Shown one piece after another: positions 1 to 64,000 of a stretch of DNA of 64,000 bases (positions are counted from its first letter, which is position 1; every line of letters starts with the position of its first letter). Below the pieces are notes generated by a model. The model was given only the letters and a program-made list of their open reading frames with translations, ran no database searches and was not told the DNA's origin. The stretch is taken from positions 62,001 to 126,000 of the forward strand of contig JAQGNY010000040.1 in NCBI GenBank assembly GCA_028293825.1. Reading direction: 5' to 3'. The DNA is from Verrucomicrobiaceae bacterium (GTDB lineage Bacteria; Pseudomonadota; Gammaproteobacteria; Pseudomonadales; CAMLJR01). Position numbers and translations under genes: made by a program.

Positions 1-488
1 CCGTTGGTGAGCTCGACGATACCGCCACTCTCGCGACTTATACCAATAGCAATCGGTGTCGTTACCGATTTCGGCGCGAGCGACCACAAAATTTGCGCAT
101 CGCAACCGGCCAGCCAGGCAATTGAAACCACCGATAACGCACCGATGGCGGCGCCCAAAATTACGGCGCCGGCGATCGGCAGCGCGAGCTCGCGGATCAA
201 CGGCAAATAACGATACAGCGGAATAGCCAACGCGACGGTGGCAGTGCCCAGCAACCATTGCAATAACCGGGTGCCATCGGCATAAGCCCGATAATCAACG
301 CCAAAAATCGCAAGCACCAATGCAATGAGTAAGGCACCGACGATGGCCGGATGCAGCAGTGAAAATGAATTTGTGCGCCGATAAATTATCGCGCCGATTT
401 CGTAAGCAGCCACCGTCAGCGTCAGTAACACCAGCGGACTGCTAAACCAGTCGCGATAGGTTGACGGCAGCATCGATAGCGCGCTCAC
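1..488 (-). CDS. lrgB: LrgB/CidB-family membrane protein (partial, runs off the window edge)
   Basis: LrgB-type inner-membrane protein, which with LrgA/CidA forms the holin/antiholin-like pair implicated in murein hydrolase control and in pyruvate or glycolate export. Reading from a GTG at 488, hydrophobic helices alternate with short loops, and the family signature APKSVTTPIAI appears about 140 residues in. The GTG overlaps the lrgA stop (GTGA), so translation is coupled. About 162 residues are present and the C-terminus lies beyond base 1. The family is clear; the transported substrate is unknown. Confidence 0.9.
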   Translation of the reverse strand, partial: MSALSMLPSTYRDWFSSPLVLLTLTVAAYEIGAIIYRRTNSFSLLHPAIVGALLIALVLAIFGVDYRAYADGTRLLQWLLGTATVALAIPLYRYLPLIRELALPIAGAVILGAAIGALSVVSIAWLAGCDAQILWSLAPKSVTTPIAIGISRESGGIVELTN

Positions 489-835
489 GATTTGCTGCCG
501 CCCCACCACTGCGTGAACTTGGCCATGAAGATGGCGCTGCAAAACAACGTAATCGCGGTGCCGAGCACAACCGACACAATCACTGCCAGCCAATGCCCGC
601 GCATGCGCTCGCCGAGAAAAAACAAACCCACGCAAGGTGCGGTCAACAACAGCGGTAAGCGCGCGATTAACACATTGCCTGCGGCGTCGACACTCGCAGG
701 AATGCCGCCGCGAATTACTAAAAATACAAACAGCAGTAACAGACCGATAACCGCTCCGGGCAAGGTAACGCCGGTAGCGATTTTTATTAGTTCACCGGCG
801 CATTGAAATAAAAGGAGGACTAATAGACCGCGCAT
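485..835 (-). CDS. lrgA: LrgA/CidA-family holin-like protein
   Basis: Small (116 aa) four-helix membrane protein of the CidA/LrgA family. The hallmarks visible are the GxxxPGxVIGLLLL-like stretch (TGVTLPGAVIGLLLLF) and the hydrophilic GERMRGHW segment before the last helix. I chose the ATG at 835 because an in-frame extension upstream to 955 would lie entirely inside dsbB in another frame. The ATG shares a base with the dsbB stop (TGATG) and the stop overlaps the lrgB start, so dsbB, lrgA and lrgB are read as one coupled unit. Partner of LrgB in the inner membrane. Confidence 0.9.
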   Translation of the reverse strand: MRGLLVLLLFQCAGELIKIATGVTLPGAVIGLLLLFVFLVIRGGIPASVDAAGNVLIARLPLLLTAPCVGLFFLGERMRGHWLAVIVSVVLGTAITLFCSAIFMAKFTQWWGGSKS

Positions 836-1329
836 CACTGCGCTCGCTTTCGACGCATTGCCTGCCACACACCCACGGCGATAAAAAACAGAAAACACAG
901 CAGCGACCACTCCGCCATGCTCAAACCCAACAAGCGCCAATCGACGATTGCACAATTACCGTCGCCTTTGAGCATGCGCGAAAACACCTCGCCAAACGGC
1001 AGCGTCTGCAACATATATTCGAGACTCGGACCGCATGCCGGCACTTCGTTCGGCGGCAGGTGCTGCAACCACACTTGGCGCGTCGCGATACCGGCGCCGG
1101 CTAACGCACTGAGCGCAACCAGCAAGCCATAGACGGCTTTGTGCCGATTGTGAATTGCCGCAATCGCTGCGATCACCGCCGTCGTTACATAGAACACTCG
1201 CTGCGTCATGCACAGCGGACAAGGATCGAGACCAATCACGTACTGCGTGTACAAAGCGAAACTAAATAATCCAATTATCGCGATTACGATCAATCCAAAT
1301 ACCGAGCGCGGTTGCAATGCAAAGCCCAT
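835..1329 (-). CDS. dsbB: DsbB disulfide bond formation protein
   Basis: Inner-membrane quinone reductase that reoxidises periplasmic DsbA. At 164 aa it has the usual DsbB length, with four transmembrane segments. Both redox cysteine pairs are present: CPLC at residues 37-40 in the first periplasmic loop and Cys99/Cys126 in the second. First gene of a tightly overlapping dsbB-lrgA-lrgB run, an association I do not recognise as standard. No DsbA of the classical type is in the window; the DsbA-like protein at 37586-38218 is the cytosolic FrnE type. Confidence 0.95.
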   Translation of the reverse strand: MGFALQPRSVFGLIVIAIIGLFSFALYTQYVIGLDPCPLCMTQRVFYVTTAVIAAIAAIHNRHKAVYGLLVALSALAGAGIATRQVWLQHLPPNEVPACGPSLEYMLQTLPFGEVFSRMLKGDGNCAIVDWRLLGLSMAEWSLLCFLFFIAVGVWQAMRRKRAQ

Positions 1330-1453
1330 AAAATCATTTCTCTAATTTGGCAGGCCGATACAGTAGGGCAACGCTGCAGGCGACTCAAGTTTTCGAATAG
1401 GCTATTCACCGCTACACTGAAGCTACTCCCCTCCCGAAAACGGAAATGCCTTT

Positions 1454-1885
1454 ATGTCGCGCAGACTGCAAACGCTATTATTCATTGCCAGTTTTTTTCT
1501 GGCGCTCGGCGCGCAGGCTAATTCGGAGGAAAAAAAAGAAGGCGAAGGTGCAGCGACATCAAGCAGTGAATATCTCGATATCAAACCGGCGCTAATCACC
1601 AATTACGGCGGGCCGGGACCGATTCATTTCATCAAAGTGGAAATCGCATTGCGCGTTGGCAAAGATCCCGAAGCGGGATTGAAAGTCGCCCACCATATGC
1701 CGCATATACGTCACGAATTGGTAATGCTATTTAGCCGGCAGACCGAAGACAGCATCGGCACAATGGAAGGCAAAGAGCAATTACGCAAAGATGCGCTGGC
1801 GGCCGTGCAGAAAGTAGTTCAGGAAGAAGAAGGCAAACCGATTGTGGAAGATTTGTTGTTTAATAATTTCATCGTACAGCGTTAA
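1454..1885 (+). CDS. FliL-like secreted protein
   Basis: A 143-aa protein with an N-terminal hydrophobic segment that ends in a signal-peptidase-like site (ALGAQA, about residue 22). A charged, low-complexity linker follows and then a FliL-type domain (YLDIKPALITNY...FIKVEIALRV, then a C-terminal LLFNNFIVQ). FliL proteins are normally anchored at the flagellar basal body and modulate stator function. This stand-alone copy is not beside flagellar genes, and its leader looks cleavable, so it may be a periplasmic FliL-like protein. Its stop overlaps the convergent acpH stop by 4 bp. Confidence 0.75.
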   Translation: MSRRLQTLLFIASFFLALGAQANSEEKKEGEGAATSSSEYLDIKPALITNYGGPGPIHFIKVEIALRVGKDPEAGLKVAHHMPHIRHELVMLFSRQTEDSIGTMEGKEQLRKDALAAVQKVVQEEEGKPIVEDLLFNNFIVQR

Positions 1886-2466
1886 TTATTTATTCCCAGC
1901 GCGTCGACATGCGCAATGAGTTGCGGATACAACGCTAAAAAAATCGATTCGGACGCCGCCAAATAGATGTCGATATCACCGCGCACATAACGCAGCGGAT
2001 TATCCCGGCGCAAGCGCGCGCCAATTCGCACCAACGTCTCCGCCACCACTTCCCTATCGCCATAACGCGTCAATACATCGAACTCATCGAGCCGTTGCGC
2101 CATCAGCGCGGCCGGCTCGGAGATTTGCTGCGGATGCCGTTCTAAAACGGCGTAAACACGCTGTGCAAAATCCGGCAGCAGTTGAGTTTCAAACTGCGCC
2201 CAATAGCGCGTCAGCCAGTAATCGCAACAGACATCAAGCAAAATGCCAGCGTATCGACGAAAGTTATTTGGCAGCAGGCTCGCGAATTGCGCACGCAGTG
2301 GATGTACATCGCTGAAGGCATCGATCCGTCGATGCAACTGAATGCCTTCGCGCAATAAAGGAGACTCAATTAAATGCAGCGGGCCTTTTACAAAATCGCC
2401 GAGCAGCGCGCCGGCAATCCAATCATCGTGTCGACGCGCAAGATGAAAATGCGCGAGATAATTCAC
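1882..2466 (-). CDS. acpH: Acyl carrier protein phosphodiesterase (AcpH)
   Basis: Hydrolyses the 4'-phosphopantetheine arm from holo-ACP (DUF479/AcpH family, metal-dependent HD-like fold). The 194 aa match the family length, and the N-terminus MNYLAHFHLA...GALLGDFVKG is the family signature, with further conserved His/Asp (HRRIDAFSD). It starts at a GTG that overlaps the gshA stop (GTGA), implying co-translation with gshA. Confidence 0.9.
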   Translation of the reverse strand: MNYLAHFHLARRHDDWIAGALLGDFVKGPLHLIESPLLREGIQLHRRIDAFSDVHPLRAQFASLLPNNFRRYAGILLDVCCDYWLTRYWAQFETQLLPDFAQRVYAVLERHPQQISEPAALMAQRLDEFDVLTRYGDREVVAETLVRIGARLRRDNPLRYVRGDIDIYLAASESIFLALYPQLIAHVDALGINN

Positions 2467-4052
2467 AGCGCCCGATATTGATCGAAATATTTTTGCAGGT
2501 ATTGATCGAACGGCAATTTATCGTTCGCTTCGATTTCCGCTTGCGCCTGCAATGAGCGCTGCGCCATTTCGACGAACTCAGTCTGCAGTGCGGGCGATAA
2601 TTCGCGACCGCGAAAATCCGCTGCATGCTGCTGCGCTTTTTCCAGCACAAATTGCGAGTACGAAATTTTCCGATCGCGCAATTCACGCACGATCCGCGCC
2701 GACGGCGTTAAATCCGGATCGGCCACTTTACGCCGCTGCTGCATCACGCTGTCGCTGTGCGCAGTGGAGCTGGCTGAATTGGCGCTGTGTGCGTTGTCGA
2801 GTAATTGTGCCGTTTGCGCAATTTGATCGAGCAATTCGTCGGCCCATTGCTGCAAACCGATTTCCTCGCCGCGCCGGTGCAATTTCACGCCGGGTTTGCG
2901 GCCTTCATCGACGGTAGTTTTCACGTTGCTCAACAATTCGCTGCGCTCGTTGTCGTCGCACGGCGGGCTATCGCTCAATAAACAAAACATTAAAAACGCA
3001 TCGAGAAAACGCATCAGCTCCGCATCGATGCCGACCGGCAAATACGGGTTCACATCGACACAGCGCACTTCGATATATTCGACACCGCCGTGCGCCAGTG
3101 CAGTCAGCGCGGTTTCGCCTTGACGCGCCACTCGCTTGGGGCGAATCGGGCTGTAAAACTCGTTTTCAATTTGCAACAAACCGGCCGATAGCTGTTTGTA
3201 TTCGCCATCGACTAAAACGCCAATGCGCTCGTAATCGGGATGCGAATTCAAAATGCCGTTTTTCAACGTGTCGATATACGAATCGAGGCGGTTGTAGCAG
3301 ATATTTAATTTTTCCTGCGCGCGGCTCTGATAACCGAGATCGCCCATGCGCAACGCGGTGCCGTACGGTTGATACAACGTGTAATCGTCGAGCTCTTGCA
3401 AGCGGTGCGGCTTGCCCTCCAGAAAGCTTTTGCACAGCGCCGGCGAGGCGCCGAATAAATAAATCAACAGCCACACGTGCCGGCGGAAATTGCGAATCAA
3501 ACCGAAGTAAGCGTCGGTCACGTGCTGTTGCAACTGTGCCGCGGGCACCGCCGGAAAATAGTGCGGCCATAACGCTTCGGGCAGCGAAAAATTGTAATGA
3601 ATGCCGGAAATCGTTTGCATGCGCCGACCGTAGCGATGACCGAGGCCGACGCGATAAATCGTTTTCATGCGCCCGAGATTAGAATCGCCATAGCGCGCGA
3701 CCGGAATATCGGCATCGCCGCCGAGCATGCCGGGCATCGACGAGGTCCACAAATTTTCATCGGGCAACGTTTGATAAACGAAGCGATGGGTCGCGTCGAG
3801 CTGGGCCAGCGTCGTATCGACATCGGCCGACACCAGCGTGATGAACTCAAGCAGCGATTCGGAATAATCGGTGGTGATTAAAGGATGGGTCAGTGCGGAA
3901 CCAAGCTTCGGATCATGTGGCGTTTGCGCGAGACAGCCATCGCGATCGACGCGCAGACTTTCTTTTTCTAAACCGCGGCGTAGTTGCCGCAGAAGTGGCA
4001 AGAGCGCGGGACTGGACAATTGCGCCAGGCGCTGCTGCAAGGATTCGGACAC
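2463..4052 (-). CDS. gshA: Glutamate-cysteine ligase (GshA, proteobacterial type)
   Basis: Catalyses the first, ATP-dependent step of glutathione synthesis (gamma-glutamylcysteine) in the cytosol. The protein is 529 aa from the GTG at 4052, close to the enterobacterial length of about 518. I chose that start because AAGGAG lies six bases upstream; the in-frame TTG at 4124 would add an atypical leader. Family motifs visible are GLEKESLRV near the N-terminus, ITTDYSESLLEFIT, and YIEVRCVDVNPY. Co-translated with acpH downstream; divergent from pilU. Confidence 0.97.
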   Translation of the reverse strand: MSESLQQRLAQLSSPALLPLLRQLRRGLEKESLRVDRDGCLAQTPHDPKLGSALTHPLITTDYSESLLEFITLVSADVDTTLAQLDATHRFVYQTLPDENLWTSSMPGMLGGDADIPVARYGDSNLGRMKTIYRVGLGHRYGRRMQTISGIHYNFSLPEALWPHYFPAVPAAQLQQHVTDAYFGLIRNFRRHVWLLIYLFGASPALCKSFLEGKPHRLQELDDYTLYQPYGTALRMGDLGYQSRAQEKLNICYNRLDSYIDTLKNGILNSHPDYERIGVLVDGEYKQLSAGLLQIENEFYSPIRPKRVARQGETALTALAHGGVEYIEVRCVDVNPYLPVGIDAELMRFLDAFLMFCLLSDSPPCDDNERSELLSNVKTTVDEGRKPGVKLHRRGEEIGLQQWADELLDQIAQTAQLLDNAHSANSASSTAHSDSVMQQRRKVADPDLTPSARIVRELRDRKISYSQFVLEKAQQHAADFRGRELSPALQTEFVEMAQRSLQAQAEIEANDKLPFDQYLQKYFDQYRAL

Positions 4053-4279
4053 GGGTTTCTCCTTCCGCGCCGAAGGCTGACTTGCGCGGCACGCCAGTGT
4101 ACTGATCCGTCGGCACGCGAACAAGGCACTCGCCTTCGCTATATTTTCATTAAACCGGTGTAATGATTTCGCCTACTTTAGGTTGGCAAGTTGCGCGCCG
4201 ATGAACTATTTCTTAATGCCTGCAAACGCTCGGCGCCGCCGCTGCCCATTTACCGACAGAACCGCACGAGGTACCGACA

Positions 4280-5413
4280 ATGGACTTCAACGAGTATTTG
4301 AAAATCCTCGCCTCCAAGGATGGCTCCGATCTGTACCTCAGCACCGGCGCACCGCCGTGTGCGAAGTTTCAAGGCGTGCTGCGCCCGCTCGAAAAAGACC
4401 CAATGCCGCCCGGAGCGATTAAAGCCATCGCCTACACGTTGATGGATAACGAGCAGCGATTGGAGTTCGAGCAGGAACTCGAAATGAATCTGGCTATTTC
4501 GCTGGCCGGCATCGGCCGTTTTCGCATTAACATTTTTCGTCAGCGCAATGAAATTTCAATCGTTGCGCGCAACATCAAAATGGATATTCCGCGCTTTGAG
4601 GAGCTGGGGCTGCCGCCGGTATTGCAGGACGTCATCATGCAAAAACGCGGCTTGGTTTTATTCGTCGGCGCGACCGGTTCCGGCAAATCGACATCGCTCG
4701 CGTCTTTAATCGATTACCGCAATAGCAATAGCACCGGCCATATCATCACCATCGAAGACCCGGTCGAATTCGTGCATCGCCATAAAAAATGCATCGTCAA
4801 TCAGCGCGAGGTTGGCGTCGATACGCGCAGTTTTCAGAAAGCGTTAAAGAACACGTTGCGCCAGGCGCCCGACGTTATTTTAATCGGCGAAATTCGCGAC
4901 CGCGAAACTATGGAACATTGTCTGGCGTTTGCCGAAACCGGTCACCTCGCCATTTCGACATTGCATGCTAACAATGCCAATCAGGCGCTCGATCGCATCA
5001 TCAACTTTTTCCCCGAAGAAAGGCGCGCGCAATTGTTGATGGATTTATCCAGCAATATTCGCGCATTCGTATCGCAGCGCTTAATACCCAGTGTCGATGG
5101 CAAACGCGTTGCCGCCATCGAAGTAATGCTCGGCTCGCCCACCATTCAGGAAATGATTTTGCGCGGCGAATTCGAATCGCTAAAAGAGGTGATGGAGAAA
5201 TCCGAAAATCTCGGCATGCAAACGTTCGACGGTGCGCTGTTCAAACTTTATCGCGAAAACCGTATCACGCAGGAAGAAGCATTACGCAATGCCGATTCGC
5301 CCAATAACGTGCGCTTAAAAATTAAATTTCACGATCAAGGCAATAGCGCAGCCGGCGGGTTCAGTTTAAGTCTCGAGGAAAAATCCGATGAAAGCGATAC
5401 ACCGAAATTTTAA
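4280..5413 (+). CDS. pilU: PilU, PilT-dependent type IV pilus retraction ATPase
   Basis: Hexameric secretion/retraction ATPase of the PilT/GspE family, 377 aa. Walker A GATGSGKST is at residues 130-138, the Asp box at IEDPVEF, and Walker B VILIGEIRD at 199-207, followed by the His box (TGHLAISTLHANN). The long C-terminal tail and overall pattern fit PilU rather than PilT. pilT is not in the window; pilU usually follows it. GAGG lies about nine bases before the ATG. It probably works with the PilZ protein next door in type IV pilus control, but that link is inference. Confidence 0.88.
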   Translation: MDFNEYLKILASKDGSDLYLSTGAPPCAKFQGVLRPLEKDPMPPGAIKAIAYTLMDNEQRLEFEQELEMNLAISLAGIGRFRINIFRQRNEISIVARNIKMDIPRFEELGLPPVLQDVIMQKRGLVLFVGATGSGKSTSLASLIDYRNSNSTGHIITIEDPVEFVHRHKKCIVNQREVGVDTRSFQKALKNTLRQAPDVILIGEIRDRETMEHCLAFAETGHLAISTLHANNANQALDRIINFFPEERRAQLLMDLSSNIRAFVSQRLIPSVDGKRVAAIEVMLGSPTIQEMILRGEFESLKEVMEKSENLGMQTFDGALFKLYRENRITQEEALRNADSPNNVRLKIKFHDQGNSAAGGFSLSLEEKSDESDTPKF

Positions 5414-5457
5414 TTCTCAGGATGCAATAATTTATTTTTTCAGCCGCAAATAATGTT

Positions 5458-5820
5458 CTATTCAAGACGCTGAGCGATCAATTCTTTCCACGCGATGATA
5501 TCGGTCTGCTCCGAATCGTACAGCGCAAAACCAATGCAATATAAATCGTCTTCCGCACGCAGCCATTTCACTTCACCGACCACGTAAAGCGATTCGCGGC
5601 CACTGCGAAATTGCGCGCACAGCCGCAAAATGGTGCCGACTGGAATCGATTGATCGATACGCACCTGCAAACCGTTCGCTGAAATATCCAAGCTGCGGCA
5701 GACCACAATTGTCGCCGGGCGCGAGCTGTCGTATTCCGCCGCGTAACGCTCAACCAGGATCGTAACGCCCTCATCCAAACGCGATTCGCTGCGGCGCTCG
5801 TCTTCTTTTTGTTCTTGCAT
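5458..5820 (-). CDS. PilZ-domain c-di-GMP receptor protein
   Basis: Single-domain PilZ protein of 120 aa. Both c-di-GMP-binding motifs are intact: RxxxR (RSESR, near residues 10-14) and DxSxxG (DISANG). The start is the ATG at 5820 with GGGAG upstream, four bases after the stop of the DUF1631 gene, so the two form an operon. The in-frame extension to 5922 overlaps DUF1631 and is unlikely. A stand-alone PilZ protein next to pilU suggests a role in c-di-GMP control of pili or envelope functions. Confidence 0.88.
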   Translation of the reverse strand: MQEQKEDERRSESRLDEGVTILVERYAAEYDSSRPATIVVCRSLDISANGLQVRIDQSIPVGTILRLCAQFRSGRESLYVVGEVKWLRAEDDLYCIGFALYDSEQTDIIAWKELIAQRLE

Positions 5821-5824
5821 GCCA

Positions 5825-7549
5825 TTACTCCCGATTAGCGCGATCGCGCCGCAAGCTGTCGACAACCCGTGCCAACGTATCCTCAAACTGCGGGCCTTGA
5901 TCCAATAAACGCACGCTGCCATTCAGCAAACAGGCAGCAAAAACATCGCGCTCGTATTCGGCGCAACGCACGCCTTCGCGATCGACAAAAATTAGCTTGC
6001 CGCTCGCCGATAATTTTACCGCGAGGCGCAGCCGTTGCGCGCGCCCGACTTCATCGTAAAGCTCAACCCAATTGCCGATGACCATTGTCACCGCAGTTTG
6101 TCGCGCCAGCCGCAGCCGCTGATTGTCGTCGCCGCGATAGTGTTCTTCCACTAATTCGCGGCGACGCTGCAATTCCTGCTCGCGCGCTTTTTCATTCGCG
6201 ACGATAAGCGCTTGCTCTTTAGCTTCCGCCAATTGCCGCGCTTCGATGATTGCTTTTTCACGCGCGGCGAGACGGCGCTGCGATTCGAATTCCTGCCGCT
6301 GCCGCAATTCCGCACGCGCTCGCGTCTGCTGCTCGTTGCGCGTTAACAAATCGCCCAATAACTCGCGCAATACCAATGGCGAATCCGCAGCCGGCGGCAG
6401 TGGCTGCGCAATATCGGCTGCCAACCAATAGGCGAATTCCTCGAACGATTTTTGCAACGCCTTGATACCCAATCGATTCACAAATAAAAGCTGGTCGGCG
6501 TCTTCCATTTTCAACACGAGCTTGACGCGAATTTCAGTATCGCCGTCGCGCACGCGGTAGCTGCTGCCAACCTGCAAATCCGCCGCACGCTGCAGTAAAT
6601 CGCGGCTCAGCGTCATCGCGCTCGACAGCCACGGATCGTCGCTCGCAATTGGCGTCGCCGCCACACTCGCAAGCGGTTGCGATTTCAATAGTGCAACGTG
6701 TTGCGATTGAATCAAGGCGAGATGTTGTTCGAGCAACTGATTATCTTGCGCACGCACAAGCATGACATCGCGCAATTCCTGAGCGACAGTAGGGATTAAC
6801 GAATACAGGCGTTGCCGCGCTTCACTATCGGCGCCGGGATCTTGCAGCGACAGAATTAAACGCTGCGTCAATTCGATACGCTGCTGCCATTCGGGGCTGC
6901 TCTCGCCGAACTGCAATACGCACCACTGCAATTCGCGATACCAGTCCAACTGCACGAAGCGCAGGATTTCGACGCTCAGCCGCTGCCCGGCCAGCGCTCG
7001 ATTCAGTGCCAGCGCGGCGATTTGTTGCGCGCGCCGAGTGCGCAACTGGCCGCGCTCATTATCGATAACGCGCTGCTCCAGTCGCACCAGCTTTTGCTGC
7101 TCCTGCTGCCATTGATCCTGCGCGCGCTGTAACGCCTCCAACCAATTCGACTCGGTCAATGGCGCCAGTACCGTTCGCCACTCGGTCACTATTTTTTCCG
7201 CAGCGCGACCGAGTTCAGGCTGATAACACGCACTCGCCTGCCGGCATAAATCCAGCAAAGGCCACAACGGATGGTCCGCTAGACCCATCCAATCGGCGGG
7301 ATCGAGCTTTAACAGCGCTGCATGCAACGGCGCCAACTCCGTAATAAAGACGCTATGCAGTCCAGCATGCCGACACCATCGCGCCCAAAATAAATCACTA
7401 ACAGTTGCGGTAAGCGGCGCGGCGCCCTGTTTTGGCGACACCTGCGCTAGAAATGCACGCAAATCGTCTGTCGACCCGGCTAAAAGGGCCGCGACGGCGG
7501 TTTCATAATGGGGAAGGACAGGGGCCATGACATCACGGTTTGAAAACAT
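5825..7549 (-). CDS. DUF1631-family protein
   Basis: A 574-aa protein of the DUF1631 family, recognised by the SDLFWARWCRHAGLHSVF stretch, the ADHPLWPLLDLCRQA segment, and a C-terminal region that repeats the KLIFVDREGVR-type pattern. Residues about 400-470 are rich in Arg/Glu/Ala and predict a long coiled coil (RELRQRQEFESQRR and following). No enzymatic motif is visible. It is transcribed just ahead of the PilZ gene; DUF1631 proteins in gammaproteobacteria are often found with PilZ or c-di-GMP functions. Function unknown. Confidence 0.8.
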   Translation of the reverse strand: MFSNRDVMAPVLPHYETAVAALLAGSTDDLRAFLAQVSPKQGAAPLTATVSDLFWARWCRHAGLHSVFITELAPLHAALLKLDPADWMGLADHPLWPLLDLCRQASACYQPELGRAAEKIVTEWRTVLAPLTESNWLEALQRAQDQWQQEQQKLVRLEQRVIDNERGQLRTRRAQQIAALALNRALAGQRLSVEILRFVQLDWYRELQWCVLQFGESSPEWQQRIELTQRLILSLQDPGADSEARQRLYSLIPTVAQELRDVMLVRAQDNQLLEQHLALIQSQHVALLKSQPLASVAATPIASDDPWLSSAMTLSRDLLQRAADLQVGSSYRVRDGDTEIRVKLVLKMEDADQLLFVNRLGIKALQKSFEEFAYWLAADIAQPLPPAADSPLVLRELLGDLLTRNEQQTRARAELRQRQEFESQRRLAAREKAIIEARQLAEAKEQALIVANEKAREQELQRRRELVEEHYRGDDNQRLRLARQTAVTMVIGNWVELYDEVGRAQRLRLAVKLSASGKLIFVDREGVRCAEYERDVFAACLLNGSVRLLDQGPQFEDTLARVVDSLRRDRANRE

Positions 7550-7868
7550 TAAATCAGTGTAGCGAATGCGCGAATAGACGAAAGAGTACGGGTGAAAACG
7601 CTCTAACAGACCAACTTAATCGCACCGACTGAGTTGCGAACAATGTCACAAAATTAGCTGCGCAACAGTACTACGCTCCATATCCAAAAAGTTGGTCATA
7701 ACTTTGCAATGTTCCTGATACAGAGTGACGAGCACTGGCGCCTTAGCGAATTCGTCAGACGTAAATTGCAGTTGATAAGCGCGCTAAAAAAACATTCGCT
7801 CGATGGCACGCAGTTGCGAAAAGCTGCAAGAAACCTCAATAAATTCTGCGAATTAGTAGGATCACAAC
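7550..7868. other. Intergenic region between DUF1631 gene and hypothetical gene
   Basis: About 320 bases separating two divergent genes. It should hold both promoters, but I see no convincing sigma-70 box pair or operator. An open frame at 7709-7909 overlaps the next gene and has no clear ribosome-binding site, so I do not call it. Confidence 0.5.
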
Positions 7869-8285
7869 ATGCAAAACACAACCGGCAACACGCATTTCGG
7901 CAGCGGTGATACAACTAATAGAGCAACTCCGGCGGCTGCATTGACGACCAATCAGGTGCTTCCTGTTGGCGCATATTCGAGCAGCGCCGCACCAACTTCT
8001 TCCGGCTGTATCTCGGATATTTCGTCAGACTCCATTCACGGCTGCGAACACGACTACGCTGCGGCGATGAAAAATTACGGCGTAATTTATGAAGAGTACC
8101 AGTCGTATTTAATGCCAACCAATCAGCTTATAGCTCACGATTACAACCTGGGCGCGCAACCGGTACCGGCTTTCAGCCATCTGGGCTGTTTAAATCAAGA
8201 CTTGTTGGAATCGACGGTTCTTACTGACGATGTCAGCGACGATGAAATTGAAAACTGCGGCTACTTAGGTTGGTTGCATCACTAA
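7869..8285 (+). CDS. Hypothetical protein, Ser/Thr-rich N-terminus
   Basis: A 138-aa open frame that I do not recognise. The first 50 residues are low-complexity (Thr, Ser, Ala, Asn, Gly) without a signal peptide. The rest is acidic and Tyr-rich (EHDYAAAMKNYGVIYEEYQSYL), ending LGWLHH, with four cysteines. A TAGGA sequence sits about eight bases before the ATG and a good terminator follows at 8367, which together support a real transcript. Codon use is mixed. It could be a small secreted or surface effector-like protein, but nothing in the sequence proves that. Confidence 0.5.
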   Translation: MQNTTGNTHFGSGDTTNRATPAAALTTNQVLPVGAYSSSAAPTSSGCISDISSDSIHGCEHDYAAAMKNYGVIYEEYQSYLMPTNQLIAHDYNLGAQPVPAFSHLGCLNQDLLESTVLTDDVSDDEIENCGYLGWLHH

Positions 8286-8366
8286 TTTGACGTTAAGGCT
8301 TGGTAATGGATACGCCGCGCAAGAATCGGTAAGGCAAAGAGTTCCTCCTCACGTTGTGTGATCTTG

Positions 8367-8391
8367 AGGCAGCGCAAGCTGCCTTTTTTTT
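8367..8391 (+). terminator. Rho-independent terminator
   Basis: Seven-base-pair stem AGGCAGC/GCTGCCT with a GCAA tetraloop, followed by a run of nine T. It lies about 80 bases downstream of the hypothetical gene ending at 8285. Confidence 0.85.
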
Positions 8392-8454
8392 GCTTTGTTT
8401 TTTTGATGTGTTTATTCAGAAGAAAGAAGCAGTGTGATTGCCGATTAAATCGAC

Positions 8455-8910
8455 CTAACCCACATTTTGTTTCAGGACGGCGGGCACCGCTGCGTCGCAC
8501 AACTCAGTGAGTGCGCGATCGACGCGATCGTAAGCTGCCGCAAGTGTCGCGTCCTGCTTTAACAACAGATGATTGCCAAGCATTTGAAACAAGTAGCCGC
8601 TAGCGCGCGAGGCGCGATCTTTATATTCGCCGCGCATGTCATCCTGCCTTACCCGCGCCAGTTTTTCTTCGACCAACTGCAACTGCCCCAGCACCATTCG
8701 CTCTTCCATCATCGGTCTGCGAAAGGCGGCTAGAAATGCGTGCACGTCGTTGCGCAACTGCGCTTCCGAAGTACCCAATGGCTCCACCGGCTGCTGCGTC
8801 CAGCAATCGACACCGCCATTTTCGGTGTAGTACACCTCGTGTACTTGATACGTTGTTAATCCAGTTTTCACGCAGGTTTTGCGAATGACGCGGTAATTCC
8901 AGTTGGTCAT
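8455..8910 (-). CDS. Conserved-type hypothetical protein downstream of moaA
   Basis: A 151-aa cytosolic protein, no named family recognised. The N-terminal MTNWNYRVIRKTCVKTGLTTYQVHEVYY looks like a small beta-rich domain. The remainder is helical with many Arg/Glu/Leu (FRRPMMEERMVLGQLQLVEEKLARVRQ). I prefer the ATG at 8910; an in-frame ATG at 8943 directly after the moaA stop (TAAATG) is the alternative and would give coupling to moaA. Expressed with moaA by position; no molybdenum-cofactor role is apparent. Confidence 0.6.
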   Translation of the reverse strand: MTNWNYRVIRKTCVKTGLTTYQVHEVYYTENGGVDCWTQQPVEPLGTSEAQLRNDVHAFLAAFRRPMMEERMVLGQLQLVEEKLARVRQDDMRGEYKDRASRASGYLFQMLGNHLLLKQDATLAAAYDRVDRALTELCDAAVPAVLKQNVG

Positions 8911-8943
8911 TCTGGAATCTTTATCGTGTCTTGCACCGATCAT

Positions 8944-9954
8944 TTAGCCACCCGTCATATTCATGAAGCGCACGATTTGAGTATCACCGCCCAACTCAAA
9001 ATGGTGGCTTTCAGGTTTCAAACCCATCGCAGCAACAATGGCCGCCTTCAATGCATCGATATCGCCATTGCTGTCGCGCAGCACGGCGCGCAAATCCGCC
9101 GAATGCTCATTGCCGAGACACAGCAACAGACGTCCGTCCACCGTTACGCGCACACGATTGCACAGATGGCAAAAGTTATGACTGTGCGGAGAAATAAAAC
9201 CGATCCGCGAATCGCTACCGCTCATGCGGTAATAGCGCGCCGGGCCGCCGCTGTTTTCCATGCTTGGCGTCAGCGGAAACAGCGATGAAATAATCCGACG
9301 AATGCTATCGCTGGAGCAAAAGCTCTGCGCGCGATCGTGTTCACTGATATTGCCGAGCGGCATTTCTTCGATAAAGGAAAGATCGAGTTCGCGGTCGCGC
9401 GCAAAGCGGACCAGATCAAGAATTTCGTCGTCGTTGCGACCGCGCAAAATGACCGCGTTGAGCTTGATGCGCTTAAAGCCAGCAGTGCGCGCGGCTTCAA
9501 TACCCGCCAGCACCTCGGCCAATTTGCCAAACCGCGTGATCTCGCGAAAGCGGTCCGGCCGCAAACTGTCGAGGCTGATATTGATGCGGTCCAGTCCGGC
9601 TTCGCGCAACTGCGGCGCAAATTGCACCAGCCGACTGCCGTTAGTGGTCAACGTCAACTCGCGCAAACCCGGCAGCGCACGCAGTTCGCGCGCCAGCTGC
9701 GCAACATTACTGCGAACGAGGGGTTCGCCGCCGGTCAGCCGAATTTTACTGACACCCAGCTCGACGAATGCGCGGCCGATCAGAGCCAGCTCCTCAAGCG
9801 ACAAAATCTCATTGCGTGGCAGAAACGTCATTTCTTCCGCCATGCAGTAAATGCAGCGGAAGTCACAGCGATCAGTTACCGACAGGCGCACGTAAGTGAC
9901 CTGCCGGCCGAAGCGGTCGATTAACCGAGGTGTTGGTACGGATGCAGCGCTCAT
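8944..9954 (-). CDS. moaA: GTP 3',8-cyclase MoaA
   Basis: Radical-SAM enzyme that starts molybdenum-cofactor synthesis by converting GTP to 3',8-cyclo-7,8-dihydro-GTP. The protein is 336 aa from the ATG at 9954. The N-terminal 4Fe-4S motif CDFRCIYC (Cys30, 34, 37), the C-terminal cluster motif [13 protein letters not shown] with a further Cys (LLLCLG), and the C-terminal Gly-Gly tail (MTGG) are all present. A longer frame to 10086 overlaps the peroxiredoxin gene and is rejected. moaC/moaE are not in the window. Confidence 0.95.
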
Positions 9955-9997
9955 GAGCCCAACTTTACTCCAATGGGACACCTTATCGCACGATGAA

Positions 9998-10474
9998 TTA
10001 CAGGTGCGCCAATACCGCCTCTGCGGCACTGTCCTTGATTTCCGAACTGTCGATACCCAAATATTTGACCACACCGTTATCGACAATCATCGCGAAGCGC
10101 TTGCTGCGCATGCCAAGCCCGAAGCCGCTGGCGTCCAATTCGAGACCCAGCTTCCTGGTCAGTTCGCCATTGCCATCGGCGATCATCAATAATTCTTCGG
10201 CATTGTGCGTTTTGCTCCACGCGCCCAACACGAAAGCATCGTTTACCGCCAAACAGGCAATGGTATCGACGCCCTTGGCCTTGATCTCATCGGCATGCAC
10301 GATAAAACCCGGCAGGTGCGTATTGGAACAACCCGGCGTGTAGGCACCAGGTACCGCGAACAGCACTACTTTCTTGCCATCAAATAGTTGCGCCGTGGTG
10401 ATATCGGCGGGTTTTGTTTCGCCCGGCGTTTTCAACGTGCATGCCGGAATGGTGTCGCCTACTTTAATGGTCAT
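9998..10474 (-). CDS. Peroxiredoxin, Prx5 type
   Basis: Thiol peroxidase reducing H2O2 and organic hydroperoxides (Prx5/AhpE-TSA superfamily), 158 aa. The peroxidatic Cys49 lies in the family motif [15 protein letters not shown]. The Arg near residue 124 ([10 protein letters not shown]) fits the active-site Arg. Whether it uses glutaredoxin or thioredoxin cannot be told. It precedes moaA on the same strand with a 43-base gap. Confidence 0.92.
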
Positions 10475-10612
10475 GTCGATATTCTCCAGTGGGATACATC
10501 TGATTGAAAAATTGCGCGTTCGATACTAACAGGATCGCGATCGAAAATACGCATTGTGCGAATGCTGAAAACTCGCGCCATAAAAATTTGTGTCGGCATT
10601 TTTTCTTACGTA

Positions 10613-10640
10613 CTTGAAATTAAATAAGCCGCCCTTACTT
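10613..10640 (+). promoter_or_regulatory. Sigma-32-like heat-shock promoter of hsp20
   Basis: CTTGAAA at 10613-10619 is an exact match to the sigma-32 -35 core. It is followed after 12 bases by CCCTTACTT, a partial match to the -10 (CCCCATnTA). It lies about 80 bases before the small heat-shock protein start, which fits the gene's expected control. Confidence 0.5.
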
Positions 10641-10721
10641 AATTTGGCGTGCACAAACCGAAAACAAAATGATCTGTGAAATTCGATTCAACCAACATCA
10701 AGTTTTTAGTGGAGAAAGGTT

Positions 10722-11162
10722 ATGAGCTTAGCGGCACGCAATGCATTCGTATTTTTAAATGAATTAAATCGCGACGCAAATCGTTTGTTCGATACTCGTA
10801 TTAATCCAAAACTGCGCAGCGCCGGCAGCGCCGCCAATCAAAGCGCTTGGCAACCCCCGGTCGACATTTACGAAGACAATGAGGGTTATTACTTATCCGT
10901 CGATTTACCCGGCATTCAAAACGATTCGATCGAAGTTACCGCGCACAATAATGTACTCAGCATTCGCGGCACTCGCGCAGCGGTGCAAACCGAAAAAGAA
11001 TTGAACCGATCTGAACGTAACTTCGGTGCATTCCAGCGCGAATTCAGCATGCCGGAAAATGCCAACCTCGAGCAGATTGTTGCAAGCAGCAATAACGGCG
11101 TATTGGAAATCTCCATTCTGAAAACACCGAAATCGGAGCCTAAACGAATTGCTGTGCAATAA
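10722..11162 (+). CDS. Hsp20/alpha-crystallin small heat-shock protein
   Basis: ATP-independent holdase chaperone, 146 aa. A variable N-terminus of about 40 residues is followed by an alpha-crystallin domain (WQPPVDIYEDNEGYYLSVDLPG... to NGVLEISILK) and a short tail. The IxI motif in ISILKTP and the conserved Leu/Gly positions are intact. A GGAG sits nine bases before the ATG, with a sigma-32-like promoter upstream and a terminator directly after. Single-gene unit. Confidence 0.93.
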   Translation: MSLAARNAFVFLNELNRDANRLFDTRINPKLRSAGSAANQSAWQPPVDIYEDNEGYYLSVDLPGIQNDSIEVTAHNNVLSIRGTRAAVQTEKELNRSERNFGAFQREFSMPENANLEQIVASSNNGVLEISILKTPKSEPKRIAVQ

Positions 11163-11178
11163 CTGAAATGCTGCAAAC

Positions 11179-11208
11179 AAAGAGGGCTTCACGCCCTCTT
11201 TGTTATTT
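11179..11208 (+). terminator. Rho-independent terminator of hsp20
   Basis: Stem AGAGGGC/GCCCTCT extended by flanking A/T pairs, loop TTCAC, then TTTGTTATTT. It begins about 17 bases after the hsp20 stop. Confidence 0.85.
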
Positions 11209-11479
11209 AGCTATCTTTGATAATTTAAAAATTATCGTCGCACCAAGAAACCACACAACATTTAAATTTTTACAATTCTAAATTTTCATACTTCGCACAC
11301 CCTCGATTAGGCTGCGCAACCACTGTGTTGGATGTCGGCATATTGATTCGCATCGACATCAGCCCGACCGACTGCCATCGACTGAGATATTCTTCTGCAA
11401 CTAAAATTTCACCAACGCTATTCGCGCGCCGCATATTCACGCAGAATTGCCGCTGCTTAAATAATGTAGAGGATCATCA

Positions 11480-12253
11480 ATGCCTAACTGGCGCCGCGAG
11501 TGCGATTTACTATTTATCGCCATCGCTTTTTTAACTCGAATACCAATACCTGCCGGCACCGCGCATACGCAGGAAAATCTCAACGCGGCGTCGCGCTACT
11601 TTCCGGCGGTAGGCTTACTTGTCGGCGCCATAGCCGCTGCAATTTTTGCGTGCAGCAATTCGCTGTGGACAATCGGCATTGCCATCATTCTCGCCATGGC
11701 TGCCACCGTGCGTATTACCGGCGCATTTCATGAAGACGGTTTTGCAGATAGTTGCGACGGCTTCGGCGGCGGCTGGACTCGCGACCAAGTGCTGACGATT
11801 ATGAAGGATTCGCGTATCGGCACTTACGGCGCGGTTGGATTAGGACTACTACTCGCGATTAAATTTCTCGCGCTGCAGGCTCTTGGTGAACCATGGAAAA
11901 TTGCCTGTGCGTTCTTGGTGGGACATACCTGGAGCCGCTTGCTCGCTATCAGTTATTTGCTGAACTTCAGCTACGTGCGCGATGGCGAAAGTAGCAAAGT
12001 AAAACCGCTTGCTACCGCCATGAGCCGCAACGATTTTTTTATTGCCGGATTAATTGCGCTGCCATTGGTATTGACGATAAGCCCATTACAAACCGGCGCC
12101 ATCGTTCTAACACTCGCGTTATGGCGCTGGTGGTTCGGCCGCTATATGTTGCGCCGTATTGACGGCTATACCGGCGACTGTCTCGGCGCGGCGCAGCAAG
12201 TAGCGGAAGTATTAATTTATCTGATACTCGCCGTGCCGCTGCTAAACGGATAA
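11480..12253 (+). CDS. cobS: Adenosylcobinamide-GDP ribazoletransferase (cobalamin synthase CobS)
   Basis: Membrane-embedded last step of adenosylcobalamin assembly, joining adenosylcobinamide-GDP to alpha-ribazole. The protein is 257 aa with multiple hydrophobic helices and the metal-binding motif GAFHEDGFADSCDGFGGG followed by MKDSRIGTYG, both family hallmarks. AGAGGATC lies upstream of the ATG. It stands alone: cobU, cobT and cobC are not adjacent, and I found no convincing cobalamin riboswitch in the 270 bases upstream. Confidence 0.95.
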   Translation: MPNWRRECDLLFIAIAFLTRIPIPAGTAHTQENLNAASRYFPAVGLLVGAIAAAIFACSNSLWTIGIAIILAMAATVRITGAFHEDGFADSCDGFGGGWTRDQVLTIMKDSRIGTYGAVGLGLLLAIKFLALQALGEPWKIACAFLVGHTWSRLLAISYLLNFSYVRDGESSKVKPLATAMSRNDFFIAGLIALPLVLTISPLQTGAIVLTLALWRWWFGRYMLRRIDGYTGDCLGAAQQVAEVLIYLILAVPLLNG

Positions 12254-12270
12254 ATAGTAGATAACAAATA

Positions 12271-12318
12271 ATTGGAACCGCGCTCCGCAAATTACATCCA
12301 CTGCGGAGCGCAACCAAT
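12271..12318. terminator. Long hairpin between convergent cobS and tex
   Basis: Perfect 10-bp inverted repeat GCGCTCCGCA/TGCGGAGCGC (12280-12289 and 12302-12311), extended on both sides by ATTGG/CCAAT. No T run follows, so it is a hairpin separating convergent transcripts rather than a textbook intrinsic terminator. Confidence 0.5.
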
Positions 12319-14675
12319 CATAGCCGTCCGTTTTTCTTTTTCTCTGCCGCTGCAAACAATTGCGCCAGCGTGTTGTTGGCGGGTTGTTGCCGATTATTAT
12401 CGCGGCGCAGTTGCTCGATAGCTTTGCCGGCATTTTTTTCCTGACCGAGCGAAGCGCCGCCAGATTTTTCTCCGGCACGTTTATTATCTTCAGGAGAGTC
12501 GTCAAGACGCAGCGACAACGCAATGCGCTTACGCGCGACATCGACTTCCATCACTTTCGCTTTAACGATATCGCCGGCTTTAACAACTTCGCGCGGGTCT
12601 TTTATGTATTTATTCGACAGCGCGGAAATATGCACCAAGCCATCCTGATGTACGCCCACATCGACGAAGGCGCCAAACGCGGTGACATTGGTGACCGTGC
12701 CTTCGAGAACCATACCCGGCAACAAGTCACTGATTTTTTCGACGCCATCCATGAAGTTTGCAGTTTTAAATTCCGGGCGCGGATCGCGACCGGGTTTATC
12801 CAGCTCGCTGATGATATCAGTCACCGTCGGCGTGCCGAATTTTTCGTCGATATAGTCGACCGCTTTCAGTGCCCTTAAAAAACTGCTGTCGCCGAGTAAA
12901 TGTTTTACGTCGCGATTATTTTTCTGACCAATACGCTCGACCACCACATACGATTCCGGATGCACTGCCGATGCATCGAGCGGGTTGTCACTGTTCATCA
13001 CGCGCAAAAATCCTGCAGCCTGCTCGAACGTTTTATCGCCGAGACGCGGGACTTTTTTCAACTGATCGCGATTGTGGAATGCACCATTTTGATTGCGAAA
13101 TTCAACAATATTATTCGCGAGCGTTTGATTCAAACCGGAAATGCGCGTCAACAAAGCCGGCGATGCGGTGTTCACATCGACACCCACCGCGTTCACGCAA
13201 TCTTCGATCACTGCGTCAAGCGAGCGCGCCAATGCGCTCTGACTGACATCATGTTGATACTGGCCAACACCGATCGATTTCGGTTCTATTTTTACCAACT
13301 CCGCGAGGGGATCTTGCAGACGGCGCGCGATAGAAATAGCGCCGCGAATCGTCACATCGAGATCGGGAAATTCTTTCGCCGCGTATTCGGACGCCGAATA
13401 AATCGATGCGCCGGATTCGTTGACGATTACTTTGGTCAAGCCCAACTCGGGATGCGCTTTAATTAAATCCAACACGAAGCGTTCGGTTTCGCGGCTCGCG
13501 GTACCGTTGCCGATCGCAATCAATTGCACATTATGTTTTTTCGCGAGAGCGAATAACACCGCAGCCGATTCCGCTAATTTATTTTGCGGGGGGGTCGGAT
13601 AAATTGCGCAGTGGTCGAGCACTTTGCCAGTCGCATCGACCACGGCAACTTTAACGCCGGTGCGCAAACCGGGGTCGAGACCAATGGTCGCTTTCGGTCC
13701 CGCCGGCGCCGCGAGTAATAAATCTTTTAAATTATTGGCGAAAACTTTTATCGCTTCGTCTTCGGCGCTTTCGCGCAACTGTCCGAGCAAATCGGTTTCG
13801 AGGTGCGTGTAAAGTTTGATGCGCCAGGTCCAGCGCACTACTTCGCCGAGCCATTTATCGGCCGGGCGACTTTGATCGCTGATATTCCAGAATTTTGCCA
13901 CCATCACTTCGCACGGATGCATCACCGGCTTTTCTTCATCGCCGGCCGCCTCTTTATCGACAGTAATGGAAATAGTCAGCACGCCCTCGTTGCGGCCGCG
14001 AAACATCGCCAACGCGCGGTGTGAAGGTGTCGTCGAAAGCGCTTCGTTGTGTTCGAAGTAATCGCGGAATTTCGCGCCGTCGGTTTCTTTGCCTTCAACC
14101 AGACGCGCACTCAATTTGCCGTCCTGCCATAAATAGTTGCGCAGCTTTTCGAGCAGGTCCGCGTTCTCGCTGAACTTGTCCATCAAAATGTATTTGGCGC
14201 CATCGAGTGCCGCTTTAATATCGGCAACACTTTTTTCCGCATTGATAAATTGCGCGGCAAATTCTTCGGGGCGCAGCGCGGGATTTTCATAAAGCCCGAG
14301 CGCCAGCGGTTCCAATCCAGACTCGATCGCAATTTGCGCTTTGGTGCGACGTTTTTGTTTGTAGGGTAAATACAAATCTTCAAGTCGATTTTTTGTATCT
14401 GCCGCATTTATCTCGGCGGTGAGTTCTGGCGTTAATTTGCCCTGCTCCAGAATGCTGGAAAGAATCGCGGCGCGGCGTTCTTCCATTTCGCGCAAATAAC
14501 GCAGGCGCTCTTCGAGGGTGCGCAATTGCGTGTCGTCCAATGCGCCGGTGACTTCCTTGCGATAGCGCGAAATGAAGGGCACGGTCGAGCCTTCATCGAG
14601 CAATTGCACAGCGGCATCCACTTGTTGTTTGTTGACGTTGAGTTCGGTGGCGATGCGTTGCGTAATTGAGAGCAT
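12318..14675 (-). CDS. tex: Tex, S1-domain RNA-binding transcription accessory protein
   Basis: Nucleic-acid-binding protein of the Tex/Spt6 family that affects transcription and RNA handling. At 785 aa it has the usual length and order: a helical N-terminus ([13 protein letters not shown]), a YqgF-like domain ([17 protein letters not shown], about residues 330-345), tandem helix-hairpin-helix elements ([23 protein letters not shown]), and an S1 domain near residues 650-720 ([21 protein letters not shown]). A Lys/Arg-rich tail follows. AGTAGG lies upstream of the ATG. Confidence 0.96.
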
Positions 14676-14902
14676 AGGAAACCTACTGCGAAAAAGTCGG
14701 GCGCATTATGCGGAAATATTTCCGGCGCCGGGAGAATTGCGGTGGCAGATTTTTTTTGTTAACCCTCGCGAGTTCAAATCCTCCGCTGGCTGACGCATGT
14801 CGGCCCTCCTTCGATATCTGGGGTTCTCAACATTAGAGACGCTATCTGATCTTCGGGCGTTGTGCGTAGACGCGCTAGCTCGATGTGAACGGACTTATTG
14901 TT

Positions 14903-14921
14903 AATGGTATTAATTCGCATT
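14903..14921 (+). promoter_or_regulatory. Fur-box-like operator upstream of the siderophore receptor
   Basis: AATGGTATTAATTCGCATT agrees at 16 of 19 positions with the common gammaproteobacterial Fur-box form AATGATAATAATTCTCATT. It lies 43 bases before the receptor ATG, where Fur would block transcription in iron-replete cells. Confidence 0.65.
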
Positions 14922-14963
14922 TACAATTAGCGCGCCTCCCGCACTTACTTTCGAGAATCCCAG

Positions 14964-17099
14964 ATGCTCAACGCTTTCCGCCGCGCCACACCGCGCGTTT
15001 CCTTGCTTGTCGCCAGCCTATCGCTTGCCGTGCAGGCCTATGCCCAATCCGCTGACGAAGCTGCGAAAGACAATGTTTTGGAGAAGGTGCTGGTTGTCGC
15101 CCAACGCGCCGATCGCGTCAGCAATGGCGCTACCAACCTTGACTTAGACGTCAAGGACACACCGCAATCGATCAGCGTCGTGACGCAGGAGCAGATGGAG
15201 CAGTTCGGTGTCACCAACCTCAACGATGCGTTGCGCCTGACCACCGGCATTCAAGTCGATGAATGGGAGACCAACCGTACGACCTACACCGCACGCGGTT
15301 TCGATATCAAGAACACCCAGACCGACGGCGTCGGCTTGCCCAACAATTGGGGAGTCGTCAACGGTGCGATGGATTCTTTCGGCTACGAGAAACTAGAAGT
15401 GATACGTGGCGCCAACGGTTTGCTGACCGGGGTAGGGAATGCCGCAGGCACCATCAACTATGTGCGTAAGCGTCCAACCAACGAGCAGCAAGGCTCGATC
15501 GGGGTTAGCTACGGCTCATGGGACACCAAGCGCGTCGAGGCGGATTATTCGACGCCATTCACCAACAATGGCAGCTGGGCCGGGCGCGTGGTTGTCGCAC
15601 ATGAGGACGGCGATTCGTACCTGCGCGGCAAAGACGACAAACGCGATTTCTTTTACGGCGTGGTCGATGGTCAGGTCGGCGAGAACGGCACTCTGGCAGC
15701 CGGCTACTCGTACCAGAAAGCTAAGACCAAAGGCAGCATGTGGGGTGCGCTGGCATTTATGTACAGCGACGGCACCCAAGCCGACTGGAGCCGCAGCGCC
15801 TCGACGACGCAGGACTGGACGCATTACGACACCACCACGCAAACCGGTTTCGCCGAATATACCCATCAGCTCTCGCCGGACTCTCAACTGAAGTTGTCCT
15901 ACAACTACCGCCGCATTGAGAACGACACCACGCTGTTCTACGCCACCGACTTCCTCGGTGCCGGCCTGGACCCCGCCACCAGCACGGGCCTGTACGGTTA
16001 TCCGTGGGGAGGCAACGACGAGCTGGACGCCAATCTGGGCGAGGCCGCGATCAACGGACACTTCGACCTGTTAGGCCGTGAGCATGAAGTAATGCTGGGC
16101 GTGAGCTACGCCAAGAGCAAGGCAACGAACCGGGAATACGCCAACGCAATCTACGATCACGACCCCGATTTGTACGGCTACATTCCGATGCCTGGATTCC
16201 CGTACGCCGGCAACGTCGTTCCGGAACCGGCATGGGGCGAACTCTCTGTTTACAGCACCATGGACCAGCGCATGAAGCGCGCCTATGGAGCGACCCGACT
16301 GGTATTTACCGACCGGCTCAAGGCGGTGCTCGGCTTCAACTACACCCAGTACCACCGCGAAGGCACGAACTATGGCGTGGTGTTCGATCAGACCGAGAAC
16401 CACACCAGCCCGTATGCCGGCCTGACCTTCGACATCACCAACAATCTGCTGGGTTACGTCAGCTATTCGGATATCTACCAGCCGCAGGATGAGACCGACG
16501 CAGCCGACCGCTATCTCAACCCAACGAAGGGCGTGAACTATGAAGTGGGCGTCAAGGCCGATTGGCTGAACAAGCGTCTGCTGACCACACTGGCATGGTT
16601 CACAGCCAAGCAGGAAGGGTTGGCCACCAGTGCCGGTTACACCGCCGATGCTCAGCTTTACTACTCTGGAGTGGACGTCGAATCCAAGGGCTTTGAATTC
16701 GGAGCCACCGGCAAAATTACCGACAACATTGACTTGGTGTTCGGATACACCGCTCTGAAGCTGGATGGCGAAAACGGCAACGATACCTACCAGTGGGTGC
16801 CGCGCCGTACCGCCAACCTGATGCTCAGCGCGCGCCTGCCGAGTTATTACGCGCTATCAGCCGGCATCGGCGGACGCTGGCAAAGCGACATATCCAATGT
16901 AGAGTCCAACGGCTTCACCGTGCGTCAAAACAGCTACGCCGTGCTCAACAGCTTTGTGGCATGGAACGTCCTGCCTGACGTGACGCTGCAGCTCAACGTC
17001 AACAATCTCACCGACGAGAAGTACATAAATACGCTGCGTTACAGCGGCTTTTACGGCGCTCCGCGCAACTATACGGCCAGCCTGAACTGGCGCTTCTGA
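14964..17099 (+). CDS. TonB-dependent siderophore receptor
   Basis: Outer-membrane gated beta-barrel for ferric-siderophore uptake, 711 aa. A signal peptide ends near residue 28 (VQAYAQS). A TonB-box-like stretch (LEKVLVVAQ) follows, then the plug domain with DTPQSISVVTQEQM and VEVIRGANGLLTGVGNAAGTINYVRK-type signatures. The barrel ends in an aromatic C-terminal residue (LNWRF). There is no N-terminal signalling domain, so it is FhuE/FpvA-like without the sigma-regulator extension. It stands alone, without transporter or synthesis genes. Word use (more CTG, AAG) looks different from its neighbours, a hint of transfer. Confidence 0.93.
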   Translation: MLNAFRRATPRVSLLVASLSLAVQAYAQSADEAAKDNVLEKVLVVAQRADRVSNGATNLDLDVKDTPQSISVVTQEQMEQFGVTNLNDALRLTTGIQVDEWETNRTTYTARGFDIKNTQTDGVGLPNNWGVVNGAMDSFGYEKLEVIRGANGLLTGVGNAAGTINYVRKRPTNEQQGSIGVSYGSWDTKRVEADYSTPFTNNGSWAGRVVVAHEDGDSYLRGKDDKRDFFYGVVDGQVGENGTLAAGYSYQKAKTKGSMWGALAFMYSDGTQADWSRSASTTQDWTHYDTTTQTGFAEYTHQLSPDSQLKLSYNYRRIENDTTLFYATDFLGAGLDPATSTGLYGYPWGGNDELDANLGEAAINGHFDLLGREHEVMLGVSYAKSKATNREYANAIYDHDPDLYGYIPMPGFPYAGNVVPEPAWGELSVYSTMDQRMKRAYGATRLVFTDRLKAVLGFNYTQYHREGTNYGVVFDQTENHTSPYAGLTFDITNNLLGYVSYSDIYQPQDETDAADRYLNPTKGVNYEVGVKADWLNKRLLTTLAWFTAKQEGLATSAGYTADAQLYYSGVDVESKGFEFGATGKITDNIDLVFGYTALKLDGENGNDTYQWVPRRTANLMLSARLPSYYALSAGIGGRWQSDISNVESNGFTVRQNSYAVLNSFVAWNVLPDVTLQLNVNNLTDEKYINTLRYSGFYGAPRNYTASLNWRF

Positions 17100-17171
17100 G
17101 GACACGGCGCGCGCTATCGAGGATATCCATTTCCCCGACGATAGAGCGCGTCATTCCGAAACTGAGCAATA

Positions 17172-17200
17172 AAAAAAGCCGCCTTTTGGGCGGCTTTTTT
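17172..17200. terminator. Bidirectional rho-independent terminator
   Basis: GCCGCC/GGCGGC stem (17178-17183, 17189-17194), loop TTTTG, flanked by six A on the left and six T on the right. It can stop the receptor gene on the plus strand and pckA on the minus strand. Confidence 0.92.
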
Positions 17201-17238
17201 GCGATTGTCTAACTTAGGCCATGGGGTCAGGCCAAAGC

Positions 17239-18789
17239 TCAGGGTTTGGGGCCTGCGCCGATAATTGCTGCGGATGAATTAAATTTCTTGATGTTCTCTT
17301 GGAACAACTGCGCCAATTTCCGCGCCTCGGCATCATACGCGTTCGCATCGGTCCACGAGGTACGTGGATTGAGAAAACTGGCATCAACGCCGGGCACCGA
17401 TTTTGGAATATCGACATTGAGAATGTCGAGGTGCTCTTTTTCGACATTCAACAAAACACCGCTCTGACAGGCGGCAACAACCGCGCGCGTGACCGGAATC
17501 GGGAAGCGTTTGCCGGTGCCGCCAGGCGCGCCCGAACCACCGGTCCAGCCGGTGTTGACCAGATAAACCTGCGAACCGAACTCTTCAATGCGCTTGATCA
17601 ACAGCTCGGCGTATTCACGTGCCGGGCGCGGCATGAACGGTGCGCCGAAGCAGGTCGAAAATGTCGGCTGAATGCCGGCTTCGCCACCCATTTCGGTGGA
17701 ACCAACACGCGCGGTGTAACCGGACAGAAAGTGAAACGCCGCCGCTTCTTTGGTGAGGATCGAGACCGGCGGCAATACGCCCGATACGTCGCATGTCAAA
17801 AAGATTACGACTTTCGGTTCGCCAGCGGAGTTTTTCAGAACGCGCTTGGGCACGTGCTCAAGCGGGTAACAGCAGCGGCCGTTTTCCGACAGGCTGGTGT
17901 CGTCGTAATCGGCGTGGCGAGTTTCCGGATTGATAACGACGTTTTCAACAATCGAACCGAAGCTGATCGCGTCCCAAATAATGGGCTCGTTTTTCTGCGA
18001 CAGATTGATGGTCTTGGCGTAGCAGCCGCCTTCAATATTGAACACAGAGCCTTTCGCCCAGCCGTGCTCGTCGTCGCCAATCAAAAAGCGGGTTGGGTCG
18101 GCCGACAGCGTGGTTTTACCGGTGCCGGACAAGCCGAAGAACAAACAGGTGTCGCCGGCGTCGCCGACGTTGGCCGAGCAATGCATCGGCATTACATCTT
18201 TCGCCGGCAACAGGAAGTTCTGCACCGCGAACATCGATTTCTTCATTTCACCGGCGTAACGCATGCCGGCCAGCAGCACTTTGCGCTCGCTGAAATTGGT
18301 GATGACGACGCCATCGGAGTTGGTGCCATCGCGCGCTGGGTCGCACACGAAGCTCGGCACATTGAGGATTTTCCACTCGTCCTTGCCGCGCGGGTTGTAC
18401 ACCTCGGGGCGAATAAACATGCTGCGGGCGAACAAGTTCTGCCAGGCAGTTTCGGTGCGCGCCACTACCGGCTGGTAATGCTCTTCGTGTGCGCCGACAT
18501 GAACGTGCACGATGAATTGATCTTTGGTCAGGAGATGCGCTTCAACACGTTGCCACAACGCATCGAATTTGGCCGGATCGATCGATTGGTTGACCGAACC
18601 CCAGTCCACGGTGTCCGCAGTGGTTGCGTCTTTGACGATGAAACGGTCTTTCGGCGACCGGCCAGTGCGCTTGCCCGTAGTTACGACGAAAGCGCCGGAG
18701 TCTGCCAACACCCCCTCGCCACGCGCAAGGCCTTGCTCAATCAACTGCGCCGGAGACAAATCGTTGTAGACGGTAACTGCTGAACTCAT
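17239..18789 (-). CDS. pckA: Phosphoenolpyruvate carboxykinase (ATP)
   Basis: Gluconeogenic enzyme converting oxaloacetate and ATP to phosphoenolpyruvate. The protein is 516 aa from the ATG at 18789. The kinase P-loop [11 protein letters not shown] is at about residues 219-229, with the downstream metal site GDDEHGW and the substrate segment [13 protein letters not shown] near residue 40. A GTG nine bases upstream is in frame, but the ATG has the better-placed AGGA. The position after yrfG-hslR-hslO matches the enterobacterial gene order. Confidence 0.97.
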
Positions 18790-19117
18790 GCTCGTCACAT
18801 TCCTGTTTGGTGGCCAGCAGCTGCGGGCCGGTGATTGGTGTCCAAAATCGCAGCGGCGATTTCGGCATAGATTCAGGGGGTTCCACCGAGCGGGGCTGCC
18901 AGTGGGGGTAAACCGAGGCCGCCATTATGCCAAAAGCGGCGCCTCAAATCTAACCTGACCGGTCGCGACCGCGCGAAAGTGCGCCGCCCGTCGGAAAGTA
19001 AGCCTTCTATTTCATTACAACTGCGATCTCGTCATGACTTCGGTGGTCTCGGCTTCTTACAACGGCGCTCTTATTACGACCGCACTCTTGTTACAACCGC
19101 AGTCTCGGTCGACAACT
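18790..19117. other. pckA leader region and repeat-bearing spacer
   Basis: About 330 bases between hslO and pckA. The part next to pckA should hold its promoter, though no clear box pair is visible. The hslO-proximal part holds the 17-bp tandem repeats annotated separately. Confidence 0.5.
19015..19107. repeat. Degenerate 17-bp tandem repeat
   Basis: Three contiguous 17-base units at 19057, 19074 and 19091: TTACAACGGCGCTCTTA, TTACGACCGCACTCTTG, TTACAACCGCAGTCTCG. A further copy lies at 19015 (TTACAACTGCGATCTCG), and a more diverged one (TGACTTCGGTGGTCTCG) sits between. The repeat lies just beyond the hslO stop, in non-coding sequence. Confidence 0.85.
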
Positions 19118-19987
19118 TCAGTGCCGCGACTCGCCGCCATCGAATAGCTGCCGCGCCGCGACCGCATCGAACCGATAAGCCTGCAAGCAGAACTCGCACG
19201 TCACCGCCACTTCGCCTTGCTCATCGATGATCGATTCGATTTCAGCGCGGCCGAGGCTAACCAGCATCGACTCGGTGCGCTGCCGCGAACAACTGCACTG
19301 GAACTGCAATGCGTCGCTGCGCAACAGGCGCACATCCTCTTGATGAAACAATCGATGCAGCAGCGTTTGGGCCGGCAGCTGTAACAACTCATCCGCCTGC
19401 ACAGTTTGCGCCAGCGTAACGAGGTGCTGCCATTGTTCGCGTTTGCGCTCGATGCCGGACGTGCCCGGTAACTCCTGCAGCAATAATCCGCCGGCACGCT
19501 GGGCATCGGCCGCCAACCAGACGCGTGTCGGCAATTGCTCGCTGCGGCGAAAATATTCTTCGAGACAGGCGGCGAGATTATCGCCCTCCAACGCGACCAA
19601 GCCTTGATAGCGTTGGCCACCAACCGGATCGATGGTGATGCCGAGCGTGCCATTGGCGAGCAGCGTGTGGAAATCGGTGCTGATGGAAAGCTCGGCGCCG
19701 TGCACGATGGCGCGGATTTCATGATTGGAGGTCGCTTCCGCCATGATCAGCGGAATCTCGCCAGTGGAGCGCGCCTGCAAACTGATAGTGCCTTCAAACT
19801 TCAATGTGGCACCGAGCAGGCTGACCGCCGCGAGAAACTCACCGAGCAAACGCTGCACCGCCGGCGGGTAATGATGATTACCTAACGTTTCCGTATAGCT
19901 GCGCTCGAGCTGCACCCATTTGCCGCTGACGGCGGTGTTATCGAAAATAAATCGCAAAATTTGATCAGACGCAATTTGATCGGACAT
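19118..19987 (-). CDS. hslO: Hsp33 redox-regulated chaperone HslO
   Basis: Cytosolic holdase activated by disulfide formation under oxidative and heat stress, 289 aa. The C-terminal zinc-binding redox switch is intact: CSC (Cys231, Cys233) and CEFC (Cys264, Cys267). The start is the ATG at 19987; the in-frame extension to 20023 is not supported by homologue length. Follows hslR on the same strand, as in enterobacteria. Confidence 0.96.
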   Translation of the reverse strand: MSDQIASDQILRFIFDNTAVSGKWVQLERSYTETLGNHHYPPAVQRLLGEFLAAVSLLGATLKFEGTISLQARSTGEIPLIMAEATSNHEIRAIVHGAELSISTDFHTLLANGTLGITIDPVGGQRYQGLVALEGDNLAACLEEYFRRSEQLPTRVWLAADAQRAGGLLLQELPGTSGIERKREQWQHLVTLAQTVQADELLQLPAQTLLHRLFHQEDVRLLRSDALQFQCSCSRQRTESMLVSLGRAEIESIIDEQGEVAVTCEFCLQAYRFDAVAARQLFDGGESRH

Positions 19988-20061
19988 AAGTAGCCTGGAA
20001 ACCCTGTTGAGTGAGCGCGGCAAACGGTGTCCTTTTCGCCACCCCGGCTTATTGGAGACGT

Positions 20062-20463
20062 CTAGCCGTTATTCAATGACTCATTGATAAAACGATGAAT
20101 CATTCGCCGCTGTTTTTTGTTGGGACGATCCGGCGTGGAGGGCATGCCCGCGTTTTGTGCTTTGCGCTCGGCCCCTGCCTTTTCGCGGCGCTCAACACTT
20201 TGCGCGGTTTCGGCATACAGCAGTCGCGCTTGTGGCGCCGGCCCGCGCTGATCGGAAAGCGCGATCACGTCGATTTCAACATCGTCCCAGCCCTGCCGCA
20301 CATTTAGCTTGGCGCCGATTTCGACCTCTTTGCTGACTTTGCTGCGCTCGCCGTTGTAGCGAACCTTGCCGCCTTCGATAGCTTGTTTTGCCAGCGAGCG
20401 CGTTTTAAAAAAGCGCGCGGCCCACAGCCATTTATCCAATCGCACCGACGCGGACGTATTCAT
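20062..20463 (-). CDS. hslR: Ribosome-associated heat-shock protein Hsp15 (HslR)
   Basis: S4-domain RNA-binding protein that rescues 50S subunits carrying stalled peptidyl-tRNA after heat shock. The protein is 133 aa, with the S4 motif at the N-terminus (VRLDKWLWAARFFKTRSLAKQAIEGGKVRYNG) and a basic C-terminal tail (RPNKKQRRMIHRF). The ATG overlaps the yrfG stop (ATGA), so it is translationally coupled. Confidence 0.95.
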   Translation of the reverse strand: MNTSASVRLDKWLWAARFFKTRSLAKQAIEGGKVRYNGERSKVSKEVEIGAKLNVRQGWDDVEIDVIALSDQRGPAPQARLLYAETAQSVERREKAGAERKAQNAGMPSTPDRPNKKQRRMIHRFINESLNNG

Positions 20464-21134
20464 AGTGACGGCATGATCTCATCGAAATGCAGAATGCCCG
20501 GATAGTCGGTGCGTTCACGCGGCGCAACGCGACTGTCCGGTTGCAGCAGCGTCAACAAATGGCGCACGCCGAATTGTTGCGCGGCGACGAGCACGCTGGC
20601 GGTATCGTCGATCAACAACGTGCGCGCCGGATCGAACGGATAATCTTTTTGCAGACGCTGCCAAAATTCCGGCTGCTCCTTCGGCATATTTAAATCGTGC
20701 GAGCAAATAATGCGATCGAACCAGCGCTCAAGGCCGGTGCACTCCATTTTTAATGTAAGGCTTTTGCGATGCGCATTTGTCACCAGCCACACGCGATGTG
20801 ACCGTTGCCGCAAGCGCTGCAAAAATTCTTCGACATAGGGACGCACTGCAATTAAATGGCGGATTTCACGTTTCAATTCGCCGATATCGAGATCGAGTTG
20901 CTCGGACCAATAATCGACGCAATACCAATTCAGTGAACCGCGCTGCGCGGCAAACACATCGGTAAGTCGCGCGCGCGCCTGCTCGTGACTGGTCATGTGT
21001 TTTTCCGCGTAACGCTGCGGCACATGCTCCAGCCAAAAATGGTTGTCGTAATAAAGATCAAGCAGCGTGCCGTCCATATCGAGCAGCACGGTATCGATCT
21101 CATTCCAATCGAGAGGAAAAGAAGTAGTCGTCAT
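20460..21134 (-). CDS. yrfG: HAD-family GMP/IMP nucleotidase (YrfG)
   Basis: HAD hydrolase of 224 aa. Motif I is DMDGTLLDL (nucleophile and acid/base Asp), motif II lies in WLVTNAHRKSLT, the Lys is in MPKEQPEF, and motif IV is LLIDDTASV. E. coli YrfG dephosphorylates GMP and IMP. The ATG at 21134 places motif I at the family's usual distance; an in-frame extension to 21206 adds a basic leader without support. First gene of yrfG-hslR-hslO. Confidence 0.9.
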   Translation of the reverse strand: MTTTSFPLDWNEIDTVLLDMDGTLLDLYYDNHFWLEHVPQRYAEKHMTSHEQARARLTDVFAAQRGSLNWYCVDYWSEQLDLDIGELKREIRHLIAVRPYVEEFLQRLRQRSHRVWLVTNAHRKSLTLKMECTGLERWFDRIICSHDLNMPKEQPEFWQRLQKDYPFDPARTLLIDDTASVLVAAQQFGVRHLLTLLQPDSRVAPRERTDYPGILHFDEIMPSL

Positions 21135-21284
21135 AGGCGATATGGTAATGCGATGACGGCGACTACGTCGCATATTTTTCATGCCAGCCGTTCCGATAGT
21201 CGTCATTAAAAATGCGTAACCTGCATGCGGGAATTATTCGCTAAGCTTTTACTCACAATGCGTTCCCTGAACGGAGTCTGCGGC

Positions 21285-21530
21285 ATGAAAAAAGATACGT
21301 ATTTCGATCTCGATATGCACCGACCACCTTCCCGCAAGAACGATATGAACGGGGTAAAGCTACAAAATATTCAGGCCGTTAAAGCAAGGCTGCTGGAAGA
21401 AATCATCGAGCTCGAAAGCAAGCTCGACAAAATAAAAGGTTCGGGCGATCCGATCGACCTGTCGTTAATTCAAACTTATCGTGAAATGATTCACGGCCGT
21501 CGTTCTTTTTTTGCCGAGCTTAACCGCTGA
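21285..21530 (+). CDS. Small hypothetical protein
   Basis: An 81-aa cytosolic protein from the ATG at 21285, with GGAG about eight bases upstream. It has a short basic segment (MHRPPSRKND), then a predicted amphipathic helix pair (IQAVKARLLEEIIELESKLDKI... and LSLIQTYREMIHGRRSFFAEL), which suggests a small coiled-coil dimer. No family recognised. Divergent from yrfG. Confidence 0.65.
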   Translation: MKKDTYFDLDMHRPPSRKNDMNGVKLQNIQAVKARLLEEIIELESKLDKIKGSGDPIDLSLIQTYREMIHGRRSFFAELNR

Positions 21531-21582
21531 GCAAAGGTGTTAGAACGAACAGCAATCGCGATAACAGCGCTGTGTCGATGCG

Positions 21583-21996
21583 TTAACCGCGACACGGCCA
21601 TTGTTCGCGCCAAGCCCGCAACGCTAAATTGGCAGCCTGTAAATGCCGGGTTTGCGGATTGCGCTGCAAATAATTAAGGGCCACATCGATTATTTCTTCA
21701 TCGCTGACATCATCGGGCGCGCAAATCGCCAGAGTGGATGATTGTGCTTTGTTATTTTTTTCTTGGTTGTTTTTTTCGTTGAAGCTCAAGGCACGACCGT
21801 TTTGTTTTTTGCCCGTTAAAGTGCTGCGCGGTTTCTCACCGGTTAATGCGGCGGCGATACGCACGGCGTCGAAAGCGCCGATAAAATAACCGCCGCACGC
21901 ATTACTCTCGCAATAATTAAACATTTCTTCGCCGCTCAATGCGTGCGCCGATAATGCACAACCGTATAAGGCGCCCGCCAAAACCAATCGCCGCAT
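21583..21996 (-). CDS. Rap1a/Tai-family secreted protein
   Basis: A 137-aa exported protein with a short signal peptide (to about residue 20, SAHA). It matches the Rap1a/Tai pattern: NACGGYFIGAFDAVRIA, then a Cys-Asp segment (AICAPDDVSDEEIIDVALNYLQRNPQ), and a terminal EQWPC. A Lys/Asn-rich insert (residues about 55-85) is unusual. The family includes immunity proteins against amidase effectors of type VI secretion, but many members are orphans; no effector or T6SS gene is nearby. AAGG precedes the ATG. Confidence 0.7.
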   Translation of the reverse strand: MRRLVLAGALYGCALSAHALSGEEMFNYCESNACGGYFIGAFDAVRIAAALTGEKPRSTLTGKKQNGRALSFNEKNNQEKNNKAQSSTLAICAPDDVSDEEIIDVALNYLQRNPQTRHLQAANLALRAWREQWPCRG

Positions 21997-22016
21997 ATTT
22001 ACCTTCGATCAAAAAA

Positions 22017-22439
22017 TTATTTGGCTTGAATCACTGCCATCGTCAGCCGCGAAATGCACACCGGCTGGTCGTTATCGTCATTGATACGAATATCCCACAC
22101 GTGCGTAGTGCGCCCGACATGAATCGGCCGCGCGGTCGCATGCACCAAACCGCTGCCGACACCGCGCAGATGATTGGCGTTGATATCGAGACCGAGACAG
22201 TAATGCCCCGGCTGCACCATTAAATTCGCGGCGACGCTGCCCACCGTTTCCGCCAACACCACCGACGCGCCACCGTGCAGCAATTGCAGCGGCTGATGCG
22301 TGCGATGATCGACCGGCATCGTCGCGACTAAATAATCCTCACCTATTTCGGTGATTTTAATACCGAGCCATTCGACCATCGTGTTGCGGCCGTGCTCTTC
22401 CAACTCTTCCAGCGTGTAATGATTTTTCCAGATCGCCAT
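22017..22439 (-). CDS. Hotdog-fold acyl-CoA thioesterase (YdiI/MenI type)
   Basis: A 140-aa hotdog thioesterase closely resembling E. coli YdiI. The substrate-binding HGGAS and the catalytic Glu64 in VVLAETVGSVA are present, with conserved INANHLR and SRLTMAVI. YdiI cleaves 1,4-dihydroxy-2-naphthoyl-CoA and other aromatic acyl-CoAs; the substrate here is not determined by sequence. It lies downstream of asnS across a 20-bp repeat array. Confidence 0.88.
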   Translation of the reverse strand: MAIWKNHYTLEELEEHGRNTMVEWLGIKITEIGEDYLVATMPVDHRTHQPLQLLHGGASVVLAETVGSVAANLMVQPGHYCLGLDINANHLRGVGSGLVHATARPIHVGRTTHVWDIRINDDNDQPVCISRLTMAVIQAK

Positions 22440-22460
22440 GCTGCTTGGACCTCAGGTACT

Positions 22461-22540
22461 GTTCTTGGTGAAGCATTAATGTTCGTGGTGAAACGTCAGC
22501 GTTCGTGGTGAAGAGTTGCTGTTTGTAGAAAATTCGAAAA
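22461..22540. repeat. 20-bp tandem repeat between asnS and the thioesterase gene
   Basis: Units start at 22461, 22481 and 22501 with core GTTCKTGGTGAA followed by eight variable bases. A decayed fourth unit (GTTTGTAGAA) starts at 22521. On the transcribed strand the core reads TTCACCACGAAC. The array fills the whole spacer between the two genes. Confidence 0.88.
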
Positions 22541-23941
22541 TCAAAAAGGCGCACTTTTCGGCACGCGCGGGAACGGAATTACATCGCGAATATTTTCCAT
22601 GCCGGTGACGTAATTCAATAAGCGCTCGAAGCCGAGACCGAAGCCCGCATGCGGCACCGTGCCGTAACGGCGCAGATCGCGATACCACCATAAATCGCCG
22701 ACGATATTCATTTCCTGCATGCGCGCATCAAGCCGGTCGAGCCGTTCCTCGCGCTGACTGCCGCCAATGATTTCACCGATGCCGGGCGCGAGCACATCCA
22801 TCGCCGCCACGGTTTTGCCGTCGTCGTTCTGGCGCATGTAAAACGCTTTGATGTCTTTCGGATAATTCATCACGATCAACGGCGCCTTCACATGCTCTTC
22901 GCATAAATAGCGCTCGTGTTCGGATTGCAAATCCAATCCCCACTGCACTGGAAATTGAAACGACTTGCCGCAATTCTGCAAAACGTGCACCGCTTCGCTG
23001 TAATCCATACGTTCGAAATTGCGCGCCGCCACATGTTGCAAACGCTCGATCGCCTGCTTGTCGATGAACTCGGCAAAAAACTCCAAATCCGCGCTGCATT
23101 GTTCGAGCAACACGCGACACACATGTTTGAGAAAATCCTCGGCCAGCGCGGCGTCGTCGTTCAAATCGGCGAACGCGATTTCTGGCTCGACCATCCAGAA
23201 CTCAGCGAGGTGACGGCTGGTATTGGAGTTTTCCGCGCGAAAGGTCGGACCGAAGGTGTACACCTTCGACATCGCCAAACAAAACGCCTCGACATTGAGT
23301 TGGCCCGACACCGTCAGATAACTTTGCGCGCCGAAAAAATCCTGCGCGAAATCGATGGCGCCGTTTTCCGCACGCGGCAAGTTAGCGAGATCGAGCGTGC
23401 TGACGCGAAATAATTCGCCGGCGCCTTCGCAATCGCTGGCGGTAATCAGCGGCGTATTAATCCACTGAAAACCCTGCGCGAAAAAATAATTGTGAATCGC
23501 ATTAGCCAGCACGGTGCGCACACGCGTGATCGCGCCGAAGGTGTTGGTGCGCGGACGCAGATGCGCGACGCTGCGCAAATATTCGAAGGTGTGGCGTTTT
23601 TTCGAGATTGGATAGCTTTCCGGCTCATCAACCCAGCCCACGACCTCAACCGCGTCGGCCTGAATTTCCAGCGCCTGACCTTTGCCTTCGGACACGGTCA
23701 ACACGCCGCTGATAATCACCGCGCAGCCGCTCGATAATTGCAGCACGTCTTTTTCATAATTGGCGAGCGTCGCCGGCACCACGGCTTGAATGTTGGCCAG
23801 ACAACTGCCGTCGTTGACGGCGACAAACGAAATTCCCGCTTTGGAATCGCGGCGCGAGCGCACCCAGCCGCGCACGCTGATCCGCTGCCCGAGCTCATCG
23901 CTCGCCGCGAGCGCAGAGCGCACATCCATCACATTTGCCAT
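22541..23941 (-). CDS. asnS: Asparaginyl-tRNA synthetase
   Basis: Class IIb aminoacyl-tRNA synthetase charging tRNA-Asn, 466 aa. An N-terminal OB-fold anticodon-binding domain ([26 protein letters not shown]) is followed by the class II core with motif 2 ([21 protein letters not shown]) and motif 3 ([15 protein letters not shown]). The length and the C-terminus ([12 protein letters not shown]) match AsnRS rather than AspRS. GGAG lies nine bases before the ATG. Confidence 0.97.
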
Positions 23942-24117
23942 GCATTATCTCCAAGCGTCGATTGTGTGCGATTTAAGAGTCGAATAATTTAAGTGCCGTT
24001 AATGCCCGTATTATGCCGTCATCACCGTGCCATTTCATGCGCGGCGGCGCTTCGACGGTTCAGCGCTGCCTGATTTTTTTTCCTACAATGCACGCTCAAC
24101 CAATAAAGAGCGCACCG

Positions 24118-25146
24118 ATGGCCGTTACTGCTTTTTCCAAACCCAATCAAACGCGCTTCTTCGCGTTTCTCGGCGCGATGCTGATTTTTTTTCTGATTCT
24201 GCATTTGCAGCTGATCGTGGTGCTGTACGCGGGCATGCTAACCTACGCACTGGTGATGAAATTGTCGGCGCACTTTATCGATCGCGGTGCGCGCAGCCGG
24301 CATTCGCGCTGGCTGGCAATTGTGCTGGTGGCGGTGATTGTCGGCGCCACGCTGGTGTTGAGTGGCTTCGGTCTGCATTTGTTTTTGCGCAACGGTTTGG
24401 ACGTGCACGATCTGCTGTTGCAAATGGGCGATATTCTCGCCTCGGCGCGCTCGTGGTTGCCAAGCTCGCTGGGCATTAATTTGCCGCAGCAGGATGATCT
24501 ACTCGCCAGCGCGGGCGCCTTACTGCGCACGCACGCGGCGGAAATCGGCACCTTCGGCTTGGGCGCGCTGAAAAATATCGGCTACGCACTGATCGGTATT
24601 TTGCTGGGTTCGATGGTTGCTATCGGCACTACCGCGCATACGCTGCATCTGGGTCCGATCAGCCGGCATTTGGTCGAGCAACTGGCCGCGGTTGAAGATG
24701 CTTTCTGGCGGGTGATTTCGGCGCAGGTGCGGATTTCGGCCTTGAACACCGGGCTGACCGCGGTTTATCTACTGGTAGTGCTGCCCACGTTCGGCGTGCA
24801 TTTGCCGCTGACCAAAACGCTGATCGCAGTGACGTTTCTTGCCGGCTTGCTGCCGGTGATCGGCAATCTGGTGTCGAACACAGCGATTACCGTGATCAGC
24901 CTGAGCCAATCGCTCGGTGTGGCGATGGCTTCGCTCGGTTTTCTGATTGTCATTCACAAGCTCGAATACTTCGTGAATGCGCGTTTTGTCGGCGCGCAAA
25001 TCAACGCGCGTCCGCATGAGATCCTGGTAGTGATGCTGCTGATGGAGCGGCTGCTCGGCCCGGCCGGCGTAGTCGCGGCGCCGGTGTTTTACGCCTGGCT
25101 GAAATCCGAATGGCACCGCTGGGATCGGGTGCAGCCGCCGCTTTAA
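24118..25146 (+). CDS. AI-2E family transporter (YdiK/PerM type)
   Basis: Polytopic inner-membrane protein, 342 aa from the ATG at 24118 (AAAGAG eight bases upstream). Two helix groups flank a long extramembrane segment (about residues 95-170), and the C-terminal block LIPVIGNLVSN-like (LLPVIGNLVSNTAITVI) fits the AI-2 exporter-like (UPF0118) superfamily. Family members export diverse substrates, so AI-2 should not be assumed. Divergent from asnS. Confidence 0.82.
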   Translation: MAVTAFSKPNQTRFFAFLGAMLIFFLILHLQLIVVLYAGMLTYALVMKLSAHFIDRGARSRHSRWLAIVLVAVIVGATLVLSGFGLHLFLRNGLDVHDLLLQMGDILASARSWLPSSLGINLPQQDDLLASAGALLRTHAAEIGTFGLGALKNIGYALIGILLGSMVAIGTTAHTLHLGPISRHLVEQLAAVEDAFWRVISAQVRISALNTGLTAVYLLVVLPTFGVHLPLTKTLIAVTFLAGLLPVIGNLVSNTAITVISLSQSLGVAMASLGFLIVIHKLEYFVNARFVGAQINARPHEILVVMLLMERLLGPAGVVAAPVFYAWLKSEWHRWDRVQPPL

Positions 25147-25353
25147 TCAGTCGTAAAACTAGCTCACCACGAACGCATTTTTCGCCATCCGGCATATGTG
25201 CCAAACAATTTTTTATATGACAAGCGTCTTGAAAATACTGGCGCCCGAAATTTAGCCGTCTTATACTGCCCGGCGCCGCGAACTGCACAATAAACCCGAT
25301 AAAACGACCGCGCCCAGCCATTGAAAATGTCGCGCGCGCATTGGAGATCATTC

Positions 25354-26619
25354 ATGTCGCAACGCCCCGATCGCATCGATATCACCGATCTGCACAACCC
25401 CGTATTAACGCCGACGCAAGAGCAGGTGTTGGCTTTCATGAGCGCCAATCCGGTGAGCTTTTCCGAAGAGGGCATTCTCGGCGCGGCGCGCGAGCAGACC
25501 GGGCTTTCCGATTTCGGCGCCGACGACTTTCGCGAGCGCCTCAATGTTTGGATTCAGTCGATAGAAGAAGACGTCGATGCCTCTGCGGTAACGCGCTTCA
25601 ATCTCTATCAGATGTGTGTGCGCTACGCGGTCACGCGGTTGCGGCTGGAAGACCTGATTCGCCGCCATCCCGAAATTCTCGATATCAAAATCGACCGGCC
25701 GATTATCGTCGCCGGTCTGCCGCGCTCCGGCACCACGCATCTGCTCAATCTGGTCAGTGCCGATACCCGGCTGCGCTCGCTGCCGTGGTGGGAAGCCATC
25801 GCGCCGGTGCCCGCGCCCGAAGATGAAGTCGATGCCGCTGGCGTCGATCCGCGCTGGACGCGCGCGCAGGAAGGCTGGCAACAGCAGGACGCGGCGTTGC
25901 CGTACATGAAAGCGATGCACGAGTTTTCGCCCGACCACATCAGCGAGGACATCGAGCTGCAGGCGATCGACTTCTCGTCCTATCTGCTCGAATGGCTGGC
26001 CTACGTGCCGCGCTGGCGCGACTACTACCTGTCGCACGATCAAACCGGCACTTACGCCTATCTGAAACGCGCATTGCAGGCGGTGACCTTTCTGAAAGGC
26101 CCGAACCGCTGGGTGTTGAAATGCCCGCAGCACATGGAGCAGCTGCCGATTCTGTACAAAACCTTCCCGGATGCGACCTTCGTCATCAGCCACCGCGATC
26201 CGGTGGCGTCGATCCAATCGGCCATCACGATGTCCTGTTACGCCGCGCGCATTCTGCGCAAGGACGTGAATACCGCGCAGTTCGCTTCGTACTGGTCCGA
26301 CCGTTACGAACGCCTGCTGCGCCGCTGCGTGCGCGATCGCGATTGCCTGCCTGCGGCGCAGACGATGGACGTGTATTTCAACGAATTGATGACCGACTCC
26401 GACGCGGTACTGAAAGCAATTTATCGCCGCGCCGACTTGCCGCTGACGCCGGAGGCGCTGGCCGAATTGCACGCCTTTATCGACGCGCATCCACGTGGCA
26501 AACACGGTCAGGTGCACTACGATCTGCGCCGCGATTTCGACCTCGCCCCCGAGCAGATTCGCGAGCGCTTCCAGTTTTATTTCGAGCGCTTTCCCTCCGT
26601 CACCGTCGAAGTGCGTTAG
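25354..26619 (+). CDS. PAPS-dependent sulfotransferase-family protein
   Basis: A 421-aa member of the sulfotransferase family that includes stf-type bacterial enzymes. The 5'-phosphosulfate loop GLPRSGTTHLLNL is at residues 121-133, and the 3'-phosphate-binding segment FVISHRDPVASIQSA lies downstream. Start chosen at 25354 with GGAG eight bases upstream. Expected reaction: sulfonate transfer from PAPS to a hydroxyl of a small lipid, steroid or glycan; the acceptor is unknown. It heads the metabolic cluster and lies 27 bases before the DUF1214 gene. Confidence 0.85.
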   Translation: MSQRPDRIDITDLHNPVLTPTQEQVLAFMSANPVSFSEEGILGAAREQTGLSDFGADDFRERLNVWIQSIEEDVDASAVTRFNLYQMCVRYAVTRLRLEDLIRRHPEILDIKIDRPIIVAGLPRSGTTHLLNLVSADTRLRSLPWWEAIAPVPAPEDEVDAAGVDPRWTRAQEGWQQQDAALPYMKAMHEFSPDHISEDIELQAIDFSSYLLEWLAYVPRWRDYYLSHDQTGTYAYLKRALQAVTFLKGPNRWVLKCPQHMEQLPILYKTFPDATFVISHRDPVASIQSAITMSCYAARILRKDVNTAQFASYWSDRYERLLRRCVRDRDCLPAAQTMDVYFNELMTDSDAVLKAIYRRADLPLTPEALAELHAFIDAHPRGKHGQVHYDLRRDFDLAPEQIRERFQFYFERFPSVTVEVR

Positions 26620-26646
26620 CCAACCATTTTTGAGAGGACCCGCAGC

Positions 26647-27798
26647 ATGAGTCACTGGAGCAGCTACACCGAGCAATTGCGCGAAGCCGGCGAGCGCGTG
26701 CTGGCGCAATTGCCATCGAAGGACCCGCAACTGGTCGCCGAAACCGAACAAATGCTGTTCGCTACATTGAGCCGAATTTTCGTCGCCGTGTCGGCGTCCG
26801 ATCCCGCGCACCCGGCGTTCGTGCCGGAGCTGTCGCTGGCATTCAACCTGCTCGCGCCAAACGCCGACACCATCTACATGACCTCGTATATCGAAGACAG
26901 CGGCGTCTATCGCCTGCGCGGCACGCGCGGCCAAATTCCGATCTTCAACATGACCCAGATCAGCGGCATCGGCCCGATCAAGGGCGATTACGATTTCGAC
27001 GACATTAAGCTCGATGCCGATGGCCGCTTTGAGTTGATCGTCAGCGCCGAGCGCCCAAGCGACCACGCCGGCAACTGGTGGCAATTGCAGTCGGGCACCA
27101 AAGGCCTGATGGTGCGACGCATGGGTTACAACTGGGGCCAAGAGATCGAACCCGAACTGACAATCGACCGTCTCGACGTATTTCCCGCGCGTCCGCGCCC
27201 GACTGCGGAAGAACTGCACGCCAAATTCAGCACCTTCGCTAAGCTCACCGAAGCATTCACGCTGGCATTCTTGAATCACGTCGACGGGCTGGAGAACGAA
27301 GGCTTCGTCAACAAGCTGAAGTTCATCGACTACGGCGAAGCAGTCGGTCTGACCGGACAGTTCTATTACGAGGGCGTATTTGATATCGCCGAGGACGAGG
27401 CGCTAATTCTGGAAGTAGTGCCGCCCAAAGACGCGCGTTATTGGTCGGTGATTTTGGCCGACGATATATTCGCCACCGTCGATTGGATCAATCGGCAGAG
27501 CAGCTTGAACGGCGCGCAAGCGGTCGCCGACGCCGACGGCGTTTACCGTTTGGTGGTCTCGCGTCGCGAGCCCGGCGTGCCGAACTGGCTTGATGCCACC
27601 GGCTACAAACACGGTGCGATTCAAGGTCGCTTCACGCGCTTCCCGGCGCCGAGCCCGACGTTGCCGACGCTGACCAAAGTTAAGCTGGCAGATGTGCGCA
27701 GCCACTTACCGGCCGCCACGCCGCAGATCAGTCGCGAGCAACGCGAACTCAGCCTGCGCGCCCGCCGCGAAGGCTGGCAACGCCGCCGCATTTGGTAG
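26647..27798 (+). CDS. DUF1214-domain protein
   Basis: A 383-aa protein with a C-terminal DUF1214 domain (YWSVILADDIFATVDWINRQSSLNG... YRLVVSRREPGVPNWLDATG). The N-terminal half carries the accompanying conserved stretch FNLLAPNADTIYM. No signal peptide is seen. The biochemical function of DUF1214 is unknown; family members often accompany sulfotransferases and catabolic enzymes. Strong ribosome-binding site (GAGAGGA) before the ATG. Its 3' end (GGCAACGCCGCCGCATTTGGTA) is the first unit of a short repeat that continues past the stop. Confidence 0.8.
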   Translation: MSHWSSYTEQLREAGERVLAQLPSKDPQLVAETEQMLFATLSRIFVAVSASDPAHPAFVPELSLAFNLLAPNADTIYMTSYIEDSGVYRLRGTRGQIPIFNMTQISGIGPIKGDYDFDDIKLDADGRFELIVSAERPSDHAGNWWQLQSGTKGLMVRRMGYNWGQEIEPELTIDRLDVFPARPRPTAEELHAKFSTFAKLTEAFTLAFLNHVDGLENEGFVNKLKFIDYGEAVGLTGQFYYEGVFDIAEDEALILEVVPPKDARYWSVILADDIFATVDWINRQSSLNGAQAVADADGVYRLVVSRREPGVPNWLDATGYKHGAIQGRFTRFPAPSPTLPTLTKVKLADVRSHLPAATPQISREQRELSLRARREGWQRRRIW

Positions 27799-27877
27799 CA
27801 AGCCTGGCAACGCCGGCGTATTTGGTAACCGCTGTATTCGATAAAAAACGCCTGTCAGCGCAGGCGTATTTGGTAAA
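27774..27877 (+). repeat. Short direct repeats after the DUF1214 gene, with a hairpin
   Basis: CTGGCAACGCC-GCATTTGGTA at the gene's end recurs 30 bases later as CTGGCAACGCC-CGTATTTGGTA. The core GGCGTATTTGGTAA appears again at 27863. Between them ACGCCTG-TCAGCG-CAGGCGT (27848-27867) forms a hairpin flanked by A and T tracts that could end the transcript. Confidence 0.7.
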
Positions 27878-28008
27878 ACCCCACTCGGTCGCGCCGGTGT
27901 ATCCAATAACAATCTGGCATCGGCGCCTCCGCGCTCAACGCATATCGTCCGACTTAACGGCTGATGGGTCGAACTGTCAAACCGCAGCAAGTCCTTTCGG
28001 AGAAAACC

Positions 28009-28782
28009 ATGCAACCAGCATCGGGATCGTCCATCAGCGGCAAGAAAATCATCATCGCCGGCGGCACCAGCGGCATGGGGCAGGCGATGGTCGAAGCCTT
28101 TCCCGCGCTGGGCGCGCAGGTCATCTTTTTCGGCCGCAGCGTCGATAAGGGCAATGCGCTGGCGCGCAGCAGCGGCGCGCGTTTTATCGAGGCCGACGTC
28201 GCCGATGAGGATTCGATAAAAAGCGCCATCGAACGCGCGGTGGCCGAACTGGGCGGTCTCGACGTGCTGATCACCGCCGCCGGCGTCGCGCCGGGCGCGG
28301 CAGCCGAGAACATCACCCTCGCCGACTGGCTCGAAGTCATGGCGATCAACGTCACCGGCACTTACCTCACCAACACCATTGCCTTTCCGCACCTGAAAGA
28401 ACACGGCGGCACCATCCTCAATTTCAGTAGCGCGGGCGGCATTCAGGGCTACGCCGGCAAGGCGCATTACGCGGCGAGCAAGGGCGCGGTGGTGGCGTGG
28501 ACACGCTCGCTGGCGAAGGAATGGGGACGCTACAACATCCGCGTCAACGCCATCGCGCCGGCCATCTGGACGCCGATGTACGACAAGACGCGCGCGTCGA
28601 TGAGCGCCGAACAACTCGATCAGCACGACCGCATGATGCTGGGCGCGGTGCCGCTCGGCGGCAAACTCGGCAATGTGACCGACGACTTCCTGCCAGTGAT
28701 GCGATTTCTGTGCAGCGACGACGCAAAATTCATGACCGGTCAGGTATTTGCTATCGACGGCGGCGTATTGATGCTGCGTTAA
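28009..28782 (+). CDS. SDR-family NAD(P)-dependent oxidoreductase
   Basis: Classical short-chain dehydrogenase/reductase of 257 aa. Nucleotide-binding GGTSGMGQ is at residues 18-25, and the catalytic Ser (FSSAGG, about 140-141), Tyr154 and Lys158 (YAASK) are all present. The C-terminus TGQVFAIDGGVLM is typical. Start at 28009 with CGGAG upstream. Substrate unknown; the setting suggests a hydroxyl/ketone step in the cluster's pathway. Confidence 0.92.
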   Translation: MQPASGSSISGKKIIIAGGTSGMGQAMVEAFPALGAQVIFFGRSVDKGNALARSSGARFIEADVADEDSIKSAIERAVAELGGLDVLITAAGVAPGAAAENITLADWLEVMAINVTGTYLTNTIAFPHLKEHGGTILNFSSAGGIQGYAGKAHYAASKGAVVAWTRSLAKEWGRYNIRVNAIAPAIWTPMYDKTRASMSAEQLDQHDRMMLGAVPLGGKLGNVTDDFLPVMRFLCSDDAKFMTGQVFAIDGGVLMLR

Positions 28783-28864
28783 CGCGGCCCGATTGGTAAA
28801 GTCGCACCCGTCCGCTTAACAACTCACCCGCTCTCTTAGTTATTTACTCTCGATGGAGAATCTC

Positions 28865-29725
28865 ATGACCAGTTCCAATACCCTGCGCGCCGGAGTTATC
28901 GGCCTCGGCCAAATCGGCGGCGGCGTCGCCATTTGTCTCGCGCGTAAACAGCGCCCACTCGCCGTCTATGACGTGCGCCCCGATGCCGCCGACAGACTCG
29001 AAGGCGTGCCGGCCGTGCTCGAATCGCCCGCTGCCGTCGCCCGCAATAGCGACGTACTGATGATTGCGGTGCTCAACGCAGAACAAGTGCTCGCTGTACT
29101 CGAAGGCCCGAACGGCGTACTGGCCGGCGCCCATCCAAACCTGAAAATCGTTGTGCTCAGCACCATCGGCATCGACGATCTGAAAGAGCTGGTTGCATTG
29201 ACCGCCAAGCACGGCGTCGAGCTGCTCGACTGCGGCGTCACCGGCGGCGGTGAAGCCGACAAGCACGGACTGGTCAGCATCCTCGGTGGCTCCGATGCCA
29301 GCGTCGCGCAAATCCTGCCAGTGCTGAATGATTTCTCGGCCGAAGTTCACCACATGGGCCCGGCCGGTGCCGGCATGGCGACCAAAATCGCCCGCAATAT
29401 GGTGCATTTCTCGGTATGGCGCGCCGGCGTTGAAGGCGCAAAACTGGCGCAGGCTGCTGGCGTCGATATCGGCAAGTTCATTGATCTGGTCGAAGCCGCG
29501 TCCACCAAACCGGGCGCGAGCGTTACTTTTTGGATGGACCCGAGCCGTATCAAAGGCCCAAGCCTGAAAGAATTCGATGCCGAAGCCGTCGCCCGTTACA
29601 CGATGATGCTGCAGCAGAAAGATTTGGAAGCGGCGAAAGAGCTGGCGGATAAACTCGGCGTCACCATTCCGGCGTCGGAAGCGGCTCGGTTGAATGCACT
29701 CGATACGTATCGTTTAAAAGATTAA
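28865..29725 (+). CDS. Beta-hydroxyacid dehydrogenase (3-hydroxyisobutyrate dehydrogenase family)
   Basis: NAD(P)-dependent dehydrogenase of 286 aa. The Rossmann motif GLGQIGGG is near residues 13-20, a substrate-binding VTGGGEAD segment replaces the usual VSGG, and the catalytic Lys174 with Asn178 lies in GMATKIARNMV. Start at 28865 with GGAG seven bases upstream. It follows the SDR gene by 82 bases and is likely co-transcribed. Exact substrate unclear. Confidence 0.88.
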   Translation: MTSSNTLRAGVIGLGQIGGGVAICLARKQRPLAVYDVRPDAADRLEGVPAVLESPAAVARNSDVLMIAVLNAEQVLAVLEGPNGVLAGAHPNLKIVVLSTIGIDDLKELVALTAKHGVELLDCGVTGGGEADKHGLVSILGGSDASVAQILPVLNDFSAEVHHMGPAGAGMATKIARNMVHFSVWRAGVEGAKLAQAAGVDIGKFIDLVEAASTKPGASVTFWMDPSRIKGPSLKEFDAEAVARYTMMLQQKDLEAAKELADKLGVTIPASEAARLNALDTYRLKD

Positions 29726-29790
29726 AGGACGCTTGTCGTCTTAAAGATTACACAGGCGTTTGAAGGATTGAAGTCTGCTTGAAGAAGTGA

Positions 29791-29813
29791 AGGCCGGACG
29801 CAACGTTCGGCCT
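29791..29813 (+). terminator. Hairpin ending the SDR/dehydrogenase transcript
   Basis: Ten-base-pair stem AGGCCGGACG/CGTTCGGCCT (one G-T pair) with a CAA loop. No T run follows. The bases before it (29723-29790) contain imprecise AAGGA/CTTG repeats of about 20 bases. Confidence 0.5.
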
Positions 29814-29951
29814 GAGCCAACCACTTCCTATCCTTTTTAGCCACTCGGAGTCGCTGGGAATAGCGCTCCAGCTGGAATGAATGCCGCTATTTGCGTGTCG
29901 CAAAGATTGAGGTGCCGGCGAATCACCGACACCACTATCTCTTGTCCTCGG

Positions 29952-31064
29952 CTAGCTTTTCATCAGTAGGTTGTAGGTATCCAGGTCTTCCGCCGCTTTA
30001 AAGAAGCGCTCGACCATCGGCAGGCCGATTTGGCCCCACTCGTCCTGATTCGACGCCCACGACTGCATGCCGTACGCCGGCCAGCGGCGATACTCTTCCC
30101 AGATTTGATCCAGCGTCAGCACGTCTTTCGCACCGGTCGCGACCAAATGCTCGCGATAGTGCTTGAGCAGCTCGCGTTCGTTTTGGCGACGCTCGTCGAC
30201 AGTCAGCGAGCCGAGCATGAAGTAGGTGACATCGCGCCACGGGCGGCCTTTGCGCACCAGCTGCCAGTCGATCCAAATACGGTTGCCGTCGGGACGCAAG
30301 TAGCTGTTGCCGAGATGCGAATCGCCGTGCACGACACCGCGCGGGCCGGTTTGCGCCTGCTCGTAGGCGATCAGTTTATTGAACAGCTGTGCGAAGCGGC
30401 TGCGGTCCTCTTTCATCCACTGCGGCGCCAGTTTGTCGTATTCGGGCTTGTTCAGATTCAGCTCGATAAAGCGCCACAGAAACTCCAGCTGGCTGATGTC
30501 GACATGCGCCACCATCGAAGTCTGAATCCAGCTATGGCGATCCAGTTCCGGGCTGCCCCACCAATTGCCGTGCAGAATCGCCAGGCCTTCCAGCCCACGC
30601 GCGACGCCGTCGACACCGATGTGCTGGGTCGAATGTCCGAACACGCCCCCGATGGACACTAAGTCTTCCATCATCACCACGCCCTGACCGCTGCCGTCAT
30701 CGTCCCAATCGGCGTAATAGGCGATCGGTGCGGGCACGCCCAGCGCATCGCGAATGTAGAAGTAGAAGCGCGCTTCCAGCGCGCAGATATCGCCACTGTC
30801 GAAACCATCGGACCAGTTCGACTTCAGGCATACCTGCTTCGGGATACCGGCTTTCTTGCCGATGTCGTTCAATTCCAGCTCGACGCGCATCTTGGTGGTA
30901 TGGCCGTTGCGCACTTCGATGACTTTCATGTCCTCGACCACGATGCCGGGGTACTTGTTGTTTAACGTGCGGGTCAGCCACGCCGCATCGACCTGATCGA
31001 GATTGCGCGGCAGTTTTTCAGTGCGGGCCGGGTACGGGCTGTTAGTGGTGCTGGAGGTTGTCAT
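29952..31064 (-). CDS. Phosphotransferase-family protein (APH/choline-kinase fold)
   Basis: A 370-aa protein kinase-like small-molecule phosphotransferase. The catalytic Brenner motif HGDSHLGN is at residues 246-253 and the metal-binding IDW at 265-267; an N-terminal Lys (VCLKSNW) and Glu (LEARFY) complete the nucleotide site. Such proteins in catabolic clusters probably phosphorylate an alcohol or act on CoA-pathway intermediates; the substrate is not known. AGAGGA lies seven bases before the ATG. Downstream partner of the flavoprotein gene, same strand. Confidence 0.85.
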   Translation of the reverse strand: MTTSSTTNSPYPARTEKLPRNLDQVDAAWLTRTLNNKYPGIVVEDMKVIEVRNGHTTKMRVELELNDIGKKAGIPKQVCLKSNWSDGFDSGDICALEARFYFYIRDALGVPAPIAYYADWDDDGSGQGVVMMEDLVSIGGVFGHSTQHIGVDGVARGLEGLAILHGNWWGSPELDRHSWIQTSMVAHVDISQLEFLWRFIELNLNKPEYDKLAPQWMKEDRSRFAQLFNKLIAYEQAQTGPRGVVHGDSHLGNSYLRPDGNRIWIDWQLVRKGRPWRDVTYFMLGSLTVDERRQNERELLKHYREHLVATGAKDVLTLDQIWEEYRRWPAYGMQSWASNQDEWGQIGLPMVERFFKAAEDLDTYNLLMKS

Positions 31065-31173
31065 GGAGCATTCCTCTTATTATGGATACCGCTACTCGTA
31101 GCGATGACAAGACCTGAAATGGGAAAAACCTGACTAAGGAGCCCGGCGACGGCAGCCGCCCCGGGCATTTGGA

Positions 31174-32748
31174 TCAGGTCGATTTTTTCAACCAGCGATC
31201 GACGCGCTCGGCGGCAATTTTGCCTGGCAGACCGGATACGCCGCCGCCCGGATGAGTGCCGGCGCCGCCGAGGAAGAAGCCCGGAACCACTGGCTTAGTA
31301 CCGCCCAGACCGAAGGCCGGACGCTTGAGACCGGTGCGCGCTGCGCCGAAATCGATATGCGTCACGCAACCGTTGGTGAGGTTGAGGCGCTCGGCGCGAT
31401 CCATCGGTGTCTCCAGGAAGTTGCCGATCTGCGCATCGAAGCCATCATAGAACTCGGACAATTGCGCGGTGATGCCTTTTAGCGTCCGCGCTTTCAGCTC
31501 GTCGCTCCAACCTTCGCGCGCCACCACCGGAATCGACGGCAGATAGACGTAAGCGATCGACTGGCCAGCCGGCGCCTGCGCGGGCTCCCAGTTGCTGAGC
31601 GGCGATACCGAAATCGCATGTGTGTTTGGAATGTCGCCGCGGCGCGCGGTAGCGAAGCTGTTGCGCACTTGCTCCGGCGTGCCGATCAGGCCGCAGGCTT
31701 TATTCAAGTCGGCGTCGTCGTGGCGCATATCTTGGTGGCGCTTCAGCGACAAAGGCTTCGACATCGCGATATTGATCAACATCGGCGCGCAGTTGGTGCG
31801 GTTCGCAGGCGAATGCTCCAAGCGCGTGACCAGACGTTTTTCAATACCGCCGGGCGTGGTGAGTTTGTAGGCAGTGTGCGGATCGCAGGTCGCGATCACG
31901 CTGTCGGCGGTGATAACGCTGCCGTCTTCCAGGCGCACACCGCGGGTTTTGCCGCCCTCGATGATGATTTCCGACACTTGCGAATTCAGACGGATGGTGC
32001 CGCCGCTGGCGGTGAAGCTGCCGGCCAGCGCGTTCGACAAGGTCTGCAATGAGCCGATCGGCTTGCCGACGCCGAGACGGTGCATCAGGCCGAACAACAT
32101 GTACGCCGCCGCGTTGCCATCGTCATCGATCGGACCGGCGCCGGCCGCGATACCTGTCAATAAACCAATCGACGCCGGATGCTCGAAGTACTCGCACGCG
32201 ATCTGGTCGGCGGTGCCGGCAGCGATGTTTTGCAGCTCGGCGCGCAGACCGCGATGGCGGATCAGAGCGCCGATCATTTTTACCAGCGCGCGCGGATTGG
32301 GGCGGCCCGGATCGGTATTCATGAACGGGAAGCCGATGTCCATCAGCGCATCGATGACTTCCATAAATTTGATGTAGGCCTTGCCGTCGTTTTTCGACAG
32401 CCGCGCCATATCTTCAGCGGTGCGCTTGGGGTCGCGGAAGAACGCGATCGAATTGCCGTCCGGATGCAGATAGGCATACGAGGGATCGGGATCGTAGGTT
32501 CTGAAGCCGTGCTTCACCAGATCCAAATCCTCGATGATGCCGGTGCCGCGCAGGAAAATAACCTCGACCGCGCAGGGTGTGACCAGATGTTGAGGCGCTT
32601 CCGGAATCATGAAACCGGAAGTCGTCATGCCGCCCACTTTGCTGCCGCGATCTACCACGGCGACGCGGCGGCCACTGCGGGAAAGGTAACAGCCCGCGGT
32701 CAGCCCGTTGTGTCCGGCGCCGACAATAACCACGTCGAAATCTGCCAT
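31174..32748 (-). CDS. Phytoene-desaturase-like NAD(P)/FAD-dependent oxidoreductase
   Basis: A 524-aa flavoprotein with the N-terminal FAD dinucleotide motif VIVGAGHNGLTAGCYL (residues 8-23), a following GG doublet (GSKVGGMTTSG), and the C-terminal block GFFLGGAGTHPGGGVSGLPG characteristic of the CrtI/PYROXD2-like group. It likely dehydrogenates or isomerises a hydrophobic substrate; a carotenoid pathway is not suggested by neighbours. AGGAG lies upstream of the ATG at 32748. Divergent from the TetR gene, hence a plausible target. Confidence 0.88.
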   Translation of the reverse strand: MADFDVVIVGAGHNGLTAGCYLSRSGRRVAVVDRGSKVGGMTTSGFMIPEAPQHLVTPCAVEVIFLRGTGIIEDLDLVKHGFRTYDPDPSYAYLHPDGNSIAFFRDPKRTAEDMARLSKNDGKAYIKFMEVIDALMDIGFPFMNTDPGRPNPRALVKMIGALIRHRGLRAELQNIAAGTADQIACEYFEHPASIGLLTGIAAGAGPIDDDGNAAAYMLFGLMHRLGVGKPIGSLQTLSNALAGSFTASGGTIRLNSQVSEIIIEGGKTRGVRLEDGSVITADSVIATCDPHTAYKLTTPGGIEKRLVTRLEHSPANRTNCAPMLINIAMSKPLSLKRHQDMRHDDADLNKACGLIGTPEQVRNSFATARRGDIPNTHAISVSPLSNWEPAQAPAGQSIAYVYLPSIPVVAREGWSDELKARTLKGITAQLSEFYDGFDAQIGNFLETPMDRAERLNLTNGCVTHIDFGAARTGLKRPAFGLGGTKPVVPGFFLGGAGTHPGGGVSGLPGKIAAERVDRWLKKST

Positions 32749-33121
32749 CGAAATGCTCCTGTGTAAGTGCAATGTGGGGTTTTGAATTACGAGAATGCGT
32801 ACGCGCAGACCGTCGCTTCGGTGTTGTTAATGGCCGTAGGCGCGGTCGCGTTGTTATTTATCGAGTCACGCGTATTAACCGCGACGCAGATGGCATACCA
32901 TGCTGGCCGGCGGCCATATTAAGTCAGCGCCTTAGATTCGGTCAACCACTATGCGGATGTGCGGCGGCGCGGCGTTTCATGCGGCATCAACTTGCTAAGC
33001 GGCGCATCGACATGGTCTGATTCGGTTGGTCGCGAGACAGACTACGCAATTGTTTATTGTTAAAAACAGACGGCGTGTTTTGCGAGCTAAACATCGGCCA
33101 TTTATCGAGCTTTGGACATTC
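32749..33121. promoter_or_regulatory. Divergent promoter region between flavoprotein and TetR genes
   Basis: About 370 bases without a gene. It should contain both promoters and, by analogy with TetR systems, the operator. The short palindrome TGGCC-GGC-GGCCA near 32909-32921 is one candidate, but no operator is certain. Confidence 0.4.
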
Positions 33122-33781
33122 ATGACAACAACAACTGGCAGCCCGCGCAAAGAGTATTCGGACGGCGCCTGGCAATTGATGGTGGCGGCGGAAAAATTAT
33201 TCGGCCATCGCGGCATCGAAAACGTGTCGCTGCGCGAAATTGCAACTGCGGCCGGGCACGCCAACAATTCAGCGGTCCAATATCACTTCGGCTCGAAAGA
33301 AAATCTGGTGCAGGCCGTATTCGAAATGCGCTTGCCGGCGCTGGACGCCGCGCGCACCAAGCGTTTGGAAATCGAACGCGCCGCTGGGCCGCTGACGTTG
33401 CGCGCGCTGTTGGCGGCGCTACTTTTGCCGGTTCTGGAGGAGTTCGACGATCAGAGCCTGGAAAATTTCGTACTGTTTATGACCCGTCTGGCGCATCGCC
33501 GCACGGCGGAACATCCGTTTTTTCTCGCCGCCGATATCGCGCCGGCGTCGGTCGAAATCGTCGATGAGATCACGCGGCTACTCAGCCATTTGCCGTTTGA
33601 GGTGTTCAGTATTCGGCTGCGGCTCGGCATCGATTTGTTTCTCGACAGCCTGGCGGAGCGCAACCGCATCCAGCAATCGGAGCAAAACCCCTATCTGGAC
33701 GAGAGCGCCTTCTGGAATGACATCTTGGATTTGGCGACTGCGGTAATGCAGACGCCGCTGACGGCGCCGCTGAAAAGCTGA
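33122..33781 (+). CDS. TetR-family transcriptional regulator
   Basis: A 219-aa repressor-type regulator. The N-terminal helix-turn-helix is clear (AAEKLFGHRGIENVSLREIATAAGHANNSAVQYHFGSKENLVQAV). The C-terminal half is the variable ligand-binding domain. Start at 33122; the longer frame from 33026 adds a basic leader without homologous pattern. It probably controls the surrounding metabolic genes, which flank it on both strands; the inducer is unknown. Confidence 0.88.
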   Translation: MTTTTGSPRKEYSDGAWQLMVAAEKLFGHRGIENVSLREIATAAGHANNSAVQYHFGSKENLVQAVFEMRLPALDAARTKRLEIERAAGPLTLRALLAALLLPVLEEFDDQSLENFVLFMTRLAHRRTAEHPFFLAADIAPASVEIVDEITRLLSHLPFEVFSIRLRLGIDLFLDSLAERNRIQQSEQNPYLDESAFWNDILDLATAVMQTPLTAPLKS

Positions 33782-33822
33782 ACCGCAGCGCGACCGTGCT
33801 GCGGCCGCGCTTAATTACTGAC

Positions 33823-34845
33823 TCAATTACCGTAGAAACAATCCGCAATACCATCGAGATAGAACGCCGCTTTTTCTGGTGTCAGGCCGAAATGTGGAAT
33901 CACCGGCGTGATCGAGTCCGCCAATTCCGCGCGCTCGCTCATGCGGCGGCGCACCTCGTCGGCCGGGCCGACCAGCGCAATCGCCTCCACCATTTCATCG
34001 CTGCACGCCGCCGACATCGCGGTGAAGTCGTTGCGGGTGAACGCGTCTTGAATGGCCTTCGCCTCTTTGCCAAACCCGATGTATTCGAAATAGCGGTGGT
34101 ACTGCTCGGACTGGCTGTAATAAGCGATGTTGGCGCGCGCATCGTTGATGGCTTCACGCTTGTCTTTATTGACCGCGACGAACACGTTCAGGTTGATGTC
34201 GATCTCGCTACGATTGCGACCGGTTTGCTTCAAGCCGGTATCGACGTTGGCAAATACCTGCTCTTTGATCCACTTGTCCGACCACAGCGGATGACCAAGC
34301 AGACCGTTGGCCAACTCGCCCGCCATTTGACAGGCTTTCTCGAACACGGCCGGCATGAAGATCGGAATTTCAGTACGCGTTGGCGGCGCCAGCGTGCGGA
34401 AGTGACGCAGATCGAGCGTGTGGTATTCGCCTTCGAGCAAACCCAGCTCGCCGGTGTGACCCTTCGCCACGATCTGGCGAATCAGGCCGATCACTTCGCG
34501 CATATGTTTGAGCGGCTTGCCGTATTCCATGCCGAACGCGTCGATCAGCATCTTCGCCGACGAGCCCAAACCCAGCACTAACCGACCGCCGCTGATGGTA
34601 TCGACATCGAGCGCCATGGTCGCGGTGTCGAGCGGACTGCGCACGAATGCCAGCGCAATGCCGGTGCCGAGCTTCAATTTGGTGCTCACCGCGGCGGCGG
34701 CGGCAAGCGGCACAAATGGCGCGCCGAAGGTCTGCGACGACCAGATGCCTTCCAGCCCGGCGGATTCGTACTTTTGCACCTGACTGACCAACTGATCCTT
34801 CGGCAGCGGTGGTAGTTGCGCCCAAATCTTGTGCTTGCTTGGCAT
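33823..34845 (-). CDS. LLM-class flavin-dependent oxidoreductase
   Basis: Bacterial-luciferase-like TIM-barrel enzyme, 340 aa, using FMNH2 or F420H2. Family features are the GIWSSQTFG N-terminal strand, TKLKLGTGIALAFVRSPLDTATMALDVDTISGGRLVLGLG (nucleotide/substrate-binding blocks), and the C-terminal GPADEVRRRM. ATG at 34845 with AGGTGA upstream. May hydroxylate, oxidise or cleave a ring or carbonyl compound; which is not decidable here. Confidence 0.88.
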   Translation of the reverse strand: MPSKHKIWAQLPPLPKDQLVSQVQKYESAGLEGIWSSQTFGAPFVPLAAAAAVSTKLKLGTGIALAFVRSPLDTATMALDVDTISGGRLVLGLGSSAKMLIDAFGMEYGKPLKHMREVIGLIRQIVAKGHTGELGLLEGEYHTLDLRHFRTLAPPTRTEIPIFMPAVFEKACQMAGELANGLLGHPLWSDKWIKEQVFANVDTGLKQTGRNRSEIDINLNVFVAVNKDKREAINDARANIAYYSQSEQYHRYFEYIGFGKEAKAIQDAFTRNDFTAMSAACSDEMVEAIALVGPADEVRRRMSERAELADSITPVIPHFGLTPEKAAFYLDGIADCFYGN

Positions 34846-35080
34846 TGTTATCACCTGTTCCGTAAAGGTTGCGCGTTTAAACCGGCGAGCTCTCGCGATG
34901 GAAGTAGTCGCTGACGCGCAGTCACGCTGAGAAGCGAAGAAGTACGCCGGTTGTTATTGTTTGGATGTACTTAGCGCCAGCCATCAGCCATGAAAAGCAG
35001 AAATTAAGGCGGCGTCTTAGAGCGGCGATGGTAGGTCAGCGCCGTTGTAGCGGTCAAGCCGCGCCTGAGCGGGGTAATAC
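34846..35080. other. Spacer between VOC and LLM genes
   Basis: About 235 bases between two minus-strand genes. I see no reading frame or clear hairpin; it is long enough to hold a separate promoter for the LLM gene. Confidence 0.4.
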
Positions 35081-35482
35081 TTAATAGGGAAAGTTGAGTT
35101 CGATCAATATTCCGTTGGGATCGCGCACGAAGATGAGCTGCATTTGCAGCTCGGGTACATGTTGCGCCGAGTATTCGACACCGCTGTCGGTCAGACGGGC
35201 AATGTAGTCCTCGCGCCCACTGCAACGCAGCGCGAAGTGATCGATCATGCCGCGCTGCGCCGCCCCGCGCACCGGCTCCGGACCGATCACCAGATTTTCG
35301 GTGCGAACTAAATGCACGATGGCGCGGTCGCCGGCATCGTGCACGTAGGCGCCGCGCGTCAGATCGGTCGTCATCGGCGGCGGCTTTACCGTCATGCCGA
35401 GCACATCGCGATAAAACACGATCGATTCGGCCAAGTGCGCGGTGCGTATATTGATATGGTCGAGCTGCAACACGGACATCAT
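35081..35482 (-). CDS. VOC-family (glyoxalase/dioxygenase) protein
   Basis: A 133-aa vicinal-oxygen-chelate protein with two beta-alpha-beta-beta-beta modules. Candidate metal ligands are His at LDHINI, His at MIDHFAL, and Glu near the C-terminus (ILIELNFPY). The fold covers glyoxalases, ring-cleavage dioxygenases, epimerases and resistance proteins. Two consecutive ATGs (35482, 35479); GAGG fits the second better. It begins six bases after the isomerase gene, so they share a transcript. Confidence 0.85.
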   Translation of the reverse strand: MMSVLQLDHINIRTAHLAESIVFYRDVLGMTVKPPPMTTDLTRGAYVHDAGDRAIVHLVRTENLVIGPEPVRGAAQRGMIDHFALRCSGREDYIARLTDSGVEYSAQHVPELQMQLIFVRDPNGILIELNFPY

Positions 35483-35488
35483 TTACCC

Positions 35489-36310
35489 TCAAGTTTGCGC
35501 GGCGGAGGCAATAACCCGGCGCGCGCCAGCTACTGCGCGCTGCACTCGCTCTTGCGCCGATACACCGGCCTGAGCCAGCGAGCGCATCGGCACCTCGACA
35601 CTCACCACCAGATCGGCACGCACTGCACGCAGAATATCGACCAGCGGCATATCGCCATCGCCCGGAATCATGCGCTCGTTCATCGCCTCATCCATATAGT
35701 TAAACGGATCGGCGATCACCGACGGCCCATCGCTGAGCTGCACGTAATCGATCAACTGCGGATCGAGCCGCGCCAGATCGGCAGCGGTATCGCCGACGCG
35801 CGTCAGGTGCATGGTATCGATCAGCAATTTGAAATTAGGCAGCGCCACTGCTTCGATCACTTCCAGCACTTCGGCCAGTGTTTTAAAGGTCAGCATCGGA
35901 CATGGCTCCATCGTCGCGGTGATGCCATAGCTGCCCGCCATCGTGACGATCTCGCCGATTTGATCGAGCGAACGGGCGCGGGCGGGATCGAATGAAATCG
36001 CATTGATCCGCTTTACGCCGAGCTCGGCCAGCACATCGAACGCCGGCCGCTGCTGTGCCGCGTCGCTGCCGGGGAATACCGCGAACCCATCCACCAGAGC
36101 AATCGACACATTGTTATCGCGCAGACTCGCCACCGTTTCACGACGCAGCCGAGCGTCGTCGATCAACGAGAAAAACGGATAGTCGTACGGATTGAAGTCG
36201 GGCCGCGACAGCACCAGGCTGATATCGCGGCATTCCGCCGCCGCCGCACAGGCGATCATTTCAAGCGGGCCGATGCCCAGTAACGTGATGTATTCAACGC
36301 CTACGCGCAT
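35489..36310 (-). CDS. Sugar-phosphate isomerase/epimerase-like TIM-barrel protein
   Basis: A 273-aa protein of the AP-endonuclease-2/xylose-isomerase-like superfamily, matching the IolE/IolI pattern: Glu in ATMEPCPML, LLIDTMHL with a metal-binding Asp/His, DYVQLSDGP, and a C-terminal VSVEVPM Glu. These are the usual divalent-metal ligands. The ATG at 36310 has AGGA upstream; the longer frame to 36391 is not supported. Could be an epimerase, isomerase or dehydratase in the cluster's pathway. Confidence 0.8.
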   Translation of the reverse strand: MRVGVEYITLLGIGPLEMIACAAAAECRDISLVLSRPDFNPYDYPFFSLIDDARLRRETVASLRDNNVSIALVDGFAVFPGSDAAQQRPAFDVLAELGVKRINAISFDPARARSLDQIGEIVTMAGSYGITATMEPCPMLTFKTLAEVLEVIEAVALPNFKLLIDTMHLTRVGDTAADLARLDPQLIDYVQLSDGPSVIADPFNYMDEAMNERMIPGDGDMPLVDILRAVRADLVVSVEVPMRSLAQAGVSAQERVQRAVAGARRVIASAAQT

Positions 36311-36544
36311 GAAGGAGGTCCTGTCGTTATCGTTAGTATCCGGGCAGCGTACGGGAGTCCGGAATGAATGACGCCGCCACCGATAATGCAATTCCCGACC
36401 GGATTGCCTTAAGCAGACATTTTCTTAAATCGGCGGCGTTGGCTGTACGATAAACAGCACTGTGCCGCCGACAAATAATGGCGCTTGGCAGCGGCGCCGC
36501 TCTCACGTTACCGTTGCGGCTCGCCTTTTTTGGAGCCACCGCAC

Positions 36545-37558
36545 GTGACCACTCTGCGCAACCGCCAAGTTCGATTGAAATCTAGGCCGCAAGGCATTCC
36601 CCAGGCCGATAATTTCAATATTGTCGAGGTGCCGGTCGAGCCGCTGGGCGCGGAGCAAATTCTGGTGCGCAATATCTATTTGTCGGTCGAGCCGGCCATG
36701 CGCGGCTGGGTCAGCGATGTCGGCAATTACTCGGAACCGGTCGCCATCGACGCGGTGATGCGCGCCATTACCGTCGGCCGCGTCGAGCAATCCAACGATC
36801 CGCGCTATCACGTCGGCGATATCGTCACCGGCATGCTGGGCTGGCAGGATTATGCGGCCGTCACCGCCGCTACAATCGAGCGCAAAGTCGGCGCCGGCTT
36901 TCCCATCTCAACCGCGCTCGGCGTGCTCGGCATCAACGGTATCACTGCCTACTTCGGCCTGCTCGAAGCGGGCCAACCGAAAGCGAGCGATACCGTGGTT
37001 GTCTCCACCGCCGCTGGCGCTGTGGGTTCCACCGTCGGCCAGATCGCGGGGATCAAAGGCGCGCGCACGGTCGGCATTACCGGCGGCGCCGACAAAGTGA
37101 AGCTGTGTACTGAGGAATTCGGCTACGCCGCTGCGGTTGACTACAAAGCCGCCGACTTTGAAGCCGCACTCGACGCCGCCTGCCCGAACGGCATTGATCT
37201 GTATTTCGATAACACCGCCGGCGCCATTAGCGACGCGGTTTACCAGCGGCTAAACGTCAACGCCCGCGTCGTCATTTGCGGCACCGCATCGGTCGCGAGC
37301 TGGAGCCCGCCGCCGCTCGGCCCGCGCGTCGAACGCATCATTCTGACCAAGCGCGTGCGCGTGCAGGGTTTTGTCGTATTCGACCTGCTCGCGCGTTACG
37401 GCGAAGCGCTGCAGCAACTCGGCAAATGGGTTAAATCGGGCGAGTTGCGCTATCGCGAAGATATTCTCGACGGCATCGAAGCCGCACCGGATGCCATCGC
37501 CGGGCTGTATCGCGGCGACAATTTCGGCAAGCGCTTGATTCGAATCGCTGCCGAATAG
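36545..37558 (+). CDS. MDR-family NADP-dependent oxidoreductase (CurA/leukotriene reductase type)
   Basis: Zinc-independent medium-chain reductase, 337 aa, from a GTG at 36545 with GGAG nine bases upstream. The N-terminal LSVEPAMRGWV and the cofactor motif AAGAVGSTVGQIAGIKGARTVGI are family signatures; FDNTAGAISDAVYQ follows. Members reduce alpha,beta-unsaturated ketones with NADPH. Divergent from the isomerase operon and followed by the DsbA-like gene 27 bases later. Confidence 0.92.
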   Translation: MTTLRNRQVRLKSRPQGIPQADNFNIVEVPVEPLGAEQILVRNIYLSVEPAMRGWVSDVGNYSEPVAIDAVMRAITVGRVEQSNDPRYHVGDIVTGMLGWQDYAAVTAATIERKVGAGFPISTALGVLGINGITAYFGLLEAGQPKASDTVVVSTAAGAVGSTVGQIAGIKGARTVGITGGADKVKLCTEEFGYAAAVDYKAADFEAALDAACPNGIDLYFDNTAGAISDAVYQRLNVNARVVICGTASVASWSPPPLGPRVERIILTKRVRVQGFVVFDLLARYGEALQQLGKWVKSGELRYREDILDGIEAAPDAIAGLYRGDNFGKRLIRIAAE

Positions 37559-37585
37559 ACGAACTTGAATTACAAGGAGCGCGCC

Positions 37586-38218
37586 ATGCCGCCGGTAAAA
37601 ATCGACTTCTACACCGACATCGCCTGCCCGTGGTGCATCATCGGCCATTACCGGCTCGACAAAGTGCTGGCGCAGTTTCCGGCGCTCGCCGTCGATATCG
37701 AACACCACCCGGTGATCCTGATGCCGGACTGTCCGCCGCAGGGTTTGCGTATCGCCGATCTGATGCGCCAGCGCTACAACATCACCGATCCGTCTGCCGC
37801 CTGGCAGCGCCCGCACGCCGAAGCGCGTGCATCGGGATTGGCGCTCGATTTAAGTCGGCAACCGCTGGCGTTTCCAACACTCGGCGCGCACACATTGATT
37901 CGATTGGCGCGTTCGCGCGGCACCCAACACGCGCTGGCTTGGGCCTTCAGCGATGCGTATTTTATGCAGACACTGAATGTCGGTGACGTCGAGGTATTGT
38001 CAGGCATCGCTGCGGATTTTGACTTCGAGCGCGAAGAAGCGCGGCGCTTAGTAAGCGATCCGGCGGAGCTCGCGGAAACTCAACGTGAAGTGGCTGCAGT
38101 GTCGGCAAAGGGAATTCGGTCGGTACCGCATTTCATCATCAACGGCGAAATACCGCTGAACGGTAGTCCCAGCGAAGACGCGTTGGCGGCGATATTTACT
38201 CAGTTGAGCGCGCGATAG
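37586..38218 (+). CDS. DsbA-family (FrnE-like) thioredoxin-fold oxidoreductase
   Basis: A 210-aa cytosolic DsbA-fold protein with active-site CPWC (Cys14, Cys17) and the cis-Pro loop in IRSVPHFIIN. No signal peptide, so it is FrnE/2-hydroxychromene-2-carboxylate-isomerase-like rather than a periplasmic DsbA. AAGGAG lies upstream of the ATG at 37586. Probably co-transcribed with the MDR reductase; role in redox or isomerisation steps unknown. Confidence 0.88.
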   Translation: MPPVKIDFYTDIACPWCIIGHYRLDKVLAQFPALAVDIEHHPVILMPDCPPQGLRIADLMRQRYNITDPSAAWQRPHAEARASGLALDLSRQPLAFPTLGAHTLIRLARSRGTQHALAWAFSDAYFMQTLNVGDVEVLSGIAADFDFEREEARRLVSDPAELAETQREVAAVSAKGIRSVPHFIINGEIPLNGSPSEDALAAIFTQLSAR

Positions 38219-38291
38219 GTCGTTCATTACACGGTTTGCGACGCGCAATTGCTTCAAGAACGTGGCGTCGCAACAGAACTGCGTGCAGCGT

Positions 38292-38792
38292 CTAAACCTG
38301 CTTTTTCTGCTTCGAGGCGACTGGCGCATCGGGGCTTGAGCACAGCCGGTTCACTAGATAGCCAACGATTTTGTCGTCTTCGAAAATGATCGCGTTTTTG
38401 CTGGTGATATAGAAACGCTTGAAGCCGGCATAGCCGCCGCCGTTCGGACCTTTGGCGTTTAACTCGCCGCAAACATAGTCATCGTTCATCCCGCGGCTGT
38501 GCCGCTTCAATTCGCGCACAATCGCGGTGTCGGGCTCTTTCAGTTTTTGCTTTGCGGTCGCGGTTGCGGCGGCAAGCTCCTCATCGTTTAAATCATAGCG
38601 ATACCACGCCCCTTCGTTGAGTCTGGGTTTTGTCGGCGCGGGCGATTTGGGTTGAGGCGGCGGCGGAACCGGGGCTTGCAGCTCCGGCTGAGCAGGCCGT
38701 AATGGCGCCGGGTCAGAATACTGATGGGCGACGCAACCGACAAGACAGGTAAACAGCAGAAAAGCCAAAAGGATGGGAGCTGTTATTTTCAT
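38292..38792 (-). CDS. Hypothetical proline-rich lipoprotein
   Basis: A 166-aa lipoprotein: signal peptide with lipobox LVGC and Cys20, then a proline-rich linker (APVPPPPQPKSPAPTKP). A folded C-terminal domain follows with YVCGELNAKGPNGGGYAGFKRFYI and a lone Cys in NRLCSSP. The Asn/Gly-rich segment with CGxxNxKxxxGGY-type spacing is a pattern seen in small secreted proteins, but no family name is secure. The longer frame to 38927 is ignored because the lipobox fixes the start. Confidence 0.68.
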   Translation of the reverse strand: MKITAPILLAFLLFTCLVGCVAHQYSDPAPLRPAQPELQAPVPPPPQPKSPAPTKPRLNEGAWYRYDLNDEELAAATATAKQKLKEPDTAIVRELKRHSRGMNDDYVCGELNAKGPNGGGYAGFKRFYITSKNAIIFEDDKIVGYLVNRLCSSPDAPVASKQKKQV

Positions 38793-39026
38793 ATTGTTTT
38801 TTTTCGCATCCGAGTTTCGCGAGTGCCAGATTCTAGGTTTAAACGCCGAGCAAATCGCGCTTTGCAAACCCCAGCTAATACCGCGTCGATGAATAATGCC
38901 ATGAGTTGTTGATCGACCGCGATACAACCGCTGAGCTGCAATTACTTACCGGTGTATTGGTGTCGCAATCACCGAAGCAGCGCCGGTAAACCGCAACAAA
39001 TGCTGCTACGCACGTTCAATGGTCGT

Positions 39027-39054
39027 AAAAAAACCGGCTCCAGGGCCGGCTTTT
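39027..39054 (-). terminator. Rho-independent terminator of the tRNA-Arg transcript
   Basis: On the minus strand CCGGC-CCTGGA-GCCGG is followed by seven T. It lies about 70 bases beyond the tRNA 3' end. Confidence 0.85.
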
Positions 39055-39121
39055 GGTAATCGTGAAGTGAATTCCCCAAATCGTTTTCGGAAAATACGAC
39101 TCTCGACGATTACTTAGTAAT

Positions 39122-39198
39122 TGGTGCGCTCGGCGGGATTCGAACCCACGACCCCTGCCTTCGGAGGGCAGTACTCTATCCATCTGAGCTACGGGCGC
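39122..39198 (-). tRNA. tRNA-Arg (anticodon CCG)
   Basis: 77-nt cloverleaf with encoded CCA. Anticodon loop CTCCGAA closed by CTGCC/GGCAG gives anticodon CCG; the T-loop is TTCGAAT. The acceptor stem GCGCCCG/CGAGCGC has one C-A mismatch at the fifth pair. Single-gene transcript with its own terminator. Confidence 0.97.
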
Positions 39199-39422
39199 AT
39201 TGCAAACGTATTGATACTGAAACTACCGCACCATACCGGACAATTACGGTTTTGGGCGGGTCCGCATAATACCGGGCGGGCGGCGCATAGTCCATTCGAT
39301 CGCCTTTAACCGCACAGATTGGATTGGTTTTGCCGGAGCTTACTGGATATAATTCGCGCCAGTTTTTCCACCCCCGCCTCCCATGTCAGCCAACGGCTTT
39401 AGCCAGGCAAGAGGAATTCGTT

Positions 39423-39860
39423 GTGACCAAAATGCTGTCGAAAAAATTCGTTTGCTTGTGCGCCCTGTTTACGTTCGGAATCGCACTGAGCGTGTCGAGC
39501 CACGCGCTCACCGACAAGCAGAAAAAAGATGTCGATGCCCGCACTAAACCGGTTGGCTCGCTCTGCCTGGAAGGCGATAGCACCTGCGGTGTAGCGGTTG
39601 CAGCCAGCAACGGCAAACCGAAAACCGGCGAAGAGGTTTACACCGGCACCTGCACGATGTGCCATGGTGCAGGTGTTGGCGGCGCGCCGAAATTCGGCGA
39701 TAAAGCCGCGTGGAAAGATCGCATCGCCGAAAGCCTGCCAACCCTGCACGATCATGCCATCGCCGGCATTCGCGCAATGCCGCCGAAAGGCACCTGCGCT
39801 GCGTGCTCGGATGATGAAGTTAAAGCTGCCGTCGATTACATGGTGGCGCACAGCAAGTAA
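39423..39860 (+). CDS. Cytochrome c5-type periplasmic c-type cytochrome
   Basis: Monoheme class I cytochrome c, 145 aa. A signal peptide ends at about residue 27 (SSHA). Heme-binding CTMCH is at Cys77/Cys80/His81, the axial Met is at MPPKG (about Met119), and the extra disulfide pair CAAC (Cys125, Cys128) is typical of cytochrome c5. GAGGAA seven bases upstream supports the GTG at 39423 over the ATG at 39432. Electron carrier in respiration; a terminator follows. Confidence 0.93.
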   Translation: MTKMLSKKFVCLCALFTFGIALSVSSHALTDKQKKDVDARTKPVGSLCLEGDSTCGVAVAASNGKPKTGEEVYTGTCTMCHGAGVGGAPKFGDKAAWKDRIAESLPTLHDHAIAGIRAMPPKGTCAACSDDEVKAAVDYMVAHSK

Positions 39861-39875
39861 TAAAATTCTCCAATA

Positions 39876-39902
39876 AAAAGGCCGCAGCAAGCGGCCTTTT
39901 TT
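39876..39902. terminator. Bidirectional rho-independent terminator
   Basis: AAAAGGCCGC-AGCAA-GCGGCCTTTTTT, a 10-bp stem with T tracts on the plus side and A tracts on the minus, between convergent cytochrome c and TerC-family genes. Confidence 0.92.
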
Positions 39903-39916
39903 GTGCGCAGCGTTTG

Positions 39917-40675
39917 CTACTTTTCCACGTCCGTAAAATGCGGGCCACGCAATTCGATTGCCGTTTTTTGTTTTTTGCGATGATTGATATTGAGCACTTC
40001 GACCGCCAGCGAAAACGCCATCGCGAAATAAACATAACCTTTCGGAATGTGCATCCCCAATCCTTCGCCGATCAAGGTAATCCCGACCACGATCAAAAAA
40101 CTCAGCGCTAACATTTTTATCGAGGGGTGTTTGTCGACGAAATCCGCAATTGCGCGCGCCGCAAACATCATCACACCGACCGCAATCACAATCGCCAGTA
40201 CCATCACCGGCAAATGACTCGCCATACCGACCGCAGTGATAACCGAGTCGAGCGAAAACACGATATCGATAATGGCGATCTGAATTAATGTCGCCACAAA
40301 TGCGGCTTTCGCTGCACCGGGTTTGCCGTGCTCTTCTTCGCCTTCGAGGCTTGCATGAATTTCATGAGTACTTTTCCACAACAAAAACAAACCGCCGCCG
40401 AGCAAAATTAAATCGCGACCAGAAATGGCGTAATCGAGAACGGTGAAGAGCGGCTCGGTCAGGCTCATCACCCAAGCCAGCGACATCAGCAATAAAATGC
40501 GCGTAATCATGGCGAGGCTCAGCCCGACGAGTCGCGCCGATTGCTGGCGCTCTTTGGGTAAGCGTCCCACCAAAATTGAAATGAAAATAATATTGTCGAT
40601 GCCCAATACTATTTCCAACGCAGTCAGTGTCGCTAACGCGATCCACGCTTGCGGGTCTGCAATCCAATCCAACAC
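39917..40675 (-). CDS. TerC-family integral membrane protein (YgdQ-like)
   Basis: A 252-aa inner-membrane protein with seven to eight helices and the TerC signature LEIVLGIDNIIFISILVGRLP, followed by a second acidic motif IDIVFSLDSVITAVG. TerC-like proteins have been linked to manganese export to secreted metalloproteins and to tellurite resistance; here the role is unassigned. It starts at a GTG with AGAGG nine bases upstream. Confidence 0.9.
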   Translation of the reverse strand: MLDWIADPQAWIALATLTALEIVLGIDNIIFISILVGRLPKERQQSARLVGLSLAMITRILLLMSLAWVMSLTEPLFTVLDYAISGRDLILLGGGLFLLWKSTHEIHASLEGEEEHGKPGAAKAAFVATLIQIAIIDIVFSLDSVITAVGMASHLPVMVLAIVIAVGVMMFAARAIADFVDKHPSIKMLALSFLIVVGITLIGEGLGMHIPKGYVYFAMAFSLAVEVLNINHRKKQKTAIELRGPHFTDVEK

Positions 40676-40730
40676 AGTGTCAGCCTCTTGTCAGGTTCAG
40701 TCGAACCGGCAGTATAGGGAGGTCGCCCAT

Positions 40731-42755
40731 CTAATCAAGCAAGTTTTTAAGACCGGCGAGCGTTGCGCGCGCGCGCGTTTTCGATGCTTCGGGATCGGCA
40801 TTTTCGCGCCCCTCCCATTCGACATCTTCGCGCGGCAATTCATCGAGAAAACGACTCGGCACGCAATCCATCATTTCGCCGAATTGTTTGCGTCTGGCGC
40901 AGAACGTTAATGTCAGCGTGCGTCGCGCGCGGGTAATACCCACATAACAAAGCCGTCTTTCTTCTTCGATGGTATCGGCCTCGATACTGTTGCGGTGCGG
41001 CAATAACTCTTCTTCCATGCCGATAATATAAACGTGCGGAAATTCCAAACCCTTCGCCGCGTGCAATGTCATCAACTGCACTTTGTCGTTACTTTCTTCT
41101 TCGTCTTGCTGCCGCTCAAGAAAATCGCGAAGCACTAATTTCGCAATCGCCGCATCGACACCGTTATCGCCACTTTCGGAAACTTCTTCCGCATCGCGCT
41201 CAAGCGTTTTTTTCAAACTGTCGACCAGCGTCAACACGTTATTCATGCGACGATCGGCAACGGCTGGGCTGGAACTGTTTTGCAACAGCCAATCCTGATA
41301 ATCAATGTCGCGCAGCATGCCGTGAATCGCATCGATGGCATCATCGCCTTGAGCGCGCCGACGAATTAATTGCAGCCATTCGATAAATTCGCGCAAACGC
41401 GCAAGCGCCGCTTCCGGCAAATGACTTTGCAAACCGATTTCTTCGCAGGCGACATGCAAGCTGATGCCGCGCTCGGTCGCATAAGTACCCAACCCTTCCA
41501 GCGTTGACGATCCAATCTTGCGGCGCGGTACATTGATGATGCGCAGAAAGGCATTGTCGTCGTCGGGATTGATCAACAAGCGTAAATACGCCATCACATC
41601 TTTGATTTCATTGCGCGCGAAAAATGACGTGCCGCCGCTGATGCGATAGGGCACTTGAAAATGTTGCAGCTTTAATTCGAGTAAGCGCGCTTGATGATTG
41701 CCGCGATAAAGAATCGCGTAATCGCCATATTTAGAACGCTGCCTCAGTTGATGATCGATAATTTCCGTGACGACGCGCTCGCACTCGGCGTCATCATTTG
41801 CGCAGCGCACGATGCGAATCGGATCGCCGGGACCAAATTCGCTCCAGAGCGATTTTTCAAAAACGTGTACGTTATTCGCGATGACTTGGTTGGCGGCGCG
41901 CAGAATACGTCCGGTCGATCGATAATTTTGTTCGAGCTTCACCACTTTCAAATGCGTGTAATCGGTTTGCAGCTGCGCAAGATTTTCCGGCCGTGCACCG
42001 CGCCACGCGTAAATCGATTGATCGTCGTCGCCGACCACGGTCAAACCCGAGCGATTGCCGACCAGCATTTTTACCAACTGATATTGCGCGCCGTTAGTGT
42101 CTTGATATTCATCGACCAATAAATAGCGAATACGATTGCGCCATTGCTCCAAGGTGTCGGCATCGCTTTGAAATAATTCGACCGGACGCAAAATCAAATC
42201 GTCGAAATCAACGGCGTTATAGGCTTTCAGCGCACGCCGATAACGCAAATAAGCCTGCGCGCACAAAATATCGGCCGGACCTGAGGCAAGCGCGACTGCT
42301 TGTTCCGGCGTGGTTAAATCGTTTTTCCACTGCGAAATACGCTGCTGAATAACGCCGGCTTGATCTGAATCGCCGCCGTGGTCGGCGATTAATAAATCGC
42401 GAATTAACGCGAGACTGTCTTCCGCATCGAAAATCGAAAATCCCGATTTGAAACCGAGCTTGCGATGTTCGCGCCGCAAAATATTTAAACCGAGAGTGTG
42501 GAAGGTTGAAACAGTAAGTCCGCTCGCCGCCGGACCGCTGACTAACTGACCGACGCGCTCGCGCATTTCACGCGAGGCCTTGTTGGTAAATGTCACCGCG
42601 GCAATATTGCGCGCGGCAATCCCGCATTGCTCAATTAAAAAAGCAATTTTACGTGTGATAACACTGGTTTTACCGCTGCCCGCACCGGCCAGTACCAACA
42701 GCGGTCCGTCGATGTAACGAACTGCTTCGCGCTGACTGGGATTTAGGTTGTTCAC
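40731..42755 (-). CDS. rep: ATP-dependent DNA helicase Rep
   Basis: Superfamily I 3'-to-5' helicase, 674 aa, that helps forks pass protein roadblocks and restart. Motif I AGAGSGKT is at residues 23-30, with motif II VDEYQDTN, motif III GDDDQSIYAWRGA, motif V TLHAAKGLEFPHV and motif VI CYVGITRARR. Length and C-terminus fit Rep rather than UvrD or PcrA. GTG start. Confidence 0.94.
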   Translation of the reverse strand: MNNLNPSQREAVRYIDGPLLVLAGAGSGKTSVITRKIAFLIEQCGIAARNIAAVTFTNKASREMRERVGQLVSGPAASGLTVSTFHTLGLNILRREHRKLGFKSGFSIFDAEDSLALIRDLLIADHGGDSDQAGVIQQRISQWKNDLTTPEQAVALASGPADILCAQAYLRYRRALKAYNAVDFDDLILRPVELFQSDADTLEQWRNRIRYLLVDEYQDTNGAQYQLVKMLVGNRSGLTVVGDDDQSIYAWRGARPENLAQLQTDYTHLKVVKLEQNYRSTGRILRAANQVIANNVHVFEKSLWSEFGPGDPIRIVRCANDDAECERVVTEIIDHQLRQRSKYGDYAILYRGNHQARLLELKLQHFQVPYRISGGTSFFARNEIKDVMAYLRLLINPDDDNAFLRIINVPRRKIGSSTLEGLGTYATERGISLHVACEEIGLQSHLPEAALARLREFIEWLQLIRRRAQGDDAIDAIHGMLRDIDYQDWLLQNSSSPAVADRRMNNVLTLVDSLKKTLERDAEEVSESGDNGVDAAIAKLVLRDFLERQQDEEESNDKVQLMTLHAAKGLEFPHVYIIGMEEELLPHRNSIEADTIEEERRLCYVGITRARRTLTLTFCARRKQFGEMMDCVPSRFLDELPREDVEWEGRENADPEASKTRARATLAGLKNLLD

Positions 42756-42979
42756 AACGGCAATCGATTCGCATAAGGGCAGCGCATTCTATCAGCGCGG
42801 GCCTAGAGCCGCTCGTACCCCATTAGTACAAATATTATTTTTTCGTAAATATATAGAAAATCATTCAAGTTTTGTTTATAACGGACTGAATTAAATTAAA
42901 AAAACAAAACATGACTACTTGGGTGGATGTGCGACGATGGACCGATAGGGGAAAGTCGCATACAAAGGTAACTCACAAT
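42756..42979. promoter_or_regulatory. AT-rich divergent promoter region (rep / GGDEF-EAL gene)
   Basis: The first 150 bases are AT-rich and must carry both promoters. A stem TGCGAC/GTCGCA (about 42930-42960) with a 19-base loop lies in the presumed leader of the GGDEF-EAL gene. I see no GEMM-type c-di-GMP riboswitch core. Confidence 0.4.
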
Positions 42980-44686
42980 ATGTCCGAGACCGCGCTGCGC
43001 ATCCTTCTAGTGGATGAAGGGCAAGCGGAATATATGGTTATCGCCCATCTTGCGGCAGCTATTCCTGTTCGCCGGCATCTCGTTAGCTGGTGCGACCAGC
43101 CCGAGCAAGCGCTCCCCAATATTTTGTCTGAGCAATACGACGTCATTCTTATCGATGGGCAACGCGACGCGTGGCGCACGCGCGATTTGTTGCATGCAGC
43201 AATTAATGGCGGCTGCACCGCGCCGATTATTGTAGTGGGCGATACGCTCGATGAAGAACTCGACCGCCATGCCATTGCAGACGGTGCGGCAGATTACATA
43301 CTGAAGAAAGATCTCACCGCAATTAGCTTTGAGCGAATATTGCGTTACTCACTCGATCGCAAAGAACACGAGCGCGAAATTTCGCAGCGTATGCAATTCG
43401 ATCCGCTCACCGGTTTGCCGAATCGTTTGTTATTTCGCGATCGGTTGGAACACGCCGTTGTGCGCGCGCAGAAAGAAAGCAGTCTGCTCGCGTTGCTGCA
43501 TGTCGATCTCGACGGTTTTCGTCGCGTCAATGAATCGTTCGGACACAGCAATGGCGATGAGCTGATTCAAATAATGGCCGAACGCATCTTAACGTGCGTG
43601 CGCAAAACCGATAGCGTCGCGCGCATTGGCAGCGATGAATTTACTATCGTGCTGGAAGACGTGCGCAATTTGCATGACGTGATTGCGGTGGCTGAAAAAA
43701 TCGCGCCGTCGTTATCGCAGCCTTATCAAATTGCCGATGCGTCATTAGTGCTCGGCGCAAGTATCGGTATCGCCGTTTATCCTGAAGCGGGTCAAACCGC
43801 CGACACACTGATGCGCAATGCAGAGCTCGCGCGCCAGCAAGCGAAATCGATACGCGGCACGCAATTTCATTTCTACACCGAACAAATGAATCTCGATGCC
43901 AGAAATCAAATTCATTTGGAGGCGGAATTGCGTCGTGCGCTACGGCGCAATGAATTCGAATTGTTTTATCAGCCGCGCGTCGAGCTTGAAAGCGGCGAAT
44001 TAGTCGGCGTGGAAAGTTTGATTCGCTGGCGCCATCCGCAGCGCGGATTATTAGCGCCGAGCGATTTCATTCCGCTGGCGGAAGAAACAGGACTGATCGT
44101 GCCGATTGGTTACTGGACCATCCAGCAAGCGTGTCGCGACATGCGCGAACTGGAACAAAAGAGCGGCCGAACACTTGATATCGCCATCAACCTTTCGTTA
44201 AAACAATTGCAAGACGAAAAGTTTTCCGAAATTGCTTCGCGTTTGTTGCTAGAAAGCAAAATCGATTTGCACCGCGTTGAATTTGAATTAACCGAAACCG
44301 CGATTCTCACCAACGCCGAACAAACCTATCAAAGCATGCTCGCGCTCTCGCAACTCGGCGTTAGTTTTTCGCTCGACGACTTCGGTACCGGTTATTCGTC
44401 ATTTGCGCATATTCAGCGACTGCCGATTTCAGCGCTAAAAATCGATCGCAGTTTTGTACGAAACCTACCGCAAAATACCGACGACGCAATCATTGTTAAA
44501 GCCATTATCAATCTTGCTCACAGCTTACAATTGCGCGTGATCGCCGAAGGGGCGGAAACGCTGGAGCAAATTCAGTTCCTCTGGGAAAATCGTTGCGATC
44601 AGGTGCAGGGCTATTATTTCGCACCGGCAGTGACGCTCGAACATCTGCACACATTACTCAAAGAAAAATTAATTTCCTCGTTATAG
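42980..44686 (+). CDS. REC-GGDEF-EAL bifunctional c-di-GMP protein with degenerate GGDEF
   Basis: A 568-aa signalling protein from the ATG at 42980 (AAAGGT upstream). Receiver domain: Asp12/Glu13, phosphoacceptor Asp59 (VILIDGQ), Lys near 109. GGDEF domain: the active-site motif reads GSDEF (217-221), so cyclase activity is doubtful. EAL domain: ESL (345-347) for EAL, then the ligand residues in INLSLKQLQ, FELTET, DDFGTGYSS, LKIDRSF, AEGAE and QGYYF, all intact. Best read as a phosphorylation-controlled phosphodiesterase. A partner kinase is not adjacent. Confidence 0.9.
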   Translation: MSETALRILLVDEGQAEYMVIAHLAAAIPVRRHLVSWCDQPEQALPNILSEQYDVILIDGQRDAWRTRDLLHAAINGGCTAPIIVVGDTLDEELDRHAIADGAADYILKKDLTAISFERILRYSLDRKEHEREISQRMQFDPLTGLPNRLLFRDRLEHAVVRAQKESSLLALLHVDLDGFRRVNESFGHSNGDELIQIMAERILTCVRKTDSVARIGSDEFTIVLEDVRNLHDVIAVAEKIAPSLSQPYQIADASLVLGASIGIAVYPEAGQTADTLMRNAELARQQAKSIRGTQFHFYTEQMNLDARNQIHLEAELRRALRRNEFELFYQPRVELESGELVGVESLIRWRHPQRGLLAPSDFIPLAEETGLIVPIGYWTIQQACRDMRELEQKSGRTLDIAINLSLKQLQDEKFSEIASRLLLESKIDLHRVEFELTETAILTNAEQTYQSMLALSQLGVSFSLDDFGTGYSSFAHIQRLPISALKIDRSFVRNLPQNTDDAIIVKAIINLAHSLQLRVIAEGAETLEQIQFLWENRCDQVQGYYFAPAVTLEHLHTLLKEKLISSL

Positions 44687-44812
44687 AATTTATTCCTCAG
44701 CCGTAAACCTCCGCCTAATCGCCAGCCTGTTACTACAATTCTCTTAGCCTGCGCTGAATTCTGCAGCGCGCTCTGCTACGCTCATAAAAATCATTTCTAT
44801 ACGGAGTTTGCA

Positions 44813-46288
44813 ATGCAGGACGTAAAAGATCTTGCGCTTATTATTGACTCAAAAGTGCCGCTGATCGCGCTTGAAACTTACGACGAACCCGCCGCACTCC
44901 AGCTATTAACGCGCGTTGCCATGCATCGCCAGCTCGGCTATTTTTGTTGGTCGCTCACTGAAGGACTTAATCGCTTAGGCTTTGGCGACGCGGCAAAACG
45001 CACAACCGATCCAGAATCGCCCAGCGATGTATTGCGCCTAATTAAACGCCAATCGCCCGCTGCATTAATCGCGCTGTGCGACTATCACCCTTTTTTAATT
45101 AATCAGCCGGAAAACGTGCGCCTGCTAAAAGATATTGCGATGGCTTACGAGCAGCTTGGCCATACGCTTATTTTGATCAGCCACGAAATCGAAATGCCGC
45201 CTGAATTAAAACGTTACAGCGCGAAGTTCGAATTAGCGCTGCCGGGGGATACGCAACTGCTGTCGATTATTCGCGACGAGGCCAGCGCGTGGTCGAAAGA
45301 AAATCCGCAAACGCCATTGCACACCGATACCGCCGTTATTAAAAAATTAGTGCGCAATTTGCGCGGCCTTACTGAAGCGGATGTACGCCGACTCGCGCGC
45401 GGCGCAATTCGCGATGATGGAGCTATCACCGAGTCCGATATCCCGGAAATTAATCGCGCGAAATTTGAAATGCTGGATATGGGCGGCGTGCTTAGTTTCG
45501 AATACGACACCGCAAAATTTTCGGCAGTGGGTGGCTTAAAGAAATTAAAAGAATGGGCAGCAACGCGTGAACAGGCCATCACATCGCATCATCGCGATCG
45601 CCCCAAAGGCGTGTTACTACTCGGCGTGCAGGGCAGCGGCAAAAGCCTCGCCGCAAAATCATTAGCTGGATTATGGGCTTTACCTTTGCTACGTCTCGAC
45701 ATGGGCGCGCTGTATAACAAGTACATCGGCGAAACTGAAAAAAACTTACGTCGCGCATTGAGTCAAGCCGAGCTGATGGCGCCATGCGTGCTGTGGATGG
45801 ACGAATTAGAAAAGGGCTTGGCTGGCGGCAACAATGACGAGGGAACTTCACAACGTATTCTCGGCACGTTGCTGACCTGGATGAGCGAACATACTACTGG
45901 CGTTTTCGTTGTCGCGACCGCCAACGATGTGAATGGACTGCCACCAGAACTGCTGCGCAAAGGTCGTTTCGATGAAATATTTTTTGTGGATTTGCCTGAT
46001 GCAAAAACTCGCGAAGAAATTTTTTCGATTCATTTACGTCAACGCAATTTCGATCCGGCACGCTTCGAGTTGCCAGCGCTTGCAGCGTTGAGTGAAAAAT
46101 TCTCCGGTGCGGAAATTGAGCAGGCGGTGGTAGCGGCGATTTATACGTGCTCGGCAAGACGAGAGCCCATGAACAATTCGCATATTGAACACGCACTCAC
46201 GAGCTCTGTTCCACTCGCAATCATGTTGGCGGAAAAAATCGAAGGCCTGCGTCAGTGGGCAAAAAGCCGAACGGTATCGGCCGATTAA
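44813..46288 (+). CDS. AAA-family ATPase, Ycf46-like
   Basis: A 491-aa AAA+ protein without a protease domain. The N-terminal about 210 residues form the non-AAA domain seen in Ycf46-type proteins. Walker A GVQGSGKS is at 271-278, Walker B CVLWMDELEKG and an Arg finger region (GTLLTWMSEH... RKGRFDEIFFVDLPD) follow. GGAG seven bases before the ATG. In plants and cyanobacteria Ycf46 is uncharacterised or linked to carbon-limited growth. Its stop abuts the phaC stop (convergent). Confidence 0.85.
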   Translation: MQDVKDLALIIDSKVPLIALETYDEPAALQLLTRVAMHRQLGYFCWSLTEGLNRLGFGDAAKRTTDPESPSDVLRLIKRQSPAALIALCDYHPFLINQPENVRLLKDIAMAYEQLGHTLILISHEIEMPPELKRYSAKFELALPGDTQLLSIIRDEASAWSKENPQTPLHTDTAVIKKLVRNLRGLTEADVRRLARGAIRDDGAITESDIPEINRAKFEMLDMGGVLSFEYDTAKFSAVGGLKKLKEWAATREQAITSHHRDRPKGVLLLGVQGSGKSLAAKSLAGLWALPLLRLDMGALYNKYIGETEKNLRRALSQAELMAPCVLWMDELEKGLAGGNNDEGTSQRILGTLLTWMSEHTTGVFVVATANDVNGLPPELLRKGRFDEIFFVDLPDAKTREEIFSIHLRQRNFDPARFELPALAALSEKFSGAEIEQAVVAAIYTCSARREPMNNSHIEHALTSSVPLAIMLAEKIEGLRQWAKSRTVSAD

Positions 46289-48079
46289 TTAAGCCGCGGC
46301 CTGCGTTTCGGAATAATTATCAAGGCGGCGACGCACATAACTACCAGGCGCTGCCTCGATAATTAAATTGCTATCGATCGTGCGCGCGGGCACAGCATCG
46401 CCAGCGTATTGTTGTTGCCAAACGCCCCAATCGTTCCACCAACTTCCTTCGACTTTAAATGCGCGATCGAGCCACTCTTCCGGATCTTGGGGGCGCTCAG
46501 GATTTAAGTAGTAGTAATATTTATTTGCTCTCGGCGGATTAATGCAACCTGCAATATGCCCGGAGCCTGCCAACACAAAACGCACGTCGCCGCTTTGTAG
46601 TTGCGTCGCGGGATAGCAAGATCGCCACAGCGCAATGTGATCCTTCTCGGCTGCCAGCGCATACGTCGGTGTAGTGATATCGCTTAAATTGATACGACGA
46701 CCGTTCAATGTGAAATCGGTGGGCGCCGCCAGCTGATTGCGCAAATATAATTCGCGCAATAAAAAACGGTAGGTGCTTTCCGGGACATTGGTGTTGTCAC
46801 TATTCCAATGCATCAAATCAAAGGCGGCTGGTCGCTCGCCTTTCAAATAATTAAGTACGTAATAATTCCAGAACAGTTCGTTTTCGCGCAGCAGATTAAA
46901 TCCAACCGATAACAATCGACCGTCATAATAGCCACAATGGCTCATGCGCTTTTCAACGCTCTCGACCATGCGCTCATCGACCATTAAGCCGATGTCACCG
47001 GGATCATTGAAATCGATCGTCGTTGCCATGTAGGTTGACGATACGAAACGTTTTTCGTTATGACTGTCGCCATACGCAGTAGCGCACGCCAGCAACAGTC
47101 CGCCGAGGCAATAGCCGACGCCCGATATTTGTTTCTCGCCGGTAATCTTTTCGATTGTTTCAGCAGCGGCCAACGGTCCGAGTCGCAAGTAATCGTCAAG
47201 CTTGGTGTTGCGATAACTGCTGTCGGGATTCACCCACGAAATCATGAAGACGGTGTGGCCCTGTTCGGTAAGCCACTTCACATAACTATTTTTTTCGGTG
47301 AGGTCGAGTATGTAATATTTATTTACCCACGACGGAATAACCAAAACCGGCGTGCGATTAACTTGCGGCGTCGCTGGCACATATTGAATTAGCTGCATTA
47401 GCTCATTTTGCGCGACGACGAAACCCGGCGTGGTAGCAATATTTTTTCCTAACTCGAAGGCGTTAGGTTCACTCATACACACATTAAACATTTCAGCGCT
47501 TTTCTTTTTATCCTCAACCATCAACTGCAAGCCCTGCAGTAGATTCTCACCTTTTGTTTCAAGTGTTTTTCTCAAAACTTCAGGATTGGTTAAAGCAAAA
47601 TTAGTCGGCGCGAATGCATTGACGGCTTGGCGTGCGTAGTATTTTAAGCGCTTGTGACTGCGCTGATCTACGCCTTCCAAATTCTCAACAATCGAGAGCA
47701 TATGCTCCGATGAAAGTAAGTATGTTTGTTTAATAAAATCGAATAGCGCGTTTTCTTGCCAGGCGTCATCCATAAAACGTCTATCGCCAACGGATGGACG
47801 CACCAATGGCTGAACCTCCTCGCCGACAATTTTTAACAATAAATTATTGCAGAGCTGTAATTGCTTCTGCCAATAATCGATTTGCTGCTCGACAATACGT
47901 TCGGGATTTTTAGTCACACCGCTATATAAATTGCGGCAACATTCGGTGGCTGTTTCAACTGTACCTTTCTGAGAATCCGGACCTTTTTCAAACTGGTCGA
48001 ACAAATCATCAGCAATCGATTTTTGAAATTCGCAGATATTCTCAATCGTACGAGCGCACTGCGAAAACCAATCGAGCAC
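46289..48079 (-). CDS. phaC: Class I poly(3-hydroxyalkanoate) synthase PhaC
   Basis: Polymerises 3-hydroxyacyl-CoA on the PHA granule surface. The protein is 596 aa with an alpha/beta-hydrolase core: lipase-like box GYCLGG with catalytic Cys324, Asp480 (AAEKDHIALW) and His508 (GSGHIAG). The N-terminal half carries the DWWRD-region equivalents of class I enzymes. GTG start with GGAG ten bases upstream. Neither phaA nor phaB is adjacent; the phasin gene lies 76 bases upstream on the same strand. Confidence 0.95.
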   Translation of the reverse strand: MLDWFSQCARTIENICEFQKSIADDLFDQFEKGPDSQKGTVETATECCRNLYSGVTKNPERIVEQQIDYWQKQLQLCNNLLLKIVGEEVQPLVRPSVGDRRFMDDAWQENALFDFIKQTYLLSSEHMLSIVENLEGVDQRSHKRLKYYARQAVNAFAPTNFALTNPEVLRKTLETKGENLLQGLQLMVEDKKKSAEMFNVCMSEPNAFELGKNIATTPGFVVAQNELMQLIQYVPATPQVNRTPVLVIPSWVNKYYILDLTEKNSYVKWLTEQGHTVFMISWVNPDSSYRNTKLDDYLRLGPLAAAETIEKITGEKQISGVGYCLGGLLLACATAYGDSHNEKRFVSSTYMATTIDFNDPGDIGLMVDERMVESVEKRMSHCGYYDGRLLSVGFNLLRENELFWNYYVLNYLKGERPAAFDLMHWNSDNTNVPESTYRFLLRELYLRNQLAAPTDFTLNGRRINLSDITTPTYALAAEKDHIALWRSCYPATQLQSGDVRFVLAGSGHIAGCINPPRANKYYYYLNPERPQDPEEWLDRAFKVEGSWWNDWGVWQQQYAGDAVPARTIDSNLIIEAAPGSYVRRRLDNYSETQAAA

Positions 48080-48155
48080 GATACAAGCTCCGAGTTATGA
48101 CTTATTTAAACAATGCGGAAATGGCGGGGCAGCGATTAGCCGCCCGCATTTGCAA

Positions 48156-48548
48156 CTAGGCAGCTACAACTTTCGCCGCGGCTTTTTTCTTGGCAACAAT
48201 TTCTTCTTCCTGCGGCTTGAAAATGCCTGTTACTTTTTCTTTCAAGTCAGAACCAACACTCATCCATGCCTTACTGTCATCGAGCAATTTTTTTGCAATT
48301 TCGCCGCTTAAGGAAATAGAGTCTGCGGTGAATTTACGTAGCGATTCAACATCGCGAATACCACTAGCTGCACGTAATTGCTTGATTCCCACTTCACTGA
48401 AATAACCGGCTGAAGACAGGCTCAGTTTTGACGCCTCTTCGAGCTTATCGACAGCCAGCCCATTGAGGTCGCTGACCGACGTCAACACAACACCGGCTTT
48501 ATCTTTGATAACACCTGCTTTGTCTTTGATAGTTTCGAAAACGGCCAT
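48156..48548 (-). CDS. phaP: Phasin, PHA granule-associated protein
   Basis: A 130-aa amphipathic, helical protein that coats PHA granules. It begins with a duplicated IKDKAGV motif and has the phasin pattern of Ala/Ser/Leu heptads (LSLSSAGYFSEVGIKQLRAA). The Lys/Ala-rich tail resembles an PhaM/PhaF-type basic tail in miniature. Strong AAGGAG before the ATG. First gene before phaC, as expected of a phaP-phaC unit. Confidence 0.85.
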   Translation of the reverse strand: MAVFETIKDKAGVIKDKAGVVLTSVSDLNGLAVDKLEEASKLSLSSAGYFSEVGIKQLRAASGIRDVESLRKFTADSISLSGEIAKKLLDDSKAWMSVGSDLKEKVTGIFKPQEEEIVAKKKAAAKVVAA

Positions 48549-48575
48549 GGAACAACTCCTTTAACGCTTCGCGTA

Positions 48576-48589
48576 GCTCTCGTGAGAGC
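48576..48589. promoter_or_regulatory. 14-bp perfect palindrome in the phasin leader
   Basis: GCTCTC-GT-GAGAGC, 28-41 bases before the phasin ATG. It could be an operator (PhaR binding is known in such leaders) or an RNA hairpin near the ribosome-binding site. No regulator is encoded nearby. Confidence 0.4.
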
Positions 48590-49114
48590 AATAAGTTTGA
48601 TGACCAGGAGCGATGATCTTTACCGCAGATGGTGAGCCCCTGCTCGGTTACAAAAGCAAAAGCCGTACCCATTTATTAAAAATTACTGCTAGATCAAATT
48701 AACACTCGCCCGAATGTGACTATGGCGCACTTTGATGACAGACTATTTACAGCAATTGCTGCAAGCATAAAGAAGGGAAAATACAGTTTTTATATAGTGG
48801 GATGAGGTAGTAACGATAAAATTTAAAGCGCCACCGCGCCCTAGCTTTATATCTGTTTTCACACGGGCAAGGTGAATTTTTTTGTTATAAGTTATTGACA
48901 CTCTTATTATATTTGATCGGAAATTCTTAATTTAAAATTATTTTTATCGTTTAAGGTGTTGAGATTCAAACGATACCGGCACCAGCGAAGTGCAGCTCTC
49001 CATCAAAGGCGTCACAGTAGTGCAGCTCGATTGGTATCTAGACGCAATGCAAAATTCGGTGATTAAAAAAATTATCGGTCATATAAAGCGATCAAATTTT
49101 TGAGATTTAAAACT
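48590..49114. other. Gene-free AT-rich stretch between phasin and hinT
   Basis: About 525 bases, visibly AT-richer than the surroundings in its middle. It holds the phasin promoter and possibly that of hinT. A 37-codon open frame at 48990-49103 runs to the edge of hinT but has no clear ribosome-binding site. TTGACA at 48895 has no good -10 partner. Confidence 0.5.
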
Positions 49115-49459
49115 ATGACGCAATGTCTATTTTGTTCAATTGTTAGTAAGCAGATACCGGCAACCATTCTTTATGAAGATGATTCAGTGGTCGCTTTTCG
49201 GGATATCGGCCCGCAGGCTCCGGTGCATTTTCTTGTTATTCCGAAGCGCCATCTCACGACTCTTAACGATTTAGTGGTCGGCGACGAGCATTTGATAGGA
49301 CATATGGTGTTGACTGCCCAGCAGCTGGCCGCCAAAGAGGGTATATCTGAGTCGGGCTTTCGCTTAGCTATGAACTGCAATCGTGAGGGCGGACAGACGG
49401 TGTATCACATTCACCTTCATGTCTTAGGTGGACGCGGTATGAGTTGGCCGCCAGGCTGA
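49115..49459 (+). CDS. hinT: HIT-family nucleotide-binding protein (HinT)
   Basis: A 114-aa purine phosphoramidase of the histidine-triad family. The N-terminal CLFCSIVSK, a Cys pair, and the triad HIHLHVLGGR (HxHxHxx) are intact, with NREGGQTVYH before it. ATG at 49115; the in-frame TTG at 49100 is less likely. The terminator of the first small RNA (49483-49509) also serves as its own, being bidirectional. Confidence 0.93.
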   Translation: MTQCLFCSIVSKQIPATILYEDDSVVAFRDIGPQAPVHFLVIPKRHLTTLNDLVVGDEHLIGHMVLTAQQLAAKEGISESGFRLAMNCNREGGQTVYHIHLHVLGGRGMSWPPG

Positions 49460-49478
49460 CGACTCGCAAATAACGCAC

Positions 49479-49605
49479 AAAGAAAAGCCGGACTAGGCCC
49501 GGCTTTTTTCTAACTCGACATCCTGTGTCACGCCGGCGTCCTTTCCAGCGGTAACTGCATCCTTGACCCTGCTTATTATCCACGCCCTGAAAAACGGCGG
49601 TAGCA
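49479..49605 (-). ncRNA. Candidate Csr/Rsm-type sequestering small RNA, copy 1 (5' end uncertain)
   Basis: Minus-strand transcript ending in a 7-bp GC stem (GCCGGGC/GTCCGGC, one G-U pair) and a T run. The body has five GGA motifs, several in loops: hairpin CGCUGG-AAAGGACG-CCGGCG and hairpin GACA-CAGGA-UGUC, plus AAGGAUGC. These are the hallmarks of RsmX/Y/Z and CsrB/C RNAs that titrate CsrA/RsmA. The 5' end is either near 49605 or, if the conserved GATAAT at 49580-49575 is the -10 box, near 49568 (RNA about 90-125 nt). The GacA/UvrY-like site lies at 49624-49641. Confidence 0.72.
49483..49509. terminator. Bidirectional terminator of hinT and sRNA copy 1
   Basis: AAAAGCCGG-ACTAGG-CCCGGCTTTTTT; T runs on both strands. 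It can end hinT on the plus strand and the small RNA on the minus strand. Confidence 0.9.
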
Positions 49606-49623
49606 GACAGTACCGTTAGAACG

Positions 49624-49641
49624 TGTGAGAAATCTCGCACA
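49624..49641 (-). promoter_or_regulatory. GacA/UvrY-like activator box, copy 1
   Basis: TGTGAGAAATCTCGCACA, an 18-bp imperfect palindrome agreeing at 15 of 18 positions with the E. coli UvrY site TGTGAGAGATCTCTTACA (recalled from the literature). It lies just upstream of the small-RNA promoter region on the minus strand. Confidence 0.65.
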
Positions 49642-49698
49642 CCCCTAATAAGGCAAAAGTGTAACTTCAGTAAACGTCTCCGCTGCAAGTGCGGCGCA

Positions 49699-49827
49699 AA
49701 AGAAAAAGCCGGGCTAGGCCCGGCTTTTTTTGTGACTCGACATCCTGTGTCACGCCGAAATCCTTTTCAGCGGTAACTGCATCCTTGACCCTGCTTATTA
49801 TCCACGTCCTGAAAAGTGGCGGTAGCA
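49699..49827 (-). ncRNA. Candidate Csr/Rsm-type sequestering small RNA, copy 2 (5' end uncertain)
   Basis: Same architecture as copy 1 with five GGA motifs. The hairpin CGCUGAA-AAGGAU-UUCGGCG presents AAGGAU as a hexaloop; relative to copy 1 one stem pair changes G-C to A-U, a compensatory change. GACA-CAGGA-UGUC and the GATAAT box are conserved. The terminator stem GCCGGGC/GCCCGGC is perfect. The second activator box is at 49846-49863. The two copies were presumably made by tandem duplication and may be partly redundant, like RsmY/RsmZ. Confidence 0.72.
49704..49731. terminator. Terminator of sRNA copy 2
   Basis: AAAAGCCGGGC-CTA-relative stem GCCGGGC/GCCCGGC with T runs on both sides; stops the second small RNA on the minus strand. 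Confidence 0.9.
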
Positions 49828-49845
49828 GAGAGTACCGCTACAACA

Positions 49846-49863
49846 TGTGAGATATATCGCACA
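49846..49863 (-). promoter_or_regulatory. GacA/UvrY-like activator box, copy 2
   Basis: TGTGAGATATATCGCACA, 18 bp, 14 of 18 positions shared with the E. coli UvrY site, 222 bases from the first box and in the same relation to its small RNA. It sits five bases beyond the flavin reductase stop. Confidence 0.62.
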
Positions 49864-49867
49864 CCAC

Positions 49868-50482
49868 TTAGCGCAGGCGGGGCAGGTGAAACACATCGCC
49901 CAAGCTCCCGAACTCTTCGCCGCCCAGACGACTCAATGGATCGAGCTTTTTTGCGTCGAGGTGAATCGAGCCCTTTGCGTCTAAATGGACGATTTCATCG
50001 TCGATATAAATCGCCTCAATTAATCCTAAAATTAAAGCTTGTTGGTTCGGACCGATTTCAGAGACCTGATAGCGAGTGCATGCCAGCGCGATTCGACAGT
50101 CACGTAATCGCGGCAAGGGGAACGGCCCAAATGGTTCGGTGGATAATTGCAATTGCTCGACTTCGGACGCATTAGCCGGGAGCTCACGTGATGATTCGTT
50201 GACCTGTTCCATTTGAGTCGCGTGCGGCAGATGCACGACAAAATGGCTGCGATCAATAATGTTGCGACGGGTGTCTTTAATACTGCCATCCCGTTTTTTG
50301 CCGATCGACAAGATGAGTAGCGGTGGATCGCTGCAAACGAGATTGAAGTAAGAGAAAGGCGCGAGATTCAGCGTTTCATCGTCATTTTCAGATAACACCC
50401 ACGCAATAGGCCGCGGGACAACGGCTTGTATTAGCGTGAAGTACACTTTGTTAGGCGAGAGCTGGGAGAGGTTGAAATTCAT
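49868..50482 (-). CDS. Flavin reductase-like FMN-binding protein
   Basis: A 204-aa member of the flavin reductase family: AVVPRPIAWVLSEN, NLAPFSYFNLVCSDPPLLILSIGKKRDGSIKDTRRNI and the C-terminal FHLPRL. FMN-binding split-barrel oxidoreductase; substrate unknown. AAGGTCACC precedes the ATG. Follows the YdcH-like gene by 15 bases on the same strand; the small-RNA copy 2 begins right after its stop. Confidence 0.88.
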   Translation of the reverse strand: MNFNLSQLSPNKVYFTLIQAVVPRPIAWVLSENDDETLNLAPFSYFNLVCSDPPLLILSIGKKRDGSIKDTRRNIIDRSHFVVHLPHATQMEQVNESSRELPANASEVEQLQLSTEPFGPFPLPRLRDCRIALACTRYQVSEIGPNQQALILGLIEAIYIDDEIVHLDAKGSIHLDAKKLDPLSRLGGEEFGSLGDVFHLPRLR

Positions 50483-50497
50483 GGTGACCTTACTCGA

Positions 50498-50701
50498 TCA
50501 GGCGTCGAGATCGGGAATCATCAATGTGCGCACGCGCTGAATACAGTCCTTGATGTGCAGCTTCTCTTTCTTTAGGCGCCGCAGCTGCAATTGATCCTGA
50601 TACGGGAACAACTCGAGCTTAGCAATTTCAACATCCAGTTCGCGGTGCTTGTCTCTTAATCCAATCAGCTCTGCATTTAAATCGTCTTCGGGCTGCGTCA
50701 T
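50498..50701 (-). CDS. YdcH-like (DUF465) small protein
   Basis: A 67-aa, highly charged helical protein of the DUF465/YdcH family (ELIGLRDKHRELDVEIAKLE ... RLKKEKLHIKDCIQRV). Two helices form a hairpin coiled coil. Function unknown. The start at 50701 is preferred; the in-frame extension to 50743 overlaps the cyclase gene end. Confidence 0.82.
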   Translation of the reverse strand: MTQPEDDLNAELIGLRDKHRELDVEIAKLELFPYQDQLQLRRLKKEKLHIKDCIQRVRTLMIPDLDA

Positions 50702-50730
50702 TGTGAGAATCTTTTCGTCGATGTGTTGAG

Positions 50731-51822
50731 TTAAACAGCACAAACCTGACTGTCGACAAACTGCTTGATGGTCAGACGTCCCGCAACATCAATGTCGGTA
50801 AACTCCATACTGCAGCGATAGCCTTGCTGCTCCAAATCCGCGCTGACAATGCGCGCATATACGTCGCTGGTCCGGCTACCTAAAAGCTGCAACGACAGCA
50901 CCATTTTCACTTCACTGCACGCATCTAATTGAATGGGGCTGATCATCCGCAAGCCGTGATAGCTCACATCGAGAACCTGACCGCAATGCAGCGTCTCAAG
51001 CACTGCCGCACCTTTTATCTTTTGAAAGTAACACGGGATTTGTACCGGAACGCGCGGACTCTTGCGCACCTCTCGACGCGGCACGGTCAGTGCGCGCGGA
51101 CGCGTCGTGCCCAGCAACTCATAAACATTAATCGGCAAGCGTCGACCACGCAGACGCAAGCTATTGAGCTCGCCCACCAGGACAAACTCATGCACCAATC
51201 GATAGCTGTTGTCGCTCAGTAATACTTGACCACGCAAACTATGCGCGGCGATACGACTGGTGACGGCGACGACATGCCCCAGCACTGTATATTCGCGGCG
51301 CAAAGTAGCGCCAACCGCACCCACTATGGCATCGCCGCTATTAATGCCGATCCCCATGAACAGTGGCGAAAGCTGCAGCATTTCATTTTGCTGATTAAAC
51401 CGCGACATCGCCTGCTGCATCTCAGCTGCGCAGGCCAATGCATCCGCCGCATGCTTAACATTCGGCGCTGGAGCGCCAAACAATACGGTCAGTGCATGAC
51501 TGCTGCGGCCATCGAGCGTGCCGCCGTGGCGCTCAATAATCTCGGTCATTACCGTTAGGTAACGATTAAACAAATTGACTACAACGGCTGGCGCACTCTG
51601 CTCGGTACCGGCATCAAAGCCCCGCAACTCAGCAACAAGGATGGTAACGGCGCGCCGTTCAGGCGGTTGTGTATGATAGCCAGAATCGTCTAACAGGCGG
51701 CTGAGTCGCTTTCGCAGCTGGTCTTTACCGGCAGGCTGCGCGGAAGCGCTAGGAAAAATCGAATGCACTTCCGCGAGAATACGCTCGATAAGCTCCGCAC
51801 CGCTTTGTCGCCCGAAAGACAT
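50731..51822 (-). CDS. Degenerate class III cyclase fused to a PilZ domain
   Basis: A 363-aa protein from the ATG at 51822 (AGGGTGG six bases upstream). Residues about 57-235 have the adenylate/guanylate cyclase fold (VTILVAELRGFD ... VLFGAPAP ... GIGINSGDAIVGAVG). The first metal Asp is Glu66, the second Asp is His109 in SSH, and the transition-state Asn is Ala186, with Arg190 retained. The C-terminal PilZ domain keeps RxxxR (Arg253-Arg257) and DxSxxG (DVSYHG, 285-290). Likely a non-catalytic nucleotide sensor that binds c-di-GMP. Confidence 0.82.
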   Translation of the reverse strand: MSFGRQSGAELIERILAEVHSIFPSASAQPAGKDQLRKRLSRLLDDSGYHTQPPERRAVTILVAELRGFDAGTEQSAPAVVVNLFNRYLTVMTEIIERHGGTLDGRSSHALTVLFGAPAPNVKHAADALACAAEMQQAMSRFNQQNEMLQLSPLFMGIGINSGDAIVGAVGATLRREYTVLGHVVAVTSRIAAHSLRGQVLLSDNSYRLVHEFVLVGELNSLRLRGRRLPINVYELLGTTRPRALTVPRREVRKSPRVPVQIPCYFQKIKGAAVLETLHCGQVLDVSYHGLRMISPIQLDACSEVKMVLSLQLLGSRTSDVYARIVSADLEQQGYRCSMEFTDIDVAGRLTIKQFVDSQVCAV

Positions 51823-51854
51823 AATCCACCCTGATATATTTTTATCGGTAACAC

Positions 51855-52538
51855 TTAATGCAAGCAGCACTGCGCGAACAAACGTCCACTCCCGCACGGA
51901 CACGCCTGATCATGAGCAGCCGGTTGCATTTCCGCAAACACGCGATCGACATTCCAATGCCGCACGCCATCGCCAAGACGCGAACGCACCGTGCGGTAAT
52001 TGTCTAGCAATTGCTGAAAATGCAGATGCTCGGCGAGGAAACGCTCATCGCCTTCGTCGAGAAAGTCGTCAGCCATCTCGCTGTCGACAAACGCAATTGC
52101 ACAACCCAGCAGCGCATCGACCTCTTCGTACAATTCATCGTCGTTCAAATCATCGAGTGCAACAGTCCAGATATCTTCGAGATAATGATGCCCGATTAAA
52201 AAGCCGTCGCACCAATCGGCCAGCGCCGTCGCCGTGCACACATCGTTTTCCGCCAAACCTGGGCTGTAACGAGCAGCGCGAACATCGGTATCGATGGCGA
52301 GGAAGAGGTTTAGCAATAATTTATAGAAGGTTTTGGCTTCGACCAGATCGTCGAATTGGGGGTCGTCGCTCAGCCAAATCAACTCGAACCATTCCGATGC
52401 TGCGATAGGTTCAGGAGAGCACGTCATCGCATACAGCAGGCCGTGAATTTGCTGATAGTTGAGTACAGCATCGCGCGAGCCCAGGCCGGTAAGCATGGTT
52501 CGCAATGCATCTTCACTTTGTTTTTCGAAATGGAGCAT
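51855..52538 (-). CDS. UPF0149 (YecA-like) protein with C-terminal SEC-C zinc motif
   Basis: A 227-aa protein with a YecA/UPF0149 helical domain (YQQIHGLLYAMTCSPEPI ... DWCDGFLIGHHYLED) and a C-terminal SEC-C motif CPCGSGRLFAQCC. Proteins of this kind bind zinc through SEC-C; E. coli YecA interacts with the Sec/ribosome machinery. The start is uncertain: ATGs at 52577 and 52538 are both in frame and neither has a strong ribosome-binding site. Confidence 0.82.
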   Translation of the reverse strand: MLHFEKQSEDALRTMLTGLGSRDAVLNYQQIHGLLYAMTCSPEPIAASEWFELIWLSDDPQFDDLVEAKTFYKLLLNLFLAIDTDVRAARYSPGLAENDVCTATALADWCDGFLIGHHYLEDIWTVALDDLNDDELYEEVDALLGCAIAFVDSEMADDFLDEGDERFLAEHLHFQQLLDNYRTVRSRLGDGVRHWNVDRVFAEMQPAAHDQACPCGSGRLFAQCCLH

Positions 52539-52679
52539 GCCAGTCAGTACACCGTTGGCTCTAACAATTGGCCTCATGGTAACGCGCGCATCGCGCAAAT
52601 ACCATGCGCAGGCCGGCCTCGCCTCGACTGGAACCCTGCTCTACACTGGCTGCGTTATACAACCTGACCCGGCCGAAAC

Positions 52680-52871
52680 ATGAGAAATCCTGGCACTCCG
52701 CCTCCGCCCACTATTCAGAACCCCTGTGTACGCAATTGCTGCCTCGACGAGAGTGATGTGTGTTTGGGGTGCGGGCGTCGGTTGGAAGAGATTCTGCGCT
52801 GGCATCTCATTTCTGATAATGACAGGCAACTTATTCTGCAGCGTGTCCGCGATCATCGCGTTGACACGTGA
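52680..52871 (+). CDS. DUF1289-family small Cys-rich protein
   Basis: A 63-aa protein with the DUF1289 pattern PCVRNCCLDESDVCLGCGRRLEEILRW: four Cys arranged to bind a metal or iron-sulfur centre. Function unknown. Single gene. Confidence 0.85.
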   Translation: MRNPGTPPPPTIQNPCVRNCCLDESDVCLGCGRRLEEILRWHLISDNDRQLILQRVRDHRVDT

Positions 52872-53234
52872 GAGTCAAAATTACATCTCAACTCAATTAC
52901 TGCGCATAAATAATTCACAAAGCGTCAAAACTGTGAACGAGTTCCGCAGCTTTTTATTGCCCTCGTAAAACCATGGCGTTACTTTAGTTTCAACTCTTTG
53001 AGAAACAACCAAGCACTTAAACGACAGATTCAAACAATCAATTCAAGCAATTAGTAGAAAGGTAAACAAAGAATATAAGTCTGCGTTAGCGCAGCAACCG
53101 ATTCTCGGGCAACCCCTCGTCTATCACCCACCCTGTGCGGACGAGGGGTCTTTTTCCCCTACTTACTCTTTTTCCGGTCCTCCGCATTACCGTCAACAAT
53201 AAACCTCTCGTCGAAATTGCCGACTCAACGAATG
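52872..53234. other. Gene-free stretch with a candidate small RNA
   Basis: About 360 bases between DUF1289 and the LEA-type lipoprotein gene. The middle is AT-rich. The right half contains the hairpin series annotated at 53081-53155. Confidence 0.55.
53081..53155 (+). ncRNA. Candidate small structured RNA
   Basis: Three adjacent hairpins: CTGCG-TTAG-CGCAG, CCGA-TTC-TCGG, and a 9-bp stem CCCCTCGTC/GACGAGGGG followed by TCTTTTT, a rho-independent terminator. TATAAG at 53075 is a possible -10 box, with only a weak -35. No protein-coding frame. Not matched to a known RNA family by eye. Confidence 0.5.
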
Positions 53235-53681
53235 TCACGGAGTCAACGTGATGAAGTCCGTTTTTGTGACTGTAAAAGGCGCGGAGAATAAACCGGTCGG
53301 CTCCAAGGTTGTACTCAGCTCATAATTAATTTTGTTTTTAGGCTTCATCAGCACGTCTTTAATGAAGCCAAAGCTACTCATTAAACTAATTGTTGCCGGC
53401 ACGGTGTAGCGGACATTGGCCCCCGGTGCGATATCCAGTGGCTCGCGACTGCTCCCAGCCGCCAGCTCGCGGCCTTCAATGCGCACGCGATAGCTCAACG
53501 CATTCAATTTAAGCGGCGACGAGTCAGTATTGGTAATCACCAAATCCACCAGAATGGTTTGATACATCCCCTCACCTGGCCCCAAACGCAACTCCGCAAT
53601 TGCTATATCGGGTTCTGAAACTCGTCCGATCGAACTGCAGGCGCTCAACGCCAGCAAACCTAAAATAAGCCAACGCTTCAT
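53235..53681 (-). CDS. LEA14/WHy-domain lipoprotein
   Basis: A 148-aa lipoprotein with lipobox LSAC (Cys15) and a WHy-type immunoglobulin-like domain (IAIAELRLGPGEGMYQTILVDLVITNTDSSPLKLNALSYRVRIEGREL). Such proteins, named LEA type 2, are found in the envelope of many gammaproteobacteria; role unknown. The ATG overlaps the OmpA-like gene's stop (ATGA): a two-gene operon. Confidence 0.82.
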   Translation of the reverse strand: MKRWLILGLLALSACSSIGRVSEPDIAIAELRLGPGEGMYQTILVDLVITNTDSSPLKLNALSYRVRIEGRELAAGSSREPLDIAPGANVRYTVPATISLMSSFGFIKDVLMKPKNKINYELSTTLEPTGLFSAPFTVTKTDFITLTP

Positions 53682-54325
53682 GGTGTCGGCACCAAGTCAA
53701 TTTCGATCCGGCGATTCTGCACCCGGCCCGCGTCTGTTTTGTTATCGGCGACGGGATAGCGCGGGCCATAACCGGCGGTACGAATACGCGTGGCGGCAAT
53801 TTGTCGACTTATTAGTAAGCCGCCGACCGTTTGCGCACGCTGTCCGGATATTTGCTGATTGTGTTCAAAGCTGCCGGTGCTGTCGGTATAGCCTTTAATG
53901 TCGACCACGGTTTTGCTGTATTCCCGCAACACGGCCGCCACCGATGACAGCGCATCGACAAATCGCGGTTGCAGTTGATCCGCCGTGTTGGCGAAAGCCG
54001 CATTGACCGGCAGCGTTAACTTGATCGTATCGCCACTGCGAGACGCTCGAATTCCGGTGCCTTCAATGCGCTCGCGCAATTGTTGCTCCTGGCGATCCTG
54101 ATAATGGCTAACGCCGCCGCTGGTGGGCGCGGTTGGCGCCGACAAAGTACGCGGAGCGCTCGGGGTTTCTTTAACGGCTGGCGGCACCGAGTTAATCGGT
54201 GGAGCGGAAGTTGTTGGCACACTCGGCGACACGCCGCCACGATGCCCATCCTGGCTCGGCGAACTCACGCACCCGCCTAGAATTACGCAGATAACACTCA
54301 TGCTCAGCAGCCGATAACTACTCAC
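53678..54325 (-). CDS. OmpA-family lipoprotein
   Basis: A 215-aa lipoprotein: signal peptide with lipobox LGGC (Cys19), a Pro/Ser/Ala-rich linker, and an OmpA-like peptidoglycan-binding domain (IKGYTDSTGSFEHNQQISGQRAQTVGGLL ... RTAGYGPRYPVADNKTDAGRVQNRRIEI). GTG start with GAGGAG upstream; it gives the basic residue a signal peptide needs, unlike the ATG at 54301. Anchors the outer membrane to the wall. Confidence 0.9.
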   Translation of the reverse strand: MSSYRLLSMSVICVILGGCVSSPSQDGHRGGVSPSVPTTSAPPINSVPPAVKETPSAPRTLSAPTAPTSGGVSHYQDRQEQQLRERIEGTGIRASRSGDTIKLTLPVNAAFANTADQLQPRFVDALSSVAAVLREYSKTVVDIKGYTDSTGSFEHNQQISGQRAQTVGGLLISRQIAATRIRTAGYGPRYPVADNKTDAGRVQNRRIEIDLVPTP

Positions 54326-54578
54326 AAAAAACTCCTCAATGGTCTGAACAGTAAAGCATGGATCGCATCCTGACGAAGAAGCGTAGCCGTCGAATGCTTT
54401 TTCCGAAATTATTATAGAAGTACCCGGTGACGTTTCGTGCCGTTTGCCGCATATGCAGCGCAGCTTTTCTTATTCGTTTTTTTTGCATCGCTTTATTGCG
54501 TGAATGCTCCATACATTCAGTAGGGGTTCAGCCATTTCTGACTACAGTTTCGCAAGTCAAAGAACAATGGAGAACATC

Positions 54579-55118
54579 ATGAAAACCCTGGTCACTTGCG
54601 GTCTGCTGGCAGCGATCGCAACGGCAAGCTCGCTCGCTAGCGCTCATCGTTACGAAGACGATTTCGACTTCGCGCGAGTCACGCGCGTCGAGCCGATTTA
54701 TGAAACGGCAAGTTACAGCAAGCCGCGCGAAGAGTGTTGGAACGAACAAGTTCCGGTGCGCAGCTATTCGCCGCAGCCGCGCAGCTATACCGCGCCCATT
54801 CTCGGCGCCATCATCGGCGGGGCGCTGGGGAACGCGCTCGGCCATCACGAGGTCAACAAGCGCGTCGGCACCGTTGCCGGCGCGGCACTGGGCGCCTCGG
54901 TCGGACGGGATGTTCGCGACCGCGATGGTGGCGACTACGAGCGCACCGACTACAGTAATGAGCGTGTTTGCCAGACCGTGAACGATAGGGAGTACCACGA
55001 AGAGGTGGTAGCATACCGCGTGTTTTATCGTTACAACGGCCGCGATTTTGTCACGCGCAAATCTTACGATCCCGGCTCACGACTGCGCGTTCGCGTGAAT
55101 GTCGATCCGGACGAATGA
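54579..55118 (+). CDS. Glycine-zipper 2TM-domain envelope protein
   Basis: A 179-aa exported protein with a signal peptide to about residue 22 (LASAHR). The central glycine-zipper APILGAIIGGALGNALGHHEVNKRVGTVAGAALGASVG (two short membrane-associated segments) and a C-terminal Tyr/Arg/Asp-rich domain follow. Family members reside in the outer membrane and often stand with stress sensors. GGAG before the ATG at 54579. Upstream of the PepSY-like gene and the two-component pair. Confidence 0.85.
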   Translation: MKTLVTCGLLAAIATASSLASAHRYEDDFDFARVTRVEPIYETASYSKPREECWNEQVPVRSYSPQPRSYTAPILGAIIGGALGNALGHHEVNKRVGTVAGAALGASVGRDVRDRDGGDYERTDYSNERVCQTVNDREYHEEVVAYRVFYRYNGRDFVTRKSYDPGSRLRVRVNVDPDE

Positions 55119-55130
55119 TTGAGCATTCCT

Positions 55131-55433
55131 ATGAGCGCACTGCGCACATCGCTGATGATTCTTTTGCTGGGAGCGCTGGCAGGCAATGTCTGCGGCGAGC
55201 CGCGCAGGGATTATCGTCACGATGCGCGCGCGAATGACGACCGCAATCGGCGGCCGGTGCGCGAAGTGATCGGCGAAGTCGAGCATAATTACCGCGGTCG
55301 CGTGGTCGATGTGCAAGCACCGCGGCCCGGCGCCAATGACGATATGTATCGAGTGCGTGTGCTGCAGGATGGCGGGCGCGTGAAAACCTTGCGCGTTCCC
55401 GCGGAGCGCCACGGCGATAAAAATCGCCGCTAG
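55131..55433 (+). CDS. Secreted PepSY-like protein
   Basis: A 100-aa exported protein: signal peptide to about residue 22, a basic/Asp-rich segment, and one small PepSY-type domain (VIGEVEHNYRGRVVDVQAPRPGANDDMYRVRVLQDGGRVKTLRV). Sits directly before a PhoP-type response regulator, a recurring arrangement in which the exported protein may modulate the sensor. Start at 55131; a TTG at 55119 is in frame. Confidence 0.75.
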   Translation: MSALRTSLMILLLGALAGNVCGEPRRDYRHDARANDDRNRRPVREVIGEVEHNYRGRVVDVQAPRPGANDDMYRVRVLQDGGRVKTLRVPAERHGDKNRR

Positions 55434-55452
55434 AACGGAAACCGGTTAACCG

Positions 55453-56139
55453 ATGCGTTTACTTCTCGTGGAAGACGAAGCCCCATTGCGCGAACAACTG
55501 GCGCTGCAATTGCAGCGCAATGGTTACGCGGTCGACAGCGCCGCCGATGGCCGCGAAGCGCTCTACCTGATTCAGGAATACAACTACGATCTCGCCGTTA
55601 TCGACCTCGGGCTGCCTATCGTCGATGGGCTCACCGTTATTCGTAAAGCGCGCGAATTGCAGAAGCGCTTTCCCATTCTGGTGCTGACTGCGCGCGGACG
55701 CTGGCAGGATAAAGTCGAAGGACTGGAAGCCGGTGGCGACGACTACGTAGTCAAACCTTTCCAGATCGAAGAAGTGATCGCGCGCTTAAACGCGTTGTTG
55801 CGCCGCACCAGCGGTTTCGCCAGCCCGTTATTAGCATTCGAGTCGCTGGTTATCGATACCGCCAAACAGGAAGTCACTGTCGTCGGCACCCCCGTGGAAC
55901 TCACGGCGTTCGAATACAAAGCACTGCTGTATTTAACTCATCGTCACGGTCAGGTCGTTTCCAAAACCGAATTGACCGAGCATTTATACGATCAGGATTT
56001 CGACCGCGACAGCAATGTGATCGAAGTCTTTATCGGCCGCCTGCGCAAAAAGCTCGACCCCGAACACACGCTCAACCCGATCGCCACCGTGCGCGGCCGC
56101 GGCTATCGGTTCGAATTGAAGAGCCTTGGGGATGCCTAG
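55453..56139 (+). CDS. PhoP/OmpR-family response regulator
   Basis: A 228-aa two-component regulator. Receiver: Glu/Asp pocket at residues 7-9, phosphoacceptor Asp51, Lys near 101 (DDYVVKPFQ). C-terminal winged helix (PVELTAFEYKALLYLTHRHGQVVSKTELTEHLYDQDFDRDSNVIEVFIGRLRKKL). Close to the PhoP/QseB group; the regulon is not shown. Overlaps the sensor gene by 8 bases. Confidence 0.93.
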   Translation: MRLLLVEDEAPLREQLALQLQRNGYAVDSAADGREALYLIQEYNYDLAVIDLGLPIVDGLTVIRKARELQKRFPILVLTARGRWQDKVEGLEAGGDDYVVKPFQIEEVIARLNALLRRTSGFASPLLAFESLVIDTAKQEVTVVGTPVELTAFEYKALLYLTHRHGQVVSKTELTEHLYDQDFDRDSNVIEVFIGRLRKKLDPEHTLNPIATVRGRGYRFELKSLGDA

Positions 56140-57562
56140 CGATCGACTTCAATCTTGGATTGAAGCGATCGGTAAATTTTGGCGCGAACACCTTCGCCCA
56201 CGCCTACAACAAGTTCCCGCACCCAACTCCATCGCGCGCCGGCTGCTGCTGGCGAGCTTAATCGTGTTGCCGCTTTATCTGGCCAGCATCGGCTGGTTTT
56301 TGGCGCAATCGTTTTCCGCCAGTCAGCTGGCCTCCGCGCACGAGCGTTTACGCGTGCAGTTCTATGCGCTGCTGGGCGCTATCGAATTCGTCGATGGCGA
56401 TCTCAAGGTCAGCGTGCATTCTGGCGATCCACGCTTGCGGCAATTGAGCTCCGGCCTGTACGCGGTGATTCAACATCCACAGAGCGAAATCCTGTGGCAG
56501 TCGCCGTCGAGCGATAGCATCGATCTCGACCTGCAACTACTCGCCACCGCCAATCCGCCGCGCACCGGCGAAGAGCGTTTCGATACGATAGAAACCAGCG
56601 CGTCGTTTCTGCGTTTTCAATATCAAACGGTGTGGGAATCGGACGATGGCGAGGACATTCCGCTGGTGTTCACCGTGCTCGAAGACCAGGGCGCGTTGCG
56701 TGCAGAACTGCGCGCCTTTATGCGCCAGCTCTGGCTCGGGCTCGGTAGCGCCGCGTTACTGCTGACCGTCGCCCAAGCTGCGATTTTGCGCTGGGGTTTG
56801 CAACCGCTGCGCAAGCTCGCGCTCGATGTCAGCGATCTGGAGCAGGGCCGGCGCGCCGCACTCGGCGAAAATTATCCAGAGGAATTGCAATCGCTGGCGG
56901 CGAACTTGAATCAATTGCTCGACCGCGAACGGCTGCAGCGCGAACGCTACCGCAATACACTCGGCGATCTTGCGCACAGTTTGAAAACACCGCTCGCTGT
57001 ATTACGCCAGGAAGCCGGCGACGACAAGCCGGATCGCGCACTACTCGAAGAACAAATCACGCGCATGGATCAGCTGATCGGCTATCAATTGCAGCGCGCG
57101 GTGACCAGCAGCCCGCATCAATTACAAAAACCGATTCTGCTCAAACCCATCGTCAAAAAATTAATCGATACGCTCGCCAAAGTGTATTTCGAAAAGAAAC
57201 CGCAATTCGTCATGACCATCGCCGACAACTGCGAATGCCGCGCCGACGAAGCCGACTTATTCGAAGTGTTAGGTAATTTGCTCGACAACGCCTGCAAAGC
57301 TTGCCGCGAGAAAATTGTCATCAGCGCCAACCCGAGCGAGCGCTGGTTACTGATCGTGATCGAAGACGACGGCCCCGGCATTCCGCCGGAACAACGCGCA
57401 TCGATTTTGCAACGCGGTCAACGCGCGGATAGTTATAAACCCGGCCAAGGCATCGGCCTCGCCGTCGTCGTCGATATTCTTGATAGCTATTCCGCTGAAC
57501 TCGATGTCGGCGCCAGTGTTTTAGGCGGCGCACGCTTCAGTATTCGATTGCCACTGCGCTGA
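56132..57562 (+). CDS. PhoQ-like sensor histidine kinase
   Basis: A 476-aa inner-membrane kinase: TM1 about residues 36-60, periplasmic sensor domain about 62-195, TM2 about 200-220, HAMP, and the H-box GDLAHSLKTPLAVL with His282. Catalytic domain N-box LLDNACKA, G1 EDDGPGIP and G2 GQGIGLAVV are present. H-box and sensor layout match PhoQ-like proteins of Pseudomonadales. ATG at 56132 within the regulator's end. Confidence 0.9.
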   Translation: MPSDRLQSWIEAIGKFWREHLRPRLQQVPAPNSIARRLLLASLIVLPLYLASIGWFLAQSFSASQLASAHERLRVQFYALLGAIEFVDGDLKVSVHSGDPRLRQLSSGLYAVIQHPQSEILWQSPSSDSIDLDLQLLATANPPRTGEERFDTIETSASFLRFQYQTVWESDDGEDIPLVFTVLEDQGALRAELRAFMRQLWLGLGSAALLLTVAQAAILRWGLQPLRKLALDVSDLEQGRRAALGENYPEELQSLAANLNQLLDRERLQRERYRNTLGDLAHSLKTPLAVLRQEAGDDKPDRALLEEQITRMDQLIGYQLQRAVTSSPHQLQKPILLKPIVKKLIDTLAKVYFEKKPQFVMTIADNCECRADEADLFEVLGNLLDNACKACREKIVISANPSERWLLIVIEDDGPGIPPEQRASILQRGQRADSYKPGQGIGLAVVVDILDSYSAELDVGASVLGGARFSIRLPLR

Positions 57563-57852
57563 AATAATTCATCCGCTAAGCAAAAGTGTTAGATATCGCG
57601 GCGGGCTTTGTTCACAAAATTCAAACTTCCGTTGCGCCGCTGATTTCAATAATTAACCCGCAATTCCCGCACTCTTATTCACACGCGTTGGCGCGATCCG
57701 GTTTGCCCGCATTCGCAATTCATTCGACCTCATGCAATTAGCGAAGGCCCGAAACTAGCAAGATCTTCCTTCTCCGCTATTATTGGGATGGAATTTCCTT
57801 AATTAAGCCCGTGCACCGCCACCCACTTTCGTCCAGCCCGGAGTTTTACTGC
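57563..57852. other. Spacer before motA
   Basis: About 290 bases, no reading frame of interest. I looked for a sigma-28 promoter (TAAA-N15-GCCGATAA) before motA and saw no convincing match. Confidence 0.4.
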
Positions 57853-58704
57853 ATGAATGTTTTACTGGGCCTCGCTATGGTATTGGCGAGCTGCGCCATC
57901 GGTTTCTTGTTGTCCGGCGGCCATCTGATGGCCCTGTTTCAACCGTTCGAGCTACTCATTCTCCTCGGCTCGGCGATCGGTGCCATGGTGATGGCAAACC
58001 CGTTGGCGGTGACGCTCAAATCGTTCAAGGCGATGGGTGGCTTGATCAAGCCTTCGCCGTACACAAAAACGCTCTATCTCGATCTATTGGCACTGCTTTT
58101 CGATCTGTTCAATAAAATGCGACGCGAAGGCATGCTCGCGGTAGAAGCGGATATTGACGATCCATCAGCCAGCCCGTTGTTCACCAAATACCCGAGCGTG
58201 GAAAAAATTCACGGCTCAATCGAATTCATCGTCGATTACCTGCGCGTAATGATGATCGGCAGTATCGCCGGCCATGAGCTGGAAGCGCTGATAGATGCCG
58301 AACTCGAAACCCACCATGCCGAAGCCCACCTTGTTCCAGCCGCAATCAACAAAGTGGCCGAGGGCCTGCCCGGCTTCGGTATTGTCGCGGCGGTAATGGG
58401 CATCGTCATCACCATGGGCTCGCTGGGCGGTCCGCCCGAAGAGCTGGGTCACCATGTAGGCGCGGCTCTAGTCGGCACATTCCTCGGTATCTTAATGTCG
58501 TACGGCATCTTCGGCCCGATCGGGGGAATGATTGAGCACAAAGTGCGCGAAGAAGCCAAAGTCTTTGAGTGCATCAAAGCGTCGCTGATCGCCACGCTGA
58601 ATGGTGCCGCCCCGCAAATCTCAATCGAGTTTGGGCGCAAGGTGCTATTCCACGATGTGCGTCCCACCTACGCGGAAGTTGACGAGCGCGTACGCCAAAA
58701 ATAG
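57853..58704 (+). CDS. motA: Flagellar motor stator protein MotA
   Basis: Inner-membrane stator subunit, 283 aa, with four transmembrane helices and a large cytoplasmic loop. The charged loop residues for FliG contact (KMRREGMLAVEADIDDP) and the Pro-containing helices (AVMGIVITMGSLGGPPEELG, GILMSYGIFGPIGG) are present. GGAG nine bases before the ATG at 57853. Followed by motB after 12 bases. Confidence 0.95.
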   Translation: MNVLLGLAMVLASCAIGFLLSGGHLMALFQPFELLILLGSAIGAMVMANPLAVTLKSFKAMGGLIKPSPYTKTLYLDLLALLFDLFNKMRREGMLAVEADIDDPSASPLFTKYPSVEKIHGSIEFIVDYLRVMMIGSIAGHELEALIDAELETHHAEAHLVPAAINKVAEGLPGFGIVAAVMGIVITMGSLGGPPEELGHHVGAALVGTFLGILMSYGIFGPIGGMIEHKVREEAKVFECIKASLIATLNGAAPQISIEFGRKVLFHDVRPTYAEVDERVRQK

Positions 58705-58716
58705 CGGGTTGCAACT

Positions 58717-59787
58717 ATGAAAAATACAATGCAACCGATCATCATCAAGAAAAAGAAGGCGGGGGGGCACGCTCCCCACGGCGGCGCCTGGAAGGTCGCT
58801 TTCGCGGACTTTGCGACCGCAATGATGGCGTTCTTCATGGTTATGTGGCTCATGGCTGCCGCCAGCGATCCGCAAAAGAAAGCCATCGCCGGCTATTTCA
58901 ATGACGCCGGTGGTGGCCTCGTCGGCCCGGGCGGCGCCAATACCGGCGTTATTCAGTTCGACCACCCGCAAACATCGCCCGAAGCCATGCGGCCGCCGCC
59001 GATTATGAACAGCGAGCGGGGCGGCGAAAATCAGCAGAGCGCTGGCGAGGGCGTCACCCATCCGTCGCCGGTGCAATTGACCGATGACCAGATGCGCGAA
59101 CAGTTCGAAAAACAAGAAACGGAAAACCTTGCCAAGCTCAAGCAAGAACTGGAAAACGAACTGGCCAAAAGCACCTCGGCGCTGCGCGAACTGCGCGATC
59201 AAATCATCATCGATTACACCGGCCTCGGCCTGCGCATCCAAATCGTCGATAAAGAACAGCGCCCGATGTTCGATATCGGCAGCGCCCGCATGAAAAACTA
59301 TTCGCTGGATGTGTTGGAAGCGCTGGGGCCATTGCTCAATAGCGTCGAAAATCGCATCTCGGTCACCGGCCATACCGACGCCGTCAGTTACGGCAGCGGC
59401 GCCAGCTACTCGAACTGGGAACTGTCGGCCGACCGTGCCAATGCTGCGCGCCGCGCGCTGGTCAATGGCGGCTACCCCGAGGACAAAATCGTCACCGTGC
59501 AGGGCATGGGCTCAGCCGCGCCGTTCAAGGTGGAAGCACCAAACGATCCGATCAACCGCCGCATCGCGATTCTGGTACTGAAGAAGTCGGTCGAGGAAGC
59601 TTTGCTCGGCAAGCAGGCGGTCGACAGCGGGAAAGTCATCGACAGCGGCGGCGACCTCCTGCACCCCGAACTATCGCCCACCGATTCGATGGCACCGGGT
59701 GAAGCACCTGCCACCACGCCCGCATCCACTTCAGCGCCGGCTCCGGCGGCACCCGCTCCGACGGCACCAGAGGCTGCGCCGCACTGA
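58717..59787 (+). CDS. motB: Flagellar motor stator protein MotB
   Basis: A 356-aa stator subunit: basic N-terminus, one transmembrane helix starting at FADFATAMMAFFMVMWLM with the proton-binding Asp31, a plug/linker, and a C-terminal OmpA-like peptidoglycan-binding domain (VTGHTDAVSYGSGASYSNWELSADRANAARRALV ... NRRIAILV). Ala/Pro-rich C-terminal tail (about 45 residues) is longer than in E. coli. Forms the A5B2 stator with MotA. Confidence 0.95.
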   Translation: MKNTMQPIIIKKKKAGGHAPHGGAWKVAFADFATAMMAFFMVMWLMAAASDPQKKAIAGYFNDAGGGLVGPGGANTGVIQFDHPQTSPEAMRPPPIMNSERGGENQQSAGEGVTHPSPVQLTDDQMREQFEKQETENLAKLKQELENELAKSTSALRELRDQIIIDYTGLGLRIQIVDKEQRPMFDIGSARMKNYSLDVLEALGPLLNSVENRISVTGHTDAVSYGSGASYSNWELSADRANAARRALVNGGYPEDKIVTVQGMGSAAPFKVEAPNDPINRRIAILVLKKSVEEALLGKQAVDSGKVIDSGGDLLHPELSPTDSMAPGEAPATTPASTSAPAPAAPAPTAPEAAPH

Positions 59788-59803
59788 GTTTTTAGCGCGC
59801 TAG

Positions 59804-59826
59804 AACGGCGGTAAAAAACCGCCGTT
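59804..59826 (+). terminator. Hairpin after motB
   Basis: Nine-base stem AACGGCGGT/ACCGCCGTT with an A-rich loop, 16 bases beyond the motB stop. No T run follows, so termination strength is uncertain. Confidence 0.55.
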
Positions 59827-59894
59827 AACACTTGAACCTAACACCAAGCGACGCGGGCTAATTCACTGAAACACAGGGATTGATGGCATCAACA

Positions 59895-60665
59895 TCAACC
59901 AGCCGCTTTCACGAAACCCATCAAATCCGTCAGGTTTTGCCCAATTGCATCGGGGACAACACCGAGCTTTTCGACGGGAAAATTAAGACGATTAACCCAG
60001 AACGTCGTGTAACCAAATGCCTTCGCCCCCGCCGCATCCCATCCCGCAAACGGAACGAACAGAATCTCCTCACGCTTCAAGTTAAATGCATCAACCGCCA
60101 TCTGGTAAGCACGCGGGTCGGGTTTATAGGATTTTATGTTGTCGGTACTGAGAACCTGCTCGAACACGTCCTCAAGCCCTGAATTGTCGATACCGGCGTT
60201 GAGTATCTTCGCGGTCGCATTGGATAGAAACGCCAGCCGGAAACCATCCTCCTTCAATGACCGCAGCACCGGCACCGCGTCCGGCCATGCCTTAAGCTCG
60301 AGATAAACAGCCATCAGTTGGCTGCGTTTATCGGCGGTCAAATCCAGCTTTAGCATCTGGACCGAAAACACCAGCGCGTCTTCGGTTGCCTGCCAGAAAT
60401 CGACGTAGTGTCCGGACAAAGCGCGCAACCACTGATACTCGAACTGCCGGGTACGCCATGCATTGCTGAGTTCGGCGCCCCTGCCCGGGAAGAGTTGCTC
60501 GGCAAGCGCGAACACCGGGCGCGGATCAAACACCGCAAAGGCATCGAAGGCAATCGCTTTGATCGTTGAGCCACTCGCAGCGCGAGCTACAGCGCTTGAC
60601 GCGACCAGCCCCGTGACAACACTCGCAGCGGCAGCGTTCAGAAATTCCCGACGGTTTAACGGCAT
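59895..60665 (-). CDS. Tat-exported haloacid dehalogenase type II-like protein
   Basis: A 256-aa HAD enzyme with a Tat-type leader: NRREFLN, then a hydrophobic stretch ending SAVARA near residue 28. HAD motif I FDAFAVFD (nucleophile Asp), LSNAT Thr/Ser, Lys in KSYKPDPRAY, and the acidic AGWDAAGA are present, matching L-2-haloacid dehalogenases. Motif I lacks one residue compared with the classic FDxxGTLFD. GGAG six bases before the ATG at 60665. Substrate unproven. Confidence 0.85.
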   Translation of the reverse strand: MPLNRREFLNAAAASVVTGLVASSAVARAASGSTIKAIAFDAFAVFDPRPVFALAEQLFPGRGAELSNAWRTRQFEYQWLRALSGHYVDFWQATEDALVFSVQMLKLDLTADKRSQLMAVYLELKAWPDAVPVLRSLKEDGFRLAFLSNATAKILNAGIDNSGLEDVFEQVLSTDNIKSYKPDPRAYQMAVDAFNLKREEILFVPFAGWDAAGAKAFGYTTFWVNRLNFPVEKLGVVPDAIGQNLTDLMGFVKAAG

Positions 60666-60780
60666 GACATCTCCAATGCGGTGAAAAAATTTTGTTCCCA
60701 TTCACCAAGATTGCAGATTCAAGAAAAATATTCCGCGAGTGACAACCAACGGTTGAGATAGCCAGCACCGCTTGAAGCGG

Positions 60781-61224
60781 TTAAGTAGCATTCTCGCCGA
60801 TGAGCACCTTAACGAAGACGATGTTGGAATAGCCCTTCGGCTGACCTTCGATCGCGAACCTACTTGCGTAGCCAAGATACTCATAAAACTCGGGCGATTG
60901 AAAGCTATGCGTCGTGAGGACCACCTGCGCGCAACCGCGACGAATGGCCTCCGTTTCGGCAACCTGAAGCAGTGACTTTCCCAGACCCTGCCCGCGACTC
61001 TGTTCATCGACCCAGAGATGAGAGATTTCAGCGCAACCGCCCCACGTGTAACCACTGAATCCGGCGATGACTTCGCCCGTATCATTGCGAATGCTTGCCC
61101 CGAGCAGGCGGCCGTCGAAGTAGCCCGTCGCCTTGGCATTGAATTCGTAGATGCGCTCCATCAGGAACGCATCCAACTCCTGACATTGATCTTCATCGAG
61201 CAACACAATATCTAAGGTTGGCAT
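60781..61224 (-). CDS. GNAT-family N-acetyltransferase
   Basis: A 147-aa acetyl-CoA-dependent acyltransferase. Motif A ISHLWVDEQSRGQGLGKSLLQVAETEA with the pyrophosphate loop RGQGLGK is clear; a FYEYLGYASR B-motif follows. Substrate unknown. Start ATG at 61224. Confidence 0.85.
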   Translation of the reverse strand: MPTLDIVLLDEDQCQELDAFLMERIYEFNAKATGYFDGRLLGASIRNDTGEVIAGFSGYTWGGCAEISHLWVDEQSRGQGLGKSLLQVAETEAIRRGCAQVVLTTHSFQSPEFYEYLGYASRFAIEGQPKGYSNIVFVKVLIGENAT

Positions 61225-61338
61225 GGCAGCTAGCACCGAGCTCTAGCAGATTGTTGCGAGCGCTTGCGGAACGATACCCAGCTAACGTCGAGATGGATAA
61301 TTCGCCACAGCGATTCATTAGGTTTCATTGCTAATACC

Positions 61339-61839
61339 TCAAATAACTCTGCGCCCGGGCTCCGCATGGTGAAGGAATACCGTGTACGGATCATCCGGCG
61401 GCGCGATGGATATTGACTTGAGTACCTGAGCAATACTGCCGCGGTGGTACACGCCATGCGTGATCACATGCAGCAGAATTTCCTCTCGACTCATGCGACC
61501 AGGGCTGCCGCTTATAAAGGTGAACTCGACAACCTCAACGAGCGCGCTAGGACTGACTTGCTCAACATAGTTTTGATACCAGCTATCCACGTCCGCAATG
61601 CAAGCTCCCAGCATTTCAAGATTCGGGGTTTCCGAAGAATTGGTCGCCGCAAACGGACACTGTTCCCCAGCCAAATGAGCGCGGAAAATCCGATCAACGA
61701 TATACAGGTGATTCATAGACTGAAGACATGTATCGCGCTGCTTGGATTGCTTCTGCGTCATCGATCCCAACACCGCGAAAAGCTCGGCGTTAGCCCAAGA
61801 CTTGTGAGCGAACAATGACTTCAAAGTTTTAGGAGACAT
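61339..61839 (-). CDS. DinB-family four-helix protein
   Basis: A 166-aa DinB/YfiT-like four-helix bundle. Candidate metal-binding His are in MNHLYIVDRIF (first) and HVITHGVYHRG (second and third), a triad typical of the family. Role usually thiol-dependent or unknown. Single gene. Confidence 0.82.
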   Translation of the reverse strand: MSPKTLKSLFAHKSWANAELFAVLGSMTQKQSKQRDTCLQSMNHLYIVDRIFRAHLAGEQCPFAATNSSETPNLEMLGACIADVDSWYQNYVEQVSPSALVEVVEFTFISGSPGRMSREEILLHVITHGVYHRGSIAQVLKSISIAPPDDPYTVFLHHAEPGRRVI

Positions 61840-61941
61840 TGCGTACCTTAGTATTGATGCCGATGCTTGCCATTTACAGGCTCGATCCGGTTCGCCAAGG
61901 CGAGTCTTGTCGATGGAGAACGGTTAGGATTCATGGACCCG

Positions 61942-62337
61942 CTAGACCTCAACTTTGAATCCTATATCAACGTCACACGCTGCCTGCCCGCCGCGAATGC
62001 CCCAATTTTCTTTTGGAATTTCACGGAGCAGGATTTTGACGTGATTGTTTGGGATACCGAGCGCCTCCAAATTTCGGACTATGGCGCGATAGAGATTACG
62101 TTTAGCGTCGACAGAGCGGCCAGCAAAGCAATCAATGCTGATGTGAGTGTATAGCGCCGGATTTTCTCGATCGGGAGGACAAGCAAGTCGATGCGGTGCG
62201 TACACGACCAACCTTATATCTCGGTCCCATTCAGGGACCATGAAAGCTTTTCGCAGCGCAGAGTGCACAGCCTCCATCAAAGCAACTTCTTGGTCCTGCG
62301 AATATTCTGTTCTTACTTCGATAAGAACACTTGGCAT
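61942..62337 (-). CDS. Tautomerase-family protein
   Basis: A 131-aa member of the tautomerase superfamily: the catalytic Pro follows the initiator Met (MPSVLIEV). Longer than the 62-aa 4-oxalocrotonate tautomerase, so of the fused or MIF-like size; RAIVRNLEALGIPNNHVKILLREIPKENWGIRGG matches the second half. GGAGG five bases before the ATG. Confidence 0.85.
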   Translation of the reverse strand: MPSVLIEVRTEYSQDQEVALMEAVHSALRKAFMVPEWDRDIRLVVYAPHRLACPPDRENPALYTHISIDCFAGRSVDAKRNLYRAIVRNLEALGIPNNHVKILLREIPKENWGIRGGQAACDVDIGFKVEV

Positions 62338-62396
62338 GTGACCTCCGTGAAATAAATCCTAACTAGTCGATTTACCTTAAACACTTTAATAAATGA

Positions 62397-62780
62397 TTAA
62401 GCCGCCGACTCGGATGATGGCAATAAACAAACCTCCATCGCCTGTATCAAGCCATTCTTGATGGTGAAACGATGACCCACGTGGTCGTCCGCAAGTACCG
62501 CACCCGCCAAGCTGCGCACGACTTGATGCACGTCGACTAGAACCTGCGAAGCGTCTTCGGGATAAAAGAAAACCGGCTCAACGTGAGGGTCGATCTCGCT
62601 CCACTGTTCGGTCCAATATGCGCGGATTTCGTCGGGCCCTTGCGCAAGACCGCCTTTGAACGCCTTCGGCCACGTCACATCGGCAGTCATAAGAGTGAGG
62701 GCAGCAGCGATGTCACGCGCGTTAAATGCCGCATACGCCGCGCGCAGCAACTGTATTTCTTGGGCAGATTGATTGGGCAT
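62397..62780 (-). CDS. NTF2-like (SnoaL-type) protein
   Basis: A 127-aa NTF2-fold protein (LLRAAYAAFNARDIAAALTLMTADVTWPKAFKGG ... DEIRAYWTEQWSEIDPHVEP). Fold shared by isomerases, dehydratases and ligand-binding proteins; no catalytic assignment possible. Starts 60 bases before the tautomerase gene on the same strand, so the two may be co-transcribed. Confidence 0.8.
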   Translation of the reverse strand: MPNQSAQEIQLLRAAYAAFNARDIAAALTLMTADVTWPKAFKGGLAQGPDEIRAYWTEQWSEIDPHVEPVFFYPEDASQVLVDVHQVVRSLAGAVLADDHVGHRFTIKNGLIQAMEVCLLPSSESAA

Positions 62781-63018
62781 GGGCAGTAACCGAGAAATGT
62801 GGGCGGGTTAATCATTTGTAGCGACGGAATGGGTCGCTATCCTTGTTGGCCGTCAGATTAACTCGAATGCATTTTTCTCTGCCAGCGCTGCCGCCGAACG
62901 CCAATCTTGCTAAAACTCCAGCAGCCAGCCGTGTCCTGAAACGTCAGCGCATCGCAAAGCGTCCGTTCACCCGATACGAAAACAGCGATTTGCACTGGAA
63001 ATCACGGCCGATTTACTA
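62781..63018. other. Spacer between NTF2-like and LysR genes
   Basis: About 240 bases between genes on the same strand; no reading frame, repeat or hairpin of note seen. Confidence 0.4.
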
Positions 63019-63948
63019 CTAACGCTGCGACTCCAGATACGGCCGCATCAGTTCAGCCAGCCAGTTCATAAATACCTGCACCCGCTTAGGCAGTTGCCGC
63101 CGACTGGCGTACAGCAGCGACACCGGCATCGACGGCGGCCGGTAATCCGGCAGTACTTCCTGCAATAAGCCGCGCTCGATCAGCGCCAGCGCGCCGGTAT
63201 CCGGCGCCTGAATAATCCCCAATCCGGCCAGGCAGGCCGCCTGATACGACTCCGAATTATTCACGGTCAGGCTGCCCGACATCGGTAGGAAACGCGTGGC
63301 GCCGAAATCGCGATGGCTGGGGTCGCGCACCACATATTCGAACCCCAACGGCTTGCTGCCCAAGGTCGACGCGTAATGAATCAGGTGATGGTGGGCGAGA
63401 TCGTCGAGCGTCTGCGGCACGCCGAATTCGGCGAGATAGGCCGGGCTGGCACAATTGATCTGGCGATAGAAGCCGAGCGGCCGCGCGATCAGGCTGCTGT
63501 CGGTCAGCTCACCGACGCGCAGCACGCAGTCGAAACCCTCGCGCACCACATCCACCCGGCGATCGGTGCTGCCGAGTTCGATCTCCACATGCGGGTGTGC
63601 GCGCAGGAATTCCCCGAGACGCGGCAATACCAGCGCGCGCGCCGCGCCCATCGGCAGGTCCACGCGCAGACGCCCGGTCAGCGCTTGTTGCTCACTGCGG
63701 AACAGACCTTCCAGCTCGTCCATATCCGACAGCATTTCGCGGCAACGCTCGTAGAAAATCTGGCCGTCCTGCGTCATTTGCACGCGCCGCGTGGTGCGAT
63801 GCAACAGACGCGTACCGAGCCCGCTTTCCAGCCGCTGAATCGCCGTAGAAATGCTCGCCTTCGGCAGGCCGAGACTCTGCGCCGCCTGCGTGAAACTGGC
63901 GAGTTCGGCGACACGCATGAAGATCTGCATGGTTTCGGGAGAGATCAC
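63019..63948 (-). CDS. LysR-family transcriptional regulator
   Basis: A 309-aa LysR-type regulator: N-terminal helix-turn-helix (FTQAAQSLGLPKASISTAIQRLESGLGTRLLHRTTRRVQMT) and a periplasmic-binding-protein-like effector domain. Closest in look to the CrgA/DsdC-like group that controls oxidoreductases and detoxification genes. GTG start; an ATG at 63930 is the alternative. Its target is likely a divergent gene beyond the window's right edge. Confidence 0.92.
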   Translation of the reverse strand: MISPETMQIFMRVAELASFTQAAQSLGLPKASISTAIQRLESGLGTRLLHRTTRRVQMTQDGQIFYERCREMLSDMDELEGLFRSEQQALTGRLRVDLPMGAARALVLPRLGEFLRAHPHVEIELGSTDRRVDVVREGFDCVLRVGELTDSSLIARPLGFYRQINCASPAYLAEFGVPQTLDDLAHHHLIHYASTLGSKPLGFEYVVRDPSHRDFGATRFLPMSGSLTVNNSESYQAACLAGLGIIQAPDTGALALIERGLLQEVLPDYRPPSMPVSLLYASRRQLPKRVQVFMNWLAELMRPYLESQR

Positions 63949-64000
63949 AGTCTGGGTTTCCGCAGTTGATTGTTCGCAATGGGCGAACAGTCTAACCGCA

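Follow-up and report, generated by a model that had tools for sequence, protein, structure and literature searches.

The window analysed in this work, a stretch of DNA of 64,000 nucleotides, contains between positions 25354 and 38218 a set of 12 ORFs, all of which were matched in a Pfam profile search (viz. Sulfotransfer_3, DUF1214, SDR, NAD_binding_2/11, EcKL/APH, FAD amino-oxidase/CrtI-like, TetR_N, Bac_luciferase, Glyoxalase (VOC), AP_endonuc_2 TIM barrel, ADH_N_2/ADH_zinc_N, and DSBA). Their order and strands agree with the preliminary description of this DNA and bear out its division into five transcription blocks, viz. sulfotransferase-DUF1214-SDR-HIBADH (+), APH-CrtO (-), TetR (+), LLM-VOC-TIM (-), and MDR-FrnE (+). 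The region was also described as rich in GC, and its GC content (0.598, compared with 0.533 in the rest of the window) is indeed the highest of any equal-length segment in the window. As had likewise been stated, its flanks are housekeeping genes: asnS (22541-23941) bounds it on one side and a tRNA-Arg gene (39122-39198) followed by rep (40731-42755) on the other, with both protein-coding genes scoring above their NCBIfam cut-offs. The genus has one other genome, in which 5.1 kb of other genes take the place of the 20.7 kb that extend here from asnS to an AAA-ATPase gene (44.7 kb), in agreement with the earlier view that the set is accessory. The ORFs examined from 22 to 43 kb include no integrase, the tRNA was the sole element matched in an Rfam search, and neither long terminal direct repeats nor convincing att-like repeats were seen in the 20 repeat families listed out of 49; within this scope, an integrative island at tRNA-Arg was not favoured. 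The cluster is rare and was probably acquired horizontally.

The first block begins with a PAPS-type sulfotransferase (25354..26619, + strand), which scores 132 bits against PF13469 (Sulfotransfer_3; gathering threshold 27) and carries the motifs PRSGTTHLL and HRDPVASIQS. Its PAPS-binding motifs are conserved with those of its homologue on plasmid pSA2 of Novosphingobium resinovorum, to which it is 64% identical. The closest PDB entries, the Sulfotransfer_3 enzymes 2z6v and 2zq5, share its fold family and PAPS motifs; the window enzyme differs from them in being paired with a DUF1214 gene and set among catabolic genes. This DUF1214 gene (26647..27798, +; PF06742, 37.6 bits vs. a gathering threshold of 25) starts 27 nt past the sulfotransferase gene, and its product is 37-46% identical to island homologues (see below) and related to PDB entry 6ans, which itself has no assigned function. 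All seven DUF1214 matches in a sample of 150 genomes adjoin a sulfotransferase gene, and the two genes constitute a recurrent gene pair. PAPS-synthesis genes lie in the same gene string as the pair in two relatives and are divergent from it and adjoining in a third. In the literature collection searched, DUF1214 is named in a single paper, on an unrelated subject.

The block continues with an SDR oxidoreductase (28009..28782, +; PF13561/PF00106), whose orthologues in two related gammaproteobacteria are 66-74% identical, and with a 3-hydroxyisobutyrate-dehydrogenase-like (HIBADH-like) NAD(P) enzyme (28853..29725, +; PF03446/PF14833), which is below all NCBIfam equivalog cut-offs and has orthologues of 57-68% identity in gammaproteobacterial relatives. 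The second block contains an APH/ecdysteroid-kinase-like phosphotransferase (29952..31064, -; PF02958 and PF01636), in which the catalytic HGDxHxGN and IDW motifs are intact with invariant residues, and which is 54-57% identical to proteins encoded next to CrtO-like genes on two plasmids. Its neighbour is a CrtO/CrtI-like FAD oxidoreductase (31174..32748, -), identified by Pfam and NCBIfam profile scores. This enzyme shares the fold and the FAD motif of CrtO ketolases and CrtI desaturases (AlphaFold model pLDDT 81.7; closest folds the carotenoid desaturases 4rep and 4dgk), but its scores are far below the cut-offs of both families, viz. 197 vs. 1000 bits for CrtO (NF045689), which is still its best NCBIfam model, and 111 vs. 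238 bits for CrtI (TIGR02734), and it has no adjoining carotenoid genes. Families of APH, DUF1214, HIBADH-like, LLM, SDR, and P450 proteins recur around the 41 loci at which its orthologues were found.

The TetR-family regulator (33122..33781, +; PF00440) has an orthologue of 51-52% identity on the contig of UBA4495 that carries CrtO and LLM genes. A 36-nt element with -35/-10-like hexamers, a candidate shared promoter/operator, lies upstream of the CrtO-like gene (32910..32945, -), and a second copy lies upstream of the LLM gene (35022..35057, -). The two copies are identical at 27 of 36 positions, a level also reached in 6 of 200 shuffles; no copy with ≤7 mismatches was found in other loci, and none with <8 mismatches in the regions of the same genome that were compared. 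We regard the shared element as real, though weak. The earlier proposal that all 12 genes form one TetR-controlled cluster is not supported, as the evidence for a single regulon is weak, consisting of this one element at two promoters, and as the TIM, MDR, and FrnE genes lack close island orthologues, gene order is reshuffled between genomes, and the CrtO-like gene occurs alone in Pseudomonas.

The luciferase-like oxidoreductase (LLM; 33823..34854, -) is predicted from its sequence to be of the F420-dependent type. Its best model is TIGR03617 (207 bits, below the cut-off of 278), and all of its matches of solved structure are either Mer or the F420-dependent hydroxymycolic acid dehydrogenase; the AlphaFold model (pLDDT 53) is too poor to judge F420 binding. 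Members of the TIGR03617 family and Mer are thus the best non-trivial matches of the window LLM, which differs from that family in scoring under its cut-off and in having a proteobacterial host. The host genome contains a complete F420 operon (npdG, cofE, cofD, cofC, and FbiC; G000:C11:30605-36211), and F420 genes are absent from the genome of the sister species. Close orthologues of the LLM are confined to genomes with F420 biosynthesis: within the order, an orthologue is present in 3 of 392 genomes and all three encode FbiC. The presence of F420 genes is by itself weak evidence, since F420 biosynthesis occurs in ~26% of the genomes of the order.

The VOC-family protein (35081..35482, -; PF00903) has homologues of 53-60% identity in three gammaproteobacteria, located elsewhere in those genomes. 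The last three genes are weakly linked to the set, viz. a xylose-isomerase-like TIM barrel (35489..36391, -; PF01261), with homologues of merely 33-40% identity in two sphingomonad genomes; an MDR reductase of the CurA/prostaglandin-reductase-like kind (36485..37558, +; PF16884/PF00107), which scores 383 bits against a cut-off of 440 for the CurA-type curcumin reductase model NF058644; and a FrnE/DsbA-like protein with a CPWC motif (37586..38218, +; PF01323), with homologues of 57-62% identity elsewhere in the genomes of relatives and a paralogue of 63% in its own genome. No close orthologue of the TIM, MDR, or FrnE genes was found in the related islands, save for one MDR homologue of 55% identity in the Croceicoccus island.

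The preliminary description had raised the question of whether DUF1214, sulfotransferase, and LLM genes co-occur in other genomes. Sphingomonads, Hirschia, and three further gammaproteobacteria each combine orthologues of the sulfotransferase, DUF1214, HIBADH-like, APH, CrtO-like, and LLM genes in their genomes, where these often share a contig; the set is hence no random assortment, which supports the view of a metabolic set with a conserved core. In a survey of 21 other CrtO-bearing genomes, a sulfotransferase of 60-78% identity and a DUF1214 homologue were found in most sphingomonads and in all three related gammaproteobacteria, and most of these genomes also encode an LLM of 57-72% identity. 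In several genomes, all of these genes share one contig (e.g., G071:C8, G072:C1, G077:C18, and G070:C25), and in a member of the Porticoccaceae (L037/G063) the APH, CrtO-like, DUF1214, and sulfotransferase genes lie within ~20 kb. On plasmid pCME4A9I of Croceicoccus marinus, the sulfotransferase and LLM orthologues belong to a single gene string, beside which lies a TetR gene, and they are neighbours in three further genomes. Gene order differs between all genomes compared.

In sphingomonads, these orthologues are located in islands of ~100 kb together with F420 biosynthesis genes, P450s, Rieske oxygenases, a KstD-like flavoprotein, an HsaA-like monooxygenase, an extradiol dioxygenase, a ring-fission hydrolase, TonB receptors, a CoA ligase, and acyl-CoA dehydrogenases. 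The annotated islands of pSA2 and pCME4A9I share the sulfotransferase, DUF1214, LLM, APH, and CrtO-like orthologues with the window and also hold F420 biosynthesis, P450, Rieske oxygenase, and ring-cleavage genes; the genes are contiguous there on a megaplasmid, whereas the window's genome has them divided between several contigs, with the TIM, MDR, and FrnE genes as additions in the window part. The window's own genome contains further islands with homologues of the LLM (73%), an acyl-CoA dehydrogenase (77%), an SDR (81%), the alpha subunit of a ring-hydroxylating dioxygenase (62%), and an extradiol VOC protein and hydrolase (47-48%), with a gene order that matches Croceicoccus; these ring-cleavage genes are physically separate from the window genes. 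The oxygenase and ring-cleavage genes of the islands are absent from most control genomes of the order, the sister species included. Three observations go beyond the preliminary description: that the set is linked to F420, that its genome has other such islands, and that the sulfotransferase and DUF1214 genes form a module.

Based on these results, we consider it probable (roughly two chances in three) that the region is an accessory satellite, probably acquired horizontally, of a larger and dispersed pathway of aerobic catabolism that employs F420 and degrades a hydrophobic polycyclic alicyclic (steroid- or terpenoid-like) compound. The hydrophobic hydroxylated polycyclic substrate suggested earlier stands as the best guess, now from the context of the orthologues. 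In such a pathway, the LLM would pass hydride between F420 and a substrate ring, in either direction, and the CrtO-like flavoenzyme would desaturate a ring, while the SDR, HIBADH-like, and MDR enzymes could perform alcohol, aldehyde, and enone redox steps. The hydroxyls of the substrate may receive sulfate from PAPS through the sulfotransferase and phosphate through the APH/EcKL kinase, with the sulfated intermediate being the putative substrate of the DUF1214 partner, and the presence of substrate may cause TetR to free the CrtO-APH and LLM promoters.

Ordinary 9,10-seco steroid degradation (KstD, KshA, and HsaABCD), of which the window cluster would be a peripheral part whose novelty is merely sequence divergence, appears unlikely to us. 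The islands do hold the same kinds of enzymes (FAD dehydrogenase of KstD-like type, Rieske, HsaA-like, extradiol, and hydrolase), but these families are far under the steroid equivalog cut-offs: the KstD-like homologue of the pSA2 island, for example, scores 427 vs. 789 bits (the protein of the window's genome is 46% identical to that of Croceicoccus), the HsaA-like protein 164 vs. 450 bits, and the extradiol VOC protein has no NCBIfam match at 1e-20, including to the HsaC/TesB-type extradiol equivalog. The canonical steroid pathway was rejected as an assignment on account of these cut-offs. To our knowledge, the sulfotransferase, DUF1214, and LLM are no known steps of the 9,10-seco pathway, to which the use of F420 is likewise extra. 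A point in favour of the steroid explanation is that, in Sterolibacterium denitrificans, cofC/D/E are located beside the cholesterol side-chain genes (PMC6678751).

A similarly low likelihood attaches to the explanation that the genes form a loose collection acquired one by one at a catabolic hot spot with housekeeping genes on either side, and belong to separate pathways under separate regulation. The five separate blocks, the reshuffled order, and the position of the TIM, MDR, and FrnE genes outside the conserved core are consistent with it, as is a CrtO-like gene of 85% DNA identity that stands alone in Pseudomonas in a different neighbourhood, without sulfotransferase, LLM, or F420 genes. 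However, six to eight orthologues share genomes and islands far beyond chance, and the sulfotransferase-LLM association in Croceicoccus and three more genomes also argues against independent acquisition. That the genes build or modify a secondary metabolite, such as a sulfated carotenoid (known from Erythrobacteraceae) or terpenoid made by a CrtO-like ketolase/desaturase and the sulfotransferase, is highly improbable despite the carotenoid-related best model and folds of the CrtO-like enzyme, the sulfotransferase in the set, and the fact that many of the host taxa are pigmented sphingomonads, as carotenoid biosynthesis was rejected on scores that are too low and a context that is wrong, with no further carotenoid gene among the 12 and with catabolic genes in the islands.

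Within the preferred reading of an F420-using catabolic pathway, the sulfotransferase and DUF1214 may represent an undescribed catabolic module, in which a hydroxyl of the polycycle would be sulfonated with PAPS and DUF1214 would then process the sulfate ester, e.g., by an elimination with sulfate as the leaving group, in a pathway common to sphingomonads and a few gammaproteobacteria; we put this forward as a tentative and rather doubtful proposal. The pairing and the PAPS genes beside it in three relatives provide a handle on the DUF1214 family, and they suggest that sulfation may be a step of degradation, beyond its roles in detoxification and export. The role of F420 synthesis in Proteobacteria is listed as an open question in a 2021 review (PMC8498797), and our literature search found no link between F420 and catabolism in Novosphingobium or Sphingobium. 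The occurrence of F420 genes within conserved catabolic islands that bear an F420-type LLM, or elsewhere in the genomes that have such islands, points to a concrete and testable role for this cofactor in proteobacteria, and the module, if it is real, would assign a function to DUF1214 and would offer one reason for F420 synthesis in Proteobacteria.

Our analyses recovered from the window all twelve genes of the preliminary description, on the strands given there, in five blocks at 25354-38218: sulfotransferase (SULT)-DUF1214-SDR-3-hydroxyisobutyrate dehydrogenase (HIBADH)-like (+), ecdysteroid-kinase-like (EcKL) phosphotransferase (APH)-CrtO-like (-), TetR (+), luciferase-like oxidoreductase (LLM)-VOC-TIM barrel (-), and MDR-FrnE (+). 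The cluster had also been called GC-richer and accessory, and both statements hold: its GC content is 0.598 vs. 0.533 outside, no 12.9-kb stretch of the window being richer, and the interval from asnS to a gene at 44.7 kb, 20.7 kb long in the window, is replaced by 5.1 kb of unrelated genes in the only other genome of the genus, hence the stretch is accessory. It is flanked on the left by asnS and a gene for a transport-like membrane protein and on the right by tRNA-Arg, a small cytochrome-c-like gene and rep. Judging from rep, the other flanking genes and its relatives, the host is probably a gammaproteobacterium. The ORFs examined at 22-43 kb of the window include no integrase, and the 20 of 49 repeat families listed include no convincing end repeats. 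Three imperfect head-to-tail copies of a repeat of about 28 nt (AAGCCTGGCAACGCCGGCGTATTTGGTA) lie at 27770-27875, in the end of the DUF1214 gene and the DUF1214-SDR spacer, and are overlapped by a terminator-like hairpin. The 36-nt stretches upstream of CrtO (32910-32945) and LLM (35022-35057) are identical at 27/36 positions and both contain -35/-10-like hexamers; because 6 of 200 shuffled-spacer trials equalled this identity, a common regulatory element is only hinted at.

The CrtO-like FAD oxidoreductase (gene at 31174..32748) is closest to two Pseudomonas proteins (92-94%); next come its relatives in three further assemblies of gammaproteobacteria, at 64-70%, and in many sphingomonads, at 63-67%. 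The Pseudomonas genes (assembly L031, 695-2417; L032, 9970-11596) match window 31081-32821 at 85% DNA identity and are isolated; since the match ends near the gene ends and the neighbours are unrelated, they look like the result of single-gene transfer. The families recurring around CrtO-like loci are SDR, P450, APH, DUF1214, HIBADH-like, LLM, sulfotransferases, MFS and VOC. APH directly follows CrtO on the Novosphingobium resinovorum plasmid pSA2, as in the window (APH 54%), and lies near it on a Caulobacter plasmid (57%).

A search for the gene set in other genomes had been proposed, and 21 CrtO-bearing genomes were searched whole with SULT, DUF1214, HIBADH-like and LLM, the number of candidates per genome being capped. 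These four recur together, whereas TIM barrel and MDR fall outside the conserved core; SDR, TetR, VOC and FrnE have homologues (52-74%) at scattered positions in at least one of the three gammaproteobacteria. Most sphingomonads, as well as the gammaproteobacteria UBA4495 and BRH_c0, have orthologues of SULT (60-78%) and LLM (57-72%); none were found, at the threshold used, in the Pseudomonas and Azohydromonas genomes with CrtO alone. Porticoccaceae NAT127 carries APH, CrtO, DUF1214 and SULT (75%) on one 33-kb contig, with LLM at just 47%. In three genomes (G071, G072, G077) SULT and LLM lie at most 2 kb apart on the island contig, DUF1214 and HIBADH-like homologues being further along, and on the Croceicoccus marinus plasmid pCME4A9I SULT (64.6%) and LLM (59%) share a single gene string adjoining TetR and Rieske oxygenase genes.

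Across 150 sampled genomes of the phylum, DUF1214 directly adjoins a sulfotransferase gene in 7/7 matches (spread over four genomes, with four of the seven matches in the window's own), and six further sulfotransferases stand alone. Additional adjacent pairs occur in G077, G065 and G076; the last, a 2.6-Mb betaproteobacterial assembly (the genome of locus L070), has several, on contigs C3, C5, C9, C14 and C29. In sphingomonad islands the closest DUF1214 homologue shares the island with SULT, with variable adjacency. Three loci (L189, L190, L178) combine SULT-DUF1214 and VOC with the sulfate-activation genes CysD/CysN. G191 has the arrangement SULT-DUF1214-VOC-CysD-CysN and an APS-kinase domain; CysD and CysN are divergent and next door to the pair in G143; and a Paraburkholderia sprentiae plasmid, which has CysQ too, reads EcKL-SDR-MarR-ADH-DUF1214-SULT-VOC-CysQ-CysD-CysN. 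CysD, CysN, CysQ and APS kinase are PAPS-making and PAP-removing genes, and such loci are candidates for a self-sufficient sulfation module. The presence of these genes beside the pair in relatives makes it very probable that the sulfotransferase is a PAPS-using enzyme with DUF1214 as its partner; a role of DUF1214 in processing the sulfated product is a guess.

Several observations link LLM to coenzyme F420. Its best family model is TIGR03617 (score below cut-off), the solved structures nearest to it are those of F420-dependent Mer enzymes, and the window's own genome has a complete operon npdG-cofE-cofD-cofC-FbiC (contig C11:30.6-36.2 kb). Among the matches listed, plasmid LLM homologues come mainly from Rhodococcus, Streptomyces, haloarchaea, mycobacteria and two sphingomonads, known F420 makers or, by this analysis, carriers of F420 genes. 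A close LLM orthologue occurs in 3 of 392 genomes of the order, and FbiC, an F420 biosynthesis gene, in 3/3 of these vs. roughly 26% overall. All CrtO-bearing genomes with a close LLM orthologue have FbiC, and no F420 genes were found in the CrtO-bearing Pseudomonas, Pseudoduganella and Azohydromonas genomes. Of the 27 genomes of the order whose SULT homologue reaches E<=1e-90, 21 also have FbiC (hand count; Fisher p about 1e-8, indicative, as the genomes are related and at most two candidates per genome were scored). About a quarter of the 392 genomes carry FbiC; in group g27 two adjacent shorter matches replace the one long match, as would result from separate CofG and CofH.

The sphingomonad islands, viz. 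those of pSA2 (about 285-375 kb) and pCME4A9I (about 57-153 kb), hold genes for oxidation (P450s, two kinds of Rieske oxygenase, a KstD-like flavoprotein, an HsaA-like monooxygenase) and ring cleavage (an extradiol-type VOC and a ring-fission-type hydrolase), along with a CoA ligase, acyl-CoA dehydrogenases, TonB receptors and F420 biosynthesis genes. The three enzymes tested against steroid equivalog cut-offs (KstD-like, HsaA-like, extradiol) all fall short of them. The window's own genome carries further islands of this kind, reaching 73-81% identity, on contigs C55 (80-120 kb and 373-378 kb), C20 and C19. On C55 the order FAH-extradiol-hydrolase-SDR is that of Croceicoccus, as is RHDalpha-RHDbeta-TetR-HsaA-like, but for two extra genes there between RHDbeta and TetR. 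The main catabolic island, C55:80-120 kb (loci L123, L166), includes a LuxR-type regulator, P450s, Rieske oxygenases, an extradiol dioxygenase and an F420-type LLM (73% to that of Croceicoccus). Ten genomes of the order served as controls: six, the sister species among them, have none of the own-genome island genes, and the other four have one to three weak single matches each. The best reading of the window cluster is therefore that it forms one satellite of a dispersed pathway.
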